Positions 1-47,325 of a stretch of 47,325 nucleotides of DNA are shown one piece after another (positions within the stretch are counted from its first letter, which is position 1; every line of letters begins with the position of its first letter). The stretch is from Lachnospiraceae bacterium (GTDB lineage Bacteria; Bacillota; Clostridia; Lachnospirales; Lachnospiraceae). The notes under the pieces are model-generated. The model ran no database searches. It saw nothing but the letters and a program-made list of their open reading frames with translations, and was not told the DNA's origin. A program made the position numbers and the translations under genes. The stretch covers positions 1 to 47,325 of the forward strand of contig JAUNIR010000011.1 in NCBI GenBank assembly GCA_030523345.1, read 5' to 3'.

Positions 1-2
1 CA

Positions 3-587
3 GAGATAATTATTAATGAAATCAAAAAGTATAACTGTAAAGATTATTACTTAATTGTTAATCATAAGAAAAATATGATTAAAGCATATTTTAATGAGAT
101 AAAAAAGGATTACAATATTGAGTATATAGATGAGGATAAGCCATTAGGAACTGGTGGTGGACTAAGCCTTCTTAAAGGAAAAATAAACTCAACATTTATA
201 CTTACGAACTGTGATATTATTATCAGATCTAATTTAGCTGATATATACAAAGAACATATAAAGAGAAAAAATGTTATCACTATGGTTTGCTGCAAAAAGC
301 CAATAGAAATTCCTTATGGTGTTATTGAGGCATCAGAGGAAGGGGCGATTTTATCTATGACAGAAAAGCCTAAGATAGAAATGCTTACTAACACGGGATT
401 ATATATCGTAGAACCAAGAGTAATAGAAGAATTAGAGGACGACACGGTGATTGGATTCCCGGATATAATTGCTAAATATAAGGAAAAGTCAGAGCGCGTA
501 GGCATTTATTCTATTGAAGAGGACGAGTGGCTCGATATGGGACAGCCTGAAGAGCTTGATAGAATGAGAAAGATTCTTCATTTATAG
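3..587 (+). CDS. Sugar-phosphate nucleotidyltransferase, PtmE-like (5' partial)
   Basis: The reading frame is open from the first bases of the window, so the true start and the N-terminal half lie upstream. An internal ATG exists at position 75, but codons before it read on naturally. The visible part has the NTP-transferase signature 'DKPLGTGGGL' followed by 'FILTNCDIII', where the Asp-containing motif binds the metal, and a C-terminal 'DEWLDMGQPEEL' typical of sugar nucleotidyltransferases. In legionaminic acid loci the matching gene is PtmE, a glucosamine-1-phosphate guanylyltransferase that starts the GDP-sugar route, often with CBS domains in the missing N-terminal part. The next gene starts 5 bases after the stop, and the set is co-directional with LegI/LegG/LegF homologues, which supports this role. 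A general GlmU- or RfbA-like enzyme cannot be excluded from the fragment. Confidence 0.75.
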   Translation, partial: EIIINEIKKYNCKDYYLIVNHKKNMIKAYFNEIKKDYNIEYIDEDKPLGTGGGLSLLKGKINSTFILTNCDIIIRSNLADIYKEHIKRKNVITMVCCKKPIEIPYGVIEASEEGAILSMTEKPKIEMLTNTGLYIVEPRVIEELEDDTVIGFPDIIAKYKEKSERVGIYSIEEDEWLDMGQPEELDRMRKILHL

Positions 588-592
588 TAAAT

Positions 593-1240
593 ATGGAAAA
601 GATAGTTATGTTTGGATGTGGTGGTCATGCTATGTCGGTTATGGACACCATAAAAAATAATAAAGAGTATGTTGTTATAGGTTTTGTTGACAAAGAAAAA
701 ACCGATTACACGTATGATGGCGTAGGTGTAATTACAACAGACACTGACATTTCAGGACTTGAAGCTCATGGTGTAAAATATGCTGCAATGGGTATTGGAA
801 GCGTAAAAGGTGCTGGAACCATTAGAATGAAAGTTTACGAAAATGCTGTTAAGGAAGGTCTTCTATTTCCAGTAATAGCTGATGCTACAGCGGTAGTTTC
901 TGAATCGGCAGTAGTAGAAGACGGAACATTTATTGGTAAAGGCGCTTTAATAAATGCAGAGACTCACATAGGTAAATGCGCAATTGTAAATACCGGTGCA
1001 ATAATTGAACATTGTGTAGAAGTTGGAGACTTTACCCATATTTCAGTAGGAACAGTCGTTTGTGGCGATGTTATCATCGGAAATAACTGTATGATAGGTG
1101 CAAACGCAACAATTACTCAAGGCGTTAAGATAGGTGATAATGTAACTGTTGGGGCAGGATCTGTAGTTTTACATGATGTATTAGATGGGGAAACTGTTGT
1201 AGGAAATCCTGCTAGGGTAATAAGGGAAAATAATGGCTAA
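593..1240 (+). CDS. PglD/NeuD-family sugar O/N-acetyltransferase (LegH-like)
   Basis: The 215-residue protein starts with a small Rossmann-like segment ('MFGCGGHAMSV'), then a left-handed beta-helix made of hexapeptide repeats (about residues 85-205, for example 'IGKGALINAETHIGKCAIVN'), ending 'VVGNPARVIREN'. This is the PglD/NeuD architecture. Family members transfer acetyl from acetyl-CoA to an amino or hydroxyl group of a nucleotide sugar or sialic acid. Given its neighbours, it could be LegH, which acetylates the 4-amino group made by the aminotransferase encoded further down, or a NeuD-like O-acetyltransferase of the finished sugar. The end overlaps the start of the NeuB-like gene by 8 bases, which implies translational coupling. 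Confidence 0.8.
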   Translation: MEKIVMFGCGGHAMSVMDTIKNNKEYVVIGFVDKEKTDYTYDGVGVITTDTDISGLEAHGVKYAAMGIGSVKGAGTIRMKVYENAVKEGLLFPVIADATAVVSESAVVEDGTFIGKGALINAETHIGKCAIVNTGAIIEHCVEVGDFTHISVGTVVCGDVIIGNNCMIGANATITQGVKIGDNVTVGAGSVVLHDVLDGETVVGNPARVIRENNG

Positions 1241-2234
1241 TAAAGTTCTTGTAATAGCTGAGGCCGGAGTAAATCATAATGGCTCTTTAGATAATGCAAA
1301 AAAGATGATAGACGCTGCTGCGGATGCTGGTGTAGATATAATAAAATTTCAAACTTTCAAAAGTGAGGGTTTGGTGACAAAAAATGCCTCAAAAGCCAGT
1401 TATCAAGAAGCAAATACAGGTAATAGTGATAGTCAGCTTAGTATGTTAAAAAAGCTTGAATTATCTGAAGCAGATCATATTGAATTGAAGAAATATTGTG
1501 ACCAAAAAGGTATAGAATTTCTATCGACGCCATTTGATAACGACAGTATCAATTTTTTAGATAAACTTGGAATAAGATTTTGGAAGGTTCCCTCAGGTGA
1601 AATTACAAATTATCCTTATTTAGTTAGAATTGCCAGAACAAAGAAGCCAGTTATAATGTCTACAGGTATGGCAGAATTATCAGAAATAAGAGATGCAATA
1701 GATGTATTAAAAAGTAATGGAACAAGTGATATAAGCATTCTTCATTGTAATACACAATATCCAACACCGTTCGTAGATGTTAATCTTAGGGTTATGAATA
1801 CTTTAAAGGAAACATTTGGCGTAGAGGTAGGATATTCTGATCATACACTTGGTATTGAGGTGCCTATTGCAGCCGTTGCAATGGGTGCAACAATTATTGA
1901 GAAGCATTTTACTCTTGATCGCAATATGGAGGGACCTGACCATAAGGCTAGCTTAGAACCGTATGAGCTTAAGAAAATGGTTGAGTCAATCAGGAATATA
2001 GAATTAGCAATTGGTGGAAATGAGAAAAAGCCTACATTGTCAGAAAGTGAGAATAGGTCTGTTGCAAGAAAAAGCATAGTTGCAAAATGTGAAATAAGTA
2101 TTGGTGATATTTTCACAGAAGATAATTTAACAACAAAAAGACCAGGTAACGGAATATCTCCAATGAGATGGAATGAAATACTTGGAAAAGCTGCAACAAA
2201 GAATTATTTGGAAGACGAGTTGATAGATGAGTAA
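1233..2234 (+). CDS. legI: N-acetylneuraminate/legionaminic acid synthase (NeuB/LegI)
   Basis: The 333-residue protein is full length for the NeuB family. It shows the TIM-barrel start 'IAEAGVNHNG', the barrel motifs 'IKFQTFKSEGLVT', 'KVPSGEITNYPYL', 'STGMAELSEI' and 'GYSDHTLG', and 'GATIIEKHFTLD'. A C-terminal SAF (antifreeze-like) domain covers about residues 275-333 ('RKSIVAKCEISIGD'). The enzyme condenses phosphoenolpyruvate with a six-carbon amino sugar to form a nine-carbon nonulosonic acid. With the LegB and LegC homologues in the same operon the substrate is probably the 2,4-diacetamido-2,4,6-trideoxymannose used for legionaminic acid, rather than ManNAc. It overlaps the NeuC-like gene by 8 bases. 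The NeuB family call is firm; the exact sugar is inferred. Confidence 0.93.
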   Translation: MANKVLVIAEAGVNHNGSLDNAKKMIDAAADAGVDIIKFQTFKSEGLVTKNASKASYQEANTGNSDSQLSMLKKLELSEADHIELKKYCDQKGIEFLSTPFDNDSINFLDKLGIRFWKVPSGEITNYPYLVRIARTKKPVIMSTGMAELSEIRDAIDVLKSNGTSDISILHCNTQYPTPFVDVNLRVMNTLKETFGVEVGYSDHTLGIEVPIAAVAMGATIIEKHFTLDRNMEGPDHKASLEPYELKKMVESIRNIELAIGGNEKKPTLSESENRSVARKSIVAKCEISIGDIFTEDNLTTKRPGNGISPMRWNEILGKAATKNYLEDELIDE

Positions 2235-3420
2235 TGATTCTAGAAAGGTTGTAGGTGTACTTACAACCACAAGAGCAGAATACGGAATTTTGTATCCTTT
2301 AATAGAAAAGATGTTGAAGGATACTTTTTTTGATGTAAAGGTATTAGTTTCGGGAACACATTTAGATGCAGAGTATGGTAACAGTGTACAGGAAATAGAA
2401 AATGACAAAGTTCCAATTGCTGCAAAGATAGATATTTTGTCCCATGATGATTCACCATTTGGGGTATCAAAGACTATGAGTATAGCTGTATCAAAGTTTG
2501 CCGAGTATTTTGCGGAAAACAAACTTGATGCACTAGTTGTTCTTGGAGACAGGTATGAGGTGTTAGCTGTTTGCATAGCAGCAATGAATGAGAGAATCCC
2601 GATTATCCACTTGCACGGAGGAGAGACGACAGAAGGTGCTATAGATGAATGCATAAGACATTCTATTACAAAGATGAGTCAGCTTCATTTAACAGCTACT
2701 GATGAGTATAGAGGCAGAGTTATACAGCTTGGGGAAAATCCTAATAGAGTATTTAATATTGGTAGTATTGGAGTTGAAAACGTTTTAAAAAAGAATCTGC
2801 TTTCAAAGGATGAGCTGAAAGTATCTCTTGAAGAAATGAACAATTCATCGAAGATAATAAATTTAGATAATCCATATGGAATAGTGACATTTCATCCTGT
2901 AACGCTTGAAGAAAATAGCGCTATTGATCAGATTAATAATTTGATAGATGCCCTAGATGAGCATAAGGAATTATCATATATTATTACTCTTGCAAATGCG
3001 GATAGTGGTGGAAAAATAATAAATGAAAAGATCATGGCATATGCAAGAGAAAGAGAAAATGTATATGTATTTGCATCTCTTGGGGCACTAAGGTATTTAA
3101 GCGCAGTCAAATATTCGGCGATGGTTATTGGAAATTCTTCTAGTGGAATAATAGAAGTTCCTTCCTTTAACATCCCTACTGTTAATATAGGGGATCGCCA
3201 AAAGGGAAGAGTGCGAGCTAACAGTGTAATTGACTGTGGACCTTCGAAAGAAGATATAAGTAATGCTATAACTAAGGCTGAGTCTAAGGAATTTGTAGAT
3301 GTATGTATATCTGCGAATAACCCATATTTTAAGGAAGATGCAAGCAGAAATGCTGTAGAGATAATAAAAAAATATTTGAGTTCTGATATTGATTTAAAGA
3401 AGGTATTTTACACAGTATGA
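2227..3420 (+). CDS. legG: Nucleotide-sugar 2-epimerase (hydrolysing), NeuC/LegG
   Basis: The 397-residue protein belongs to the hydrolysing UDP-GlcNAc 2-epimerase family of GT-B fold. It has the N-terminal 'VVGVLTTTRAEYGIL', the sugar-binding 'VVLGDRYEVL', 'IIHLHGGETTEGAIDE' and the C-terminal nucleotide-binding 'MVIGNSSSGIIEVPSF' with 'TVNIGDRQKGR'. NeuC-type enzymes release the nucleotide and invert C2, giving the mannose-configured substrate for NeuB. In the legionaminic pathway the substrate is a GDP- or UDP-2,4-diacetamido-2,4,6-trideoxyglucose. Overlaps of 8 bases upstream and 4 bases downstream place it in the middle of a coupled operon. Confidence 0.93.
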   Translation: MSNDSRKVVGVLTTTRAEYGILYPLIEKMLKDTFFDVKVLVSGTHLDAEYGNSVQEIENDKVPIAAKIDILSHDDSPFGVSKTMSIAVSKFAEYFAENKLDALVVLGDRYEVLAVCIAAMNERIPIIHLHGGETTEGAIDECIRHSITKMSQLHLTATDEYRGRVIQLGENPNRVFNIGSIGVENVLKKNLLSKDELKVSLEEMNNSSKIINLDNPYGIVTFHPVTLEENSAIDQINNLIDALDEHKELSYIITLANADSGGKIINEKIMAYARERENVYVFASLGALRYLSAVKYSAMVIGNSSSGIIEVPSFNIPTVNIGDRQKGRVRANSVIDCGPSKEDISNAITKAESKEFVDVCISANNPYFKEDASRNAVEIIKKYLSSDIDLKKVFYTV

Positions 3421-4106
3421 AGAATATTGCGATAATCCCTGCTAGAAGTGGTTCAAAAGGGTTAAAAGATAAAAATATAAAACCAATCAACGGAAAGCCG
3501 CTTATTGCATATGCAATCGAGTCGGCAATTCAATCGGGTGTATTTAGTACAATTCATGTTTCGACAGACAGTGAAGAATATGCTGAGATTGCAAAAAAAT
3601 ATGGAGCGGATGTTCCGTTTCTAAGATCTGAAGAAATGTCATCGGATACCGCAAGCTCATGGGATGCAGTTAAGGAAGTTATAGAAAGATATAAAGAACT
3701 TGGAATGGAATTTGATAATATCGTATTGCTACAGCCAACTTCTCCGTTGCGCGACAGTGATGACATAAAAGGAGCATACGATGTATTTATAAAAAATAAT
3801 GCGAAAGCAGTCGTATCTGTATGTGAAGTTGACCATTCACCACTACTAAGCAATACATTGCCAGATAATAATTCATTGGATGGATTTATAGACTGTAATT
3901 CATCTGCACCAAGACAGAAGCTATCTAAGTATTATAGGTTAAATGGAGCCATTTATATAGTTAATATAAAGTTCCTTTATGACGATACTTTTATATATCG
4001 AGATGGCTCATATGCATATATCATGGATAAGCGTAAGAGCATAGATATAGATGACATTTTTGATTTTGAAATGGCAGAATTTATTATGAGTAAAAGAGAC
4101 TGTTAA
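3417..4106 (+). CDS. legF: CMP-nonulosonate cytidylyltransferase (NeuA/LegF)
   Basis: The 229-residue protein has the classic CMP-sialate synthetase N terminus 'AIIPARSGSKGLKDKNIK', which binds CTP, then 'STDSEEYAEIAKKYGADVPFLR' and 'LLQPTSPLRDSDDI'. It activates the nine-carbon sugar with CTP to give the CMP donor used by the glycosyltransferase. Length and motifs are those of single-domain bacterial NeuA/LegF/PseF. Its ATG overlaps the previous stop (ATGA). Legionaminic rather than pseudaminic acid is inferred from the NeuC-type epimerase, since pseudaminic loci use PseG instead. Confidence 0.92.
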   Translation: MKNIAIIPARSGSKGLKDKNIKPINGKPLIAYAIESAIQSGVFSTIHVSTDSEEYAEIAKKYGADVPFLRSEEMSSDTASSWDAVKEVIERYKELGMEFDNIVLLQPTSPLRDSDDIKGAYDVFIKNNAKAVVSVCEVDHSPLLSNTLPDNNSLDGFIDCNSSAPRQKLSKYYRLNGAIYIVNIKFLYDDTFIYRDGSYAYIMDKRKSIDIDDIFDFEMAEFIMSKRDC

Positions 4107-4133
4107 AACGAATGAATTGAGCGAGGACAGAAA

Positions 4134-5345
4134 ATGTTTAATTTATCAAGCTTCATAAGTAAATATGTTACAAAGCGTCCAGAAAGCATGTTTATAAAGG
4201 ATATAAATGATAATAAACAAAAGCTCGAAGAGAGTATAGAAGGGAAGACGGTATTAGTAATAGGTGGAGCGGGAAGCATAGGAAGCTCATTTATTAAGGC
4301 AATTCTTCCATTTAAGCCAGCATCTTTAGTAGTAGTAGATACTAATGAAAATGCACTTGCAGAACTTACGAGAGACTTAAGAAGCACAAAGGGGATGTAT
4401 GTTCCAAAGGACTACATTACATATCCTATGAACTTCTCTTCTGATACATTTAAAAAAATGTTTATTTCTCATGATGGATTTGACATAGTAGGCAATTTTT
4501 CTGCGCATAAGCATGTAAGAAGTGAGAAAGATATATATTCAGTAGAAGCGCTTATAAAAAATAATGTGCTTGAAGCTAAAGGACTATTAGATCTTCTAGC
4601 AGAGTACCCACCTGAAACATATTTCTGTGTTTCAACAGATAAGGCAGCTAACCCGGTTAATATTATGGGCGCTAGTAAGAGAATTATGGAAGACTTGATC
4701 TTTAGTTATTCGGACAAGTTTCCAGTTAAAACTGCTAGATTTGCAAATGTTGCTTTCTCAAATGGATCGCTACCACAAGGCTTTATTGAAAGAATAAACA
4801 AACTTCAGCCAATTAGTGCGCCATCTGATGTTAAGAGATATTTTGTTTCTCCTGAAGAAAGTGGTCAGATTTGTATGCTTTCTTGTATGCTTGGTGAAAA
4901 CAGGGCGATTTTTTTCCCGAAGCTTGAGGAAGAATCTATGATGACATTTGATAACATTGCAAGAAATCTTTTATTAGAACAGGGATATGAGGTGTTGGAA
5001 TGTAGTTCTGATGAGGAAGCAATAGATAAATCTGAAGAACTTAAAAATGGTAGCAGCAAGTACCCAGTTCATTTTGAAGTCTCTGATACATCGGGAGAAA
5101 AAGCTTATGAAGAATTTTTTACAGAAACAGAATCTGTTGATATGGATAGATTTTCGTCACTTGGGGTAATAACTGATAAGCAGATTTGTGATGTCAAGAA
5201 ACTTTCAGATTTACTCGATAATCTTTCAGGATGCTTTAATTCGAAAGATTCAATTAGCAAGGCAGATATAGTTAAAATTATAGGAGAGTATCTTCCTAAC
5301 TTTAGTCATATTGAAACAGGCAAATCTCTCGACAGTAAGATGTAA
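4134..5345 (+). CDS. legB: Nucleotide-sugar 4,6-dehydratase, CapD/PglF/LegB-like
   Basis: The 403-residue protein is an extended short-chain dehydrogenase. The NAD-binding glycine motif 'GGAGSIGSS' lies at about residues 44-52, 'NFSAHKHVRSEKD' is characteristic of the CapD/FlaA1 group, and 'STDKAANPVNIMGASKR' carries the MxxxK-type active site with 'ARFANVAFSNGS' after it. It would oxidise and dehydrate a nucleotide-activated GlcNAc to the 4-keto-6-deoxy sugar, the first committed step towards legionaminic acid. Unlike the membrane forms of PglF there is no set of N-terminal transmembrane helices, so it should be soluble. The aminotransferase for its product comes next. It starts 27 bases after legF. 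Confidence 0.87.
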   Translation: MFNLSSFISKYVTKRPESMFIKDINDNKQKLEESIEGKTVLVIGGAGSIGSSFIKAILPFKPASLVVVDTNENALAELTRDLRSTKGMYVPKDYITYPMNFSSDTFKKMFISHDGFDIVGNFSAHKHVRSEKDIYSVEALIKNNVLEAKGLLDLLAEYPPETYFCVSTDKAANPVNIMGASKRIMEDLIFSYSDKFPVKTARFANVAFSNGSLPQGFIERINKLQPISAPSDVKRYFVSPEESGQICMLSCMLGENRAIFFPKLEEESMMTFDNIARNLLLEQGYEVLECSSDEEAIDKSEELKNGSSKYPVHFEVSDTSGEKAYEEFFTETESVDMDRFSSLGVITDKQICDVKKLSDLLDNLSGCFNSKDSISKADIVKIIGEYLPNFSHIETGKSLDSKM

Positions 5346-5381
5346 GATTTAGGGTTAAGAGTTAGATTTAGGGGCATTAAC

Positions 5382-6554
5382 ATGGGCAAATTTATTCCAT
5401 TATCAATTCCAAATTTTGAAGGAAATGAAAGAAAATATGTAGATCAGGCAGTCGACGAAGGCTGGGTTTCAACAGGTGGAGCATTTATTAATACTTTGGA
5501 AGCTAATATGACTGAGTTTCTTGAGGCTAACGGTGTTGCCGCATGTCAAAGTGGAACAGCAGCTCTTCACTTGTCATTGATTGAGTGTGGTATAACACCA
5601 GATGACATGGTAATAGTTCCAACTCTCACTTTTATAGCTGCGGTAAATCCTGTTAGATATCAATTTGCAGAGCCAGTATTTATGGACTGTGATGATTCGC
5701 TTTGCTTAGATCCTGTAAAGCTAAAAAGATTTTGCGAGGAAGAATGTCATATAGAAGAAGATGGTAATAGGGTAAAGTTAATTCATAACGGTACCAGAAA
5801 GCATGTGAAGGCATTAGTAGTAGTACATGTTTTTGGAAATATGGCCGATATGGAAGCAATAATGGATATTGCAGATAAGTATGGTTTATATGTAATTGAA
5901 GATGCTACAGAGGCGCTTGGCACATATTATACCGAGGGAAAATATGCAGGAAAATACGCAGGAACTATAGGGCATTTTGGAGCATATTCTTTTAATGGAA
6001 ATAAGATTATTACAACAGGTGGTGGCGGGGCCGTAACTGCTTCAAGTAAAGAAAAGGTGGATCATATAAGATATCTATCTACTCAGGCTAAGGATGATCC
6101 ACATTATTATATTCATAATGAGGTTGGATATAATTATCGTATGACAAATGTTCAAGCTGCTATTGGAGTGGCCCAGCTCGAAGAACTTGATGAATTCATT
6201 CTTAGAAAAAATTCTAATTATGAATATTACAAAGAATTATTAAAAGACAACGAAAATTGCATATTACTCCCATTCCGAGATGGTGTAAGTTCAAATAAAT
6301 GGTTTTATTCAATTTTTGTTAATGAGAATGTAAAAGAATTTATTACAAGTCTTGAGGATAAAGGAGTACAGAGCAGGGCTATATGGGGCCTTATACATGA
6401 ACAAGTTCCATATAGAAATTGTATTGCATATCAGATAGAAAAGGCAAAGTATTATAGTGAACATATTGTAAACATTCCGTGTAGTACAAACCTTAGTAAA
6501 GAAGACATTGAGTATGTGTCTGAGTGTTTAAAACTTGGGAGGATATATGCTTAA
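5382..6554 (+). CDS. legC: DegT/DnrJ/EryC1/StrS aminotransferase, LegC-like
   Basis: The 390-residue protein is a fold-type I PLP aminotransferase that acts on keto-sugars. Visible family marks are 'AACQSGTAALHLSL', 'VPTLTFIAAVNPVRY', 'VIEDATEALGTYY' (the Asp that holds the PLP ring nitrogen) and 'FGAYSFNGNKIITTGGGG', where the Lys forms the Schiff base. It would convert the 4-keto-6-deoxy sugar from the LegB-like enzyme to the 4-amino sugar, with glutamate as amino donor. The leader before its ATG contains two copies of AGATTTAGGG (5345-5354 and 5364-5373), the second acting as part of the ribosome-binding region. The last 8 bases overlap the LicD gene. Confidence 0.9.
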   Translation: MGKFIPLSIPNFEGNERKYVDQAVDEGWVSTGGAFINTLEANMTEFLEANGVAACQSGTAALHLSLIECGITPDDMVIVPTLTFIAAVNPVRYQFAEPVFMDCDDSLCLDPVKLKRFCEEECHIEEDGNRVKLIHNGTRKHVKALVVVHVFGNMADMEAIMDIADKYGLYVIEDATEALGTYYTEGKYAGKYAGTIGHFGAYSFNGNKIITTGGGGAVTASSKEKVDHIRYLSTQAKDDPHYYIHNEVGYNYRMTNVQAAIGVAQLEELDEFILRKNSNYEYYKELLKDNENCILLPFRDGVSSNKWFYSIFVNENVKEFITSLEDKGVQSRAIWGLIHEQVPYRNCIAYQIEKAKYYSEHIVNIPCSTNLSKEDIEYVSECLKLGRIYA

Positions 6555-7950
6555 ATTCCCAAAAGATTATTTTGAGGGTGAAACAATAGATGATTTCTTT
6601 GTGGAATCAGAAATGAAACATGCCTGGGCTGCACAGCTTGAGGTTTATAAAGTTGTAGAAAAAATATGTCAAAAACATGATTTAAAAATGTTTGCATTCT
6701 GGGGAACAATGATAGGTGCCATTAGACACAAAGGATTTATTCCATGGGATGACGACCTGGATATAGGAATGGTCAGAGAGGACTATGATAAATTCTGGCA
6801 GTATGCAATGGAAGAACTGCCAGAGGGCTATGTTATCATGACAGCCAGTCTAGAACCTGAGTGGGATGAATATCATGGAAGAATAGCGAATTCCAATAAA
6901 ATACATACGGGTGAAGAATGGATGATGAACAACCAAGGGTGTCCGTATGTTGTGGGAATTGATATATTTCCTTTAGATCATATGCCGAATGATAAAAAAC
7001 AAAGAGACTGGGTATTGGAAATATTAGCGTTTATAAATTCACTAATTGGTAGTTCATGGGAAAAAATTAGTGAGCGTGTTCCAAATGAAAAATTTGATCA
7101 AGGCATTAAGTTCCTTGAGGAAACATTTGGTTTTGAATTCTATATGGAAGGAAATATGAGTAACCAGCTTAGAATTCTGTATGATACTGTATGCGCCTCA
7201 ATTGGGAAAGAAACGGATGATCTTCTCTGCAATTATCCATTGTATATAAAGCATAATGGCAAACATGTATTTCATAAAATATGGTTTGATGGTGTAACGC
7301 CGGTCGAGTATGAAGGAACAACTATATTACTTCCGGCAGGTTTTGATCCAATTATGTCTGTGTGCTATGGAGAAAACTTCATGGTTCCTATTAAAGGTGG
7401 AGCTAGTCACGATTATCCATTCTATAAGGAACAGAGGGAAATGCTAAAAGAGGGCAAGCTATATGATCTTGCTATGAGTGCTAGCCAAAAGATTCTTGAT
7501 GTATCAAGTTCTGATGAGGTTATAGCTGAGCATAATGAAATACCTACGTTTGAGATTAAGGATGAATGGGCTACTCGCATTAAGAACGAAAACAAAAAAG
7601 TATTGTTATATGCGCTAAATTCAGCATCACTTCTTAAATATGGAGAAGAAGTAATAAAGAAAATAGAAAGAAATATTCGAATATTTGCTGAAAAGAAAGA
7701 TGAATTAATAGTAATACTTGCAGAAGACGCGGTATTTTCGGAAACGCTGAAAAAGATGTATCCAAGACTGACATATAAATACGATGGAATCAAGGCAAAA
7801 ATTCGTAAAGAATGCGGTGGAATTGTTGCTGATAGAATTGATTATAATTTTGCCAGTATATGTGACGCATATTATGGTCATGGAACACGGGCGATGGGTG
7901 AGTTTTTAAAGGCAAAGAAACCTATAATGATAGAAGACGTAAGTATTTGA
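6547..7950 (+). CDS. LicD-family phosphotransferase with extra C-terminal domain
   Basis: The start was set at the ATG at 6547, because GGGAGG lies just before it; an upstream TTG at 6535 falls before that motif. The 467-residue protein has the LicD/nucleotidyltransferase core in its first half: 'FWGTMIGAIRHKGFIPWDDDLDI', with the DDD metal-binding motif, then 'GIDIFPLDHMPND'. LicD proteins transfer phosphocholine or related phospho-groups onto cell-surface glycans. The last 110 residues ('KKVLLYALNSASLL' to 'KKPIMIEDVSI') form a separate domain that is also found at the end of the next gene product. It is probably a decorating enzyme for the nonulosonic-acid-containing glycan; the group transferred cannot be told from sequence. 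Confidence 0.82.
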   Translation: MLKFPKDYFEGETIDDFFVESEMKHAWAAQLEVYKVVEKICQKHDLKMFAFWGTMIGAIRHKGFIPWDDDLDIGMVREDYDKFWQYAMEELPEGYVIMTASLEPEWDEYHGRIANSNKIHTGEEWMMNNQGCPYVVGIDIFPLDHMPNDKKQRDWVLEILAFINSLIGSSWEKISERVPNEKFDQGIKFLEETFGFEFYMEGNMSNQLRILYDTVCASIGKETDDLLCNYPLYIKHNGKHVFHKIWFDGVTPVEYEGTTILLPAGFDPIMSVCYGENFMVPIKGGASHDYPFYKEQREMLKEGKLYDLAMSASQKILDVSSSDEVIAEHNEIPTFEIKDEWATRIKNENKKVLLYALNSASLLKYGEEVIKKIERNIRIFAEKKDELIVILAEDAVFSETLKKMYPRLTYKYDGIKAKIRKECGGIVADRIDYNFASICDAYYGHGTRAMGEFLKAKKPIMIEDVSI

Positions 7951-7957
7951 AGGTAGG

Positions 7958-9940
7958 ATGTATAAACCAGAAAATGTGTATCTAGAAGATGAAATAAGAG
8001 ATGGGTTTTATGTTCCGTCAATAGCAAAGAGAGCTTTCACTGCAGAGCTCTCTATTTTGCATGAAATAAATAGAATTTGTGAAAAATACAATATAAGATA
8101 CTATGCTGACTGGGGTACAATGCTCGGAACTGTAAGACATCGTGGGTTCATTCCGTGGGATGATGATCTTGATATATTTATGTTTAGAAGCGATTTAAAC
8201 AGGTTTATAGAGGTGTCAGAAAAAGAGCTTCCAGAAGGTTTTAAGGTGCAGAGTTTCTTAAATAATGACTACTCATGGAAGTTTATCGTTAATATTGTTA
8301 ATACAGATAGGATGTGCTTTACTCCAGAATATCTTAAGGGTCATTATAACTTTCCGTATATGGCAACAATAGATATTTTTGTTTTAGACAGTGTATACGA
8401 TGATGATAAAGCTGAGGAAGAACGTAGGGAAAAAGTAAAGTATATATTGAGTATAGCAGATGCCTTAACAGAGGATAATTGTCACAGCAATGACATGGAA
8501 ATTCTTCTTAATGAAGTTGAGAAAAGAAGTGGAAAGGTTGTAGACAAAAAGCAGTCGTTTATTGAGATAAAAAGACAGCTATATGTAATTACACAGAATA
8601 TTATTTGTGAGCTAGATAATGATGCCTCTGAGTTTGTTACGCAGCAAATACCTTTGGGAGTCTACCACAAATTAAAATATAGGCGAGATTTGTTCAATGG
8701 AATTGTAAAATTGCCTTTTGAAGACACTTATGTTTGTGTTCCGGCGCTTTATGACAGAATTATACGTAATAAATACGGCAATTACTGGGAAATTCGCATT
8801 GGGGCAGCAGGACATGGATACCCTTATTATAAGGCTCAGAGAGAAGCTCTTGGATTAAGAGAAGATGAAGATTACTTACCGTATTTTAAGTACAAAGGGT
8901 TGCCGGATTTATCTTTAAGAAATGATACTGTAGAGGCTATAGAAGACTTTAAGAAAGCTCCTGAATATAACGGTGAGTTTGAAAGGGAAACGGTAGTATT
9001 TTTACCGTTTAATGGACTTTATTGGGAGTCAATGAAACCTTTGTATGAAGAAGAAATTAAGAAAGAGAATGTAGACGTATTTGTAGTTCCTTTGCCTTAT
9101 TACTATAAAGAGTACAACGGTACGTTTGTAGGTGAGCCTCAGTATGATTTAGAAAAGTATCCTGAGGAGTTGCCAGTGTACTTATTGGAGCAGCTTGATT
9201 TGAAAGCTATGTTCCCAGATAGGATATATATTCAGAATCCATATGATGAATACAATATGTGTATGAGTATACCTAAAGAGTATTATGCTTCCAATATAGT
9301 TAATTTTACAAAGAAACTAATATATGTACCGTGGTTTAAAACAAAAGATTTTGAGAAGAACAACTATCCACAATGGTATAACATGAGATATTACTGTACT
9401 ATGCCGGGTGTTGTTTATGCTGATGAAGTAATACTTCACTCGGACATGCTTAAGGATGTATATGTTGATAAATTATCTGAGTTTGCAGGTGAAGAAACAA
9501 GAAAAATCTGGGATAGTAAGATTATTGTTCGAGATATGAATGCAGGTGGTGATAGCTTTCAATCTGAGTCAGGAAAGAAAACGCTTGTTTATTATACCTG
9601 CCCAAGTACAATACTTGAATATGAAGAGGCGTACATTGAGAAGATTAAAAAGTGTCTTGATATATTTAGCGCTAATTCAGATAATATTAATGTTGTATGG
9701 CACATCGACAAATGCGATATGGAAATACTGAAGAATAATAACCCGGGTATTCATGAAAAGATTGTAAAGGTTCAAGAGTCAATTTCCATAGAAGAATATA
9801 TTACTGTAGATAATGCTATGACAGGGGATGAGTTAGCAAGAATAGGAAGCGCGTACTACGGAGATCCTTCATATATAGCAAAGGATTTCTTCATGTATAA
9901 TAAGCCGGTTATGATTGGCAATACAGAAATAATTAAATAG
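7958..9940 (+). CDS. LicD-family phosphotransferase fused to a glycerophosphotransferase-like domain
   Basis: The 660-residue protein repeats the LicD core of its neighbour ('WGTMLGTVRHRGFIPWDDDLDIFMF', then 'ATIDIFVLDSVYDD') over about residues 1-310. The remaining 350 residues ('TVVFLPFNGLYWESM', 'VFVVPLPYYYKEYNG', 'RIYIQNPYDEYN') resemble a GT-B, CDP-glycerol glycerophosphotransferase-like domain. The final part ('KTLVYYTCPSTILEYEEAYI' to 'KPVMIGNTEII') aligns by eye with the C terminus of the previous gene product. It is probably a two-domain enzyme that adds a phospho-linked group to a surface or flagellar glycan. It is the last gene of the operon, with a strong terminator overlapping its stop codon. 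Confidence 0.78.
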   Translation: MYKPENVYLEDEIRDGFYVPSIAKRAFTAELSILHEINRICEKYNIRYYADWGTMLGTVRHRGFIPWDDDLDIFMFRSDLNRFIEVSEKELPEGFKVQSFLNNDYSWKFIVNIVNTDRMCFTPEYLKGHYNFPYMATIDIFVLDSVYDDDKAEEERREKVKYILSIADALTEDNCHSNDMEILLNEVEKRSGKVVDKKQSFIEIKRQLYVITQNIICELDNDASEFVTQQIPLGVYHKLKYRRDLFNGIVKLPFEDTYVCVPALYDRIIRNKYGNYWEIRIGAAGHGYPYYKAQREALGLREDEDYLPYFKYKGLPDLSLRNDTVEAIEDFKKAPEYNGEFERETVVFLPFNGLYWESMKPLYEEEIKKENVDVFVVPLPYYYKEYNGTFVGEPQYDLEKYPEELPVYLLEQLDLKAMFPDRIYIQNPYDEYNMCMSIPKEYYASNIVNFTKKLIYVPWFKTKDFEKNNYPQWYNMRYYCTMPGVVYADEVILHSDMLKDVYVDKLSEFAGEETRKIWDSKIIVRDMNAGGDSFQSESGKKTLVYYTCPSTILEYEEAYIEKIKKCLDIFSANSDNINVVWHIDKCDMEILKNNNPGIHEKIVKVQESISIEEYITVDNAMTGDELARIGSAYYGDPSYIAKDFFMYNKPVMIGNTEIIK

Positions 9941-9962
9941 CACCTTGAGGTGCTATTTTTTA
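9937..9962 (+). terminator. Intrinsic terminator ending the glycan operon
   Basis: A perfect 9-base stem, ATAGCACCT and AGGTGCTAT with a 2-base loop, is followed at once by a run of T. The stop codon of the LicD-type gene lies inside the left arm. Confidence 0.88.
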
Positions 9963-9993
9963 TTTATTTAACCCCAATATCTAGTGCTGTTTT

Positions 9994-10022
9994 TTGACAA
10001 TAAAAGGCATATATGGTAATAT
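9994..10022 (+). promoter_or_regulatory. Sigma-A type promoter of the TPR-protein gene
   Basis: TTGACA at 9994-9999 is separated by exactly 17 bases from TAATAT at 10017-10022. This is a near-consensus housekeeping promoter just after the preceding terminator. The predicted transcript would have a leader of about 95 bases before the GTG start at 10126. Confidence 0.75.
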
Positions 10023-10038
10023 TATACAGTGTATGCTT

Positions 10039-10084
10039 GTGCGTATTGTATGGTTTGAAGGCACATTTGTGACATACAACGCAC
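10039..10084 (+). promoter_or_regulatory. Structured 5' leader hairpin
   Basis: GTGCGT plus TGTATG (10039-10052, with AT unpaired between them) can pair with CATACA plus ACGCAC (10073-10084), giving 12 base pairs around a 20-base loop that itself contains the small dyad CACATTTGTG. It lies between the promoter and the ribosome-binding site of the TPR gene, with no T run after it, so it looks like a leader structure rather than a terminator. Function unknown. Confidence 0.5.
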
Positions 10085-10125
10085 CATGATTTAGGGCATT
10101 ATAAAGATATATTGAGGGAATAGTC

Positions 10126-12831
10126 GTGGATAAATACGAATATCAAGTTTGTACAGATCAGATTAAAAGTTTAATAGCTGAAAAACGTTTCGCAGAAGCA
10201 ATGGAAATCGCAGATACAATTGACTGGAGAAGAGTCAGAAGCGTATCTATGCTTGTTACAGTCAGCGAAATATATAAGGTAAATAAAAGATACGAGGATG
10301 CAAAAGATATCCTTTTATTAGCATATGAGAGACATCCTAATGGACGTGATATTGTATACGCTCTCTGTGAGTTATTCATAAAGCTTGGAGACGTTGTTCA
10401 GGCTATTGAAAGTTATAAAGAATTTATGGCAATTGCTCCAGAAGATGCGAATAGTTATATTCTTCTTTATAAGATATATAAGGCACAGGATGTTTCTATT
10501 GAGGAACAGATTGATGTATTAGAGGAGTACAAATCTAAAGATTACAGAGAAAAGTGGGCATATGAGCTTGCTTATCTATATCATAAAATTGGTGAAGAAG
10601 CTAAATGTGTTGCTGAGTGTGATGAGCTTATACTCTGGTTTGGTGAGGGTAAATATGTTCGTAAGGCAATGGAACTCAAGATGCAACACACATCCTTATC
10701 TAAGGACCAGCAGGCAAAATATGACGGTCGATATGTAACGACAACACTCCCAGTATTCGAGCAGCCTGTACAGCAAAATACTCAGTTTGGTAATAATGCT
10801 CAGCAGACTGGACCTATGCTTAATCAGTATGGTGAATACATTTTAGAGACAGGCCAGATCGGAGCAACTGGACAGCTAGCGGGTACAGGTCAGATTGATG
10901 CTGCAACGCAGGTGCCTCCTGCAGGACAGGTTCCAGGTATGGACCCAAATGGAGTTGCACCACAGTCACCAGTGTATGTTGATGCATATGGAAATCTTAT
11001 TCAATATGATGCATATGGAAACCCTATACCAGTGCAGCAGGATCCATATCAGGGTGGAATCCAGGTAACACCAGGAATGAATCACCTTGGCATGACACAG
11101 GATATTATGGCCCAGGCTCTTGGTACGGGTGCTTGGAATGCGGCAGAACTTCAGGATCAGATTGGTAGCGGTGTTCGTGAGGCTATGACTGATGAGACAG
11201 GTGTTACTGCAGCACCTATAGAGGAGGAAGACCTTACTCAGATACTTCCACAGTCGGAAACTGCAGAAACGAAAGCCCCAGAGATTTCAGTTCACACAGG
11301 TGTTATAGATTTATCGGAAGCAGACTTACGTGGTTCTCTTCCTGGCGATGAATTGCCTGATGAGCAATCTGACAAAAAGCAGGATGATGATATTATGTCT
11401 GCACTAGAGGGAGTTATTCCAGGAAGTGATATTACAGGAGTAACTTCTAAGATTAATGGACCTAGACCTAAGCCTAGAATTACAGGGGAAATACCTGATG
11501 TATTACCATCAATAAAGGATAAGGATCCAGATTTTGAAAGTGATGAAAATGATGTAGAGGCTGACACAGAAGAAACTGATGATACAGAAGTTAAATATGG
11601 AATTAAGGACGAAACAGAGTCAAGAGAAGAGGAAATTTCACGTATTTCAGCAGTAGCTGAGAAAGCTTTTCCTGGATACGTTGCACCTGAAATTCCAGAG
11701 GATTCAGATAGTTCAGACGATGCAGAAGATTCTGAAGAAAAAACAGCAGATGAAGATGGTATTTCTGAAACTAAATCAGAGGTTGATAGTGAACCAGAGA
11801 AGGAAGAAAAGCTCACTCCTGTAGGAGATGATGAGGGACATTATCCATACGATACAGTTACAGATATTGGATATGTTGAGGAACTCCCAGAAATCGAGCA
11901 GCCTGAAGATGTTGATGAGATATTAAAGACAGGTAAGATTCCTACAGAAGCTATAGAAAAAGCAACTGCCTATGAGACAGACTCTTTAGAGGAGGTCGAA
12001 GAATACGAGGTAGATGAAGTAGATGATGAAGACGAAGATGATGGACAGATGCCTTCGTTTATGCGTGCTGATGTAAGAGCAAGACGTGAGTTTGATGATG
12101 ACGAATACAAAATATTCTGTCGTTATGATGGAATGGAAGCTCTTAAAGCACAGCTTGTGGATGCAATGGACGCAATGAGTATGGAACCAGGTAGTGGAAA
12201 TGTTGTTATAATGGGTCCAGAAAGTACAGACACCAAGGGCATTGCAATTAGTATAGTTAAGGCAATGCAAAGTAAGAATCCATCATTCTCGGGTAAGGTA
12301 GCTAAGATAAGTGGAGAAGCTCTTAATAAGAAAAATATTAAGCTAACCCTTGAGAAACTTGAAAATGGAGCACTTATTGTAGAGCGTGCAGGTGGTCTCA
12401 CAAATGAATCAGTAGTGATGATTACAAGTACACTTGAAGATATTGAAATACCGGTTCTTGTAATACTTGAGGGAACAAGGGAAAGCATTAAACCATTATT
12501 TAAATATTCAAAGCGTATGAAGCATGTGTTCGATGCGAGAATAGACATTGCAGAGTTCACTAATGATGACCTAGTAAGTTATGGTCGCGGATATGCTCTT
12601 GAGAAGGAGTACTCAATTGATGAAATGGGAGGTCTTGCCCTTCACAATAGAATCAGTGAGCTACAGACATTTGACCATAAAGTTACAATTGATGAGGTTA
12701 AAGAAATTATTGATACAGCCATCAGACATGTAGACAAGAAGAATATGGGACACCTTATGGATATGCTTCTTGGACGCAGATATGATGATGAAGATAATAT
12801 TATTCTAGGTGAGAAGGATTTTATTTTCTAA
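10126..12831 (+). CDS. TPR protein with disordered acidic middle and degenerate AAA-like C terminus
   Basis: The 901-residue protein starts at GTG, with GAGGG about 8 bases before it. Residues 1-200 are helical TPR-like repeats ('YEDAKDILLLAYERHPN', 'VVQAIESYKEFMAIAPEDA'). Residues 205-350 are rich in Gln, Gly, Pro and Tyr with short repeats ('YVDAYGNLIQYDAYGNPI'). Residues 360-680 are strongly acidic and probably disordered. The last 220 residues look like an AAA+ fold of the SpoVK/CbbX kind, but the Walker A position reads 'GPESTDTKG', lacking the GKT lysine-threonine pair. It may therefore bind partners without hydrolysing ATP. No membrane segment or signal peptide is evident. It sits alone between a terminator and glgB. 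The exact role is unknown; the family seems restricted to Lachnospiraceae, from memory. Confidence 0.7.
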   Translation: MDKYEYQVCTDQIKSLIAEKRFAEAMEIADTIDWRRVRSVSMLVTVSEIYKVNKRYEDAKDILLLAYERHPNGRDIVYALCELFIKLGDVVQAIESYKEFMAIAPEDANSYILLYKIYKAQDVSIEEQIDVLEEYKSKDYREKWAYELAYLYHKIGEEAKCVAECDELILWFGEGKYVRKAMELKMQHTSLSKDQQAKYDGRYVTTTLPVFEQPVQQNTQFGNNAQQTGPMLNQYGEYILETGQIGATGQLAGTGQIDAATQVPPAGQVPGMDPNGVAPQSPVYVDAYGNLIQYDAYGNPIPVQQDPYQGGIQVTPGMNHLGMTQDIMAQALGTGAWNAAELQDQIGSGVREAMTDETGVTAAPIEEEDLTQILPQSETAETKAPEISVHTGVIDLSEADLRGSLPGDELPDEQSDKKQDDDIMSALEGVIPGSDITGVTSKINGPRPKPRITGEIPDVLPSIKDKDPDFESDENDVEADTEETDDTEVKYGIKDETESREEEISRISAVAEKAFPGYVAPEIPEDSDSSDDAEDSEEKTADEDGISETKSEVDSEPEKEEKLTPVGDDEGHYPYDTVTDIGYVEELPEIEQPEDVDEILKTGKIPTEAIEKATAYETDSLEEVEEYEVDEVDDEDEDDGQMPSFMRADVRARREFDDDEYKIFCRYDGMEALKAQLVDAMDAMSMEPGSGNVVIMGPESTDTKGIAISIVKAMQSKNPSFSGKVAKISGEALNKKNIKLTLEKLENGALIVERAGGLTNESVVMITSTLEDIEIPVLVILEGTRESIKPLFKYSKRMKHVFDARIDIAEFTNDDLVSYGRGYALEKEYSIDEMGGLALHNRISELQTFDHKVTIDEVKEIIDTAIRHVDKKNMGHLMDMLLGRRYDDEDNIILGEKDFIF

Positions 12832-12871
12832 ATATAAGCTGATAATTCAGTTATTTACAGGAGGTTACTAA

Positions 12872-14797
12872 ATGGCACAGGCAAAAGAGATTAAAGAAAC
12901 TTTTTCTCCTTTTGTTACTGAAGGAGATGAGTATTTATTCGGGGCAGGAACCCATTATGATATTTACAAAAAGCTCGGTTCTCACAAAGCCACAAAGAAT
13001 GGTAAGAAGGGCTATTACTTTGCAGTGTGGGCACCAAATGCTGAGTCTGTAAGTCTTGTTGGAGATTTCAATGGATGGAATGACGAAGCACACAAGATGG
13101 ATAGACATCCAAACAATGGAATTTATGACATATTTGTAGAAGGCCTTAAAGAAGGAGAATTATATAAATATGTTATTAATACGAAATCAGGTGATAAGCT
13201 TTACAAAGCAGATCCGTTTGCTAACCATGCTGAGCTTCGTCCTGGTACAGCATCTATCACAACAGATATTTCAAACCTTAAATGGTCGGATAGTGCTTGG
13301 CTTAAGAAACGTGATGAATCAGACATGACATCAGAGCCAATTGCTGTTTATGAATGTCATATAGGATCATGGATGAGACATCCAGGTCGCGAAGATGAGG
13401 GATTCTACAACTATCGTCAGTTTGCTGATAGAATTGTTGAATATCTTACAGAGATGCATTACACACATATAGAGCTTATTGGTATTGCAGAGCATCCGTT
13501 TGATGGTTCATGGGGATATCAGGTTACAGGTTACTATGCACCTACATCAAGATATGGAACACCTGCAGACTTTGCATATCTTGTAAATAAGCTTCATAAG
13601 GCAAACATCGGTGTTATTCTTGATTGGGTTCCAGCACATTTCCCAAGAGATGCACACGGTCTTGCAGACTTTGATGGAAGTCCATTATTTGAATACGCAG
13701 ATCCACGTAAGGGAGAACATCCTGATTGGGGTACTAAGATCTTTGATTATGGAAAATACGAGGTTAAGAATTTCTTAATTGCTAATGCGTTATTCTGGAT
13801 TAGAGAGTTCCACATTGATGGTCTTCGTGTTGACGCAGTTGCTTCAATGCTTTATCTCGATTATGGAAAGCAGGACGGACAGTGGGTTCCTAACAAGTAC
13901 GGCGGACATGAGAACTTAGAGGCAATTGAATTCTTTAAGCACCTTAATTCACTTGTTACAGGATGTCACCCAGGCGTAATGATGATTGCTGAAGAATCAA
14001 CAGCTTGGCCTAAGGTTACAGATAAGCCTGATAATGACGGTCTTGGATTTACATTTAAGTGGAACATGGGATGGATGCATGACTTCTGCGATTACATGAA
14101 GCTTGATCCTTTATTCAGAAGAGACAATCATTATAAGATGACTTTTGCTATGAGTTACAATTACTCAGAGAATTATATTTTAGTTCTTTCTCATGATGAA
14201 GTTGTACATCTTAAATGTTCTATGCTTAATAAGATGCCAGGATACTATGTAGATAAATTCGCTAACTTGAGAGTCGGATATACTTATATGATGGGTCATG
14301 CTGGCAAGAAGTTATTATTTATGGGTCAGGAATTTGCTCAGGATGCTGAATGGAATGAGGCAAAAGAACTTGACTGGGGACTCCTAGAGGATGAACTCCA
14401 TTCAGGAATGCAGAACTATGTAAAAGAACTTCTTGGAATTTATAATAAATACCCATGTATGTATGAGCTTGACACAGATCCAAAGGGATTCAAGTGGATT
14501 AATGCGGACGATACATATAAGAGTATTTATAGCTTTGTAAGATATGGTGAAAGTGGCAAGAATAATCTTTTATTCGTTATGAACTTTACACCAATTGAGA
14601 GAACAGATTACAGAGTCGGTGTTCCTGCAAAGGGTAAGTACAAGCTTATTCTTGATTCAGATGAAAAGAGATTTGGTGGTAATTCTGAAAAGAAGAAGAA
14701 AGTAACATATACAGCAGAACCTATAGAATGGGATGGACAGCCATACTCAATTGCATATCCTCTTCCTGCATATGGAGCAGCTATATTCCAGTTCTAA
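12872..14797 (+). CDS. glgB: 1,4-alpha-glucan branching enzyme
   Basis: The 641-residue protein has an N-terminal CBM48 domain ('YFAVWAPNAESVSLVGDFNGW') followed by a GH13 catalytic barrel. Catalytic motifs are visible: 'GVILDWVPAHFPRD', the nucleophile Asp in 'IDGLRVDAVASML' at about residue 321, the acid/base Glu in 'MMIAEESTAWP' at about 374, and 'LVLSHDEVVH'. It cuts alpha-1,4-glucan and reattaches the piece through an alpha-1,6 bond in glycogen synthesis. An AGGAGG stands 7 bases before the ATG. No other glycogen gene is nearby, so it is either a monocistron or co-transcribed with the TPR gene 40 bases upstream. Confidence 0.96.
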   Translation: MAQAKEIKETFSPFVTEGDEYLFGAGTHYDIYKKLGSHKATKNGKKGYYFAVWAPNAESVSLVGDFNGWNDEAHKMDRHPNNGIYDIFVEGLKEGELYKYVINTKSGDKLYKADPFANHAELRPGTASITTDISNLKWSDSAWLKKRDESDMTSEPIAVYECHIGSWMRHPGREDEGFYNYRQFADRIVEYLTEMHYTHIELIGIAEHPFDGSWGYQVTGYYAPTSRYGTPADFAYLVNKLHKANIGVILDWVPAHFPRDAHGLADFDGSPLFEYADPRKGEHPDWGTKIFDYGKYEVKNFLIANALFWIREFHIDGLRVDAVASMLYLDYGKQDGQWVPNKYGGHENLEAIEFFKHLNSLVTGCHPGVMMIAEESTAWPKVTDKPDNDGLGFTFKWNMGWMHDFCDYMKLDPLFRRDNHYKMTFAMSYNYSENYILVLSHDEVVHLKCSMLNKMPGYYVDKFANLRVGYTYMMGHAGKKLLFMGQEFAQDAEWNEAKELDWGLLEDELHSGMQNYVKELLGIYNKYPCMYELDTDPKGFKWINADDTYKSIYSFVRYGESGKNNLLFVMNFTPIERTDYRVGVPAKGKYKLILDSDEKRFGGNSEKKKKVTYTAEPIEWDGQPYSIAYPLPAYGAAIFQF

Positions 14798-14828
14798 AAT
14801 TATAGTTTATTATCACATATAAAATATT

Positions 14829-14859
14829 AAGAGTGTCAGTTAATTTTGGCACTCTTTTT
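14829..14859 (+). terminator. Intrinsic terminator after glgB
   Basis: AAGAGTGTC (14829-14837) can pair with GGCACTCTT (14848-14856) through a 10-base loop, with one G-T pair, and runs straight into five T residues. Confidence 0.8.
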
Positions 14860-14870
14860 AATTTTGGACT

Positions 14871-14897
14871 TAAGAATTCTTCAATATATCCGAAATA
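14871..14897 (+). promoter_or_regulatory. Possible sigma-28 (FliA/SigD) promoter
   Basis: TAAG at 14871-14874 and CCGAAATA from 14890 are 15 bases apart, close to the flagellar consensus TAAA-N15-GCCGATAA. It precedes a gene that is directly upstream of flagellin. The match is imperfect at two or three positions, so this is a suggestion only. Confidence 0.4.
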
Positions 14898-14932
14898 TAA
14901 TGTGTAAGATTTTACTTTGAAGAGGATATGCT

Positions 14933-17833
14933 ATGAACATTAATATTCCAAAGCAGGGTAGAGATCTTTTGAATGACAATATGATAAGTATCGGTAGCCA
15001 TGATAATGTGTCAAGGACGACTAAGGTGGCTTCTGAATATTCAGTAGACATTTCCGGCAAGGATAAGGATATCAGCGGATTCGGAATGGAAGAGCTTAAG
15101 TCTTTTAATGACGTTAAAAGTAAGGCGTCAGTAAAAGATGTTTCCTTAGAGCATAATGCGCTTGCGGTAATGTCTAATTCTATGTCAGGAGAAGATTTCG
15201 CTAACATAACAAAAGATGGTTTTTCTGTATCTGATTTAGAGCCGGGAGAAACTGTTACCATACTTGATAAAATTAAAACTACACTTGCTAAAAGTGGAGT
15301 AGAAATACCTGGATATACAGACGATTTGTCAACAGAACAGATTGCAAAAATCACAGGGTCTACAGGCTATGCAATTGCTATAGAAAGTTCCCTTAACGAC
15401 AATATGCTTCCAGTAACAAGGGAAAACGTTGAAAGTATAGATGATGCTCTTAAGCTCTCAGAAAGAGTAGATGAGCCTTCTTCTGATGCCAAAAAGTTTA
15501 TTATCAATAATGATTTGGATCTTACTGTAACAAATTTCTATATGGCAAATCATAGCTCGTCTGATAGTAATTCGGGCGGTAAAGCAGGCTTTTATAAAGA
15601 CGCCACAGGATACGTAGGAAAAAATCCTACAAGCTTAGATTTTGAGCAATTAAAGCCACAAATAGAAAAAATCATTAGCGATGCTGATCTAGAGGTAAAC
15701 GAAAAAACACTTACAGATGCAAAGTGGCTTCTTGAAAAGGATCTTCCACTTACAAAGGAAAATTTACAGAAATTATCTGATATTAATAGCATAAGTTTTC
15801 CTCTTAATGAAAAGAGGGTTGCAGATGCTTCAGCAGCTGCACTGGCAGATGGAATAAATGTAAAAGATGCTATTTTAACTAATACAGAAAGTATTCAGGT
15901 AAAAGCTGGGAAATTCATTGAAAACGTTGAAGGTATTGTAGCTAATACATTAAATGATTTATCAAATGGAAAAACATCTGAGGCATACAACATTACTCAT
16001 ACAGACAACGAAATTAGTGCGCGCCGCGTTCTTGAAGAAACAAGATTGGCACTTACTATAGAAGCAAGCGTTTCTTTAATTAAGAAGGGAATAAATGTTG
16101 ACACTAAGGACTTACAGAAGCTTGTAGAAGATCTTAAACAGGCGGAGAAGGAGTCATTTGCACCATTCTTGATGGAGGAAGATTATGAAGATGTTCCTGC
16201 TGATAAATTAAAAGCATATGATGATGAACTCACACTTAAGATAGATCTTTTTAAAAAGACTACAGGTGCAGTTAATGAGATTAAAAGTGCACCTATTGAT
16301 GTCATTGGTGAAGCCGTTACTGCCGGTGAAGGAAAAAATGTAACACTAGGCGAGATTGCCGATAGCAGCGTCAAAATTAAGTCTGATTATGAAAAGGCTG
16401 GAAGATCTTATGAGACAATGATGACTGCACCGAGAGCTGATATGGGTGACAGTATTAAGAAGGCTTTCAGAAATGTTGATGATATATTGGAAGACTTAGA
16501 TGTTGAAGTTACAAGGCTTAATGAGAAAGCTGTAAGAACACTTGGATATGCAGGAATAGAGATTAATGAGAGTAATATTGATAAGGCAGTTAATGCAACT
16601 GTTGCTGTAGAAAATGTTATCGCTCATATGACACCTGCAAAGACCCTTTCAATGATTAGGAATGGGGAAAATCCTCTAGATACAGATATCTATGAGCTTT
16701 CAGATAAACTTCTTAGTGAGAGTGAAGACGAAGTAAATACTAAATATTCAGAATTCTTATACAAGCTTGAAAAATCAGGAAGTATTACAGAATCTGAAAA
16801 ATCTGCGTTTATTGGAATGTATAGACTATTCAGAAAAATTGAAAAATCAGATGGTAAATTAGTAGGGGATGTTATCAAGGCTGATGAAAAGCTTACTCTT
16901 TCAAATCTGTTAACATCTTCTCGATCGGACAGACAAGTTGGAACAGATGTAAAAATTGACGACGACTTTGGATTTTTAGAAAAATTAATTACATCTGGTG
17001 AATCAATTACAGACCAGATCCTTAGAGGCTTTTCTAATAAAGACATAGATAAAGAATATGCAAAAGAAGAGGCAAAACACATCAAAGAAATGATTACTGA
17101 GGAAGAAACAGTAATTCGTGCACTTGAAAATATGGATGAGCCACAAAGTCCTTCTAATCTTGCAGCTATGAATATGATTATTAATTCAAGAGGATCATTC
17201 TTCAAAGGGATAAAGGACAAGCTTGATGAAGATGGTAAAGCCGAATTAGAAAGCGAAATAGAGAACCTTCAGGAAAGTTTTGAAGATGAGGAATCTGTAA
17301 AAGATGCGTATGAATCTTTTGCTAAAAGAAGTGAAGAAATCCTAAAGAATCAGGCACAAACAGCCGATAATTATATTGATGTTAGAAGTTACAAGCTTCT
17401 TAATAAACAGCTTAATGTTATTTCTAAATTAGCGGATTCAAGAACTTACGAAGTTCCGGTAGAAATAGATGGAGAGCTTACATCAATCAATTTGAAAATT
17501 GTCAGTGATTCTGAAAATGCAGGCAGAGTTAAAGCCACATTTGAGACAGAGGGTACTGGACGAGTTTCAGCAGAATTTGTATTAAAAAATGGCATTGTAA
17601 CTGGATTTATTGCCACAGAAAATTCATATTTTGAATCTGTATTACGCGAAAAAGAAGAAGGCTTTAAAGCGGAATTTGAACAGGTAGGAGTTACGGTTTC
17701 AAGTATGGATTATGCAAGTTCTAGGGGATTAAATATTAAGGGAAATTATGTGGAGAGAGTGAACTTAAATACTCCACCTACAAAGCAGTTATATAGACTT
17801 GCTAAAGCAATTATTAAATCAGTTCAGAAATAA
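14933..17833 (+). CDS. Large flagellar-locus protein with FliK-like C terminus (DUF6240-like)
   Basis: The 966-residue protein has no signal peptide or membrane segment. It is mostly helical and charged, with repeated motifs of the form 'D..LP.T.ENL..L..I' ('LPLTKENLQKLSDI', 'MLPVTRENVESI'). The last 120 residues ('EVPVEIDGELTSINLKI', 'GRVKATFETEGTGRVSAEF') look like the beta-rich C-terminal domain of flagellar hook-length control protein FliK. I recall similar Lachnospiraceae proteins under the name DUF6240, but cannot check this. It lies 51 bases before flagellin in the same direction, so a role in flagellar assembly is likely. It could equally be a cytoplasmic scaffold unrelated to hook length. 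Confidence 0.6.
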   Translation: MNINIPKQGRDLLNDNMISIGSHDNVSRTTKVASEYSVDISGKDKDISGFGMEELKSFNDVKSKASVKDVSLEHNALAVMSNSMSGEDFANITKDGFSVSDLEPGETVTILDKIKTTLAKSGVEIPGYTDDLSTEQIAKITGSTGYAIAIESSLNDNMLPVTRENVESIDDALKLSERVDEPSSDAKKFIINNDLDLTVTNFYMANHSSSDSNSGGKAGFYKDATGYVGKNPTSLDFEQLKPQIEKIISDADLEVNEKTLTDAKWLLEKDLPLTKENLQKLSDINSISFPLNEKRVADASAAALADGINVKDAILTNTESIQVKAGKFIENVEGIVANTLNDLSNGKTSEAYNITHTDNEISARRVLEETRLALTIEASVSLIKKGINVDTKDLQKLVEDLKQAEKESFAPFLMEEDYEDVPADKLKAYDDELTLKIDLFKKTTGAVNEIKSAPIDVIGEAVTAGEGKNVTLGEIADSSVKIKSDYEKAGRSYETMMTAPRADMGDSIKKAFRNVDDILEDLDVEVTRLNEKAVRTLGYAGIEINESNIDKAVNATVAVENVIAHMTPAKTLSMIRNGENPLDTDIYELSDKLLSESEDEVNTKYSEFLYKLEKSGSITESEKSAFIGMYRLFRKIEKSDGKLVGDVIKADEKLTLSNLLTSSRSDRQVGTDVKIDDDFGFLEKLITSGESITDQILRGFSNKDIDKEYAKEEAKHIKEMITEEETVIRALENMDEPQSPSNLAAMNMIINSRGSFFKGIKDKLDEDGKAELESEIENLQESFEDEESVKDAYESFAKRSEEILKNQAQTADNYIDVRSYKLLNKQLNVISKLADSRTYEVPVEIDGELTSINLKIVSDSENAGRVKATFETEGTGRVSAEFVLKNGIVTGFIATENSYFESVLREKEEGFKAEFEQVGVTVSSMDYASSRGLNIKGNYVERVNLNTPPTKQLYRLAKAIIKSVQK

Positions 17834-17884
17834 AGGATTATTTCTATTATCAAGCACGGATGCTGTAGTAGAAAGGCGGACAAT

Positions 17885-19012
17885 ATGAAGATTAATTCTA
17901 ATATCCAGGGTATGATTTCACAGACAATTCTTTCTCGTAATGAGGCTAAGTTAAGCGTGAGTACAGAGAGAATGTCATCAGGATACAAAATTAATAAATC
18001 AAAAGATAATCCAGCCGGAATGGCTATCTCAAATCGTATGAGAGCACAGCTTAAGAGCTTGGATAGAGCAAATAAAAACGCTCAGAACGCTGTAAGTGCA
18101 GTTCAGACAGCAGAAGGCGCAATGTCTGAAATCGAAGAGATGCTTCAGAGAATGAATGAGCTTGCTATTAAGTCATCAAACGGTACTATGACTTCTGAAG
18201 ATAGAAAGGCTATCCAGGAAGAAGTTGATCAGCTTACTTCAGAAATTGCACGAGTAAGTAAAAGTGCGACATTCAATTCACAGGGACTATTAGATGGTTC
18301 ACAGGCACTTAAAGCATATACACAGAAGTCAGACACTCTTACAGTTAGAGGCTATAATGAACTATTTGATGCAGATGATTACCAGGTTTCATTTGATGCG
18401 AATGGTAGAGTTTCACTTACTAAGGGTGCAGCACATGATCCTGTTCAGATTACATCTCAGGATGTAGTTCCGTTCACTGATAAAGATGATAATATTACTG
18501 GATACAGCACAACTGTTCATACAGTAGACGGAGGAGAAATTACAATTGATCTTAAGGGCTCTGCGGCAGTTGCTGATGTAGACATGAAAGTTACTGGACT
18601 TGGTGGCATGAAAATTCAGGTTGGAGCAGAGGAAGGCCAGGAAATTAGAATGGTTATTCCTGAGGTATCCTTAAAGACTCTTAATCTTATAGACCTAAAT
18701 GGGGATAGAACAATTGACTGTAGAACACAGGAAGGCTCTAAGAAAGCGATAGAAAGAATTAATTCGGCTATTGATTATGTATCAGCAGCCCGTTCAAAGG
18801 TAGGTGCATATCAGAACCGTGTAGAAAATACAATTTCTAATCTCGATATAACAACAGAGAACCTTACTCAGTCATATTCTGTAATAAAGGATATTGATAT
18901 GGCAGAAGGTATGGTAGATTACACAAGACTTCAGGTTCTTGTACAGGCGGGAACTACAATGCTTTCACAGGCTAATGAACAGCCACAGCAGGCATTACAG
19001 CTTTTACAGTAA
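17885..19012 (+). CDS. hag: Flagellin
   Basis: The 375-residue protein has the conserved D0/D1 ends of flagellin: 'MKINSNIQGMISQTILSRNE', 'RMSSGYKINKSKDNPAGMAI', 'AEGAMSEIEEMLQRMNELA' and the C-terminal 'DIDMAEGMVDYTRLQVLVQAGTTML' ending 'QALQLLQ'. The middle (about residues 140-280) is a variable, surface-exposed region rich in Ser and Thr, which are candidate sites for O-glycosylation by the nonulosonic acid made in the first 10 kb. It is exported by the flagellar type III system and polymerises into the filament. GAAAGGCGG lies before the ATG. Its chaperone FliS starts 9 bases after its stop. Confidence 0.96.
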   Translation: MKINSNIQGMISQTILSRNEAKLSVSTERMSSGYKINKSKDNPAGMAISNRMRAQLKSLDRANKNAQNAVSAVQTAEGAMSEIEEMLQRMNELAIKSSNGTMTSEDRKAIQEEVDQLTSEIARVSKSATFNSQGLLDGSQALKAYTQKSDTLTVRGYNELFDADDYQVSFDANGRVSLTKGAAHDPVQITSQDVVPFTDKDDNITGYSTTVHTVDGGEITIDLKGSAAVADVDMKVTGLGGMKIQVGAEEGQEIRMVIPEVSLKTLNLIDLNGDRTIDCRTQEGSKKAIERINSAIDYVSAARSKVGAYQNRVENTISNLDITTENLTQSYSVIKDIDMAEGMVDYTRLQVLVQAGTTMLSQANEQPQQALQLLQ

Positions 19013-19021
19013 GAGGAAAAT

Positions 19022-19495
19022 ATGACTAACGAAACCATACAGTATTATACACGTAAAATAGCGGATTCTAATCCGACAGAGATAATTGTGCTTGTATATG
19101 AAATAGCTGAGAACTATTTGGATGATGCTATTCTTGCTGCTAAGGAAGAAGATTTTGATACGTTTGATATATCTATTGATAAGGCAACAAAGTGTATCAA
19201 CGATTTAGTCGAAGCACTTGACTTACAGTACGAAATCGGTTATCAGCTCATGAGCATTTATATGTTTATGAATAAAGAATTATCTCTTTCAAAAATAAGA
19301 AGAGATAGGGAAACTGTTGCAAGAATTCAGGCGATGCTTACAAAATTGAAAGAGTCATTTAAGGAGCTTGCAAAACAGGATACATCCGGAGCAGCAATGG
19401 GAAATGCCCAGGAAGTATATGCCGGTTTAACATACGGTAGAGATTCACTAAACGAGAGTACATCTATCGATGGCAATAGAGGATTTACTGTATAG
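19022..19495 (+). CDS. fliS: Flagellin export chaperone FliS
   Basis: The 157-residue, mainly helical protein has the FliS start 'YYTRKIADSNPTEIIVLVYE' and a body matching the four-helix bundle ('AILAAKEEDFDTFDISIDKATKCINDLVEAL'). FliS binds the C terminus of flagellin in the cytoplasm and prevents early polymerisation. It is a little longer than the usual 125-140 residues because of a C-terminal extension. GAGGAAA stands before the ATG and it is adjacent to flagellin. The stop codon is beside a long inverted repeat. Confidence 0.88.
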   Translation: MTNETIQYYTRKIADSNPTEIIVLVYEIAENYLDDAILAAKEEDFDTFDISIDKATKCINDLVEALDLQYEIGYQLMSIYMFMNKELSLSKIRRDRETVARIQAMLTKLKESFKELAKQDTSGAAMGNAQEVYAGLTYGRDSLNESTSIDGNRGFTV

Positions 19496-19540
19496 GAAAA
19501 AGGAGATGTCCTCCCAATTTTCATACGTCTTCTTTTTCCT
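19494..19540 (+). terminator. Long inverted repeat just after fliS
   Basis: AGGAAAAAGGAGA (19494-19506) pairs with TCTTCTTTTTCCT (19528-19540), 13 base pairs with one G-T. The T tract is inside the right arm rather than after it, so it may be an RNA 3' end or stabiliser acting with the true terminator about 20 bases on. Confidence 0.5.
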
Positions 19541-19558
19541 ATTATACATTTATCACAA

Positions 19559-19609
19559 AACAAACCAGGAATTGATCAATAAAATCGTTCTTTGGTTTGT
19601 TATTTTTTT
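19559..19609 (+). terminator. Intrinsic terminator of the flagellin-fliS transcript
   Basis: AACAAACCA (19559-19567) and TGGTTTGTT (19593-19601) form a 9-base stem, followed by a run of seven T. It separates the flagellar genes from the tad pilus genes. Confidence 0.8.
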
Positions 19610-19752
19610 ACAAAAAAAATATAGGGTATTTACATTATGTGACATAGAGGATTATACTGACATCACTTCAAAAAAGATACAAATCAAAAACACATTGATT
19701 CATTTTTAATCAGATTTATTTCGGAATCATTTCAGATTAATTTCTAAGGACT

Positions 19753-20280
19753 ATGGATAAAAGAATAATTGCAGTATGTGATGACCAAGTAGTATATGCT
19801 GAAAGGCTGTGCGGCTTCTTAGAAAAGCAGGCGTCTAGCGAATGGGAAATTAGACTTTTTTCAAGCAAACAGATGCTTGTAGAGACATTGAAGAATCTGC
19901 AGATAGATACACTTGTAGTTTCTGATAGTTACATAGATTGTATTAACAATATTAGCAGTAATAAGTTAATAATACTGTCCGAAAAATTGGACACAGGATT
20001 AACATACAGATACCAGTCATCTAAGAAAATAGCAGAGATAATATTTGATAGAGAACAAGATAGTAGCATTAAGAGAGCTGATAACGATTTAAAAAACATT
20101 AAAATATCAGTTAAGAACAAAGTTCAGGAAGAACTATTAGTAACAGGAAAAAGTGATGATAATTCTACTTTAAAAATTATAGATAGCTGTATCGATAATA
20201 GCTCAAAGCTGACATATGAGGAGAAGAATGAGCTGAGAAGTTCTATATTCTATTCGATAAGAGGGCTTGATGTATTATAA
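19753..20280 (+). CDS. TadZ-like receiver fused to CpaF N terminus, ended by an in-frame TAA
   Basis: The 175-residue product begins with a receiver-like domain of the TadZ type ('IIAVCDDQVVYAERLCGFL', then 'LIILSEKLDTGLTYRYQSSK'; about residues 1-100). From about residue 110 it continues as the N-terminal helical region of CpaF/TadA, ending 'IFYSIRGLDVL'. The TAA at 20278-20280 then stops translation, but the same frame continues 'ELLADESVTEIMVNG', the sequence expected next in CpaF. A change of CAA or GAA to TAA would explain this. The ATPase part of TadZ is missing, as if tadZ and cpaF had been joined by a deletion. The ribosome-binding site is weak (AAGGA only 2 bases before the ATG). It is best read as the front half of a broken gene. 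Confidence 0.7.
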   Translation: MDKRIIAVCDDQVVYAERLCGFLEKQASSEWEIRLFSSKQMLVETLKNLQIDTLVVSDSYIDCINNISSNKLIILSEKLDTGLTYRYQSSKKIAEIIFDREQDSSIKRADNDLKNIKISVKNKVQEELLVTGKSDDNSTLKIIDSCIDNSSKLTYEEKNELRSSIFYSIRGLDVL

Positions 20281-20283
20281 GAA

Positions 20284-21264
20284 TTGTTAGCGGATGAGAG
20301 CGTTACAGAAATAATGGTGAATGGCGAGAACACAATTTTCTATGAAAGGAATGGAAAATTATATCGTTCAGACAAAAGATTTGATTCTAAAGAACAGTTA
20401 AACGACATAATTGGCAAAATAGTATCTTATGCTAATAGGACTGTAAATATGAGAACACCAATTGTTGATGCAAGACTTAAGAATGGATCAAGAGTTAATG
20501 TGGTGATGGAACCAATAAGTATTGATGGAACAGCTCTAACGATTCGTCGATTTAAGGACACACCATTAACAGCAGAGAATCTAATCAATGGTGGAAGCGT
20601 AAGCTCGGAAATAATGCTTTTATTAAGCAAGCTTGTGCACGCTGGGTATAACATTCTGATAAGTGGGAGCACTGGATCTGGGAAAACAACTCTGCTTAAT
20701 ATTCTTACAGGATATATTCCTAAGGATGAACGAATAATTACTATCGAAGACAGTGCTGAATTAAGAATAACCGGTATAGATAATCTTGTCAGAATGGAGA
20801 CAAGGAATGCATCAAGTGATGGAGGTGGAGAAATACATATAAGGGATCTGATTAGAGCGGCACTTCGTATGAGACCTGATAGAATCATTGTTGGAGAAGT
20901 GAGAGGATCGGAAGCTATAGATATGCTCCAGTCTTTTTCAGTAGGTCAAGATGGTTCGATGAGCACTATTCATGCTAACAGTAGTGAGGACGCATTGTAC
21001 AGACTTGAAATGTTACTTATGATGGGAGATTTGAATATGCCCCTTAGTGCAATGAGGAGACAAATTTCAATAGGTGTAGATATCATAGTGCACATAGGGA
21101 GAATGAAGGATAAAAGCAGAAAGGTGTTAGAGGTGAGAGAAGTATTAGGATATGAATTAGAAAATGTTAAGACCCATTTATTGTACAGGTATGAGAATAG
21201 TAATTTTGTTAAATATGGGGATGTACAAAATACATATAAACTAGAAAGAGCAGCTTTAGCATGA
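20284..21264 (+). CDS. cpaF: CpaF/TadA pilus-assembly ATPase, distal fragment
   Basis: The 326 residues begin at a TTG with no ribosome-binding site and include the CpaF catalytic core: 'VTEIMVNGENTIFYE', the Walker A 'GSTGSGKTTLLN', the Asp box 'IITIEDSAELRI', Walker B-type 'RMRPDRIIVGEVRGSEA' and the His box 'SMSTIHANSSEDAL'. CpaF is the hexameric ATPase that drives Flp pilus secretion at the inner membrane. The coding frame runs continuously from the upstream segment except for one stop codon, so this is a nonsense-split gene rather than a natural start. All catalytic motifs are intact, so the mutation may be recent. It overlaps tadB by 4 bases. Confidence 0.85.
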   Translation: MLADESVTEIMVNGENTIFYERNGKLYRSDKRFDSKEQLNDIIGKIVSYANRTVNMRTPIVDARLKNGSRVNVVMEPISIDGTALTIRRFKDTPLTAENLINGGSVSSEIMLLLSKLVHAGYNILISGSTGSGKTTLLNILTGYIPKDERIITIEDSAELRITGIDNLVRMETRNASSDGGGEIHIRDLIRAALRMRPDRIIVGEVRGSEAIDMLQSFSVGQDGSMSTIHANSSEDALYRLEMLLMMGDLNMPLSAMRRQISIGVDIIVHIGRMKDKSRKVLEVREVLGYELENVKTHLLYRYENSNFVKYGDVQNTYKLERAALA

Positions 21265-21998
21265 AGAGTACAAAGGGTAAAACAATAACGGGCAAGATAT
21301 TTGTTGGATGTGTGGTATATGTATTTGCCTCGGCTTTGGTTTCCTACCTGTTCTATGATTCGTTTTATATGTGTGGAGTGTTTTTAGTATTATTACCGAT
21401 TTATTTGAAGAGAACAATAACGCAATATGAGGAAACTCTCAGGCAGGAACTCAAAAGCCAATTCTGCGATATGATTGGAAGCGTATCTGCTTCGCTAGCT
21501 GGAGGAATGTCACCAGAAAATGCATTTATAGTAGCAAGGAATGACATGGAAAGAATGTATTCGGAAGATTCTATTATCGTGAAAGAATTAAATAGAATGA
21601 TAGAAGAAGTTAGTGTGAATATATCTATACAGACATGTTTGAAGAAATTCTCAGAGAGAACAGACGTAGAGGATATAATCAATTTTGCAACAGTATTTAA
21701 TGAGGCAATGTGCACAGGCGGTAATTTGTCAGAAATAATAAAGGACACTGTTTTTATAATGCAGGATAAACGACGTACAGAGGATGAAATAGCATCACTC
21801 CTTAAAGGGAAAATGTTAGAGCAAAAAGTTATATGCGTCATACCGTTTGGTATCTTAGTTTATTTGAGATTCACAAGTAATGAATTTATTAAAGTCCTAT
21901 ATCATAATGTGGTAGGAAATATCATTATGAGTGCGTGTCTAATATTGTATTTTACATCAGTAATCATGTCAGAAAAAATAATAAATATAAAGGTGTGA
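21261..21998 (+). CDS. tadB: TadB-like Flp pilus membrane protein
   Basis: The 245-residue protein has two N-terminal hydrophobic segments ('IFVGCVVYVFASALVSYLF', 'YMCGVFLVLLPIYL'), a GspF/T2SSF cytoplasmic domain ('IGSVSASLAGGMSPENAF', 'EAMCTGGNLSEIIKDT') and C-terminal membrane helices ('VICVIPFGILVYLRF'). This is the TadB arrangement: an inner-membrane platform protein of the Tad pilus. Its start overlaps the cpaF stop (ATGA). It is co-directional with cpaF and the TadC-like gene. Confidence 0.8.
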   Translation: MKSTKGKTITGKIFVGCVVYVFASALVSYLFYDSFYMCGVFLVLLPIYLKRTITQYEETLRQELKSQFCDMIGSVSASLAGGMSPENAFIVARNDMERMYSEDSIIVKELNRMIEEVSVNISIQTCLKKFSERTDVEDIINFATVFNEAMCTGGNLSEIIKDTVFIMQDKRRTEDEIASLLKGKMLEQKVICVIPFGILVYLRFTSNEFIKVLYHNVVGNIIMSACLILYFTSVIMSEKIINIKV

Positions 21999-22002
21999 TC
22001 AA

Positions 22003-23301
22003 GTGGAAAGATTATTACATCTAATAGCGTCTGAAAAAGTAGTCAGCACAATCAAACAGTTATATCCAAAATGGGAAGTCACAGGCAGGGTAAAGAAATA
22101 TTATATTGAGAAGATAAAATATTGTAGTTACATCTTTGTGATAGGAATTGTATTAATTGTTGCGTTAAAAGTTAATAAGAAAGGAATCATAGAAGAAGGA
22201 GGAAGAATAAAAAGGAATGATTATGGCGATGGCAGCAAGAAAGTTAAATTATTAGTCGATAACCACGAGATGGATTTCGAAGTATCTGAAAAGAGATACT
22301 CTGAGGATGAAATAAATGTAATTGTTGATGCTTTTAAAAGGGATCTGTTCGATGTTATTAAAGATGAAAATAAAAGCTTTGATTATGTTGATAAAAATCT
22401 TAATTTTATAAATAAATTAAAGAGCTATCCATTTACGGTTTCCTATAGAACAGATAAGCCTTTAATTCTATCTTCAAAGGGAGTTATTGATTATGAAAAG
22501 GTCCCAGAAGAAGGAATAGACGTGATGGTGACTGTAACTATATCATACTTTGAATATGAGGAAGAGATTTCGTTTTATGTATGCGTATACAGAAAATTGC
22601 TTACTGAAGAAGAACAATATGAAGAATATATAAAGAATGCACTTAATGCAGAAAATGATGTAAATAAGGAAGATGATTATTATTACCTTCCTGTGTCATT
22701 TAATGGACAGCAGATAGAATTCAAAGAAGATAAAGAAAACACTTTTTTGTTTCTTACATTGATGTTAGTTGGAGTAATTATTTTGGTGTACGTTTTAAAG
22801 GACAGGGAGTTAAGTAATGAATTAAAAATAAAAGAAGAGAGAATAGTATACGAGTATCCTACATTAATTAATAAATTTGCATTGCTTTATTCCGCCGGGT
22901 TACCAGTGAAAAACATTTGGATGAGGGTGTGTGCTGATTATGAAAGAACAAAAAATAATAAAAAAGAAAATAATCCATTATATGAAGAAATGTTGATTAC
23001 TAGAAAACAAATAATTGATGGTAAGCGGGAAGTAGAAGCTTATGAAGAGTTTTCTGAAAGAATAAATAATCAGAGGTATAGGGTATTTGTAAGCTTGTTA
23101 TGTCAGGCAGTAACAGTAGGAAGAAGTGATCTGGCATTGAGCTTCAGACTTGAGTGTAACGATGCATATTTGGAAAGAAGAAATAGAGCAAAGAAAAAGT
23201 TTGAGGAGGCAGGGACAAAGCTGATGGTACCAATGTTTATGATGTTATCAGTGATAATCATTATTCTTATGTTCCCAGCATTTTATTCGTTTAAAATTTA
23301 A
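22003..23301 (+). CDS. TadC-like Flp pilus membrane protein
   Basis: The 432-residue protein starts at GTG with AAAGGTG 6 bases before it. It has a membrane helix near residues 45-62 ('SYIFVIGIVLIVALKV'), a long extracytoplasmic insert (about 65-240), a second helix ('FLFLTLMLVGVIILVYVL'), a GspF-like cytoplasmic segment ('YEYPTLINKFALLYSAGLPV'), and a C-terminal helix ('LMVPMFMMLSVIIIILMFPAF'). This fits the second Tad platform protein, TadC. The insert is larger than in typical TadC proteins and is a distinctive point. The pilin gene follows after 20 bases. Confidence 0.72.
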   Translation: MERLLHLIASEKVVSTIKQLYPKWEVTGRVKKYYIEKIKYCSYIFVIGIVLIVALKVNKKGIIEEGGRIKRNDYGDGSKKVKLLVDNHEMDFEVSEKRYSEDEINVIVDAFKRDLFDVIKDENKSFDYVDKNLNFINKLKSYPFTVSYRTDKPLILSSKGVIDYEKVPEEGIDVMVTVTISYFEYEEEISFYVCVYRKLLTEEEQYEEYIKNALNAENDVNKEDDYYYLPVSFNGQQIEFKEDKENTFLFLTLMLVGVIILVYVLKDRELSNELKIKEERIVYEYPTLINKFALLYSAGLPVKNIWMRVCADYERTKNNKKENNPLYEEMLITRKQIIDGKREVEAYEEFSERINNQRYRVFVSLLCQAVTVGRSDLALSFRLECNDAYLERRNRAKKKFEEAGTKLMVPMFMMLSVIIIILMFPAFYSFKI

Positions 23302-23321
23302 GAATTTTAAGGAGGTAATAT

Positions 23322-23417
23322 ATGAAAAATATAGTAAGTGTATTTAAGGAGTTTTGTAAGGATGAAAAAGGAGTTGGAGTTGTGGAACTTATTCTTATCT
23401 TGGTTGAAAAGAACTAG
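23322..23417 (+). pseudogene. Truncated Flp/Tad pilin
   Basis: A good ribosome-binding site (GGAGG 7 bases upstream) precedes a 31-codon frame whose first 28 residues are a typical clostridial Flp pilin start: a basic head, 'KDEKGVGVVELILILV' with the prepilin-peptidase type G/E region, and the first part of the hydrophobic helix. The helix is cut after 'ILILV' and replaced by 'EKN' and a stop. Normal Flp pilins continue with another 10-15 hydrophobic residues and a short tail. The gene is therefore broken in mid-helix. Everything after about 23405 is of a different, mobile-element character, so I read this as the left junction of an insertion. Confidence 0.75.
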
Positions 23418-23466
23418 AGACAAAGAACATTGTATTTATTATTAACATAAAGGAGATTGTATAGAA

Positions 23467-23655
23467 ATGATTATATTTGAGAATAAGAAAGCTATAGAGG
23501 AATATTTTAAGTTGGTATTTATTATGGGAGTAAGTGTTAATGCACCAGAGGATTTTATATATACAGAAAGATGTCTGAAGGAATCAAGGGTATATGCTGA
23601 AGAGAAGAACTTAAAGGGAAAGAGAATAACCAATATTATAGGGTTAGTGTCATAG
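23467..23655 (+). CDS. Small hypothetical protein at the left end of the element
   Basis: The 62-residue frame has AAGGAG about 11 bases before the ATG. It is charged, without membrane segment or recognised motif ('IIFENKKAIEEYFKLVF', 'RCLKESRVYAEEKNLKGKR'). It is followed after 8 bases by a second small gene in the same direction, which makes real coding likely. I do not recognise it. Its place beside the inferred junction suggests element cargo or an end-associated gene. Confidence 0.5.
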   Translation: MIIFENKKAIEEYFKLVFIMGVSVNAPEDFIYTERCLKESRVYAEEKNLKGKRITNIIGLVS

Positions 23656-23663
23656 GGGGATAT

Positions 23664-23942
23664 ATGTTTACTACAAAAGATCTTAAGACAATAGATGATA
23701 CATATTTTAATATCATAAAGATGTCAGAATACGATATAGAGATTCAATCTGGCAATACAGGTCATGTATGGCTACTTCATAGTCCTATAAATGAAGATGA
23801 AGGTAGTTGTATTATATTTCATAAACATCATATAAAGCATCAATATCATAGACATGGTACAGCCGGTAATATGGCAACAGCTGTCAGGAGTATAAAGTCA
23901 CATGATAAATGGCAACTAGAAGGAAGAAAGAAGAGAGCTTAA
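23664..23942 (+). CDS. Small His-rich hypothetical protein
   Basis: The 92-residue protein is preceded by AGGGGGA. It contains a His-rich stretch, 'CIIFHKHHIKHQYHRHGT', and a basic tail ('KWQLEGRKKRA'). No family is recognised. The histidines might bind a metal, but this is only a composition argument. Its stop codon overlaps, by 4 bases in opposite orientation, the stop codon of the XRE gene on the other strand. Confidence 0.55.
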   Translation: MFTTKDLKTIDDTYFNIIKMSEYDIEIQSGNTGHVWLLHSPINEDEGSCIIFHKHHIKHQYHRHGTAGNMATAVRSIKSHDKWQLEGRKKRA

Positions 23943-24319
23943 TCTTCTGGATATTTGCCCTCCATAAATCGACTATGGTGATTAGGCGGAGCAAGCGGGG
24001 ATTTATTACGACTTTCTTCAATCGCTAGCACATTAATTAAATAATTAGAGAGTGTATTATCATCATCATTTGAGTATGTGGGCATATTATTTTGGTATAC
24101 AATAATTGAATTCATGCTGACATTAAAAATTGATGAGAGAAATAGCAGGTTATCTAAGGAAGGAAGATTCAATCCTCGTTCCCATTTGTAAATGGCTTGA
24201 GGAGTGCCTAGTCCTAGACACTCTTGTAATTCTTTAACTGATAGACCATTTAATTTTCTTAGGTAGGATATACGCTCGCCTGTCTTTTTCATATCAATAA
24301 GTGGTACATTAGTTTTCAT
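23939..24319 (-). CDS. XRE-family helix-turn-helix regulator
   Basis: The start at 24319 (MKTNVPLID) is preferred over longer forms because AAAGGA precedes it by about 9 bases; longer frames run inside the upstream gene. This gives 126 residues. The HTH covers about residues 8-65: 'GERISYLRKLNGLSVKELQECLGLGTPQAIYKWERG', followed by 'NLPSLDNLLFLSSIF'. This is a Cro/cI-type fold. The gene is last in the six-gene leftward operon headed by the recombinase and overlaps the ParB-like gene by 11 bases. It probably regulates element functions. Confidence 0.8.
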   Translation of the reverse strand: MKTNVPLIDMKKTGERISYLRKLNGLSVKELQECLGLGTPQAIYKWERGLNLPSLDNLLFLSSIFNVSMNSIIVYQNNMPTYSNDDDNTLSNYLINVLAIEESRNKSPLAPPNHHSRFMEGKYPED

Positions 24320-25268
24320 TTGCTTCTGTTCCTTTAGTTCCATTTGTAATCGTAAAAATATCCATTTGAGATGCATTCTCAAGATTTATATTATTATTAT
24401 CATTAGTTTCTGATGAAGTAGTAGCAGACGCAGAATCAGATACAGAATTAGTAGTAGGTTCCTGTTCTTTTTTGGATTTCTTAGCATATAGTTTTTCAAA
24501 GCTAAGACCAAATTGAGTCTTCTTGTTGTAGGCTATAAGCATTGCTTCTGAATAGCCCAGGGATCCAGCGTGTCGGTCCTTGGCAGTTCTGCTTAGTTCT
24601 CGTATGGAGACAGCGCCGAGTTTTTCTTTGAATGTAGAGTCTTTAATTTCATCCCCATAACAGTTTAGGATTCTGGCAACACCATTTAACATATTGGAAC
24701 TGAAGGATTTTTGCTCACCTTCCCATGTTCCAGCAATGAGACGAATTGTATGATCTAAAATGTGAAAACCGAGTTTATCATAGATATCTTCTAAAGTAGA
24801 TACTGCACATATGTTGCCTGGTGCAGGTTTTCCACTTACATTGAGATTATATGATTCAACCAGCGCTTTTATAATAAGCTGCTTGTCATTGCCAGCTTCA
24901 ATATTAGCCATGAAAATCTCATATGGGGATAGAGCCTTAGTATATTTCATCTGATTAGCAAAAATATCAGCTTCCTCTTCGTAGGCAAGATCATCATAAA
25001 TCATGCACCATACAGGAGTCTCACGAGATCCAGACACAAGTGCAATGATTTCTATTGTGTGCTGACCATTAAATACATAATTTACACCATCACGGCGACT
25101 AACCTTAACAGGATTAATCTGGCATAAATCAAAATTAGCGGCTGCTTTCTGAACATGCTTAACCGATAAGTTTCGCTGATAATCCTGATTTGATACAAGA
25201 TTCTTGATAGGGATTAATTCATAATGGACATTAGGTACAAATTGATTCAAATCTATTTCGGTATTCAT
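24309..25268 (-). CDS. ParB-like nuclease-fold protein
   Basis: The 319-residue protein has a ParB/Srx-type N terminus: 'YELIPIKNLVSNQDYQRNLS', 'INPVKVSRRDGVNYVFNGQHT' (the V-x-G-x-H/R box) and 'VWCMIYDDLAYEEEADIFA'. The middle is helical and the last 60 residues are low-complexity Ser/Thr/Asn. On mobile elements such proteins often act in partition, in regulation, or as antirestriction-like accessory factors. GGAGT precedes its ATG. It is fifth in the recombinase operon and is followed by the XRE gene. The fold call is good; the role is unknown. Confidence 0.7.
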   Translation of the reverse strand: MNTEIDLNQFVPNVHYELIPIKNLVSNQDYQRNLSVKHVQKAAANFDLCQINPVKVSRRDGVNYVFNGQHTIEIIALVSGSRETPVWCMIYDDLAYEEEADIFANQMKYTKALSPYEIFMANIEAGNDKQLIIKALVESYNLNVSGKPAPGNICAVSTLEDIYDKLGFHILDHTIRLIAGTWEGEQKSFSSNMLNGVARILNCYGDEIKDSTFKEKLGAVSIRELSRTAKDRHAGSLGYSEAMLIAYNKKTQFGLSFEKLYAKKSKKEQEPTTNSVSDSASATTSSETNDNNNINLENASQMDIFTITNGTKGTEANEN

Positions 25269-25273
25269 GAGTA

Positions 25274-26239
25274 TTACTCCTTCAATTTATCCTCCAGGAT
25301 AATAATCGTATTTGATAGTTCCTTAAGTTTTTGTTCAAGCTTCCACCTGGCATGAAGAGAAGTGCTGGAGAAGTCGGTAACATTTATGGTTCTTTGTAAT
25401 GAGCTTATCCAGCTGGGTACGGTGAAAAACAAGCTTGATAATTCAGCATCAGGATCATATTTGGGCATTTGTTTTATTTCAGGATTAGCCTTCTTTCGAG
25501 TTCTTCTGACTGGTGCTGAAGGTATAGCCTTTTTTTCAACGGGAGTTTTCTTTTTATCTCCTGTTTGAATGAGAGTATAGTTATCTAAATTTTTGGCATG
25601 ATCGTAGGCAACAATAATCTCATCACGAGATAGCTTCGATATGGATAAAGTATTTTCCATAGATAATTTGAAATTTGATGCCAGTATATCTATAGCAATT
25701 TCAGGTGCTTTATCGTATATGGCATCTAATGCAGTGGAATACCTACCATATTCAGAAGCTGTCATAGGTGAAACATTAAAACTATTGCTAACAATGATTG
25801 AAGATCGATTTCTTTTGTATGTTGTACCTTTAGCTTTGTTTTCATCCATAAGTTCAGATGGAAAAGGATTGCTCCTGCGCTGCTTGTTTACATCTGATAG
25901 TATTTTTTTAACAGAGTGGTATGCTTTGCCGATTATGTATCGGTGATACACATCAGATAGGGTGTTGTTATTTACATGATGAAGAGCAGCATAATACAGC
26001 GCATCATATCTGCTTGTAAAAGACAGTTCTTCTATCTCGAATTCGATGCCCCAATCTTGGCAAATATGATAGTATACAAAATCTGTTAATATTATCTTAT
26101 GCCATACCTGTATTGGATGAGGACACCCATGGTCTATAATTAGAGCTTCTATATCATCATGATTACGTCCGATGGAAGGTGGACACATGCGCTCAAATTC
26201 AGGATCTAATATAAGTTTGTAACAATGTTTTTCACTCAT
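25274..26239 (-). CDS. Second ParB-like element protein
   Basis: The 321-residue protein resembles phage and element ParB-domain proteins around 'DIEALIIDHGCPHPIQVW', 'DFVYYHICQDWGIEFEIEEL' and 'SRYDALYYAALHHVNNNTLSD'. This is the pattern 'I...GC..PI.VW ... R..IC...GI.F....F.SR.DA' of that group, but the usual 'DGHNRY' catalytic box reads 'TDFVYYHI', so the active-site residues appear lost. A basic linker follows ('KKTPVEKKAIPSAPVRRTRKK'). It overlaps the preceding gene by 4 bases (ATGA). It may act as a DNA-binding partner of the neighbouring ParB-like protein. Confidence 0.6.
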   Translation of the reverse strand: MSEKHCYKLILDPEFERMCPPSIGRNHDDIEALIIDHGCPHPIQVWHKIILTDFVYYHICQDWGIEFEIEELSFTSRYDALYYAALHHVNNNTLSDVYHRYIIGKAYHSVKKILSDVNKQRRSNPFPSELMDENKAKGTTYKRNRSSIIVSNSFNVSPMTASEYGRYSTALDAIYDKAPEIAIDILASNFKLSMENTLSISKLSRDEIIVAYDHAKNLDNYTLIQTGDKKKTPVEKKAIPSAPVRRTRKKANPEIKQMPKYDPDAELSSLFFTVPSWISSLQRTINVTDFSSTSLHARWKLEQKLKELSNTIIILEDKLKE

Positions 26240-26652
26240 ACGGGAATAGGTTCACTTTCTAAATAATTTAATAGCCTGGCATCTGCCATCTTAAACACTA
26301 CAAGGTTCTCTTGTTCGATATGGGTACCTTCCATCCGATAAGAGGACATATTATCAAGGTCTGGTAATAAACTATGGAGTTGATATACCAAAGATGTACT
26401 ATGCATTTCACAGCAATGATTATCATTAAGGCGATCCCAGCGGACACGCTCAGCTAATGCATTAATGGATTTCCCTGGTCTTATAGCAATAACTTTATCC
26501 TTGGGATTAACCAAAAACTGTATATAGTCTGGATCATTAAGCATATGAAGGGTGCGTTTATGAATCCTTATACAACAGTATTTCATATCAAATACCATTA
26601 CTGCCGGAGTCTGCTTCGAGGGCTTGATTGATTGTAAGTTGTTCATATTCAT
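26236..26652 (-). CDS. Small protein with the recombinase-tail domain
   Basis: The 138-residue protein consists almost wholly of a domain also present in the next upstream protein and in the C terminus of the recombinase. The shared core is 'YIQFLVNPKDKVIAIRP', followed by a conserved Trp region and 'LLPDLDNMSSYRMEG'. It starts within the end of the preceding frame; an ATG at 26646 has a better-placed AGGT and may be the true start. No enzyme motif is visible. It is probably a partner or accessory of the recombinase. I know no named function for it. Confidence 0.65.
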   Translation of the reverse strand: MNMNNLQSIKPSKQTPAVMVFDMKYCCIRIHKRTLHMLNDPDYIQFLVNPKDKVIAIRPGKSINALAERVRWDRLNDNHCCEMHSTSLVYQLHSLLPDLDNMSSYRMEGTHIEQENLVVFKMADARLLNYLESEPIPV

Positions 26653-27298
26653 TACCTGCGCTTTCTGTTACAACATCTGCTTCTGTCTTTTCGGCTTGAT
26701 GAGGTGTGTTAGGATCTGCTTTAAGTCCAAATACTGTGTGCTCGCTAAATGTATTAACCTGAACTATGCTTTGATGCTCAACAACAGGAATACCAAACTG
26801 GTTCTTCCAATCTTCAGAATATGTGGCAGTTCTTGATGTTTTTACTTTGCCATCATCTGTTGTAGAACGCTTAAATATCTCAGGTGAATTAAGATCAAAT
26901 ACATATAACAATTCATTATTAGATTTAATAAGCTTTCCCAGTAATTTATAGCGGTAATTATGATCCCAGCTCATAAGGTTCATAATTTTTGCATAAAAGA
27001 TTCTGCAAGTAATCTGTTTAGGAGAGCGTTTAGCAGTAGCAGAGCACCAGCGGAAAGAATCTTTTTCATCTTCATTGCAAGGTCGAACTGCAAGTAACTT
27101 GGATGTGGGATTAACCAGGATTTGAACATAATCAAATTGTGGTAGTTTCTTAATACAAGCGGTGTTCACACTGCATTTATAGTTGTTTAATGTGAATGAC
27201 GGTTCATAGATATGAGCAAAGAATTCACCTCGCACAACCTGGAATCCGTCATAGCTGAAGCTACTGTCTTCAATATAATCAATTACTTCTTCATTCAT
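26588..27298 (-). CDS. Integrase-associated protein with the recombinase-tail domain
   Basis: The 236-residue protein begins 'DGFQVVRGEFFAHIYEPSF' and contains 'YVQILVNPTSKLLAVRP', then 'IMNLMSWDHNYRYKLLGK' and 'LLYVFDLNSPEIF'. Each part matches by eye the tail of the recombinase ('FEIARGQFFDTSNK', 'YVELLIHPREKILAIRP', 'LYDLLGWNPNLRYRITG', 'VLLFDLKENEIL'). The last 80 residues are polar and probably disordered. It overlaps the recombinase stop by 8 bases. No catalytic residues are present, so a structural or DNA-binding helper in integration or excision is the likely role. Confidence 0.68.
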   Translation of the reverse strand: MNEEVIDYIEDSSFSYDGFQVVRGEFFAHIYEPSFTLNNYKCSVNTACIKKLPQFDYVQILVNPTSKLLAVRPCNEDEKDSFRWCSATAKRSPKQITCRIFYAKIMNLMSWDHNYRYKLLGKLIKSNNELLYVFDLNSPEIFKRSTTDDGKVKTSRTATYSEDWKNQFGIPVVEHQSIVQVNTFSEHTVFGLKADPNTPHQAEKTEADVVTESAGNEYEQLTINQALEADSGSNGI

Positions 27299-29162
27299 CG
27301 GATGCCTCCTTCATACTCTCTTTTATAGAGCGTATTTCTTCCTTAATTTCTTCATGACTTGTAACAGAGAGAGCACTTTCTTCAGTAGGATATACAATGC
27401 CCTGTGTTTGTGAATTCCAGTCCTGTCCATCTTCTATAGTTGGAACAGCTGTAGTATTTGCATAATAATTATTACCAAATGAATCGCCCCACTCTGATGG
27501 ATATGCTACGATTTGAGATTTACCATTAAGTGGTGTGACATCTTCAGAAAAAGAGGTCACAGGTGTTTCATCGTCATCGGCAGATATTGATCTATTAGAA
27601 ATTAATATTTCGTTTTCCTTTAGATCAAATAGAAGAACAGTATCACAGTCCTGTTGCTTCTTTATACCAGTTATGCGGTATCGCAAATTTGGGTTCCAAC
27701 CTAACAAATCATATAGATTAGGCAGAAATGCAGAACCAGCTGCTTGTCTAGGAATGTTCTGACCATCGCGAGGTTTAGACCATTGGATTGCGTTTTTGGA
27801 TTCTTTTTTTGAAGGTCTTATGGCAAGTATTTTTTCGCGAGGGTGTATGAGCAACTCTACATAATTAGTAGAAAATTTTCTGACACATTCTGTGCTGAAG
27901 AATAAAGCACTGCTTGATAAACGAATTGATATTTTGTTTGATGTATCAAAAAATTGTCCACGCGCAATTTCAAAATCTCTTAAATCGAAATCACCTGATT
28001 TCACTGATACGGTCTGAATGGCATCGGTATCTATGTTGTCATATATGCTGTCAGATGCGTTGCGATAGTCAGCTGCTTTAAAGCCAGCCCATCGTAAGTT
28101 TATTAATACAAAACCTCGTAATATGCCATTTGAAATAACAGTAAGCTCAGGAAGTATTCCTTTATTTCCGTATTTGGCATTCCCTATGAGTTTTTGTACT
28201 GCAATGAAATCATCGCGTGTAACAATAGGCTCATGATGGTCCTTTTTACGATATTGATTACGATCCTGTTTATTTTTCTTTGATTTGTGATCAAGATAAC
28301 TAGGAGTCCAAGTTTTTCGTGCCAGGACATCTCCACAATGACGTTCATTTTGCAAAACACCAAGAACTGAGCCAGAAGACCAAGTGGTATTACCTTTTTT
28401 TGTTCTTCGCTTTAGTGTTGTAAGCTGGTCTGCGATTTCTTGTGTGCTATAGCCATATAAGTACATAAAGAATATAAGGCGTACTGTTTTTGCTTCTTCT
28501 TCGTTAACGACCAAGTTTCCATTTTCATCCTGGTCATAACCAAGAAGAGCAGGAGTAAGAAAGATTCCTCTTTTGAATCGCATCTCTATTGATGAATTCA
28601 TAATTTCGCTTTTAGTGTGGCTTTCTTCCTGGGCAAGAGTGGATATGAAGGACAAACTCATTTCACTGTTGCTATTAAGTGTGTAGATATTTTCTGTCTC
28701 AAAGAAAACGCCTATTGGTGGGTGCATAGCAGCTAATTGTCTTACATGTCCGATGCAGTCCAATACATTTCTTGCAAATCGCGATACACTTTTGGTTATG
28801 ATTAAATCTATCTTTCCAGCTTTACAATCTTCTATCATACGAATAAAAGAATCTCTGTGCTGAAGGGATGTACCAGAAATACCTTCATCTGCATAGATGT
28901 CTATGAGAAGCCAATTAGGGTGTCTGGAAACAACATCCTGATAATGATTCTTTTGTAGTTCATATGAAGATGTCTGCCTTGGATCATCAGTAGATACTCT
29001 GGCATAAACAGCAACACGTTGGGTTCTATTTTCATCATCGAGTCGTTGTTGTGGTAAGGCGGGTATTACATCAAGTTCGTCTGGATCCACACCTTTATAA
29101 CGCTCGCGGATTTTTTGCTTTTGCTGATCTGATGAAGATAACTTTTGCTCATTCTCAATCAT
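27291..29162 (-). CDS. Large serine recombinase (element integrase) with atypical C terminus
   Basis: The 623-residue protein has a resolvase catalytic domain from about residue 48: 'RVAVYARVSTDD' with the nucleophile Ser57, 'IYADEGISGTSLQHRDSF', 'KIDLIITKSVSRFARNVLD'. A recombinase domain follows (about 190-310; 'GYSTQEIADQLTTLKRRTKKG', 'VLGVLQNERHCGDVLARKTW'). Where large serine integrases usually have a Cys-rich zinc ribbon, this protein has 'GILRGFVLINLRWAGF' without the Cys pairs, then a beta-rich domain (about 395-525) shared with the two downstream proteins and a disordered tail. It would integrate and excise the element by a covalent serine-DNA intermediate. AAAGGA precedes the ATG. 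Confidence 0.9.
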   Translation of the reverse strand: MIENEQKLSSSDQQKQKIRERYKGVDPDELDVIPALPQQRLDDENRTQRVAVYARVSTDDPRQTSSYELQKNHYQDVVSRHPNWLLIDIYADEGISGTSLQHRDSFIRMIEDCKAGKIDLIITKSVSRFARNVLDCIGHVRQLAAMHPPIGVFFETENIYTLNSNSEMSLSFISTLAQEESHTKSEIMNSSIEMRFKRGIFLTPALLGYDQDENGNLVVNEEEAKTVRLIFFMYLYGYSTQEIADQLTTLKRRTKKGNTTWSSGSVLGVLQNERHCGDVLARKTWTPSYLDHKSKKNKQDRNQYRKKDHHEPIVTRDDFIAVQKLIGNAKYGNKGILPELTVISNGILRGFVLINLRWAGFKAADYRNASDSIYDNIDTDAIQTVSVKSGDFDLRDFEIARGQFFDTSNKISIRLSSSALFFSTECVRKFSTNYVELLIHPREKILAIRPSKKESKNAIQWSKPRDGQNIPRQAAGSAFLPNLYDLLGWNPNLRYRITGIKKQQDCDTVLLFDLKENEILISNRSISADDDETPVTSFSEDVTPLNGKSQIVAYPSEWGDSFGNNYYANTTAVPTIEDGQDWNSQTQGIVYPTEESALSVTSHEEIKEEIRSIKESMKEASDE

Positions 29163-29209
29163 TAGCGCTCAATTCCTTTTTCATAAAATGTGACATAAAA
29201 ACAAAAGAA

Positions 29210-29222
29210 GAAGACAGTCTTC
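29210..29222. promoter_or_regulatory. Dyad in the recombinase promoter region
   Basis: GAAGAC-A-GTCTTC is a perfect 13-base inverted repeat 48 bases upstream of the recombinase start. A leftward TATAAT-like box lies at 29240-29235, so the dyad falls close to the expected transcript start and could be an operator for one of the XRE regulators. Confidence 0.4.
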
Positions 29223-29260
29223 CCTTTGTTGCACATTATAAAATTTTCGTAGAAAAATAA

Positions 29261-29298
29261 AATGGACTGGCAGTTGATACATCAACCATCAGTCCATT
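29261..29298 (-). terminator. Terminator of the leftward XRE gene
   Basis: AATGGACTG (29261-29269) and CAGTCCATT (29290-29298) form a 9-base stem with an inner GTTGAT/ATCAAC pair. In the leftward direction it is followed by TTTTATTTTTC. It separates the XRE gene from the recombinase operon. Confidence 0.75.
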
Positions 29299-29330
29299 TA
29301 TTTATGAAAAAAATTATAATATTCTGAAAA

Positions 29331-29666
29331 TTATTTGTTAGTGCGAAGAGCATTCTTCATATCGGCAGCCATTTTTATTATGGCTTGTTTTTCTGCAGAT
29401 GTGCAGTCAGACAGTAATTCTGTTAATTCATTATTTTGAATTTTGCTGACATCAGGAACATTGGATTGTAATAGCCAGTCAGCAGAAACCTGTAAAGACT
29501 CTGTGATTCTAATAAATATATCTAATCCAATATTTGTTTTACCATTTTCTATATCGCTTAAATGCGAGGTAGATATCTGTACCATGTCCGCAAAATCAAT
29601 CTGGCTAATATTCTTATCCTTGCGGGCTTTCTTGATACGGCTACCTATCTGCTTAAGATTATCCAT
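29331..29666 (-). CDS. XRE-family repressor-like regulator
   Basis: The start at 29666 (MDNLKQIG) has GGGGTGA 5-6 bases upstream; a longer TTG-started form is less likely. The 111-residue protein holds an N-terminal HTH ('IGSRIKKARKDKNISQIDFADMVQISTSHLSDIENGKT'), then 'LDIFIRITESLQVSADWLL' and a helical tail ending 'AADMKNALRTNK'. It resembles small Cro/cI regulators common on Firmicute conjugative elements. It is divergent from a second XRE gene, with dyads and repeats between them that suit autoregulation. Confidence 0.85.
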   Translation of the reverse strand: MDNLKQIGSRIKKARKDKNISQIDFADMVQISTSHLSDIENGKTNIGLDIFIRITESLQVSADWLLQSNVPDVSKIQNNELTELLSDCTSAEKQAIIKMAADMKNALRTNK

Positions 29667-29692
29667 ATTATCACCCCAAATATCGACTTTAG

Positions 29693-29757
29693 ACAATAAT
29701 ATCGTTTATTGTAGATATAAAGAATAAGCTATTGGCTAAGATATCCACTATCGGCTA
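29693..29757. promoter_or_regulatory. Operator-like repeats between divergent XRE genes
   Basis: An inverted repeat ACAATAA-N6-TTATTGT spans 29693-29712. Two direct repeats, CTATTGGCTA (29729-29738) and CTATCGGCTA (29748-29757), lie 19 bases apart. Together they fill the region between the two divergent regulator genes, as in a phage-like switch. Confidence 0.5.
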
Positions 29758-29796
29758 TATCCTTGAATAGAAAATTTATTTAAGGAGGTGGCTGAT

Positions 29797-30174
29797 ATGC
29801 CAATAAACAAATCAATTATTGCAAAAAATATCAGAGAGGAGAGGACAAGAAGAAAATGGTCTCAGGCAAAGCTAGCTGATAAAGCCGGATTATCTGCACA
29901 GTATATTTGTCAGATTGAGAAAGAGCAGAAGATGGTCAGTCTTAAAGCTATTGGAAGAATTGCTGATGCATTGGGAGTACCTAATGAAACACTTACGGAT
30001 AACCATATGGAGAGTAAGAATCCTAAAAATTATGAGATAGATATGCTTTTTGATGACTGCAATATCTATGAGAGACAGGTGCTTATGGAATTGCTTAAAT
30101 CAGCAAAGAAAATACTGCGAGAAAATAACAGTGTATATGTGGAGCTTTTATCAGAACGAGAAGATAAGTTTTAA
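29797..30174 (+). CDS. XRE-family regulator, divergent partner
   Basis: The ATG at 29797 is chosen because AAGGAGG ends 8 bases before it, while the GTG at 29788 overlaps that site. The 125-residue protein has a standard HTH ('IAKNIREERTRRKWSQAKLADKAGLSAQYICQIEKEQ', then 'VSLKAIGRIADALGVP'), followed by a helical region containing 'YERQVLMELLKSAKKIL'. That region is similar in pattern to the tail of the leftward XRE protein. It ends at a hairpin shared with a convergent gene. It probably forms, with the leftward regulator, the control switch of the element. Confidence 0.85.
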   Translation: MPINKSIIAKNIREERTRRKWSQAKLADKAGLSAQYICQIEKEQKMVSLKAIGRIADALGVPNETLTDNHMESKNPKNYEIDMLFDDCNIYERQVLMELLKSAKKILRENNSVYVELLSEREDKF

Positions 30175-30216
30175 GTTCTGTTTTAGCAATATTTGTATAT
30201 GACGCAATACAATAAT

Positions 30217-30243
30217 AACCCCTTTAGGCTTTCTAAAGGGGTT
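30217..30243. terminator. Terminator hairpin between convergent genes
   Basis: AACCCCTTTAG (30217-30227) and CTAAAGGGGTT (30233-30243) make an 11-base perfect stem with a 5-base loop. It lies between a rightward and a leftward gene that both end here. A moderate T-rich stretch follows only on the leftward side. Confidence 0.7.
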
Positions 30244-30253
30244 ACTTGTGATG

Positions 30254-31699
30254 CTAAAAAATACCGGCATTTACGTTATGTTTTTCTATGATATCTTTAA
30301 TTTTTTGTGTTTCGTTTCTGTGCATAATTAGTCTTTTACAGATAAGCGGTAAAAGAATATTACACTCATCATCAGTATAAAGATTATCGGAGTAATCTTT
30401 ATTAATTTTTGTGCGAATTAAACTCATTTGCAGTTTACTTGGTTTTAATATGTCACTGTCTGCATAATCGACAGCTGCTGGAGATCCAACTAAATAAAGA
30501 GCTAATTCAAATAGCAGTTCTTCATCTCCAATTAGCATATCCAATACTTGTAAAAAATATCGGTAATATGCAGGATCAGTATCTGTTGGGTGAGCATATT
30601 TATATATGGAATTCAGAGCTTCCTTTGTTAGTCCAGTATACTTTTGAGGGGTTGAAAATGGTATATATAAGCAGTTGATATTGCCAAATAAATACGCATA
30701 ATCACAGCCCATTATATGTTTTAGTAACATTAAATCTCCGATATGAATTCTGACTTCATCATCAGCAGATTTCTTGCTTTCCCAGTTTTGTAATGTTCTC
30801 ATTACAGATTCAAATGAAGGCTGTTCTGAATGTAATTCCTTTGCTGCCTCACATAGCATTTCCGCAGCCTTTTTTTGAGTTATTCCTTTTAAATCACGCC
30901 ATGATTTTATTCTTGAACCAAGGGGGCTATCAGCAGAACATAGCGAATCATGCTTAATCAAATTACTCATATCGAAAGAAGGATCCATATCTGCAAAAGA
31001 GTCTTTTATTTTGCTGAGCAGATTAACAATTGTAAATAGATGTACATCCATTAAGTCGTTGTATTTTAATGTAGATCTTTTTACATCAAGTTCATTCTTG
31101 GTAACACAGGGAATATCTACATAAATAACTTGATCTTCTTTATCACTCTCTAATGTGGTTAGAAAGTAGCTAAGATACAATAATAGTTTTTCGTCTGTAG
31201 CAATACGACTAATAACTATTTGTTTTGTAAGTGCGAGCATTGAAAGTTCATCGTCAAAATCAAAAAGATTTATGTCAGATAAAGATAAAAGTGTTTCAAT
31301 GCTTGTGTTGTTAAGCCCCGTATAATCGACAAGTTCATTTGTATTTTTATGTAGCGTATTTATTTCACAAAATAAGAACTCATAATCACATCCGATAAGC
31401 TTCTTTAACAGGTATAAATCTGTCATAGAAAGAAGAATATTTTTAATTTCCTGATCATTGCTTTCCCAGGAAAGATACTTTCTCTGAATGCTGTCTATTT
31501 TTGATGGTGTTTTTCCAAGCTCTTCATAAGAATCATACAGATATTCAGCTATTTCGCGCTGAGTATATCCAGCTAATTCACGCCACTTTTTAAGGCGTGA
31601 TCCAAAGGTTTTATATTCATTGTAATTGAATTGAAAATACTTATCTTCAATGTCCCATATTTCATGCAATTCTTTGTCAGAAAAATCGAATAATACCAT
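30254..31699 (-). CDS. Protein with two tandem XRE-containing modules
   Basis: The 481-residue protein contains two copies of one module. Copy one is 'FGSRLKKWRELAGYTQREIAEYL' with 'LKKLIGCDYEFLFCEINTL' and 'YTGLNNTSIETL' (about residues 32-140). Copy two is 'LGSRIKSWRDLKGITQKKAAEML' with 'LKHIMGCDYAYLFGNINCL' and 'YTGLTKEALNSI' (about 275-385). Each has an HTH start and a helical rear. A regulator able to bind two sites is plausible, but I know no named family. Its GGAGG is 6 bases upstream of the ATG. It is transcribed away from the excisionase-like gene. The A+T-rich region between them has AAAGATATG twice (31817 and 31835). Confidence 0.7.
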   Translation of the reverse strand: MVLFDFSDKELHEIWDIEDKYFQFNYNEYKTFGSRLKKWRELAGYTQREIAEYLYDSYEELGKTPSKIDSIQRKYLSWESNDQEIKNILLSMTDLYLLKKLIGCDYEFLFCEINTLHKNTNELVDYTGLNNTSIETLLSLSDINLFDFDDELSMLALTKQIVISRIATDEKLLLYLSYFLTTLESDKEDQVIYVDIPCVTKNELDVKRSTLKYNDLMDVHLFTIVNLLSKIKDSFADMDPSFDMSNLIKHDSLCSADSPLGSRIKSWRDLKGITQKKAAEMLCEAAKELHSEQPSFESVMRTLQNWESKKSADDEVRIHIGDLMLLKHIMGCDYAYLFGNINCLYIPFSTPQKYTGLTKEALNSIYKYAHPTDTDPAYYRYFLQVLDMLIGDEELLFELALYLVGSPAAVDYADSDILKPSKLQMSLIRTKINKDYSDNLYTDDECNILLPLICKRLIMHRNETQKIKDIIEKHNVNAGIF

Positions 31700-31859
31700 A
31701 TGTAACCTCCTTTATATCTTTACGAAAAGATTATCACATTAGAGAGATTAAAAGTCAATAAAAAATGAATTCTGTAGTGAATGATATTTCGTGTTATGCA
31801 AATTATAATAAATATAAAAGATATGCAAAATATGAAAGATATGGAAGGGGGACTTTGTA

Positions 31860-32093
31860 ATGGATGAACTACCTATGATGATGACTATATCTGGAGCATC
31901 TAGGGAAACAGGCTTGGCTCCAAATGTTTTAAGAAGATTATGTGAGTCTGGGAAAGTAATCACAGTAAGAATTGGGAAGAAATATTATATTAATTCGGTG
32001 AGCTTACAAGAAATTTTGGCAACCGGAACAGTCGTAGAGACAGACAAAAATGAGAATAGTAAGAGTAGTGCAGTTAAGGGTGATATCAGATAG
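31860..32093 (+). CDS. Excisionase-like MerR/HTH_17 DNA-binding protein
   Basis: The 77-residue protein is a small winged-helix type: 'MMTISGASRETGLAPNVLRRLCESGKVITVRIGKKYYINSVSLQEIL'. This is the layout of excisionases and helix-turn-helix domain proteins on Gram-positive elements: helix-turn-helix, then a two-strand wing with 'GKKYYIN'. It would bend DNA at the ends of the element and direct the recombinase to excise, or act as a transcription factor of the mobilisation genes. GGGGGA stands 9 bases before the ATG. A terminator-like hairpin overlaps its stop. Confidence 0.75.
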   Translation: MDELPMMMTISGASRETGLAPNVLRRLCESGKVITVRIGKKYYINSVSLQEILATGTVVETDKNENSKSSAVKGDIR

Positions 32094-32110
32094 GTATCAC
32101 CCATTTTTTT
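32078..32110 (+). terminator. Terminator or attenuator after the excisionase-like gene
   Basis: GGGTGATA (32078-32085) and TATCACCC (32095-32102) form an 8-base stem followed by A and seven T. The stop codon of the excisionase-like gene lies in the loop. Confidence 0.8.
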
Positions 32111-32148
32111 ACAGATGTCAGTTTGGTATCAGAAAGGAGATGCTACAT

Positions 32149-32406
32149 ATGGAAAAAAACGAGACTTTGGCTGAATTGCAGGAGAAACATCGGATGCAAA
32201 TGAAGGAAAGGCGAGACGCAATCAAGCAGCGCAAAGCCAGAACAAGACGCTTGATTGTGCATGGAGCAGTTGCGGAAGGCTTTATCGAGAATTCTGAAGA
32301 TATGAACGGTGAAGAGTTCCAAAGTGCCTGTGCAAATGCTTTTCATGGCACTGGAGCAAATGCGACAAGCTCTCTGCAAGAGTCCTGCGGAAGCAACCCT
32401 CGGTAG
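32149..32406 (+). CDS. DUF3847-like mobilisation accessory protein
   Basis: The start at 32149 (MEKNETLAEL) has AGAAAGGAGA 7-8 bases upstream; the longer frame from 32050 runs through the terminator and is rejected. The 85-residue protein is highly charged with a helical basic stretch ('HRMQMKERRDAIKQRKARTRRL') and 'IVHGAVAEGFIENSEDMNGEEF'. Similar small proteins (DUF3847, as I recall) sit just before MobA/MobL relaxases on Firmicute elements and are thought to help at oriT. The hairpin-rich region and the relaxase gene follow. Confidence 0.7.
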   Translation: MEKNETLAELQEKHRMQMKERRDAIKQRKARTRRLIVHGAVAEGFIENSEDMNGEEFQSACANAFHGTGANATSSLQESCGSNPR

Positions 32407-32407
32407 A

Positions 32408-32541
32408 GCGCACTCATCATGCCTTTAGGCGTGATGTATAAGTGCGCCCTTCACTGTCTCACTCCGTGATCCAGTTCAGGGAGTGAGCGTGTTCTGACTG
32501 CTTCGGCAGTCGGCTTAGAACACATTTGGGCGTATCCGCCC
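32408..32541 (+). other. Hairpin-rich region, probable origin of transfer
   Basis: Four inverted repeats stand in a row between the DUF3847-like gene and the relaxase. GCGCACT..AGTGCGC (32408-32447) has an inner CATCATGCC/GGCGTGATG. CTCACTCC/GGAGTGAG follows (32458-32487), then GTGTTCT/AGAACAC (32489-32523) enclosing the perfect GACTGC-TTCG-GCAGTC stem, and GGGCG-TATC-CGCCC (32528-32541). Location just upstream of a relaxase is where oriT is normally found. A structured RNA leader is the alternative. Confidence 0.55.
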
Positions 32542-32574
32542 TCTATTAAAAGAAAAAGAAAGGATGTGATTTTG

Positions 32575-34425
32575 ATGGCGATATATCATTGCTCAGTAAA
32601 GGTTCTTGGAAGGAATGAGGGGAAATCTGCTGTTGCTGCAGCTGCTTATAGAGCAGGAGAAGAGCTTACAAGTATATATGATGGAATAACAAGGGATTAT
32701 ACAAAAAAGGGATGGGTTGAGGATAAGTTCATAATGCTCCCAGACCATGCACCACAAGAGTATAAGGATAGATCCAAATTATGGAATGCTGTAGAAACTG
32801 CGGAGAAAGCTTCTAATGCTCAGCTTGCCAGGGAAGTAGAGGTATCGTTGCCAGTGGAAATGTCTAGGGAAGAACAGCTGGCGGTAGTTCGTGAATTTGT
32901 TCAAAAGAATTTTGTATCGCAAGGAATGTGCGCAGATATAGCAATTCATAATCCACCAGTAAAAAATGATAGGAATCAGGCTATTGATGCCGATGGAAAT
33001 CCAACAAAAGATCAAGGCAAAATGCAATTTAAGAATCCTCATGCACATATTCTTTTAACAGTCCGTCCAATATCAAAAGATGGCAAGTGGGAAGAAAAAT
33101 CAAAGGTTGAATATTTGTGTATGAAGGATGGAGAAGAGAAGGGTTTCACTGCTGAAGAGTTTCAAAAGGCAAAACTTGAAGGATGGGAAAAACAGTTCAA
33201 ATTTATTGATGGAAAAAAGAAGGTGTGGCTTCCTGGTTCTGTTGGAAATGAACGCGAATTAAAACGCGTGAATCGGACACCAAAGACAAGTCAGTATGGT
33301 AGAAAAAATCCAACAGTTGAATATTGGAATAGTGACGAGCGTGTTCCTGAATGGAGAAAAAGCTGGGAAGATTGCGTGAATAAAAAATTTGAAGAACTCG
33401 AAAAGGATATTCATATTGATAGTAGGTCATATGAAGCACAGGGGTTGGATAGATTACCGACTGTACATATGGGACCAGCAGCTATAAATATAGAGCGCAA
33501 AGCAGATAGAGAAGTGCGCGAAGGTGCATCTGAAAATGATGTGATTAGATCTGATATAGGCGATATAAATCGAGATATAAAGAAATATAATAATTGGCTT
33601 CTTTTAGCAAAGGCGATGCTTGAATCTAAGATTAGTAAGCTTAAATCTGCTATAGAATCAGTTGCTCCTACTGCTACTCATAAAGTAAATGAAGTTGAAG
33701 AATTTATTGATAAATTAAAAGAAAATAATGAGATATTCCAGATACCATCTGATAGCAAATATGCAGGACATTTTTCAAAAGATGCATTAAAGGATATGCG
33801 GGAACCTGATTATATAAGAAAGTATGTAAGATACTACAAGTTAGATTCATTTGGTTCTGTGACAGTTGCTTACAAAAAAGCTGAAAGTGAGATGCAGGTA
33901 TATCAGAGTACGCGACTTACCAATAAACAGAAAGCTGATCGATTAAAGGATTATGCTGAAACCTATCAAATGATACAAAAGGTTAAATCTGTGTATGAAG
34001 AAAGTAGAAAGAAATCTCCAGTAGGAAAGATTGTCTTTGATAATCTTCATAAAGAAGAATTGGCTGAATATCATATGCTTGTTGAAAAATTAAATGGTAT
34101 GTTGGACGGAGCACCTGTAACACCTAAAAAGTGGGATAAAGAGATAAATGCATTACAAGCTGAAATAGAGAATCTCGATAAAAAAATTGAGGCGAAATAT
34201 ACAGAACTTGTATGTGAGGAAGCTATTGAGCATACAGTGAAATATGGTGGAAAAGCAAAATCGTTAAAGCGTAAATTGGATGGAAAAATAGATGATGTAA
34301 AGCAAAAGGATAGAGACGATAATCCACCCCAAAATAGCGATCCATTACATTGCGGTATGAATGTTCCAGAAAGTGAAAAAACTGAAAATCGAAAAAAGAA
34401 CAAGCCATCATGGGATGCATTATAA
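32575..34425 (+). CDS. mobA: MobA/MobL-family conjugative relaxase
   Basis: The ATG at 32575 (MAIYHCSVKV) is preferred over the GTG at 32566, which is too close to the AAAGGA. The 616-residue protein has a MobA/MobL domain in the first 200 residues: 'SVKVLGRNEGKSAVAAAAYRAGE', then metal-binding histidines at about H125 ('IAIHNPP') and H146/H148 ('NPHAHILLTVRP'). The rear is a long helical, coiled-coil-rich region. The enzyme nicks one DNA strand at oriT and carries it through a conjugation channel. No coupling protein or type IV secretion gene appears in the window, so transfer would depend on a helper element or on genes past the right edge. Confidence 0.9.
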   Translation: MAIYHCSVKVLGRNEGKSAVAAAAYRAGEELTSIYDGITRDYTKKGWVEDKFIMLPDHAPQEYKDRSKLWNAVETAEKASNAQLAREVEVSLPVEMSREEQLAVVREFVQKNFVSQGMCADIAIHNPPVKNDRNQAIDADGNPTKDQGKMQFKNPHAHILLTVRPISKDGKWEEKSKVEYLCMKDGEEKGFTAEEFQKAKLEGWEKQFKFIDGKKKVWLPGSVGNERELKRVNRTPKTSQYGRKNPTVEYWNSDERVPEWRKSWEDCVNKKFEELEKDIHIDSRSYEAQGLDRLPTVHMGPAAINIERKADREVREGASENDVIRSDIGDINRDIKKYNNWLLLAKAMLESKISKLKSAIESVAPTATHKVNEVEEFIDKLKENNEIFQIPSDSKYAGHFSKDALKDMREPDYIRKYVRYYKLDSFGSVTVAYKKAESEMQVYQSTRLTNKQKADRLKDYAETYQMIQKVKSVYEESRKKSPVGKIVFDNLHKEELAEYHMLVEKLNGMLDGAPVTPKKWDKEINALQAEIENLDKKIEAKYTELVCEEAIEHTVKYGGKAKSLKRKLDGKIDDVKQKDRDDNPPQNSDPLHCGMNVPESEKTENRKKNKPSWDAL

Positions 34426-34446
34426 AATGTCATAATAGTGAGTCTG

Positions 34447-34469
34447 GTGCTCATATGAGCACTGGATTT
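34447..34469 (+). terminator. Palindrome after the relaxase, probable terminator
   Basis: GTGCTCATATGAGCAC is a perfect 16-base palindrome (34447-34462), followed by TGGATTTTT. It lies 22 bases after the relaxase stop, so it probably ends that transcript and insulates the defence operon. Confidence 0.55.
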
Positions 34470-34560
34470 TTGCTGTGAAAATGTGCTCGAAATGTGGATG
34501 AAAGGATGCAATGAAGAACGAATTTTTATGTTTTTGCGATTTGCAAAACTCAAAACAAAA

Positions 34561-34589
34561 TTGATTTTTGAGAAACGATATGGTAGTAT
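34561..34589 (+). promoter_or_regulatory. Promoter of the defence-operon regulator
   Basis: TTGATT at 34561-34566 and TAGTAT at 34584-34589 are 17 bases apart, a fair sigma-A match. The regulator gene starts 50 bases after the -10 box. Confidence 0.5.
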
Positions 34590-34639
34590 ATTGTTGGTGT
34601 TTTTTATCCATTTAGCAGAATGATTAAAGGTGATTAGCT

Positions 34640-34867
34640 ATGTCAATGAATTATAACAAATTATGGAAGCTCCTTATTGATAGAGGGCTGTATCGAAAAG
34701 ATTTGAGAGAAATGGCGGGCATTTCAACAAATGCTCTGGCAAAAATGGGAAAAGGTGGAGATGTTTCTACTCAGGTATTAGGGAAAATATGCAAAGCTTT
34801 AGATGTAAAAATAGAAGATATAGTTGAAGTGGTTCCAGACAAGTCCGATATTTTGGACACCAAATAG
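34640..34867 (+). CDS. Small XRE regulator heading the defence operon
   Basis: The 75-residue protein is a compact Cro/cI-type HTH: 'NKLWKLLIDRGLYRKDLREMAGISTNALAKMGKGGDVSTQVLGKICKALDVKIEDIVEVV'. This exact type (HTH_26, YozG-like) is often found directly in front of restriction-modification and other defence genes in Firmicutes, where it seems to set expression. AAAGGTGAT precedes its ATG. It is followed after about 60 bases by the PAPS-reductase-like gene. A GTCC-N8-GGAC dyad (34843-34858) lies in its 3' end and could be its operator for the genes behind it. Confidence 0.85.
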   Translation: MSMNYNKLWKLLIDRGLYRKDLREMAGISTNALAKMGKGGDVSTQVLGKICKALDVKIEDIVEVVPDKSDILDTK

Positions 34868-34925
34868 ACTATAATATATATGACTAGACTAAGTATGAGT
34901 ATGAACATAGGAGGTGAGCGACAGA

Positions 34926-36641
34926 GTGTGGTGCCGTAATTGTAATATAGAGACAAATGAAAAAGAGTGCCCGGTCTGTGGCGAGGAAACGGTCGAGGAC
35001 CTTCCTATTGAGGTTTATTGGTGTAAGCATTGTAAGACACCTATCATTCAGCTAACTAATCAGGCAGATAAGGGCGTGTGCCCAATTTGTGGAGAAAAAA
35101 CCAAATATCTAACTACAGATTTGAGACCTGTATTTCCGGAAGAACGTCTGTTGTTGGAAATATTATTAGATAAGAGACCAAATGAGTTTGTAAAAAGCTC
35201 CGTTTGGTCTGTTAATAGTAGGTATTATATTGATGGTAAAAGCATATCAATTCCGAGTAGTTTATTTCAGACAGCAGATACAGATGCTATTGCAACAAAA
35301 TTAAAAATGTATGAGTCTGAAAATACGTATGAGTATTTCAATGAGCACATACAGACTTTTATAGAAGCGAACCGGAATAGATTAAATTATTTAAAAGATG
35401 AAGCATTTGAATTTGTAAGAAAGACTGCATCTAAATTTGACGAGGAACGGCTTGTGATTTCATTTTCGGGTGGGAAGGATTCAACTGTAACAGCCGATGT
35501 TGTTTCGAAAGCCCTTAGTAACCCAAACTTAGTACATATATTTGGCAATACTACTTTGGAGTTTCCGTCTACAGTGGAATATGCAGAGAGATTTAGAGAG
35601 AATCATCCGCAAGCGATCTTTTTATTTGCAAAAAATGATGAGCAAGTGTTTATGGATGTATGCGAGGATATAGGACCACCAGCACGTATGATGCGTTGGT
35701 GTTGTTCTATGTTTAAGACCGGTCCTATTACGCGAGTAATCAATAGTTTGTATAGAAATCAACAGATATTGACCTTTTATGGAATTAGAAAATCCGAGTC
35801 AGTAAGTAGAAGTAAATATAATCGTGTTGAGGATGACGCGGAATCTGTAAAAATACAGCAGCAAACAGTAGCTTCTCCGATTTTCTTCTGGAAAGATATT
35901 GATATATGGCTTTATATGTTGGCTGAAGAGGTTGATTTTAATAAGGCATATAGATTGGGATATGATAGAGTAGGTTGCTGGTGTTGTCCTAATAATAATC
36001 AGAGGGCACAGTTTTTATCTAGAATATACATGCCGGAGCAGTCAAAAAAATGGCGCGATTTTCTTATTGACTTTGCAGTAAAAGTGGGTAAAGAAGATGC
36101 AGAGGTATATGTAGATACAGGAAAGTGGAAAGCGCGTCAAGGTGGAAATGGTCTTGCAGCGGCAGGTGACGTTAAGATTAAGTTCACGAACTGTACAACG
36201 GAAGACCATGCAAAAATTTATAGGTTAGTAAGACCTTTTGATGATGAATTAACAGGTATGTTTACGCCTTTCGGAAGAGTAGCGCCAGAACTAGGTAAGA
36301 AATTACTGAATGAGGTGATTGTGCTTGACTCTAGAACGAATGTGCCGATTCTATCAATACAGCCGTTTAGTCAGGATGGATATGAATATGCTGTTAAGGT
36401 GAGAACTATGAATGTTCAGGATCATGATGATTTGCAGAGAATGGTAGGTTATCAGATCCGAAAATATAATGCATGTAGAAAGTGCTTGAAGTGTGAGTCG
36501 ATTTGTCGAGCAGGAGCGATATCCATTTCAAGTGATAGTTATTATATAGATCCAAGCAAGTGTGTTCACTGTAAGATGTGCATGACCGCAAAATATTTAG
36601 ATGGTGGCTGCACAATGGATAAATATTTGCGTACTAAGTAA
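34926..36641 (+). CDS. sspD: PAPS-reductase-family Fe-S protein, SspD/DndC-like
   Basis: The start is placed at GTG 34926, since the earlier GTG at 34914 lies inside the AGGAGG; spacing is a little long. In the 571-residue product, residues 1-60 carry two zinc ribbons (Cys pairs near 3/6, 15/18, 33/36 and 52/55). A PP-loop domain follows with 'VISFSGGKDSTVTADVV' (SGGKDS near 181-186), 'MRWCCSMFKTGPI' and 'GCWCCPNNNQ'. The C terminus is a ferredoxin-like two-cluster region ('CRKCLKCESICRAGAIS', 'CVHCKMCMTAKYLDGGC'). DndC and SspD adenylate the DNA phosphate and take sulfur from a desulfurase. The neighbouring DUF4007, ATPase and desulfurase genes support that role here. The enzyme class is sure; the substrate is inferred. 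Confidence 0.82.
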   Translation: MWCRNCNIETNEKECPVCGEETVEDLPIEVYWCKHCKTPIIQLTNQADKGVCPICGEKTKYLTTDLRPVFPEERLLLEILLDKRPNEFVKSSVWSVNSRYYIDGKSISIPSSLFQTADTDAIATKLKMYESENTYEYFNEHIQTFIEANRNRLNYLKDEAFEFVRKTASKFDEERLVISFSGGKDSTVTADVVSKALSNPNLVHIFGNTTLEFPSTVEYAERFRENHPQAIFLFAKNDEQVFMDVCEDIGPPARMMRWCCSMFKTGPITRVINSLYRNQQILTFYGIRKSESVSRSKYNRVEDDAESVKIQQQTVASPIFFWKDIDIWLYMLAEEVDFNKAYRLGYDRVGCWCCPNNNQRAQFLSRIYMPEQSKKWRDFLIDFAVKVGKEDAEVYVDTGKWKARQGGNGLAAAGDVKIKFTNCTTEDHAKIYRLVRPFDDELTGMFTPFGRVAPELGKKLLNEVIVLDSRTNVPILSIQPFSQDGYEYAVKVRTMNVQDHDDLQRMVGYQIRKYNACRKCLKCESICRAGAISISSDSYYIDPSKCVHCKMCMTAKYLDGGCTMDKYLRTK

Positions 36642-36661
36642 CAGTTATGGAGGTTGTTGTA

Positions 36662-37558
36662 ATGACAATGAAGTTTCGTGCTCACGATACATTTTTCATA
36701 AGGAAAGGTTGGCTTAGCAAGGGCATGGAGCGTGTTGTTGCTAAGGATGATTTATTTGTAGATAAAAATGAAAATCCTATGGATGTGCTAGGGATTGGAT
36801 CAAACATGGTTAAGGCTTTGAGATACTGGCTACAGGCAGTCGGCTTAACAAAAGAAGCAACTAAGGGGAAAAGAGTACAGAGCTTAACACCACTTGGAAG
36901 AGAAATCTTTGCGCATGACAAATTTACTGAAGAATTAGGAACTTTATATTTGCTTCATTACCAGCTTGCAAAACAAACTGAAGAAGCAACTGCATGGTAT
37001 TACTTTTTTAATGAGTTTTCTGTGTCAGAGTTTACGAGGGAGGAATTTGTACAAGGACTGCAGAATTATATATTAATGACTGATGATACGGCTACAGTGG
37101 CAATCAGATCATTGAATGATGATTTTCAGTGTATTATAAATACTTATTTGCCAAGATTCAAATCCAATCCAGGAAAAGTTTCGCCAGAGAATAATATTGA
37201 TTGTCCGTTTGGTGAACTTGGGTTAGTAGATATAGCTAATAAGAAACAGAAGACTTATAAGAAAACAATACCATCAGCGAAGTCATTTAACCCTTGGGTT
37301 GTTTATGCAGTGATTATGGATCAGGCTGAAGGACGGAGTGAAATCGGGTTAAATGAACTTCTGACTAAACCTAAAAATATTGGAAAAGTATTTAATCTTG
37401 ATGCTATCACTATGTTGGATATTCTGCATGAGGTAGAAAATGCAGGCTTGATTAAAATTATTCGAACAGCAGGTCTTGATGTTATTCAGTTAAATAAACA
37501 GATGACATTTGATGATTGCGTAGCTAAGTATTACGAAACTATAGACGAAGAAATGTAG
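36662..37558 (+). CDS. sspB: DUF4007 protein, SspB-like
   Basis: The ATG at 36662 (MTMKFRAHD) has GGAGG 8 bases upstream; the ATG at 36647 precedes that site. The 298-residue protein matches DUF4007 through 'MKFRAHDTFFIRKGWLSKGM', 'DVLGIGSNMVKALRYWLQAVGL' and 'LTPLGREIFAHDKFTEELGTLYLLHY'. A C-terminal winged-helix-like segment is also visible ('LDAITMLDILHEVENAGLIKI'). In Ssp phosphorothioation this family, as I recall it, is the SspB DNA nickase that works with SspC and SspD. No classical nuclease motif is evident by eye. It lies 20 bases after the PAPS-reductase-like gene and directly before the large ATPase, the same company it keeps in ssp and some BREX-like loci. Confidence 0.85.
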   Translation: MTMKFRAHDTFFIRKGWLSKGMERVVAKDDLFVDKNENPMDVLGIGSNMVKALRYWLQAVGLTKEATKGKRVQSLTPLGREIFAHDKFTEELGTLYLLHYQLAKQTEEATAWYYFFNEFSVSEFTREEFVQGLQNYILMTDDTATVAIRSLNDDFQCIINTYLPRFKSNPGKVSPENNIDCPFGELGLVDIANKKQKTYKKTIPSAKSFNPWVVYAVIMDQAEGRSEIGLNELLTKPKNIGKVFNLDAITMLDILHEVENAGLIKIIRTAGLDVIQLNKQMTFDDCVAKYYETIDEEM

Positions 37559-37568
37559 GTGGATGTCA

Positions 37569-40500
37569 ATGAGCAAAATGATATCGGTTGCTTCAGGTTT
37601 TCAGTATTCGGTGAATATTGGATATGATCTGAACAATGATGATAAGTTGAAAAATTTTATACCGACTAGATCTGCGTTGGCATTAATGGAAGATATTCTT
37701 CTAAGCACTAATCCAACGTCTACAGAGAGAGCGAGAGTTCTTATTGGAGCATATGGTAAGGGTAAGTCGCACATCGTACTTACAATTCTTGCTATGCTCA
37801 TGAAGAGAGAGCGTTCATTATTCGAAAAAGCAATGCCAAAGATCCAGGAAAATCCAAGGCTTATGCAGATTGTAGATAATTATTATGATTCAAATAACAA
37901 AATTTTGCCTGTAATAATTACTGGAAGCAATACTAGTCTGCCTCAGGCTTTTTTGCTTGCGCTTCAAAGAACGCTATCTACTAATGGTTTATTAGACGTA
38001 ATGCCTGAAACAAATTATAAAGCAGCTGTGCAGGTTATTAATCGCTGGGAAAAAGATTTTCCAGAAACATATAAAAAGCTTAAAACAGAACTTGATATGC
38101 CGATTAAGCAATTTGTTGAGGCACTACAGAATTTCGATACAGAAGCATATGAAAGGTTTGAGAGAATATATCCTAGTCTTACTGCTGGTAGTATTTTCAA
38201 TCCATTTTTAGGTTTTGATGTGGTTGATCTTTATGAAGAAGCCGTTAGAGGTTTAAAGACAAAAGGATATACAGGAATTTATGTTATTTATGATGAGTTT
38301 AGTAAATTCCTCGAAGCTAATATAAAGGAAGCATCTGTGAGTGATACAAAAATGCTACAGGACTTTGCTGAAAAATGTAACAGAAGTGGCGAAGCGCAGA
38401 TGCATTTAATGCTTATATCGCACAAAGAAATTGCTAATTATATTGATAAGCTTCCAAAGCAGAAGGTAGATGGTTGGCGAGGTGTTTCTGAACGTTTTAA
38501 GCATATTCACTTAAATAATAATTTTACTCAGACCTATGAAATTATAGGATCTGCTATTCAGAAAAAGGACACAAAATGGGAGAAATTCTGTCAAAATTTT
38601 GCAAAGAGTTTCGAAGACATTTTTCAGAGATATGGAAAGCATAACATCTTTGGCGATGTAGATGAGGAATACTTGACGAAGACATTATATGCTTGTTATC
38701 CTCTGCATCCAGTGTCTACGTTTGTGTTGCCGAGATTGTCAGAAAGAGTAGCACAGAATGAAAGAACTTTGTTTACTTTTATTTCTGCACCTGGTGTATC
38801 AACATTGCCAGCTTTCTTAGAGACATATGAAGATGATCATTTTGAATTGATTACACCGGATCTTATTTATGATTACTTTGAACCGCTCTTTAAGAAAGAG
38901 GTATATGGCGGAAGTATACATGAAAATTATGTATTGACGGAAATGATACTGGACAAGCTTAGTGAAGATTCTCTTGAGAGAAAGATTATAAAGACACTTT
39001 CGTTGATATATATTTTGGAGCAGTTTGAAAAATTGCAACCTTCAAAAGATGAGCTTGTTAGCATCTATTCGATTAGCTATACGCCGGAAGAGATAAACCA
39101 AGCTATTGATAATCTAATTGAGAAGGAATATGTGATTTATCTTAAAAGAAGTAATAACTTTTTGAGATTAAAGCAGACATCTGGAGTAGATATCAGACAA
39201 AAAATAAATGATATGGTAGAAGTTCAGAGTAAAAAAACGACAGTGAAAGATACTCTGAATAACTCTAATTTTGATAATTATATATATCCGTCTCGTTATA
39301 ACAACGAGAGAGATATGATCAGATACTTTACATTTGAATTTATTGACGAGGATGAAGTGACTGATGATGTTGACTGGGTACTTAAGAGTGCCTCTATTGA
39401 TGCTGATGGCGTAGTTTATGGAGTAATTCCTCATAGCGAAGACTCTATTAGTAGGCTTAAAGATATTATTCTCAGAACTAGTGAAGCAACTGAAAGTATA
39501 ATATTCATTTTACCGAGACATTTTTCAGAAATAAGTGACATTGTTAAAGAATACAATGCTGTGTCAATACTTAGAGATGGAGCTAATGATGATAAGGTTC
39601 TTTTTGATGAATATGAAGTAATTTATGAGGATCTCAGAGAAGTAATTGGTACCTTTATGCGTGGATATACAAGACCAGAAGAGTATAAATCACGTTACAT
39701 TTATAAAGGCAATGAAATTGCGATCTCGAGAAAAGCAGCTTTGACAGAATTGATGTCTGCTATTTGTGATGAAGTGTATTCACTCACGCCGATTATCAAT
39801 AATGAGGCAATGAACAGAAATGAAATCACTGCTACAGCAAATAATAGTAGAAATAAGATTGTAGCAGCTTTGCTTCGAAATGAGTTAGAACCTAATCTTG
39901 GACTTACAGGCTCTGGACAGGAAGTTTCGATTATGAGGAGCACGCTTATTCGTACCGGTATTTGGGAAGAAAATGAGGGATTGCCTAAACTTAATTTGAA
40001 ACCAACTGTAGTGGAACATATTGATGAAATGCTGGCAGTAATCGAGGATTTCATTGTTGAGACAAGACAAAACGGTACAATGTCTTTCGATGAATTATAT
40101 TTCAGACTTACATCAGCTGAAGGAAAAATCGGACTTAGAAAAGGATTAATACCAATCTATCTCGCTGTAGTAATGCATGAGTATAAAAGAGAGATTGTTA
40201 TTTCAGACCAGTTTGGACAGGTTGCATTATCTGCTGAAACTTTGTTGCAGATAAACTCTAAGCCAGATATGTTTTCATTGGCATATCTTGATTGGGATCC
40301 TGAAAAGGAATCTTTTGTCAACAGATTGGCAGAGAATTTTGCTGAATATATTGTCGATGCCGAAAGAGGTGCAAATTCATATGATTACGTTGTGTCAGCT
40401 ATGCGTCGATGGTATATGGCATTGCCGAAGTACGTTAAGGAAAGTAAAAAAGGAGCAGATGGGAAAAAGCTTCCTAAAGCATATCAGGATCTGCTTAAGT

Positions 40501-41186
40501 TATTAAAACAAAATATAAGTGGAAATGAATTGCTATTTGAAAAACTTCCAAAGTTGTTTTCAATGACAGGGTTTCAGGAAACATTATCAGATAATGTGGG
40601 CGCAGTAAAGAAATACTACGATGATTATTTGAAAAATGTAAAAAAATGTTTGGCGAAGGAAACGAAGGAAGTGTTTATTCTTCCACAAAATAGAGATAAT
40701 GTAAACAAAATGTCATTATCTTCTGTGATTAAAGATTGGTGTGAATCTCTGGATCAGACCGTTTTTGAACAGCTGTTTACTGATGGTACAGAGAAGTGCC
40801 TTGGCTTGTTTAGGAGTATTACGAATGATGATGATCTTACGATAACAAGGCTTGCTAAACTTGCTACTGATTTGAGAATAGAAGATTGGGATGAAAAAGT
40901 TTCAGAGTTATATATAACCAGTATTAGGCGTTATAAGGAAACTGCAGAAGCACATCGTTCAGAATCGGCAGAGTCGCAGGAAACACAAAGTACAAGTACA
41001 TATCAGATTACATTTATGGATGATAGCGGAAAGGCTGTAACTAAAAGATTTAACAGCGTAGAAGGTACAGGCAAGGGAAGACTGTTACATAACCAGGTAA
41101 CAGCAGCGTTAGAATCTATGGGAAGAGCTATTTCTGATCAAGAGAAACGCCAGATTCTCATGGAGATACTAAAAAATTTATGTTAG
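37569..41186 (+). CDS. sspC: Very large P-loop ATPase, BrxC/SspC-like
   Basis: The start is at ATG 37569, 6 bases after AGGTGG. The 1205-residue protein has an unusual Walker A, 'VLIGAYGKGKSHIVLTIL' (near residues 58-75), and a Walker B-type 'GIYVIYDEFSKFLEA' near 240. 'LMLISHKEIANYI' follows, then 'YACYPLHPVSTFVLPRLSERVAQNERTLFTFI', a stretch characteristic of the BrxC/PglY and SspC group. The second half is helical with winged-helix-like pieces. In BREX and Ssp systems such ATPases are thought to load or move the modification complex on DNA. It sits between SspB-like and SspA-like genes. BrxC-like by motif, SspC-like by context. Confidence 0.8.
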   Translation: MSKMISVASGFQYSVNIGYDLNNDDKLKNFIPTRSALALMEDILLSTNPTSTERARVLIGAYGKGKSHIVLTILAMLMKRERSLFEKAMPKIQENPRLMQIVDNYYDSNNKILPVIITGSNTSLPQAFLLALQRTLSTNGLLDVMPETNYKAAVQVINRWEKDFPETYKKLKTELDMPIKQFVEALQNFDTEAYERFERIYPSLTAGSIFNPFLGFDVVDLYEEAVRGLKTKGYTGIYVIYDEFSKFLEANIKEASVSDTKMLQDFAEKCNRSGEAQMHLMLISHKEIANYIDKLPKQKVDGWRGVSERFKHIHLNNNFTQTYEIIGSAIQKKDTKWEKFCQNFAKSFEDIFQRYGKHNIFGDVDEEYLTKTLYACYPLHPVSTFVLPRLSERVAQNERTLFTFISAPGVSTLPAFLETYEDDHFELITPDLIYDYFEPLFKKEVYGGSIHENYVLTEMILDKLSEDSLERKIIKTLSLIYILEQFEKLQPSKDELVSIYSISYTPEEINQAIDNLIEKEYVIYLKRSNNFLRLKQTSGVDIRQKINDMVEVQSKKTTVKDTLNNSNFDNYIYPSRYNNERDMIRYFTFEFIDEDEVTDDVDWVLKSASIDADGVVYGVIPHSEDSISRLKDIILRTSEATESIIFILPRHFSEISDIVKEYNAVSILRDGANDDKVLFDEYEVIYEDLREVIGTFMRGYTRPEEYKSRYIYKGNEIAISRKAALTELMSAICDEVYSLTPIINNEAMNRNEITATANNSRNKIVAALLRNELEPNLGLTGSGQEVSIMRSTLIRTGIWEENEGLPKLNLKPTVVEHIDEMLAVIEDFIVETRQNGTMSFDELYFRLTSAEGKIGLRKGLIPIYLAVVMHEYKREIVISDQFGQVALSAETLLQINSKPDMFSLAYLDWDPEKESFVNRLAENFAEYIVDAERGANSYDYVVSAMRRWYMALPKYVKESKKGADGKKLPKAYQDLLKLLKQNISGNELLFEKLPKLFSMTGFQETLSDNVGAVKKYYDDYLKNVKKCLAKETKEVFILPQNRDNVNKMSLSSVIKDWCESLDQTVFEQLFTDGTEKCLGLFRSITNDDDLTITRLAKLATDLRIEDWDEKVSELYITSIRRYKETAEAHRSESAESQETQSTSTYQITFMDDSGKAVTKRFNSVEGTGKGRLLHNQVTAALESMGRAISDQEKRQILMEILKNLC

Positions 41187-41196
41187 GAGGACTGTG

Positions 41197-42342
41197 ATGG
41201 CATATTTTGATAATGCGGCAACTACATATCCAAAGCCGGAATGTGTATATGCCTTCATGGATGAATTTTACAGGAAAAGTGGTGGCAATGCAGGGCGTGG
41301 AGAACATTCTATGTCTACATCCGCCAGTGGTTTAATTGCGGATACAAGAAAGAAAATACAGATGTTGCTACATTGTCCTGCAAAGCAAGTTGTATTTACA
41401 CCAACAGCAACGATAGCTTTGAATATGATTATTCAAGGTATTATTGCAGATGGTGCAAAAAACATATATATAAGTCCTTTTGAGCATAATGCGGTCACAA
41501 GAACATTACATCATTTTGAAGACTATAATGAAATTACAGTGACACAATTAAGTGTTGAGAAAGACTTAAAATATGATATTGAAAAGATTAGATATCAGTT
41601 TGATGCGGTGAAACCCGATTTGGTAATAGTGAGTCATGCGAGTAATACTATTGGGTTGGTTGCTCCGGTAGAAGATATATTTTCATTAGCAAAGAAATAC
41701 GGCGCTACAACTTTGGTTGATATGGCACAGACAGCAGGGGTTGTCGATTGTAATGTTGGATTAACAACATTTGATTTTGCGGTATTTGCAGGTCATAAGA
41801 CACTATATGGACCTACAGGAATATCAGGTTTTATTATGAATCCAGCTATTAGATTACCAGCGGTCATATTTGGTGGAACTGGTTATGAATCGGCTAATCA
41901 GGATATGCCTGAAAGTATTCCTGAGAAGTATGAAATGGGAACATTAAATATTTCAGGGGTTGCAGGTCTTAATGCGGCGCTCGATTGGATACAAAGGACT
42001 ACAATCGAAGAATTAAAAAATAGAGAAGCATATAATAGACAAAAGCTTATAAATTTATTAGAAGAGTATGATTTTATTCGTATCGTAGGAAATGAACCTG
42101 GATGCAAATATGTTGGTATAGTATCTTGTTTGATTGACGAAATCAGTAGTGACAGTGCTGGTAGTGTATTTGATCAGCAGGGAATTGCGTTGAGAACAGG
42201 ATTGCACTGTGCACCATTAGCGCACCAGTTTATCGGAACATATCCTGCGGGGACAATAAGATTTAGTGTTAACTACTTTACATCAGAGCAGGATTTTGAA
42301 GAACTTAGAAATGCATTAGATTATATAGAAGAAAATTTGTAG
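41197..42342 (+). CDS. sspA: Cysteine desulfurase, SspA/DndA-like
   Basis: The ATG at 41197 has AGGAGG 6 bases upstream; the GTG three bases earlier is less likely. The 381-residue protein is a class V aminotransferase-fold enzyme with 'YFDNAATTYPKP' and 'NAGRGEHSMSTSAS'. The PLP lysine is in 'DFAVFAGHKTLYGPTG' (K201) and the catalytic cysteine in 'GIALRTGLHCAPLAHQFIGT' (C338). It belongs to the EF2568-like group of desulfurases rather than the IscS/NifS housekeeping type. It takes sulfur from cysteine as a persulfide and would hand it to the Fe-S PAPS-reductase-like protein. Position inside the operon, with no fe-s assembly genes nearby, supports a dedicated role in DNA sulfur modification. 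Confidence 0.88.
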   Translation: MAYFDNAATTYPKPECVYAFMDEFYRKSGGNAGRGEHSMSTSASGLIADTRKKIQMLLHCPAKQVVFTPTATIALNMIIQGIIADGAKNIYISPFEHNAVTRTLHHFEDYNEITVTQLSVEKDLKYDIEKIRYQFDAVKPDLVIVSHASNTIGLVAPVEDIFSLAKKYGATTLVDMAQTAGVVDCNVGLTTFDFAVFAGHKTLYGPTGISGFIMNPAIRLPAVIFGGTGYESANQDMPESIPEKYEMGTLNISGVAGLNAALDWIQRTTIEELKNREAYNRQKLINLLEEYDFIRIVGNEPGCKYVGIVSCLIDEISSDSAGSVFDQQGIALRTGLHCAPLAHQFIGTYPAGTIRFSVNYFTSEQDFEELRNALDYIEENL

Positions 42343-42359
42343 GAGGGAGGAACTGCTTC

Positions 42360-44576
42360 ATGGGATTTAAAGATCACAAAGTTAAGAGTGAGTATAGATC
42401 ACTAATAGATAATGTGGTTCAGGATTTTTATATCCCGTTGTTACGTGAATCTGTGTCATATAAAAGAGCAGTTGGTTTTTTCTCATCTTCATCGTTAGTA
42501 GAAATTTCTAAAGGTATTGCAGAAATGGCTTCGGAAGGTGGAAAGATTCAGATTGTAGCATCACCATATCTTTCAGATGAAGACATAGAGGCAATAAAAA
42601 AGGGATATGATGACAGAAATCAAATCATAGAAAAGGCTTTATTAGCTCAGATTGCAGAAAAACCTACCGATTACTATTCTATGGAGAGACTTAATCTGCT
42701 TGCTTCTTTGATAGCGGATGGAGTTATGGATATCCGAATTGCATATACAGAAGATCAACATGGAATTGGTATGTACCATGAAAAAATGGGAATTATTGAA
42801 GATGCGGCAGGAGATAAGATAGCATTTTCAGGATCTAATAATGAATCTGCTACAGCGATGTCCATAAATTACGAAACAATGGATGTATTTAGAAGCTGGG
42901 GGGATCCGAGCGAAATTGAAAGGGTACGTTTAAAAGAGAATGCATTCTATTCAATATGGCATAACACAGAGCCCAATATCAAGGTTTTAGAATTTCCTAA
43001 TATAACAGATGCATTAATAGAAAAGTATAGAAGAAGATCACCTAACTTTAATATTGATAAAGATCAATTTGCAAGGCGCATGTTAACATATGCAACAAAG
43101 GCAAGTGAAATTATTAGAGATAGTCAGGGACCTATAGGGGCACGTATCCCAGAAGATATTGAACTGCGTGAATATCAAAAGGAAGCTATAGCATCCTGGG
43201 TGGGAGAAAACTATCGTGGAATTTTTGATATGGCAACTGGTACGGGAAAAACATTAACAGGATTAGGTGCTATTTCAAAGTTGTCAGAAGATCTTCATGA
43301 TGTTCTAGCGGTTATTATTGTGTGTCCGTATCAGCACCTGGTAGAGCAATGGGTTGAGGATATTGTACGATTTAATATAAAGCCGATTATTGGTTATAGT
43401 AGTTCACCACAAAAAGACTGGAAGAAGAGATTAGCTAAAGCGGTTCGTGATCAAAAATTGCGAAGAGAAAAAAGTTTCTTCTGCTTTGTATGTACAAATG
43501 CTACTTTTACAAATTCAACTGTTCAGGAAGAAATTAGTAAAATACAATCATCGGTTCTTTTGGTGGTGGATGAGGCTCATAATTTTGGAGCGAGAAGCCT
43601 TTCAAGATTGTTGGATGATAGATTTACATATAGATTAGCTCTTTCTGCTACATTGGATAGACATAGAGATGATGAAGGTACAGCTTTTCTATATGATTTC
43701 TTTGGAAAGAAGTGTATAGAGTATTCACTAGAAAAAGCAATCGAACAGGATAAGCTTACTAAATATAAGTATTATCCATTACCAGTGTATTTGACGGATG
43801 AGGAACTTGAAAAGTATGAGCAGAAGTCATATGAAATGTCAAAGTGCTTAATAAAAGGTAAGGATGGTAAATATAAGCTTAATAAACGCGGGGAAATTCT
43901 TGCAATGGAAAGAGCAAGAATTGTTGCCGGAGCGAGTCAGAAATTGGAAGCCTTGAGGGAGTATATGGCTTCTTATGCAGATGATAATAATATTCTGGTT
44001 TACTGTGGGGCTACGAATGTGATTGACGAAAAGGCGGACAGTTCTAATACAGAGGAGGAAGATATTCGTCAGATAGAAGCTGTTACAAGAATTCTTGGAA
44101 ATGAGTTTCATATGGAAGTGGCAAAATTCACTTCAGAAGAAAACATGGAAACAAGAGCAACCATTAAAGAACAGTTTCAAAAAGGAGACAGACTACAAGC
44201 AATTGTTGCAATCAAGTGTCTTGATGAAGGTGTGAATATTCCAGGAATAAGAACGGCTTTTATTTTGGCAAGTACAACAAATCCAAAGGAATATATTCAG
44301 CGTAGAGGACGTGTATTAAGAAAGGCTGACAATAAACCGTTTGCAGAAATATATGACTTTGTTACATTACCAAGAGAATTAGATGCTGTTTCAGGATTGA
44401 CCACAGAGCAGGCGCAAAGAGACTTATCTCTTGTGAAAAATGAACTTGCAAGAATCAAAGAATTTGGAAGACTATCTATGAATTCAATGGAAGCAAATGA
44501 TTTGATTTGGGATATACAAGAAGCATATCATATCACAGAAGATGTCGATGATGATTCAGAAAGGACGGATCTTTGA
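42360..44576 (+). CDS. PLD-nuclease/superfamily 2 helicase fusion
   Basis: The 738-residue protein has an N-terminal phospholipase-D-like domain: 'KIQIVASPYLSDEDIEAI', then the HxK motif at 140-142 ('GMYHEKMGII') with 'FSGSNNES' at about 157-163. An SF2 helicase follows: Q-type 'LREYQKEAIASW', Walker A 'DMATGTGKTLTGL' (292-298), 'VVDEAHNFG' (DEAH 404-407), 'RLALSATLDR' and motif VI 'YIQRRGRVLRKAD'. Such fusions occur with DNA-modification and restriction genes. This one could remodel DNA for modification, or cut unmodified DNA. GGAGGGAGGA lies 9 bases before the ATG. It is the only clear nuclease-like gene of the cluster within the window. Confidence 0.85.
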   Translation: MGFKDHKVKSEYRSLIDNVVQDFYIPLLRESVSYKRAVGFFSSSSLVEISKGIAEMASEGGKIQIVASPYLSDEDIEAIKKGYDDRNQIIEKALLAQIAEKPTDYYSMERLNLLASLIADGVMDIRIAYTEDQHGIGMYHEKMGIIEDAAGDKIAFSGSNNESATAMSINYETMDVFRSWGDPSEIERVRLKENAFYSIWHNTEPNIKVLEFPNITDALIEKYRRRSPNFNIDKDQFARRMLTYATKASEIIRDSQGPIGARIPEDIELREYQKEAIASWVGENYRGIFDMATGTGKTLTGLGAISKLSEDLHDVLAVIIVCPYQHLVEQWVEDIVRFNIKPIIGYSSSPQKDWKKRLAKAVRDQKLRREKSFFCFVCTNATFTNSTVQEEISKIQSSVLLVVDEAHNFGARSLSRLLDDRFTYRLALSATLDRHRDDEGTAFLYDFFGKKCIEYSLEKAIEQDKLTKYKYYPLPVYLTDEELEKYEQKSYEMSKCLIKGKDGKYKLNKRGEILAMERARIVAGASQKLEALREYMASYADDNNILVYCGATNVIDEKADSSNTEEEDIRQIEAVTRILGNEFHMEVAKFTSEENMETRATIKEQFQKGDRLQAIVAIKCLDEGVNIPGIRTAFILASTTNPKEYIQRRGRVLRKADNKPFAEIYDFVTLPRELDAVSGLTTEQAQRDLSLVKNELARIKEFGRLSMNSMEANDLIWDIQEAYHITEDVDDDSERTDL

Positions 44577-44578
44577 TT

Positions 44579-44743
44579 ATGGAAGAAATTAAAATTGATG
44601 ACAAGGCGATTGAACGTTTAAAGCGTAAAATCATTCTTCAGGAAAACATGAACCTAAAAACAAAAACAATGTCTGATCCGCAGATGGTTAGTTGGATTAA
44701 GAAGAAAATAGAGGAGGAAGCACAGTGTTACTTCAATCGATAA
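44579..44743 (+). CDS. 54-residue conserved-looking small protein overlapping the DndD-like gene
   Basis: An ATG two bases after the helicase stop opens a 54-codon frame (MEEIKIDDKAIERLKRKIIL ... EEEAQCYFNR) that ends 19 bases inside the next gene. It is helical and strongly charged, with no Cys pairs or membrane segment. It leaves no gap in the operon, and without it 148 bases would be empty, which argues for real coding. From memory, small proteins at this place are noted in some DNA-modification clusters, but I cannot verify that. It could be an assembly factor for the DndD-like ATPase or a reduced DndE equivalent; the latter is only a guess. Confidence 0.6.
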   Translation: MEEIKIDDKAIERLKRKIILQENMNLKTKTMSDPQMVSWIKKKIEEEAQCYFNR

Positions 44744-46719
44744 AACTGGAGAACTTCCGCCAGTTCCGAAATGAATCTATTGATTTTGCTGACGGAAACA
44801 ATGGTAAAAATGTAACTATTATTATTGGTGAAAATGGTACTGGTAAGACTACATTTGCTCAAGCATTTTTCTGGTGTCTTTATGGGGAAACTGAATTTTC
44901 AGATAAAAATATGCTTAACAAAGTAGTGGCTTCTGAATTACGCCCAGGACAAGAAGCAAAGGTTCAAGTAGTTCTGAAACTCAGGCATGGAGATGTAGAT
45001 TATACCTTGATTCGTGAACAGGTATATAGAAAGGACTCATCAAATAAGATTAAGTCAGATAATACTGTTTTTGATATAGCAAAAAAGGATGCTTCTGGTA
45101 ATACTTCATACATCAAGAAGTCCGCTTGTGAGAGTGAAGTTAAAGGAATTCTACCTAAGGAGTTATCGAGATACTTCTTTTTTGATGGTGAAAGAATTGA
45201 AAAGATGAGTAAAGATATCTCTAATGGAAAAAAGGCTGCGGATTTTGCCGATGCAGTAAAGGGATTGCTGGGACTAAACGGTATGTACAGTGCAATTCAG
45301 CATTTTAACCCTAGAGTACGAAGTAGTGTAATCAGCAACTATGAGGCTAGCTATAATTCTCAGAGTAATGCAAAGATTAAGGAATACACAGATACAATTA
45401 ATCGTTGTAATGCTGAAATTGAACAAATTGATTCCAGAATAGAGGAACTGGATTCTGAGATTGAGACAGCAACAGTGCGTAAGGGTGATAAGGTAAAAGA
45501 ATTAAAGCAGTATGAAGAGGGAGAAAAACTTCAGGAAGAAAAGGAAAAACTTCAGCGAAAAATAGCAGCTGCGGAAAAATCTAAGGCAAATGTATACAAA
45601 TTGATGTCTAAAGATTTTAATGGAAATCTAAGTTCTTTCTTTTCTATATCACTTATTCAACGTGCGCTTGAATTGTTGTCAGAAAAAGATTTTGCGGGAA
45701 AAGATATTCCATATATGCATGCAAAGACAATTGAATATCTTTTGAAACAGAAAGTATGCCTATGTGGAACTCATTTGGACGAGGGAACAATTCCTTATAC
45801 AAAAGTCAAAGAACTAATAGATTTTCTTCCTCCACAGTCAATAAGTACTACAATAGGAGATTTTAAGAAGGAATCAAAGAGAAGAGCAGTAGACAAAAAG
45901 GATTTATATGGACAGCTGGCTGATCATATGGCTGTTATTAGTCAGCAGGATGATGATCTTACAGATCTTAGAGATGATTTAGCTATTGTTGAAGGTAAAC
46001 TGAGTGGTGGTGATGTTCGTGATAAAGTACGAGCAATCAATCATGAGATTCAGGTGTGTGATCAAACTATCACGAAAGATAGAGCTGAAAGAGATAGAAA
46101 AATAGCTGATAAAGCACGTAAAGAAAGTGAAAGAGATCGTGCTGATACAGAACGTCGAAACCTTACTTTATTGGACGAGACCAATAAGAAGATTGAAATT
46201 TATAAGACATATGCAGAGAGAATATATAAAGAATTGTTAGTGGAATATTCTACCAGTGAGGAAAAAATAAGAACTCGTCTACAGACAACGATTAATGATA
46301 TTTTCAAGCAGATATATAATGGCGGATTGTATCTTGAAATTGATGAGAAGTACCATATTTCTGTGTATGTTACTGATTATGAAGGAGATGTTGAAACGTC
46401 TACAGCACAGAGTATATCAGTAATCTTTGCATTTATTACTGGAATAATAAAAATGGCACGAGATAATAGAAACTCGACAGATGAGGATACAAAGTTACTT
46501 TCATCTGAGCCTTATCCGCTTGTAATGGATGCACCATTATCAGCTTTTGATAAGAGAAGAATAAAGACTGTTTGTGAAGCTTTACCTGAAACCGCTGAAC
46601 AGGTAATTATCTTTATTAAAGATACTGATGGTGAACTTGCAGAAGATTACATGGGCGATAAGATTGGTAGCAGACATCACTTCGATAAGAAGAACGAGTT
46701 TGAGACAACATTAGTATAG
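44725..46719 (+). CDS. dndD: SMC/Rad50-like ATPase, DndD-like
   Basis: The 664-residue protein starts at GTG, with GAGGAGG 7 bases before it. It has an ABC head ('LLQSIKLENFRQFRNE', Walker A 'IIGENGTGKTTFAQAFFW' with GENGTGKT at 35-42) and the DndD-type 'LSRYFFFDGERIEKMSKDIS'. A central coiled coil (about 200-300 and 420-500) is broken by 'VCLCGTHLDEG', a possible metal hook. The C-terminal head has 'YPLVMDAPLSAFDKRRI' (Walker B/D-loop) and 'QVIIFIKDTDGEL'. Length and motifs fit DndD, the ATPase of the DndCDE modification complex. Finding it in one operon with SspB/SspC-like genes is unusual, since the Ssp system uses SspC instead. Confidence 0.83.
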   Translation: MLLQSIKLENFRQFRNESIDFADGNNGKNVTIIIGENGTGKTTFAQAFFWCLYGETEFSDKNMLNKVVASELRPGQEAKVQVVLKLRHGDVDYTLIREQVYRKDSSNKIKSDNTVFDIAKKDASGNTSYIKKSACESEVKGILPKELSRYFFFDGERIEKMSKDISNGKKAADFADAVKGLLGLNGMYSAIQHFNPRVRSSVISNYEASYNSQSNAKIKEYTDTINRCNAEIEQIDSRIEELDSEIETATVRKGDKVKELKQYEEGEKLQEEKEKLQRKIAAAEKSKANVYKLMSKDFNGNLSSFFSISLIQRALELLSEKDFAGKDIPYMHAKTIEYLLKQKVCLCGTHLDEGTIPYTKVKELIDFLPPQSISTTIGDFKKESKRRAVDKKDLYGQLADHMAVISQQDDDLTDLRDDLAIVEGKLSGGDVRDKVRAINHEIQVCDQTITKDRAERDRKIADKARKESERDRADTERRNLTLLDETNKKIEIYKTYAERIYKELLVEYSTSEEKIRTRLQTTINDIFKQIYNGGLYLEIDEKYHISVYVTDYEGDVETSTAQSISVIFAFITGIIKMARDNRNSTDEDTKLLSSEPYPLVMDAPLSAFDKRRIKTVCEALPETAEQVIIFIKDTDGELAEDYMGDKIGSRHHFDKKNEFETTLV

Positions 46720-46729
46720 GAGGCACGCT

Positions 46730-47266
46730 ATGTTTGATAAGCAATATCGTTTTAAGGGTAGACATGCTGTGCGTGTTGACCAATTGACAAGTGCATTTGA
46801 TGCTGAAAGTAAAGCACAGTTGTTTGGAAGAAATATTGATGTATATGCGAATGCACCGTTAATAGGTTTTTTATATGGGAGAACTGCAGAACCAGATGAC
46901 ACAAAGAACCCTGAAACAAACCAAGTTTTTAATCAGAATGTAATGGGTGATAGAGTTATTTATTCGCAGGAAGAATTGATGTTTAATTTTCGATTGATAA
47001 TGTTGCTTGATAAGCAATATGAACCTGATGAGGATAAAAGAATTGATAAAGCTTTTCGTCATATGGGAGAAGATCCAAAAGATGAAGAAAGATTTGATAG
47101 CTATGTAAGAGGCGGAGTTGATGTATTGTATGAAAAACTCATTGAAGGTGCATCTGAGCCGGATGATTACATTAATAAGTTATATGAGTTTGTAGAAGAA
47201 TTTCAAGATAGATTTAATTCAGAAATATCAAGTGATGACATTATGCAACTGTGTATAAAGAAATAA
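46730..47266 (+). CDS. Unrecognised 178-residue protein of the defence operon
   Basis: AGGAGG precedes the ATG. The protein is acidic and soluble: 'RFKGRHAVRVDQLTSAFDAE', 'LFGRNIDVYANAPLIGFLYGRTAEP', 'NVMGDRVIYSQEELMFNFRLIMLLDK', and a helical C terminus ('LYEFVEEFQDRFNSEIS'). It is in the place where dndE follows dndD in dnd operons. It does not match the short basic DndE that I know, and shows no nuclease motif. It starts 10 bases after the DndD-like stop, so the two are co-translated. It is probably an operon-specific partner of the DndD-like ATPase. Confidence 0.72.
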   Translation: MFDKQYRFKGRHAVRVDQLTSAFDAESKAQLFGRNIDVYANAPLIGFLYGRTAEPDDTKNPETNQVFNQNVMGDRVIYSQEELMFNFRLIMLLDKQYEPDEDKRIDKAFRHMGEDPKDEERFDSYVRGGVDVLYEKLIEGASEPDDYINKLYEFVEEFQDRFNSEISSDDIMQLCIKK

Positions 47267-47280
47267 TATGAGGAAAAAGA

Positions 47281-47325
47281 ATGGGGAGAGACTTAAGACA
47301 GGAGGCGCTTACATATCTGCTTGAA
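47281..47325 (+). CDS. Start of a further operon gene (cut by window edge)
   Basis: After AGGAAAAAGA an ATG at 47281 opens a frame of 15 codons (MGRDLRQEALTYLLE) that is still open at the edge. The other nearby ATG (47268) stops after 18 codons. Too little is visible to assign a family; it continues the same operon. Confidence 0.5.
   Translation, partial: MGRDLRQEALTYLLE

Follow-up and report, generated by a model that had tools for sequence, protein, structure and literature searches.

A mobile element in a Lachnospiraceae bacterium probably carries a two-module DNA phosphorothioate defence locus

An Ssp-type modification module on a mobile element

The window analysed here is a stretch of 47,325 nucleotides that forms contig JAUNIR010000011.1 of a Lachnospiraceae bacterium. 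At its end lies an operon in which a regulator gene (34640-34867) is followed by eight co-directional open reading frames that span 34914-47266 and lie a few bases apart or overlap by as little, and by a ninth gene that the contig end cuts. All of these genes lie on the forward strand. A first-pass annotation made from the sequence had described this arrangement and placed it on a mobile element, and both descriptions held. Upstream are a large serine recombinase on the reverse strand (27291-29162; PF00239 and PF07508) and a MobA/MobL relaxase on the forward strand (32566-34425; PF03389, E 1.6e-78). The regulator is a small Cro/C1-type HTH protein (Pfam HTH_26, E 3.1e-17), and in several relatives a related HTH reading frame precedes BrxP. 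Judged from their sequences, the eight genes fall into two modules. Positions 34914-42342 hold a DNA phosphorothioation module of the SspABCD/BrxP type, and positions 42360-47266 hold a PbeABCD effector cassette.

The modification module begins with a BrxP/SspD-like sulfurtransferase (34914-36641), for which BrxP was the best PADLOC model (E 7.1e-83; SspD, 3.2e-13). It combines a PAPS-reductase fold (PF01507, E 7e-31) with zinc-ribbon-like cysteine pairs at the N-terminus and a 4Fe-4S domain (Fer4) at the C-terminus, the three parts that had been named beforehand, and its SGGKDS, RWCC and CWCC motifs are kept in all 48 aligned sequences, the window's included. Next is SspB (36647-37558), a DUF4007 protein as had been recognised (PF13182, E 1.4e-86; SspB model, E 1.2e-60). 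The third gene (37563-41186) had been called a BrxC-like giant ATPase; a giant ATPase it is, but it scores 449 bits as SspC (E 6.9e-135) versus 147 as BrxC (E 1.5e-43), and the BREX-like label was dropped. Its motifs G-x-Y-G-x-GKSH and YDEF are present in 41/41 aligned sequences. The fourth gene (41194-42342) encodes an SspA-like protein, correctly identified as a cysteine desulfurase (TIGR01977, above cut-off; SspA, E 2.3e-45; motif RTGLHCAPLAH), in which K202 and C339 are kept in all 40 aligned sequences. SspA, SspB, SspC and SspD/BrxP-type genes are thus present together, with all the expected catalytic residues (SGGKDS, the desulfurase lysine and cysteine, and Walker-type motifs). The order BrxP-SspB-SspC is kept in all 38 relatives in which the three genes are complete; a single deeper branch, G119, has the modification genes in a different order. 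A PADLOC scan of the nine operon proteins found no SspE or SspFGH partner.

We considered whether the locus is a derivative of type 4 BREX in which Pbe has replaced PglZ and BrxL. The best score of the sulfurtransferase is consistent with such an origin, and PAPS-reductase, DUF4007 and BrxC/SspC kin are common to type 4 BREX (PMC12839542; here and below, published work is cited from the part of each source available to us). The brxPCZL systems likewise share with the window a BrxP-type protein, DUF4007, an SspC relative and often a cysteine desulfurase (PMC12839542, PMC11931770). By contrast, DUF4007 stands as a separate gene in the window, the ATPase favours SspC, PbeABCD follows, and neither PglZ nor BrxL was found among the nine operon proteins and 20 other reading frames of the window, up to the contig end at 47325. 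We therefore rejected a type 4 BREX identity and regard the derivative reading as very improbable, although type 4 BREX may be part of the operon's ancestry.

A PbeABCD-type cassette follows the modification module

The first-pass annotation had found no restriction module in the window. However, genes five to eight look like one: because these last four genes match PbeABCD, the effector lies inside the window. The PLD-helicase fusion that had been described (42360-44576) is PbeA, an HKD (PLD) domain joined to an SF2 helicase (PbeA model, E 1.4e-245), and its HxK, GSxN, GKT and DExH residues are present in 32/32 aligned sequences. Two relatives, L025 and L046, have a broken PbeA. The small gene that follows (44573-44743) overlaps both pbeA and pbeC. 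Earlier listed simply as a 54-residue protein, it stands as a gene and is better read, by position and size, as PbeB of 56 residues (54 from an internal ATG). A profile built from it finds reading frames at the same position in relatives (29 loci listed); it has no PADLOC match and aligns weakly with three plasmid PbeB proteins (13.5, 1.2 and 0.9 bits).

The seventh gene (44725-46719) had been taken for a DndD-like ATPase. It fell below the NCBIfam cut-off for DndD (99.2 versus 245.85 bits) and scored as PbeC (E 1.5e-105), with 352 bits for the PADLOC PbeC model versus 129 for the best DndD model. This ABC ATPase carries the CxC motif, with C345 in 27 of 28 aligned sequences and C347 in all 28. 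The eighth gene (46730-47266), previously a 178-residue protein without a name, we now read as PbeD-like, a DndE cognate by position: in a search of 13 proteins its profile scored 16-33 bits against the proteins that occupy the PbeD position in three plasmid loci. No match was found in PADLOC, Pfam or NCBIfam. In the structure model (pLDDT 90.2, pTM 0.84), 15 residues separate helices one and two, which fits the description of clade-2 DndE; the later spacing does not clearly fit. A profile-level identity with DndE was unsupported, as hhalign against bacterial DndE, with a template of three sequences, gave a probability of 0.5% and no PDB sequence was matched significantly in a profile search (best E 0.2).

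These assignments also bear on the proposal that the operon is an Ssp/Dnd hybrid. The Ssp branch and the presence of an ABC ATPase akin to those of Dnd systems were right, but a mixed modification enzyme joined to a BREX-like ATPase was rejected, since the ABC protein is of the PbeC type and genes five to eight match a known effector. A DndABCDE identity was rejected as well, with the DndC score (38.9 versus 290.4 bits, NCBIfam), like that of DndD, under the family cut-off.

The modules are neighbours in many genomes and evolve almost independently

The first-pass annotation had proposed looking for genomes with DUF4007 near a DndD-like gene in a conserved order, and that search succeeded. In 37 relatives the sequence extends for 900 bases or more beyond SspA, and in 31 of these PbeA comes directly after it. 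A chance gene arrangement is ruled out because the order is conserved in tens of relatives. In three of the 37, SspFGH-like or GmrSD-type genes take the place of PbeA: in L017 a related modification module precedes SspF/SspG-like genes, in L080 a more distant one precedes SspF/G/H-like genes, and in L047 a GmrSD_N gene follows, with a weak match to the SspE model (2.5e-05). These substitutions support a role in phosphorothioation, as SspE and SspFGH are reported to work with SspABCD (PMC8092258). Of eight PbeA loci in a class sample of 391 genomes, four lie beside Ssp-type genes, two of these four in the window's own genome, and three beside DndC-type genes.

Pairwise identities over 26 loci (325 pairs) were strongly correlated within each module (Spearman rho 0.79-0.90) and nearly uncorrelated between modules (rho 0.06-0.18; Mantel modification-effector rho 0.09, p 0.13). 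The SspC-PbeA correlation was small yet not nil (rho 0.18, p 0.022). For example, mean identity between the window and L003 is 84% for four modification proteins and 33% for three effector proteins. The modules thus evolve almost independently, which argues that effectors have been swapped behind related modification modules.

Such weak co-evolution also fits mere neighbourhood. The two modules could be separate systems, with the modification genes working by themselves or serving effectors at other sites and PbeABCD acting without reading phosphorothioate (PT), and in line with this 320 of 553 PbeAC pairs were reported without dndCD nearby (PMC6459918). However, a median SspA-PbeA gap of 12 bases (25 loci), in adjacencies that span several phyla by the database labels of the relatives, would be hard to keep without joint use, and haloarchaeal PbeABCD requires PT (PMC6459918). 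We consider independent systems improbable and favour, with a probability of about 0.78, a two-module PT defence locus in which the effector cassette is swapped whole.

A sigma-70 gene accompanies one effector lineage

The contig ends within a ninth gene (47281-47325), of which 15 codons are present. It starts 14 bases behind pbeD, the same spacing as in L020 and L041, and its codons share a residue pattern with sigma proteins of relatives; from position and these 15 codons, it is a probable sigma-70 factor gene. A sigma-70 gene lies behind pbeD in 12 of the 23 relatives that could be read at that place. On the effector tree the loci that bear it form a single clade; on the modification tree they are scattered. 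Other Pbe lineages carry different genes behind pbeD. On one of two haloarchaeal plasmids a TFIIB-family gene lies downstream of PbeABCD, which is too little to use.

Sigma architecture was evident in 10 of 11 aligned proteins of relatives, the other being without region 4; the L055 protein, for instance, matched region 4 at E 4.4e-17 and region 2 at E 6e-14. A SigA match that covers positions 6-367 of the 368-position profile (E 8.4e-70) indicates a primary-type factor. Ten of the 11 keep a TRER[IV]RQIE helix, at 19-40% identity to housekeeping-like sigma factors, and ten form a clade (support 0.99) apart from 20 housekeeping-like proteins, with the L055 protein outside. Over 11 loci, sigma divergence correlated with that of effector proteins (rho 0.67-0.78) and of modification proteins (rho 0.61-0.71); on the sigma-effector linkage the trees are the better evidence. 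When the 391 genomes were searched with the N-terminal region of the sigma protein, 166 matched, mostly once each. The matches look like housekeeping sigma; the best among those listed reached 42.7 bits, with no strong extra family member among them. A search of the window's genome with the N-terminal 95 residues of a relative's sigma protein gave no match.

What this factor does can be read in several ways. It could activate transcription of its own operon, a tentative but plausible reading. In the mzaABCDE defence system one component, MzaA, is reported to be a sigma factor (PMC9523054), and all six sigma proteins scanned match the MzaA model (E 5e-22 to 3e-47), a likeness confined to positions 402-669 of the 683-position profile. 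MzaB-E were absent from the window's operon proteins, and the sigma neighbours in relatives were scanned in part. Against an operon activator, the window's operon is already headed by an HTH regulator, and promoter-like sites at 34426-36000 numbered two versus 6.4 expected, none above chance.

Alternatively, the protein might act as a decoy or backup for the housekeeping sigma factor. Anti-sigma proteins of phages target sigma, and their binding to the cassette's factor could keep transcription running or free the effector. Its primary type, the helix retained despite low identity and the tie to one effector lineage would suit this role, but an operon-specific sigma accounts for the same facts, and the different genes in other Pbe lineages imply that Pbe in general can do without it; we think the decoy reading doubtful. 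A further reading, speculative and on the unlikely side, is that the exchangeable Pbe cassette ties mark-sensing to host transcription through a diverged primary-type sigma, which would either direct the PbeCD scanner, together with RNA polymerase, to promoters on incoming DNA or act as a trip-wire for phage sigma takeover.

Proposed mechanism and relation to known systems

By analogy with named homologues, we infer the sulfur chemistry, mark reading and antiviral action as follows. SspA would withdraw sulfur from cysteine, and the BrxP/SspD-like Fe-S protein would activate and then transfer it. SspB, a homologue of a reported nickase needed for phosphorothioation (PMC9239217), would select the site and probably nick there, with SspC driving or positioning the modification complex, so that a short motif in the cell's own DNA would be sulfur-marked in part of its copies. 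The PbeC ABC ATPase and its partner PbeD would scan DNA for sites that lack the mark, at which PbeA would use its helicase and HKD domain to halt replication of the invader or cut it; PbeB may be a small adaptor or brake. Published PbeABCD is a PT-dependent antiviral effector beside dndCDEA, from which PT-modified virus escapes (PMC6459918). Cleavage by PbeA is uncertain because the archaeal PbeABCD left viral DNA uncut (PMC6459918). The effector cassette would be exchanged whole behind the modification genes, and in the window's effector lineage it would carry a sigma-70 factor of its own.

The individual parts already have names. SspABCD with SspE or SspFGH (PMC8092258) resembles the window in that a single operon holds SspA, SspB (DUF4007), SspC and a sulfurtransferase of the PAPS-reductase type; the window differs in its PbeABCD effector and in a sulfurtransferase that scores as BrxP, with extra cysteine pairs and a 4Fe-4S domain. 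The DndCDEA-PbeABCD system of Haloterrigena jeotgali (PMC6459918) has the same PbeA-B-C-D order, with PbeB of 66 residues versus 56 and PbeD of 152 versus 178, but dndCDEA occupies the place of Ssp-type genes, and it is in the window's lineage that a sigma-70 gene follows pbeD. The CxC ABC-ATPase/DndE systems (PMC10853773) share PbeC, an HKD-SF2 protein, a small protein and a PbeD partner; they are linked there to Dnd genes or cytosine methylases, whereas the window has Ssp genes, and neither an Ssp pairing nor a separate sigma gene was found for them in the available text of that source.

The SspABCD-PbeABCD pairing was not found in the literature searched, nor was an ssp-pbe operon described in the accessible text of papers naming both PbeA and SspB; the type 4 BREX preprint cited in PMC11931770, the 2020 SspABCD-SspE paper and a 2024 review lie outside that search and may note the pairing. 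One survey tallied, genus by genus, the strains that have PT genes and pbeA-D within 20 kb windows and, in its available text, named no such operon (PMC7464106). A cassette-borne sigma factor for sulfur-based defence was likewise not found in the literature searched.

Of 2,678 published sspBCD loci, 196 had sspFGH and 199 sspE, with both in 36 additional genomes, and most had no recognised effector nearby (PMC8092258). The pairing described here answers part of two puzzles, the sspBCD loci without an effector and pbeAC without dndCD. Pairs such as the window and L003, with close modification modules and very different PbeC and PbeD, offer a natural test of what the effector reads, a sequence motif or the sulfur itself. 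That sigma is linked to a single effector lineage suggests a connection between PT defence and transcription; if reading is coupled to transcription, the effector would sense transcription initiation on unmarked DNA, beyond the missing mark. Collectively, the mobile element probably marks the DNA of its own cell with sulfur and blocks unmarked invading DNA by means of an interchangeable cassette.

A modification module paired with a PbeABCD cassette

The operon is headed by a small HTH gene (34640-34867), followed by eight co-directional genes (34914-47266) and the start of a ninth at 47281 that is cut by the contig end; the window covers contig C190 from end to end. PADLOC matched the product of gene 1 to BrxP (E 7.1e-83; SspD, 3.2e-13) and other operon proteins to SspB (1.2e-60), SspC (6.9e-135), SspA (2.3e-45), PbeA (1.4e-245), and PbeC (1.5e-105). 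The 56- and 178-residue proteins had no PADLOC match. Pfam and NCBIfam were consistent with these calls wherever models exist. The first-pass annotation had described a mixed Ssp/Dnd system with a DndD-like ATPase. However, this protein scored below the NCBIfam DndD cut-off and the PbeC model fits it far better. PbeABCD adjoining dndCDEA is described as a phosphorothioate (PT)-dependent antiviral effector (PMC6459918). A later paper interprets PbeA as a fusion of an HKD nuclease with an SF2 helicase and PbeC as an ABC ATPase with a CxC motif; in that account PbeB is small and evolves rapidly, and PbeD is the DndE partner of PbeC (PMC10853773). The published gene order is the same as that of window genes 5-8, and alignment revealed that the HKD-type, helicase, and CxC residues are conserved among relatives. 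As judged from sequence, these data argue for two modules: an SspABCD-type modification module made up of genes 1-4, and a PbeABCD cassette comprising genes 5-8. The left part of the element (24309-31699) carries a DUF6551 gene, a serine recombinase, and HTH regulators, and is adjoined by type II/IV secretion-like and flagellin genes.

The 178-residue protein likely belongs to PbeD. Its confident AlphaFold model (pLDDT 90.2, pTM 0.84) has a 15-residue stretch between the first two helices that fits the published clade-2 DndE description; the later helix spacing had no clear match. In a search of 13 proteins, its profile scored 16-33 bits against the positional PbeD of two haloarchaeal plasmids and one Lactiplantibacillus plasmid. 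A separate comparison of the profile with DndE gave no match.

Conservation and frequency of the pairing

We collected 52 related loci: searching GTDB genome contigs with SspB of the window gave 51, and a search of 61 kin genomes added one. By record title, the relatives include Bacillota, Treponema, and Helicobacteraceae; because many relatives are metagenome bins, some host assignments may be wrong. SspA is complete in 39 loci, and 37 of these extend at least 900 bases behind it. PbeA is the next same-strand gene in 31 of the 37, and in 30 of those it spans at least 600 residues with an SspA-PbeA gap of at most 315 bases; the remaining one (L011) is cut by a contig end. PbeA is broken in two loci (L025 and L046) and absent from three: L017 has SspF- and SspG-like genes in its place, L018 has near-identical ORFs, and L047 has a GmrSD_N gene. 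In L021, SspA and PbeA are separated by a 1006-residue ORF (L021:7751-10768) that matches sigma-70 region 4 (9.1e-07) and, weakly, the RNA polymerase alpha-CTD; it is possibly an independent transcription-related partner. L025 is rearranged (L025:394-5093): PbeC, PbeB, the broken PbeA, and also SspA share a strand, and the opposite one carries PbeD together with another PbeB-like ORF, reflecting either an assembly error or a real inversion. The BrxP-SspB-SspC order is kept in all 38 loci with all three complete. On a deeper branch, genome G119 has the order SspB-SspC-BrxP-SspA, followed by PbeABCD.

Among 391 sampled genomes of the class, the window's included, DUF4007 matched in 7 (E 0.001; 6 over the family cut-off) and PbeA in 6 (E 1e-60 or better). 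The window's genome is in both sets, and none of 14 control genomes matched either. Four of the eight PbeA loci adjoin Ssp-type genes (two in the window's genome, one each in G119 and G344). Three adjoin Dnd genes, with DndC confirmed in all three and DndD and DndB checked in one (L076). At the last (G125, contig C11), neither type was recognised. The window genome's second locus (contig C11; L073:1-4847) is of a diverged Ssp-Pbe type, with BrxP-like, SspA-like, and PbeA genes, and is cut at both ends.

Exchange of the modules

We compared identities of seven proteins across 26 loci, window included (325 pairs). Pairwise identities correlated within BrxP, SspB, SspC, and SspA (0.79-0.90) and within PbeA, PbeC, and PbeD (0.79-0.88), but only at 0.06-0.18 across the two sets. 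Mantel tests gave rho 0.09 (p 0.13) for the two modules and rho 0.18 (p 0.022) for SspC versus PbeA. The sharpest contrast was between the window and L003, with mean identities of 84% for modification proteins but 33% for effector proteins (PbeC, 25%) and a break point between sspA and pbeA. These patterns indicate that the modules swap. A comparable absence of correlation (rho 0.107) is reported for DndCD versus PbeAC (PMC6459918).

A sigma-70 factor behind pbeD

The position behind pbeD was readable in 23 relatives, and 12 carry a sigma-70 factor there (L004, L005, L019, L020, L022, L023, L024, L029, L030, L041, L044, and L055 of genome G056), mostly of 359-379 residues. We aligned 11, leaving out that of L023, whose gene lies ~400 bases downstream. 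All sigma regions are present in 10; the L024 protein, at a contig end, lacks region 4. In L055, regions 4 and 2 matched (4.4e-17 and 6e-14) and region 1.1 only at 0.11. The match of the family profile to SigA chains (E 8.4e-70) covered profile positions 6-367 of 368. Identity to 20 housekeeping-like sigma proteins was 19-40%, compared to at least 67% among the latter, and 10 of the 11 formed a separate clade (support 0.99), with that of L055 outside. The window's 15 codons begin 14 bases behind pbeD and have the residue pattern of these proteins. The 95 N-terminal sigma residues of a relative had no match in the window's genome, which is 91.55% complete, and the rest of the gene is therefore probably unassembled.

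In the effector tree, the 12 sigma-bearing loci cluster with the window in a single clade (support 1.0). In the modification tree, sigma-bearing loci are scattered over several groups; L041, for example, groups with L007, L009, L010, and L049 (support 1.0), which have another ninth gene. Its product is acidic, about 305-420 residues long, and significantly alike in those four, L013, and L014, with L045, L034, and L032 assigned by weak or by-eye likeness. The acidic protein had no Pfam match (L074) or PADLOC match (L109). In the Pbe lineage of L109, different from the window's, it occupies the ninth position at L109:1498-2412 and could be a functional stand-in for the sigma factor. L003 and L033 have still other genes behind pbeD. 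No sigma gene was seen among the ORFs listed for the three Dnd-linked Pbe loci.

Slightly downstream of the sigma gene, two relatives carry DndB-like genes (L102:4983-6254, PADLOC 1.8e-28; L105:3417-4676, 6e-20). Behind it in L101, a gene at 10871-11908 matches PADLOC NsnA (2.3e-47) and is followed by a by-eye kinase-like ORF; the two are a possible further defence layer. On a Natrinema plasmid, a gene for a TFIIB-family initiation factor (L120:12396-13319) is found two genes behind PbeABCD; such factors are the archaeal equivalents of sigma factors. No TFIIB-family gene was among the ORFs listed for the other haloarchaeal plasmid Pbe locus.

A sigma factor in a defence operon has precedent, since mzaABCDE is described with such a component (PMC9523054), and a sigma-related HTH is reported within some DndH (PMC10853773). 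In the literature searched, we found no sigma-factor component in PT systems. The parts of the operon are known; the Ssp-Pbe pairing and a sigma factor as apparent cassette partner were not found described there. For the sigma factor, we weigh activation of its own operon, at roughly one chance in three, above a role as bait or spare sigma, which we consider unlikely. By analogy with the named homologues, the modification module would carry out PT chemistry, SspB would nick DNA, and PbeABCD would act depending on the mark.
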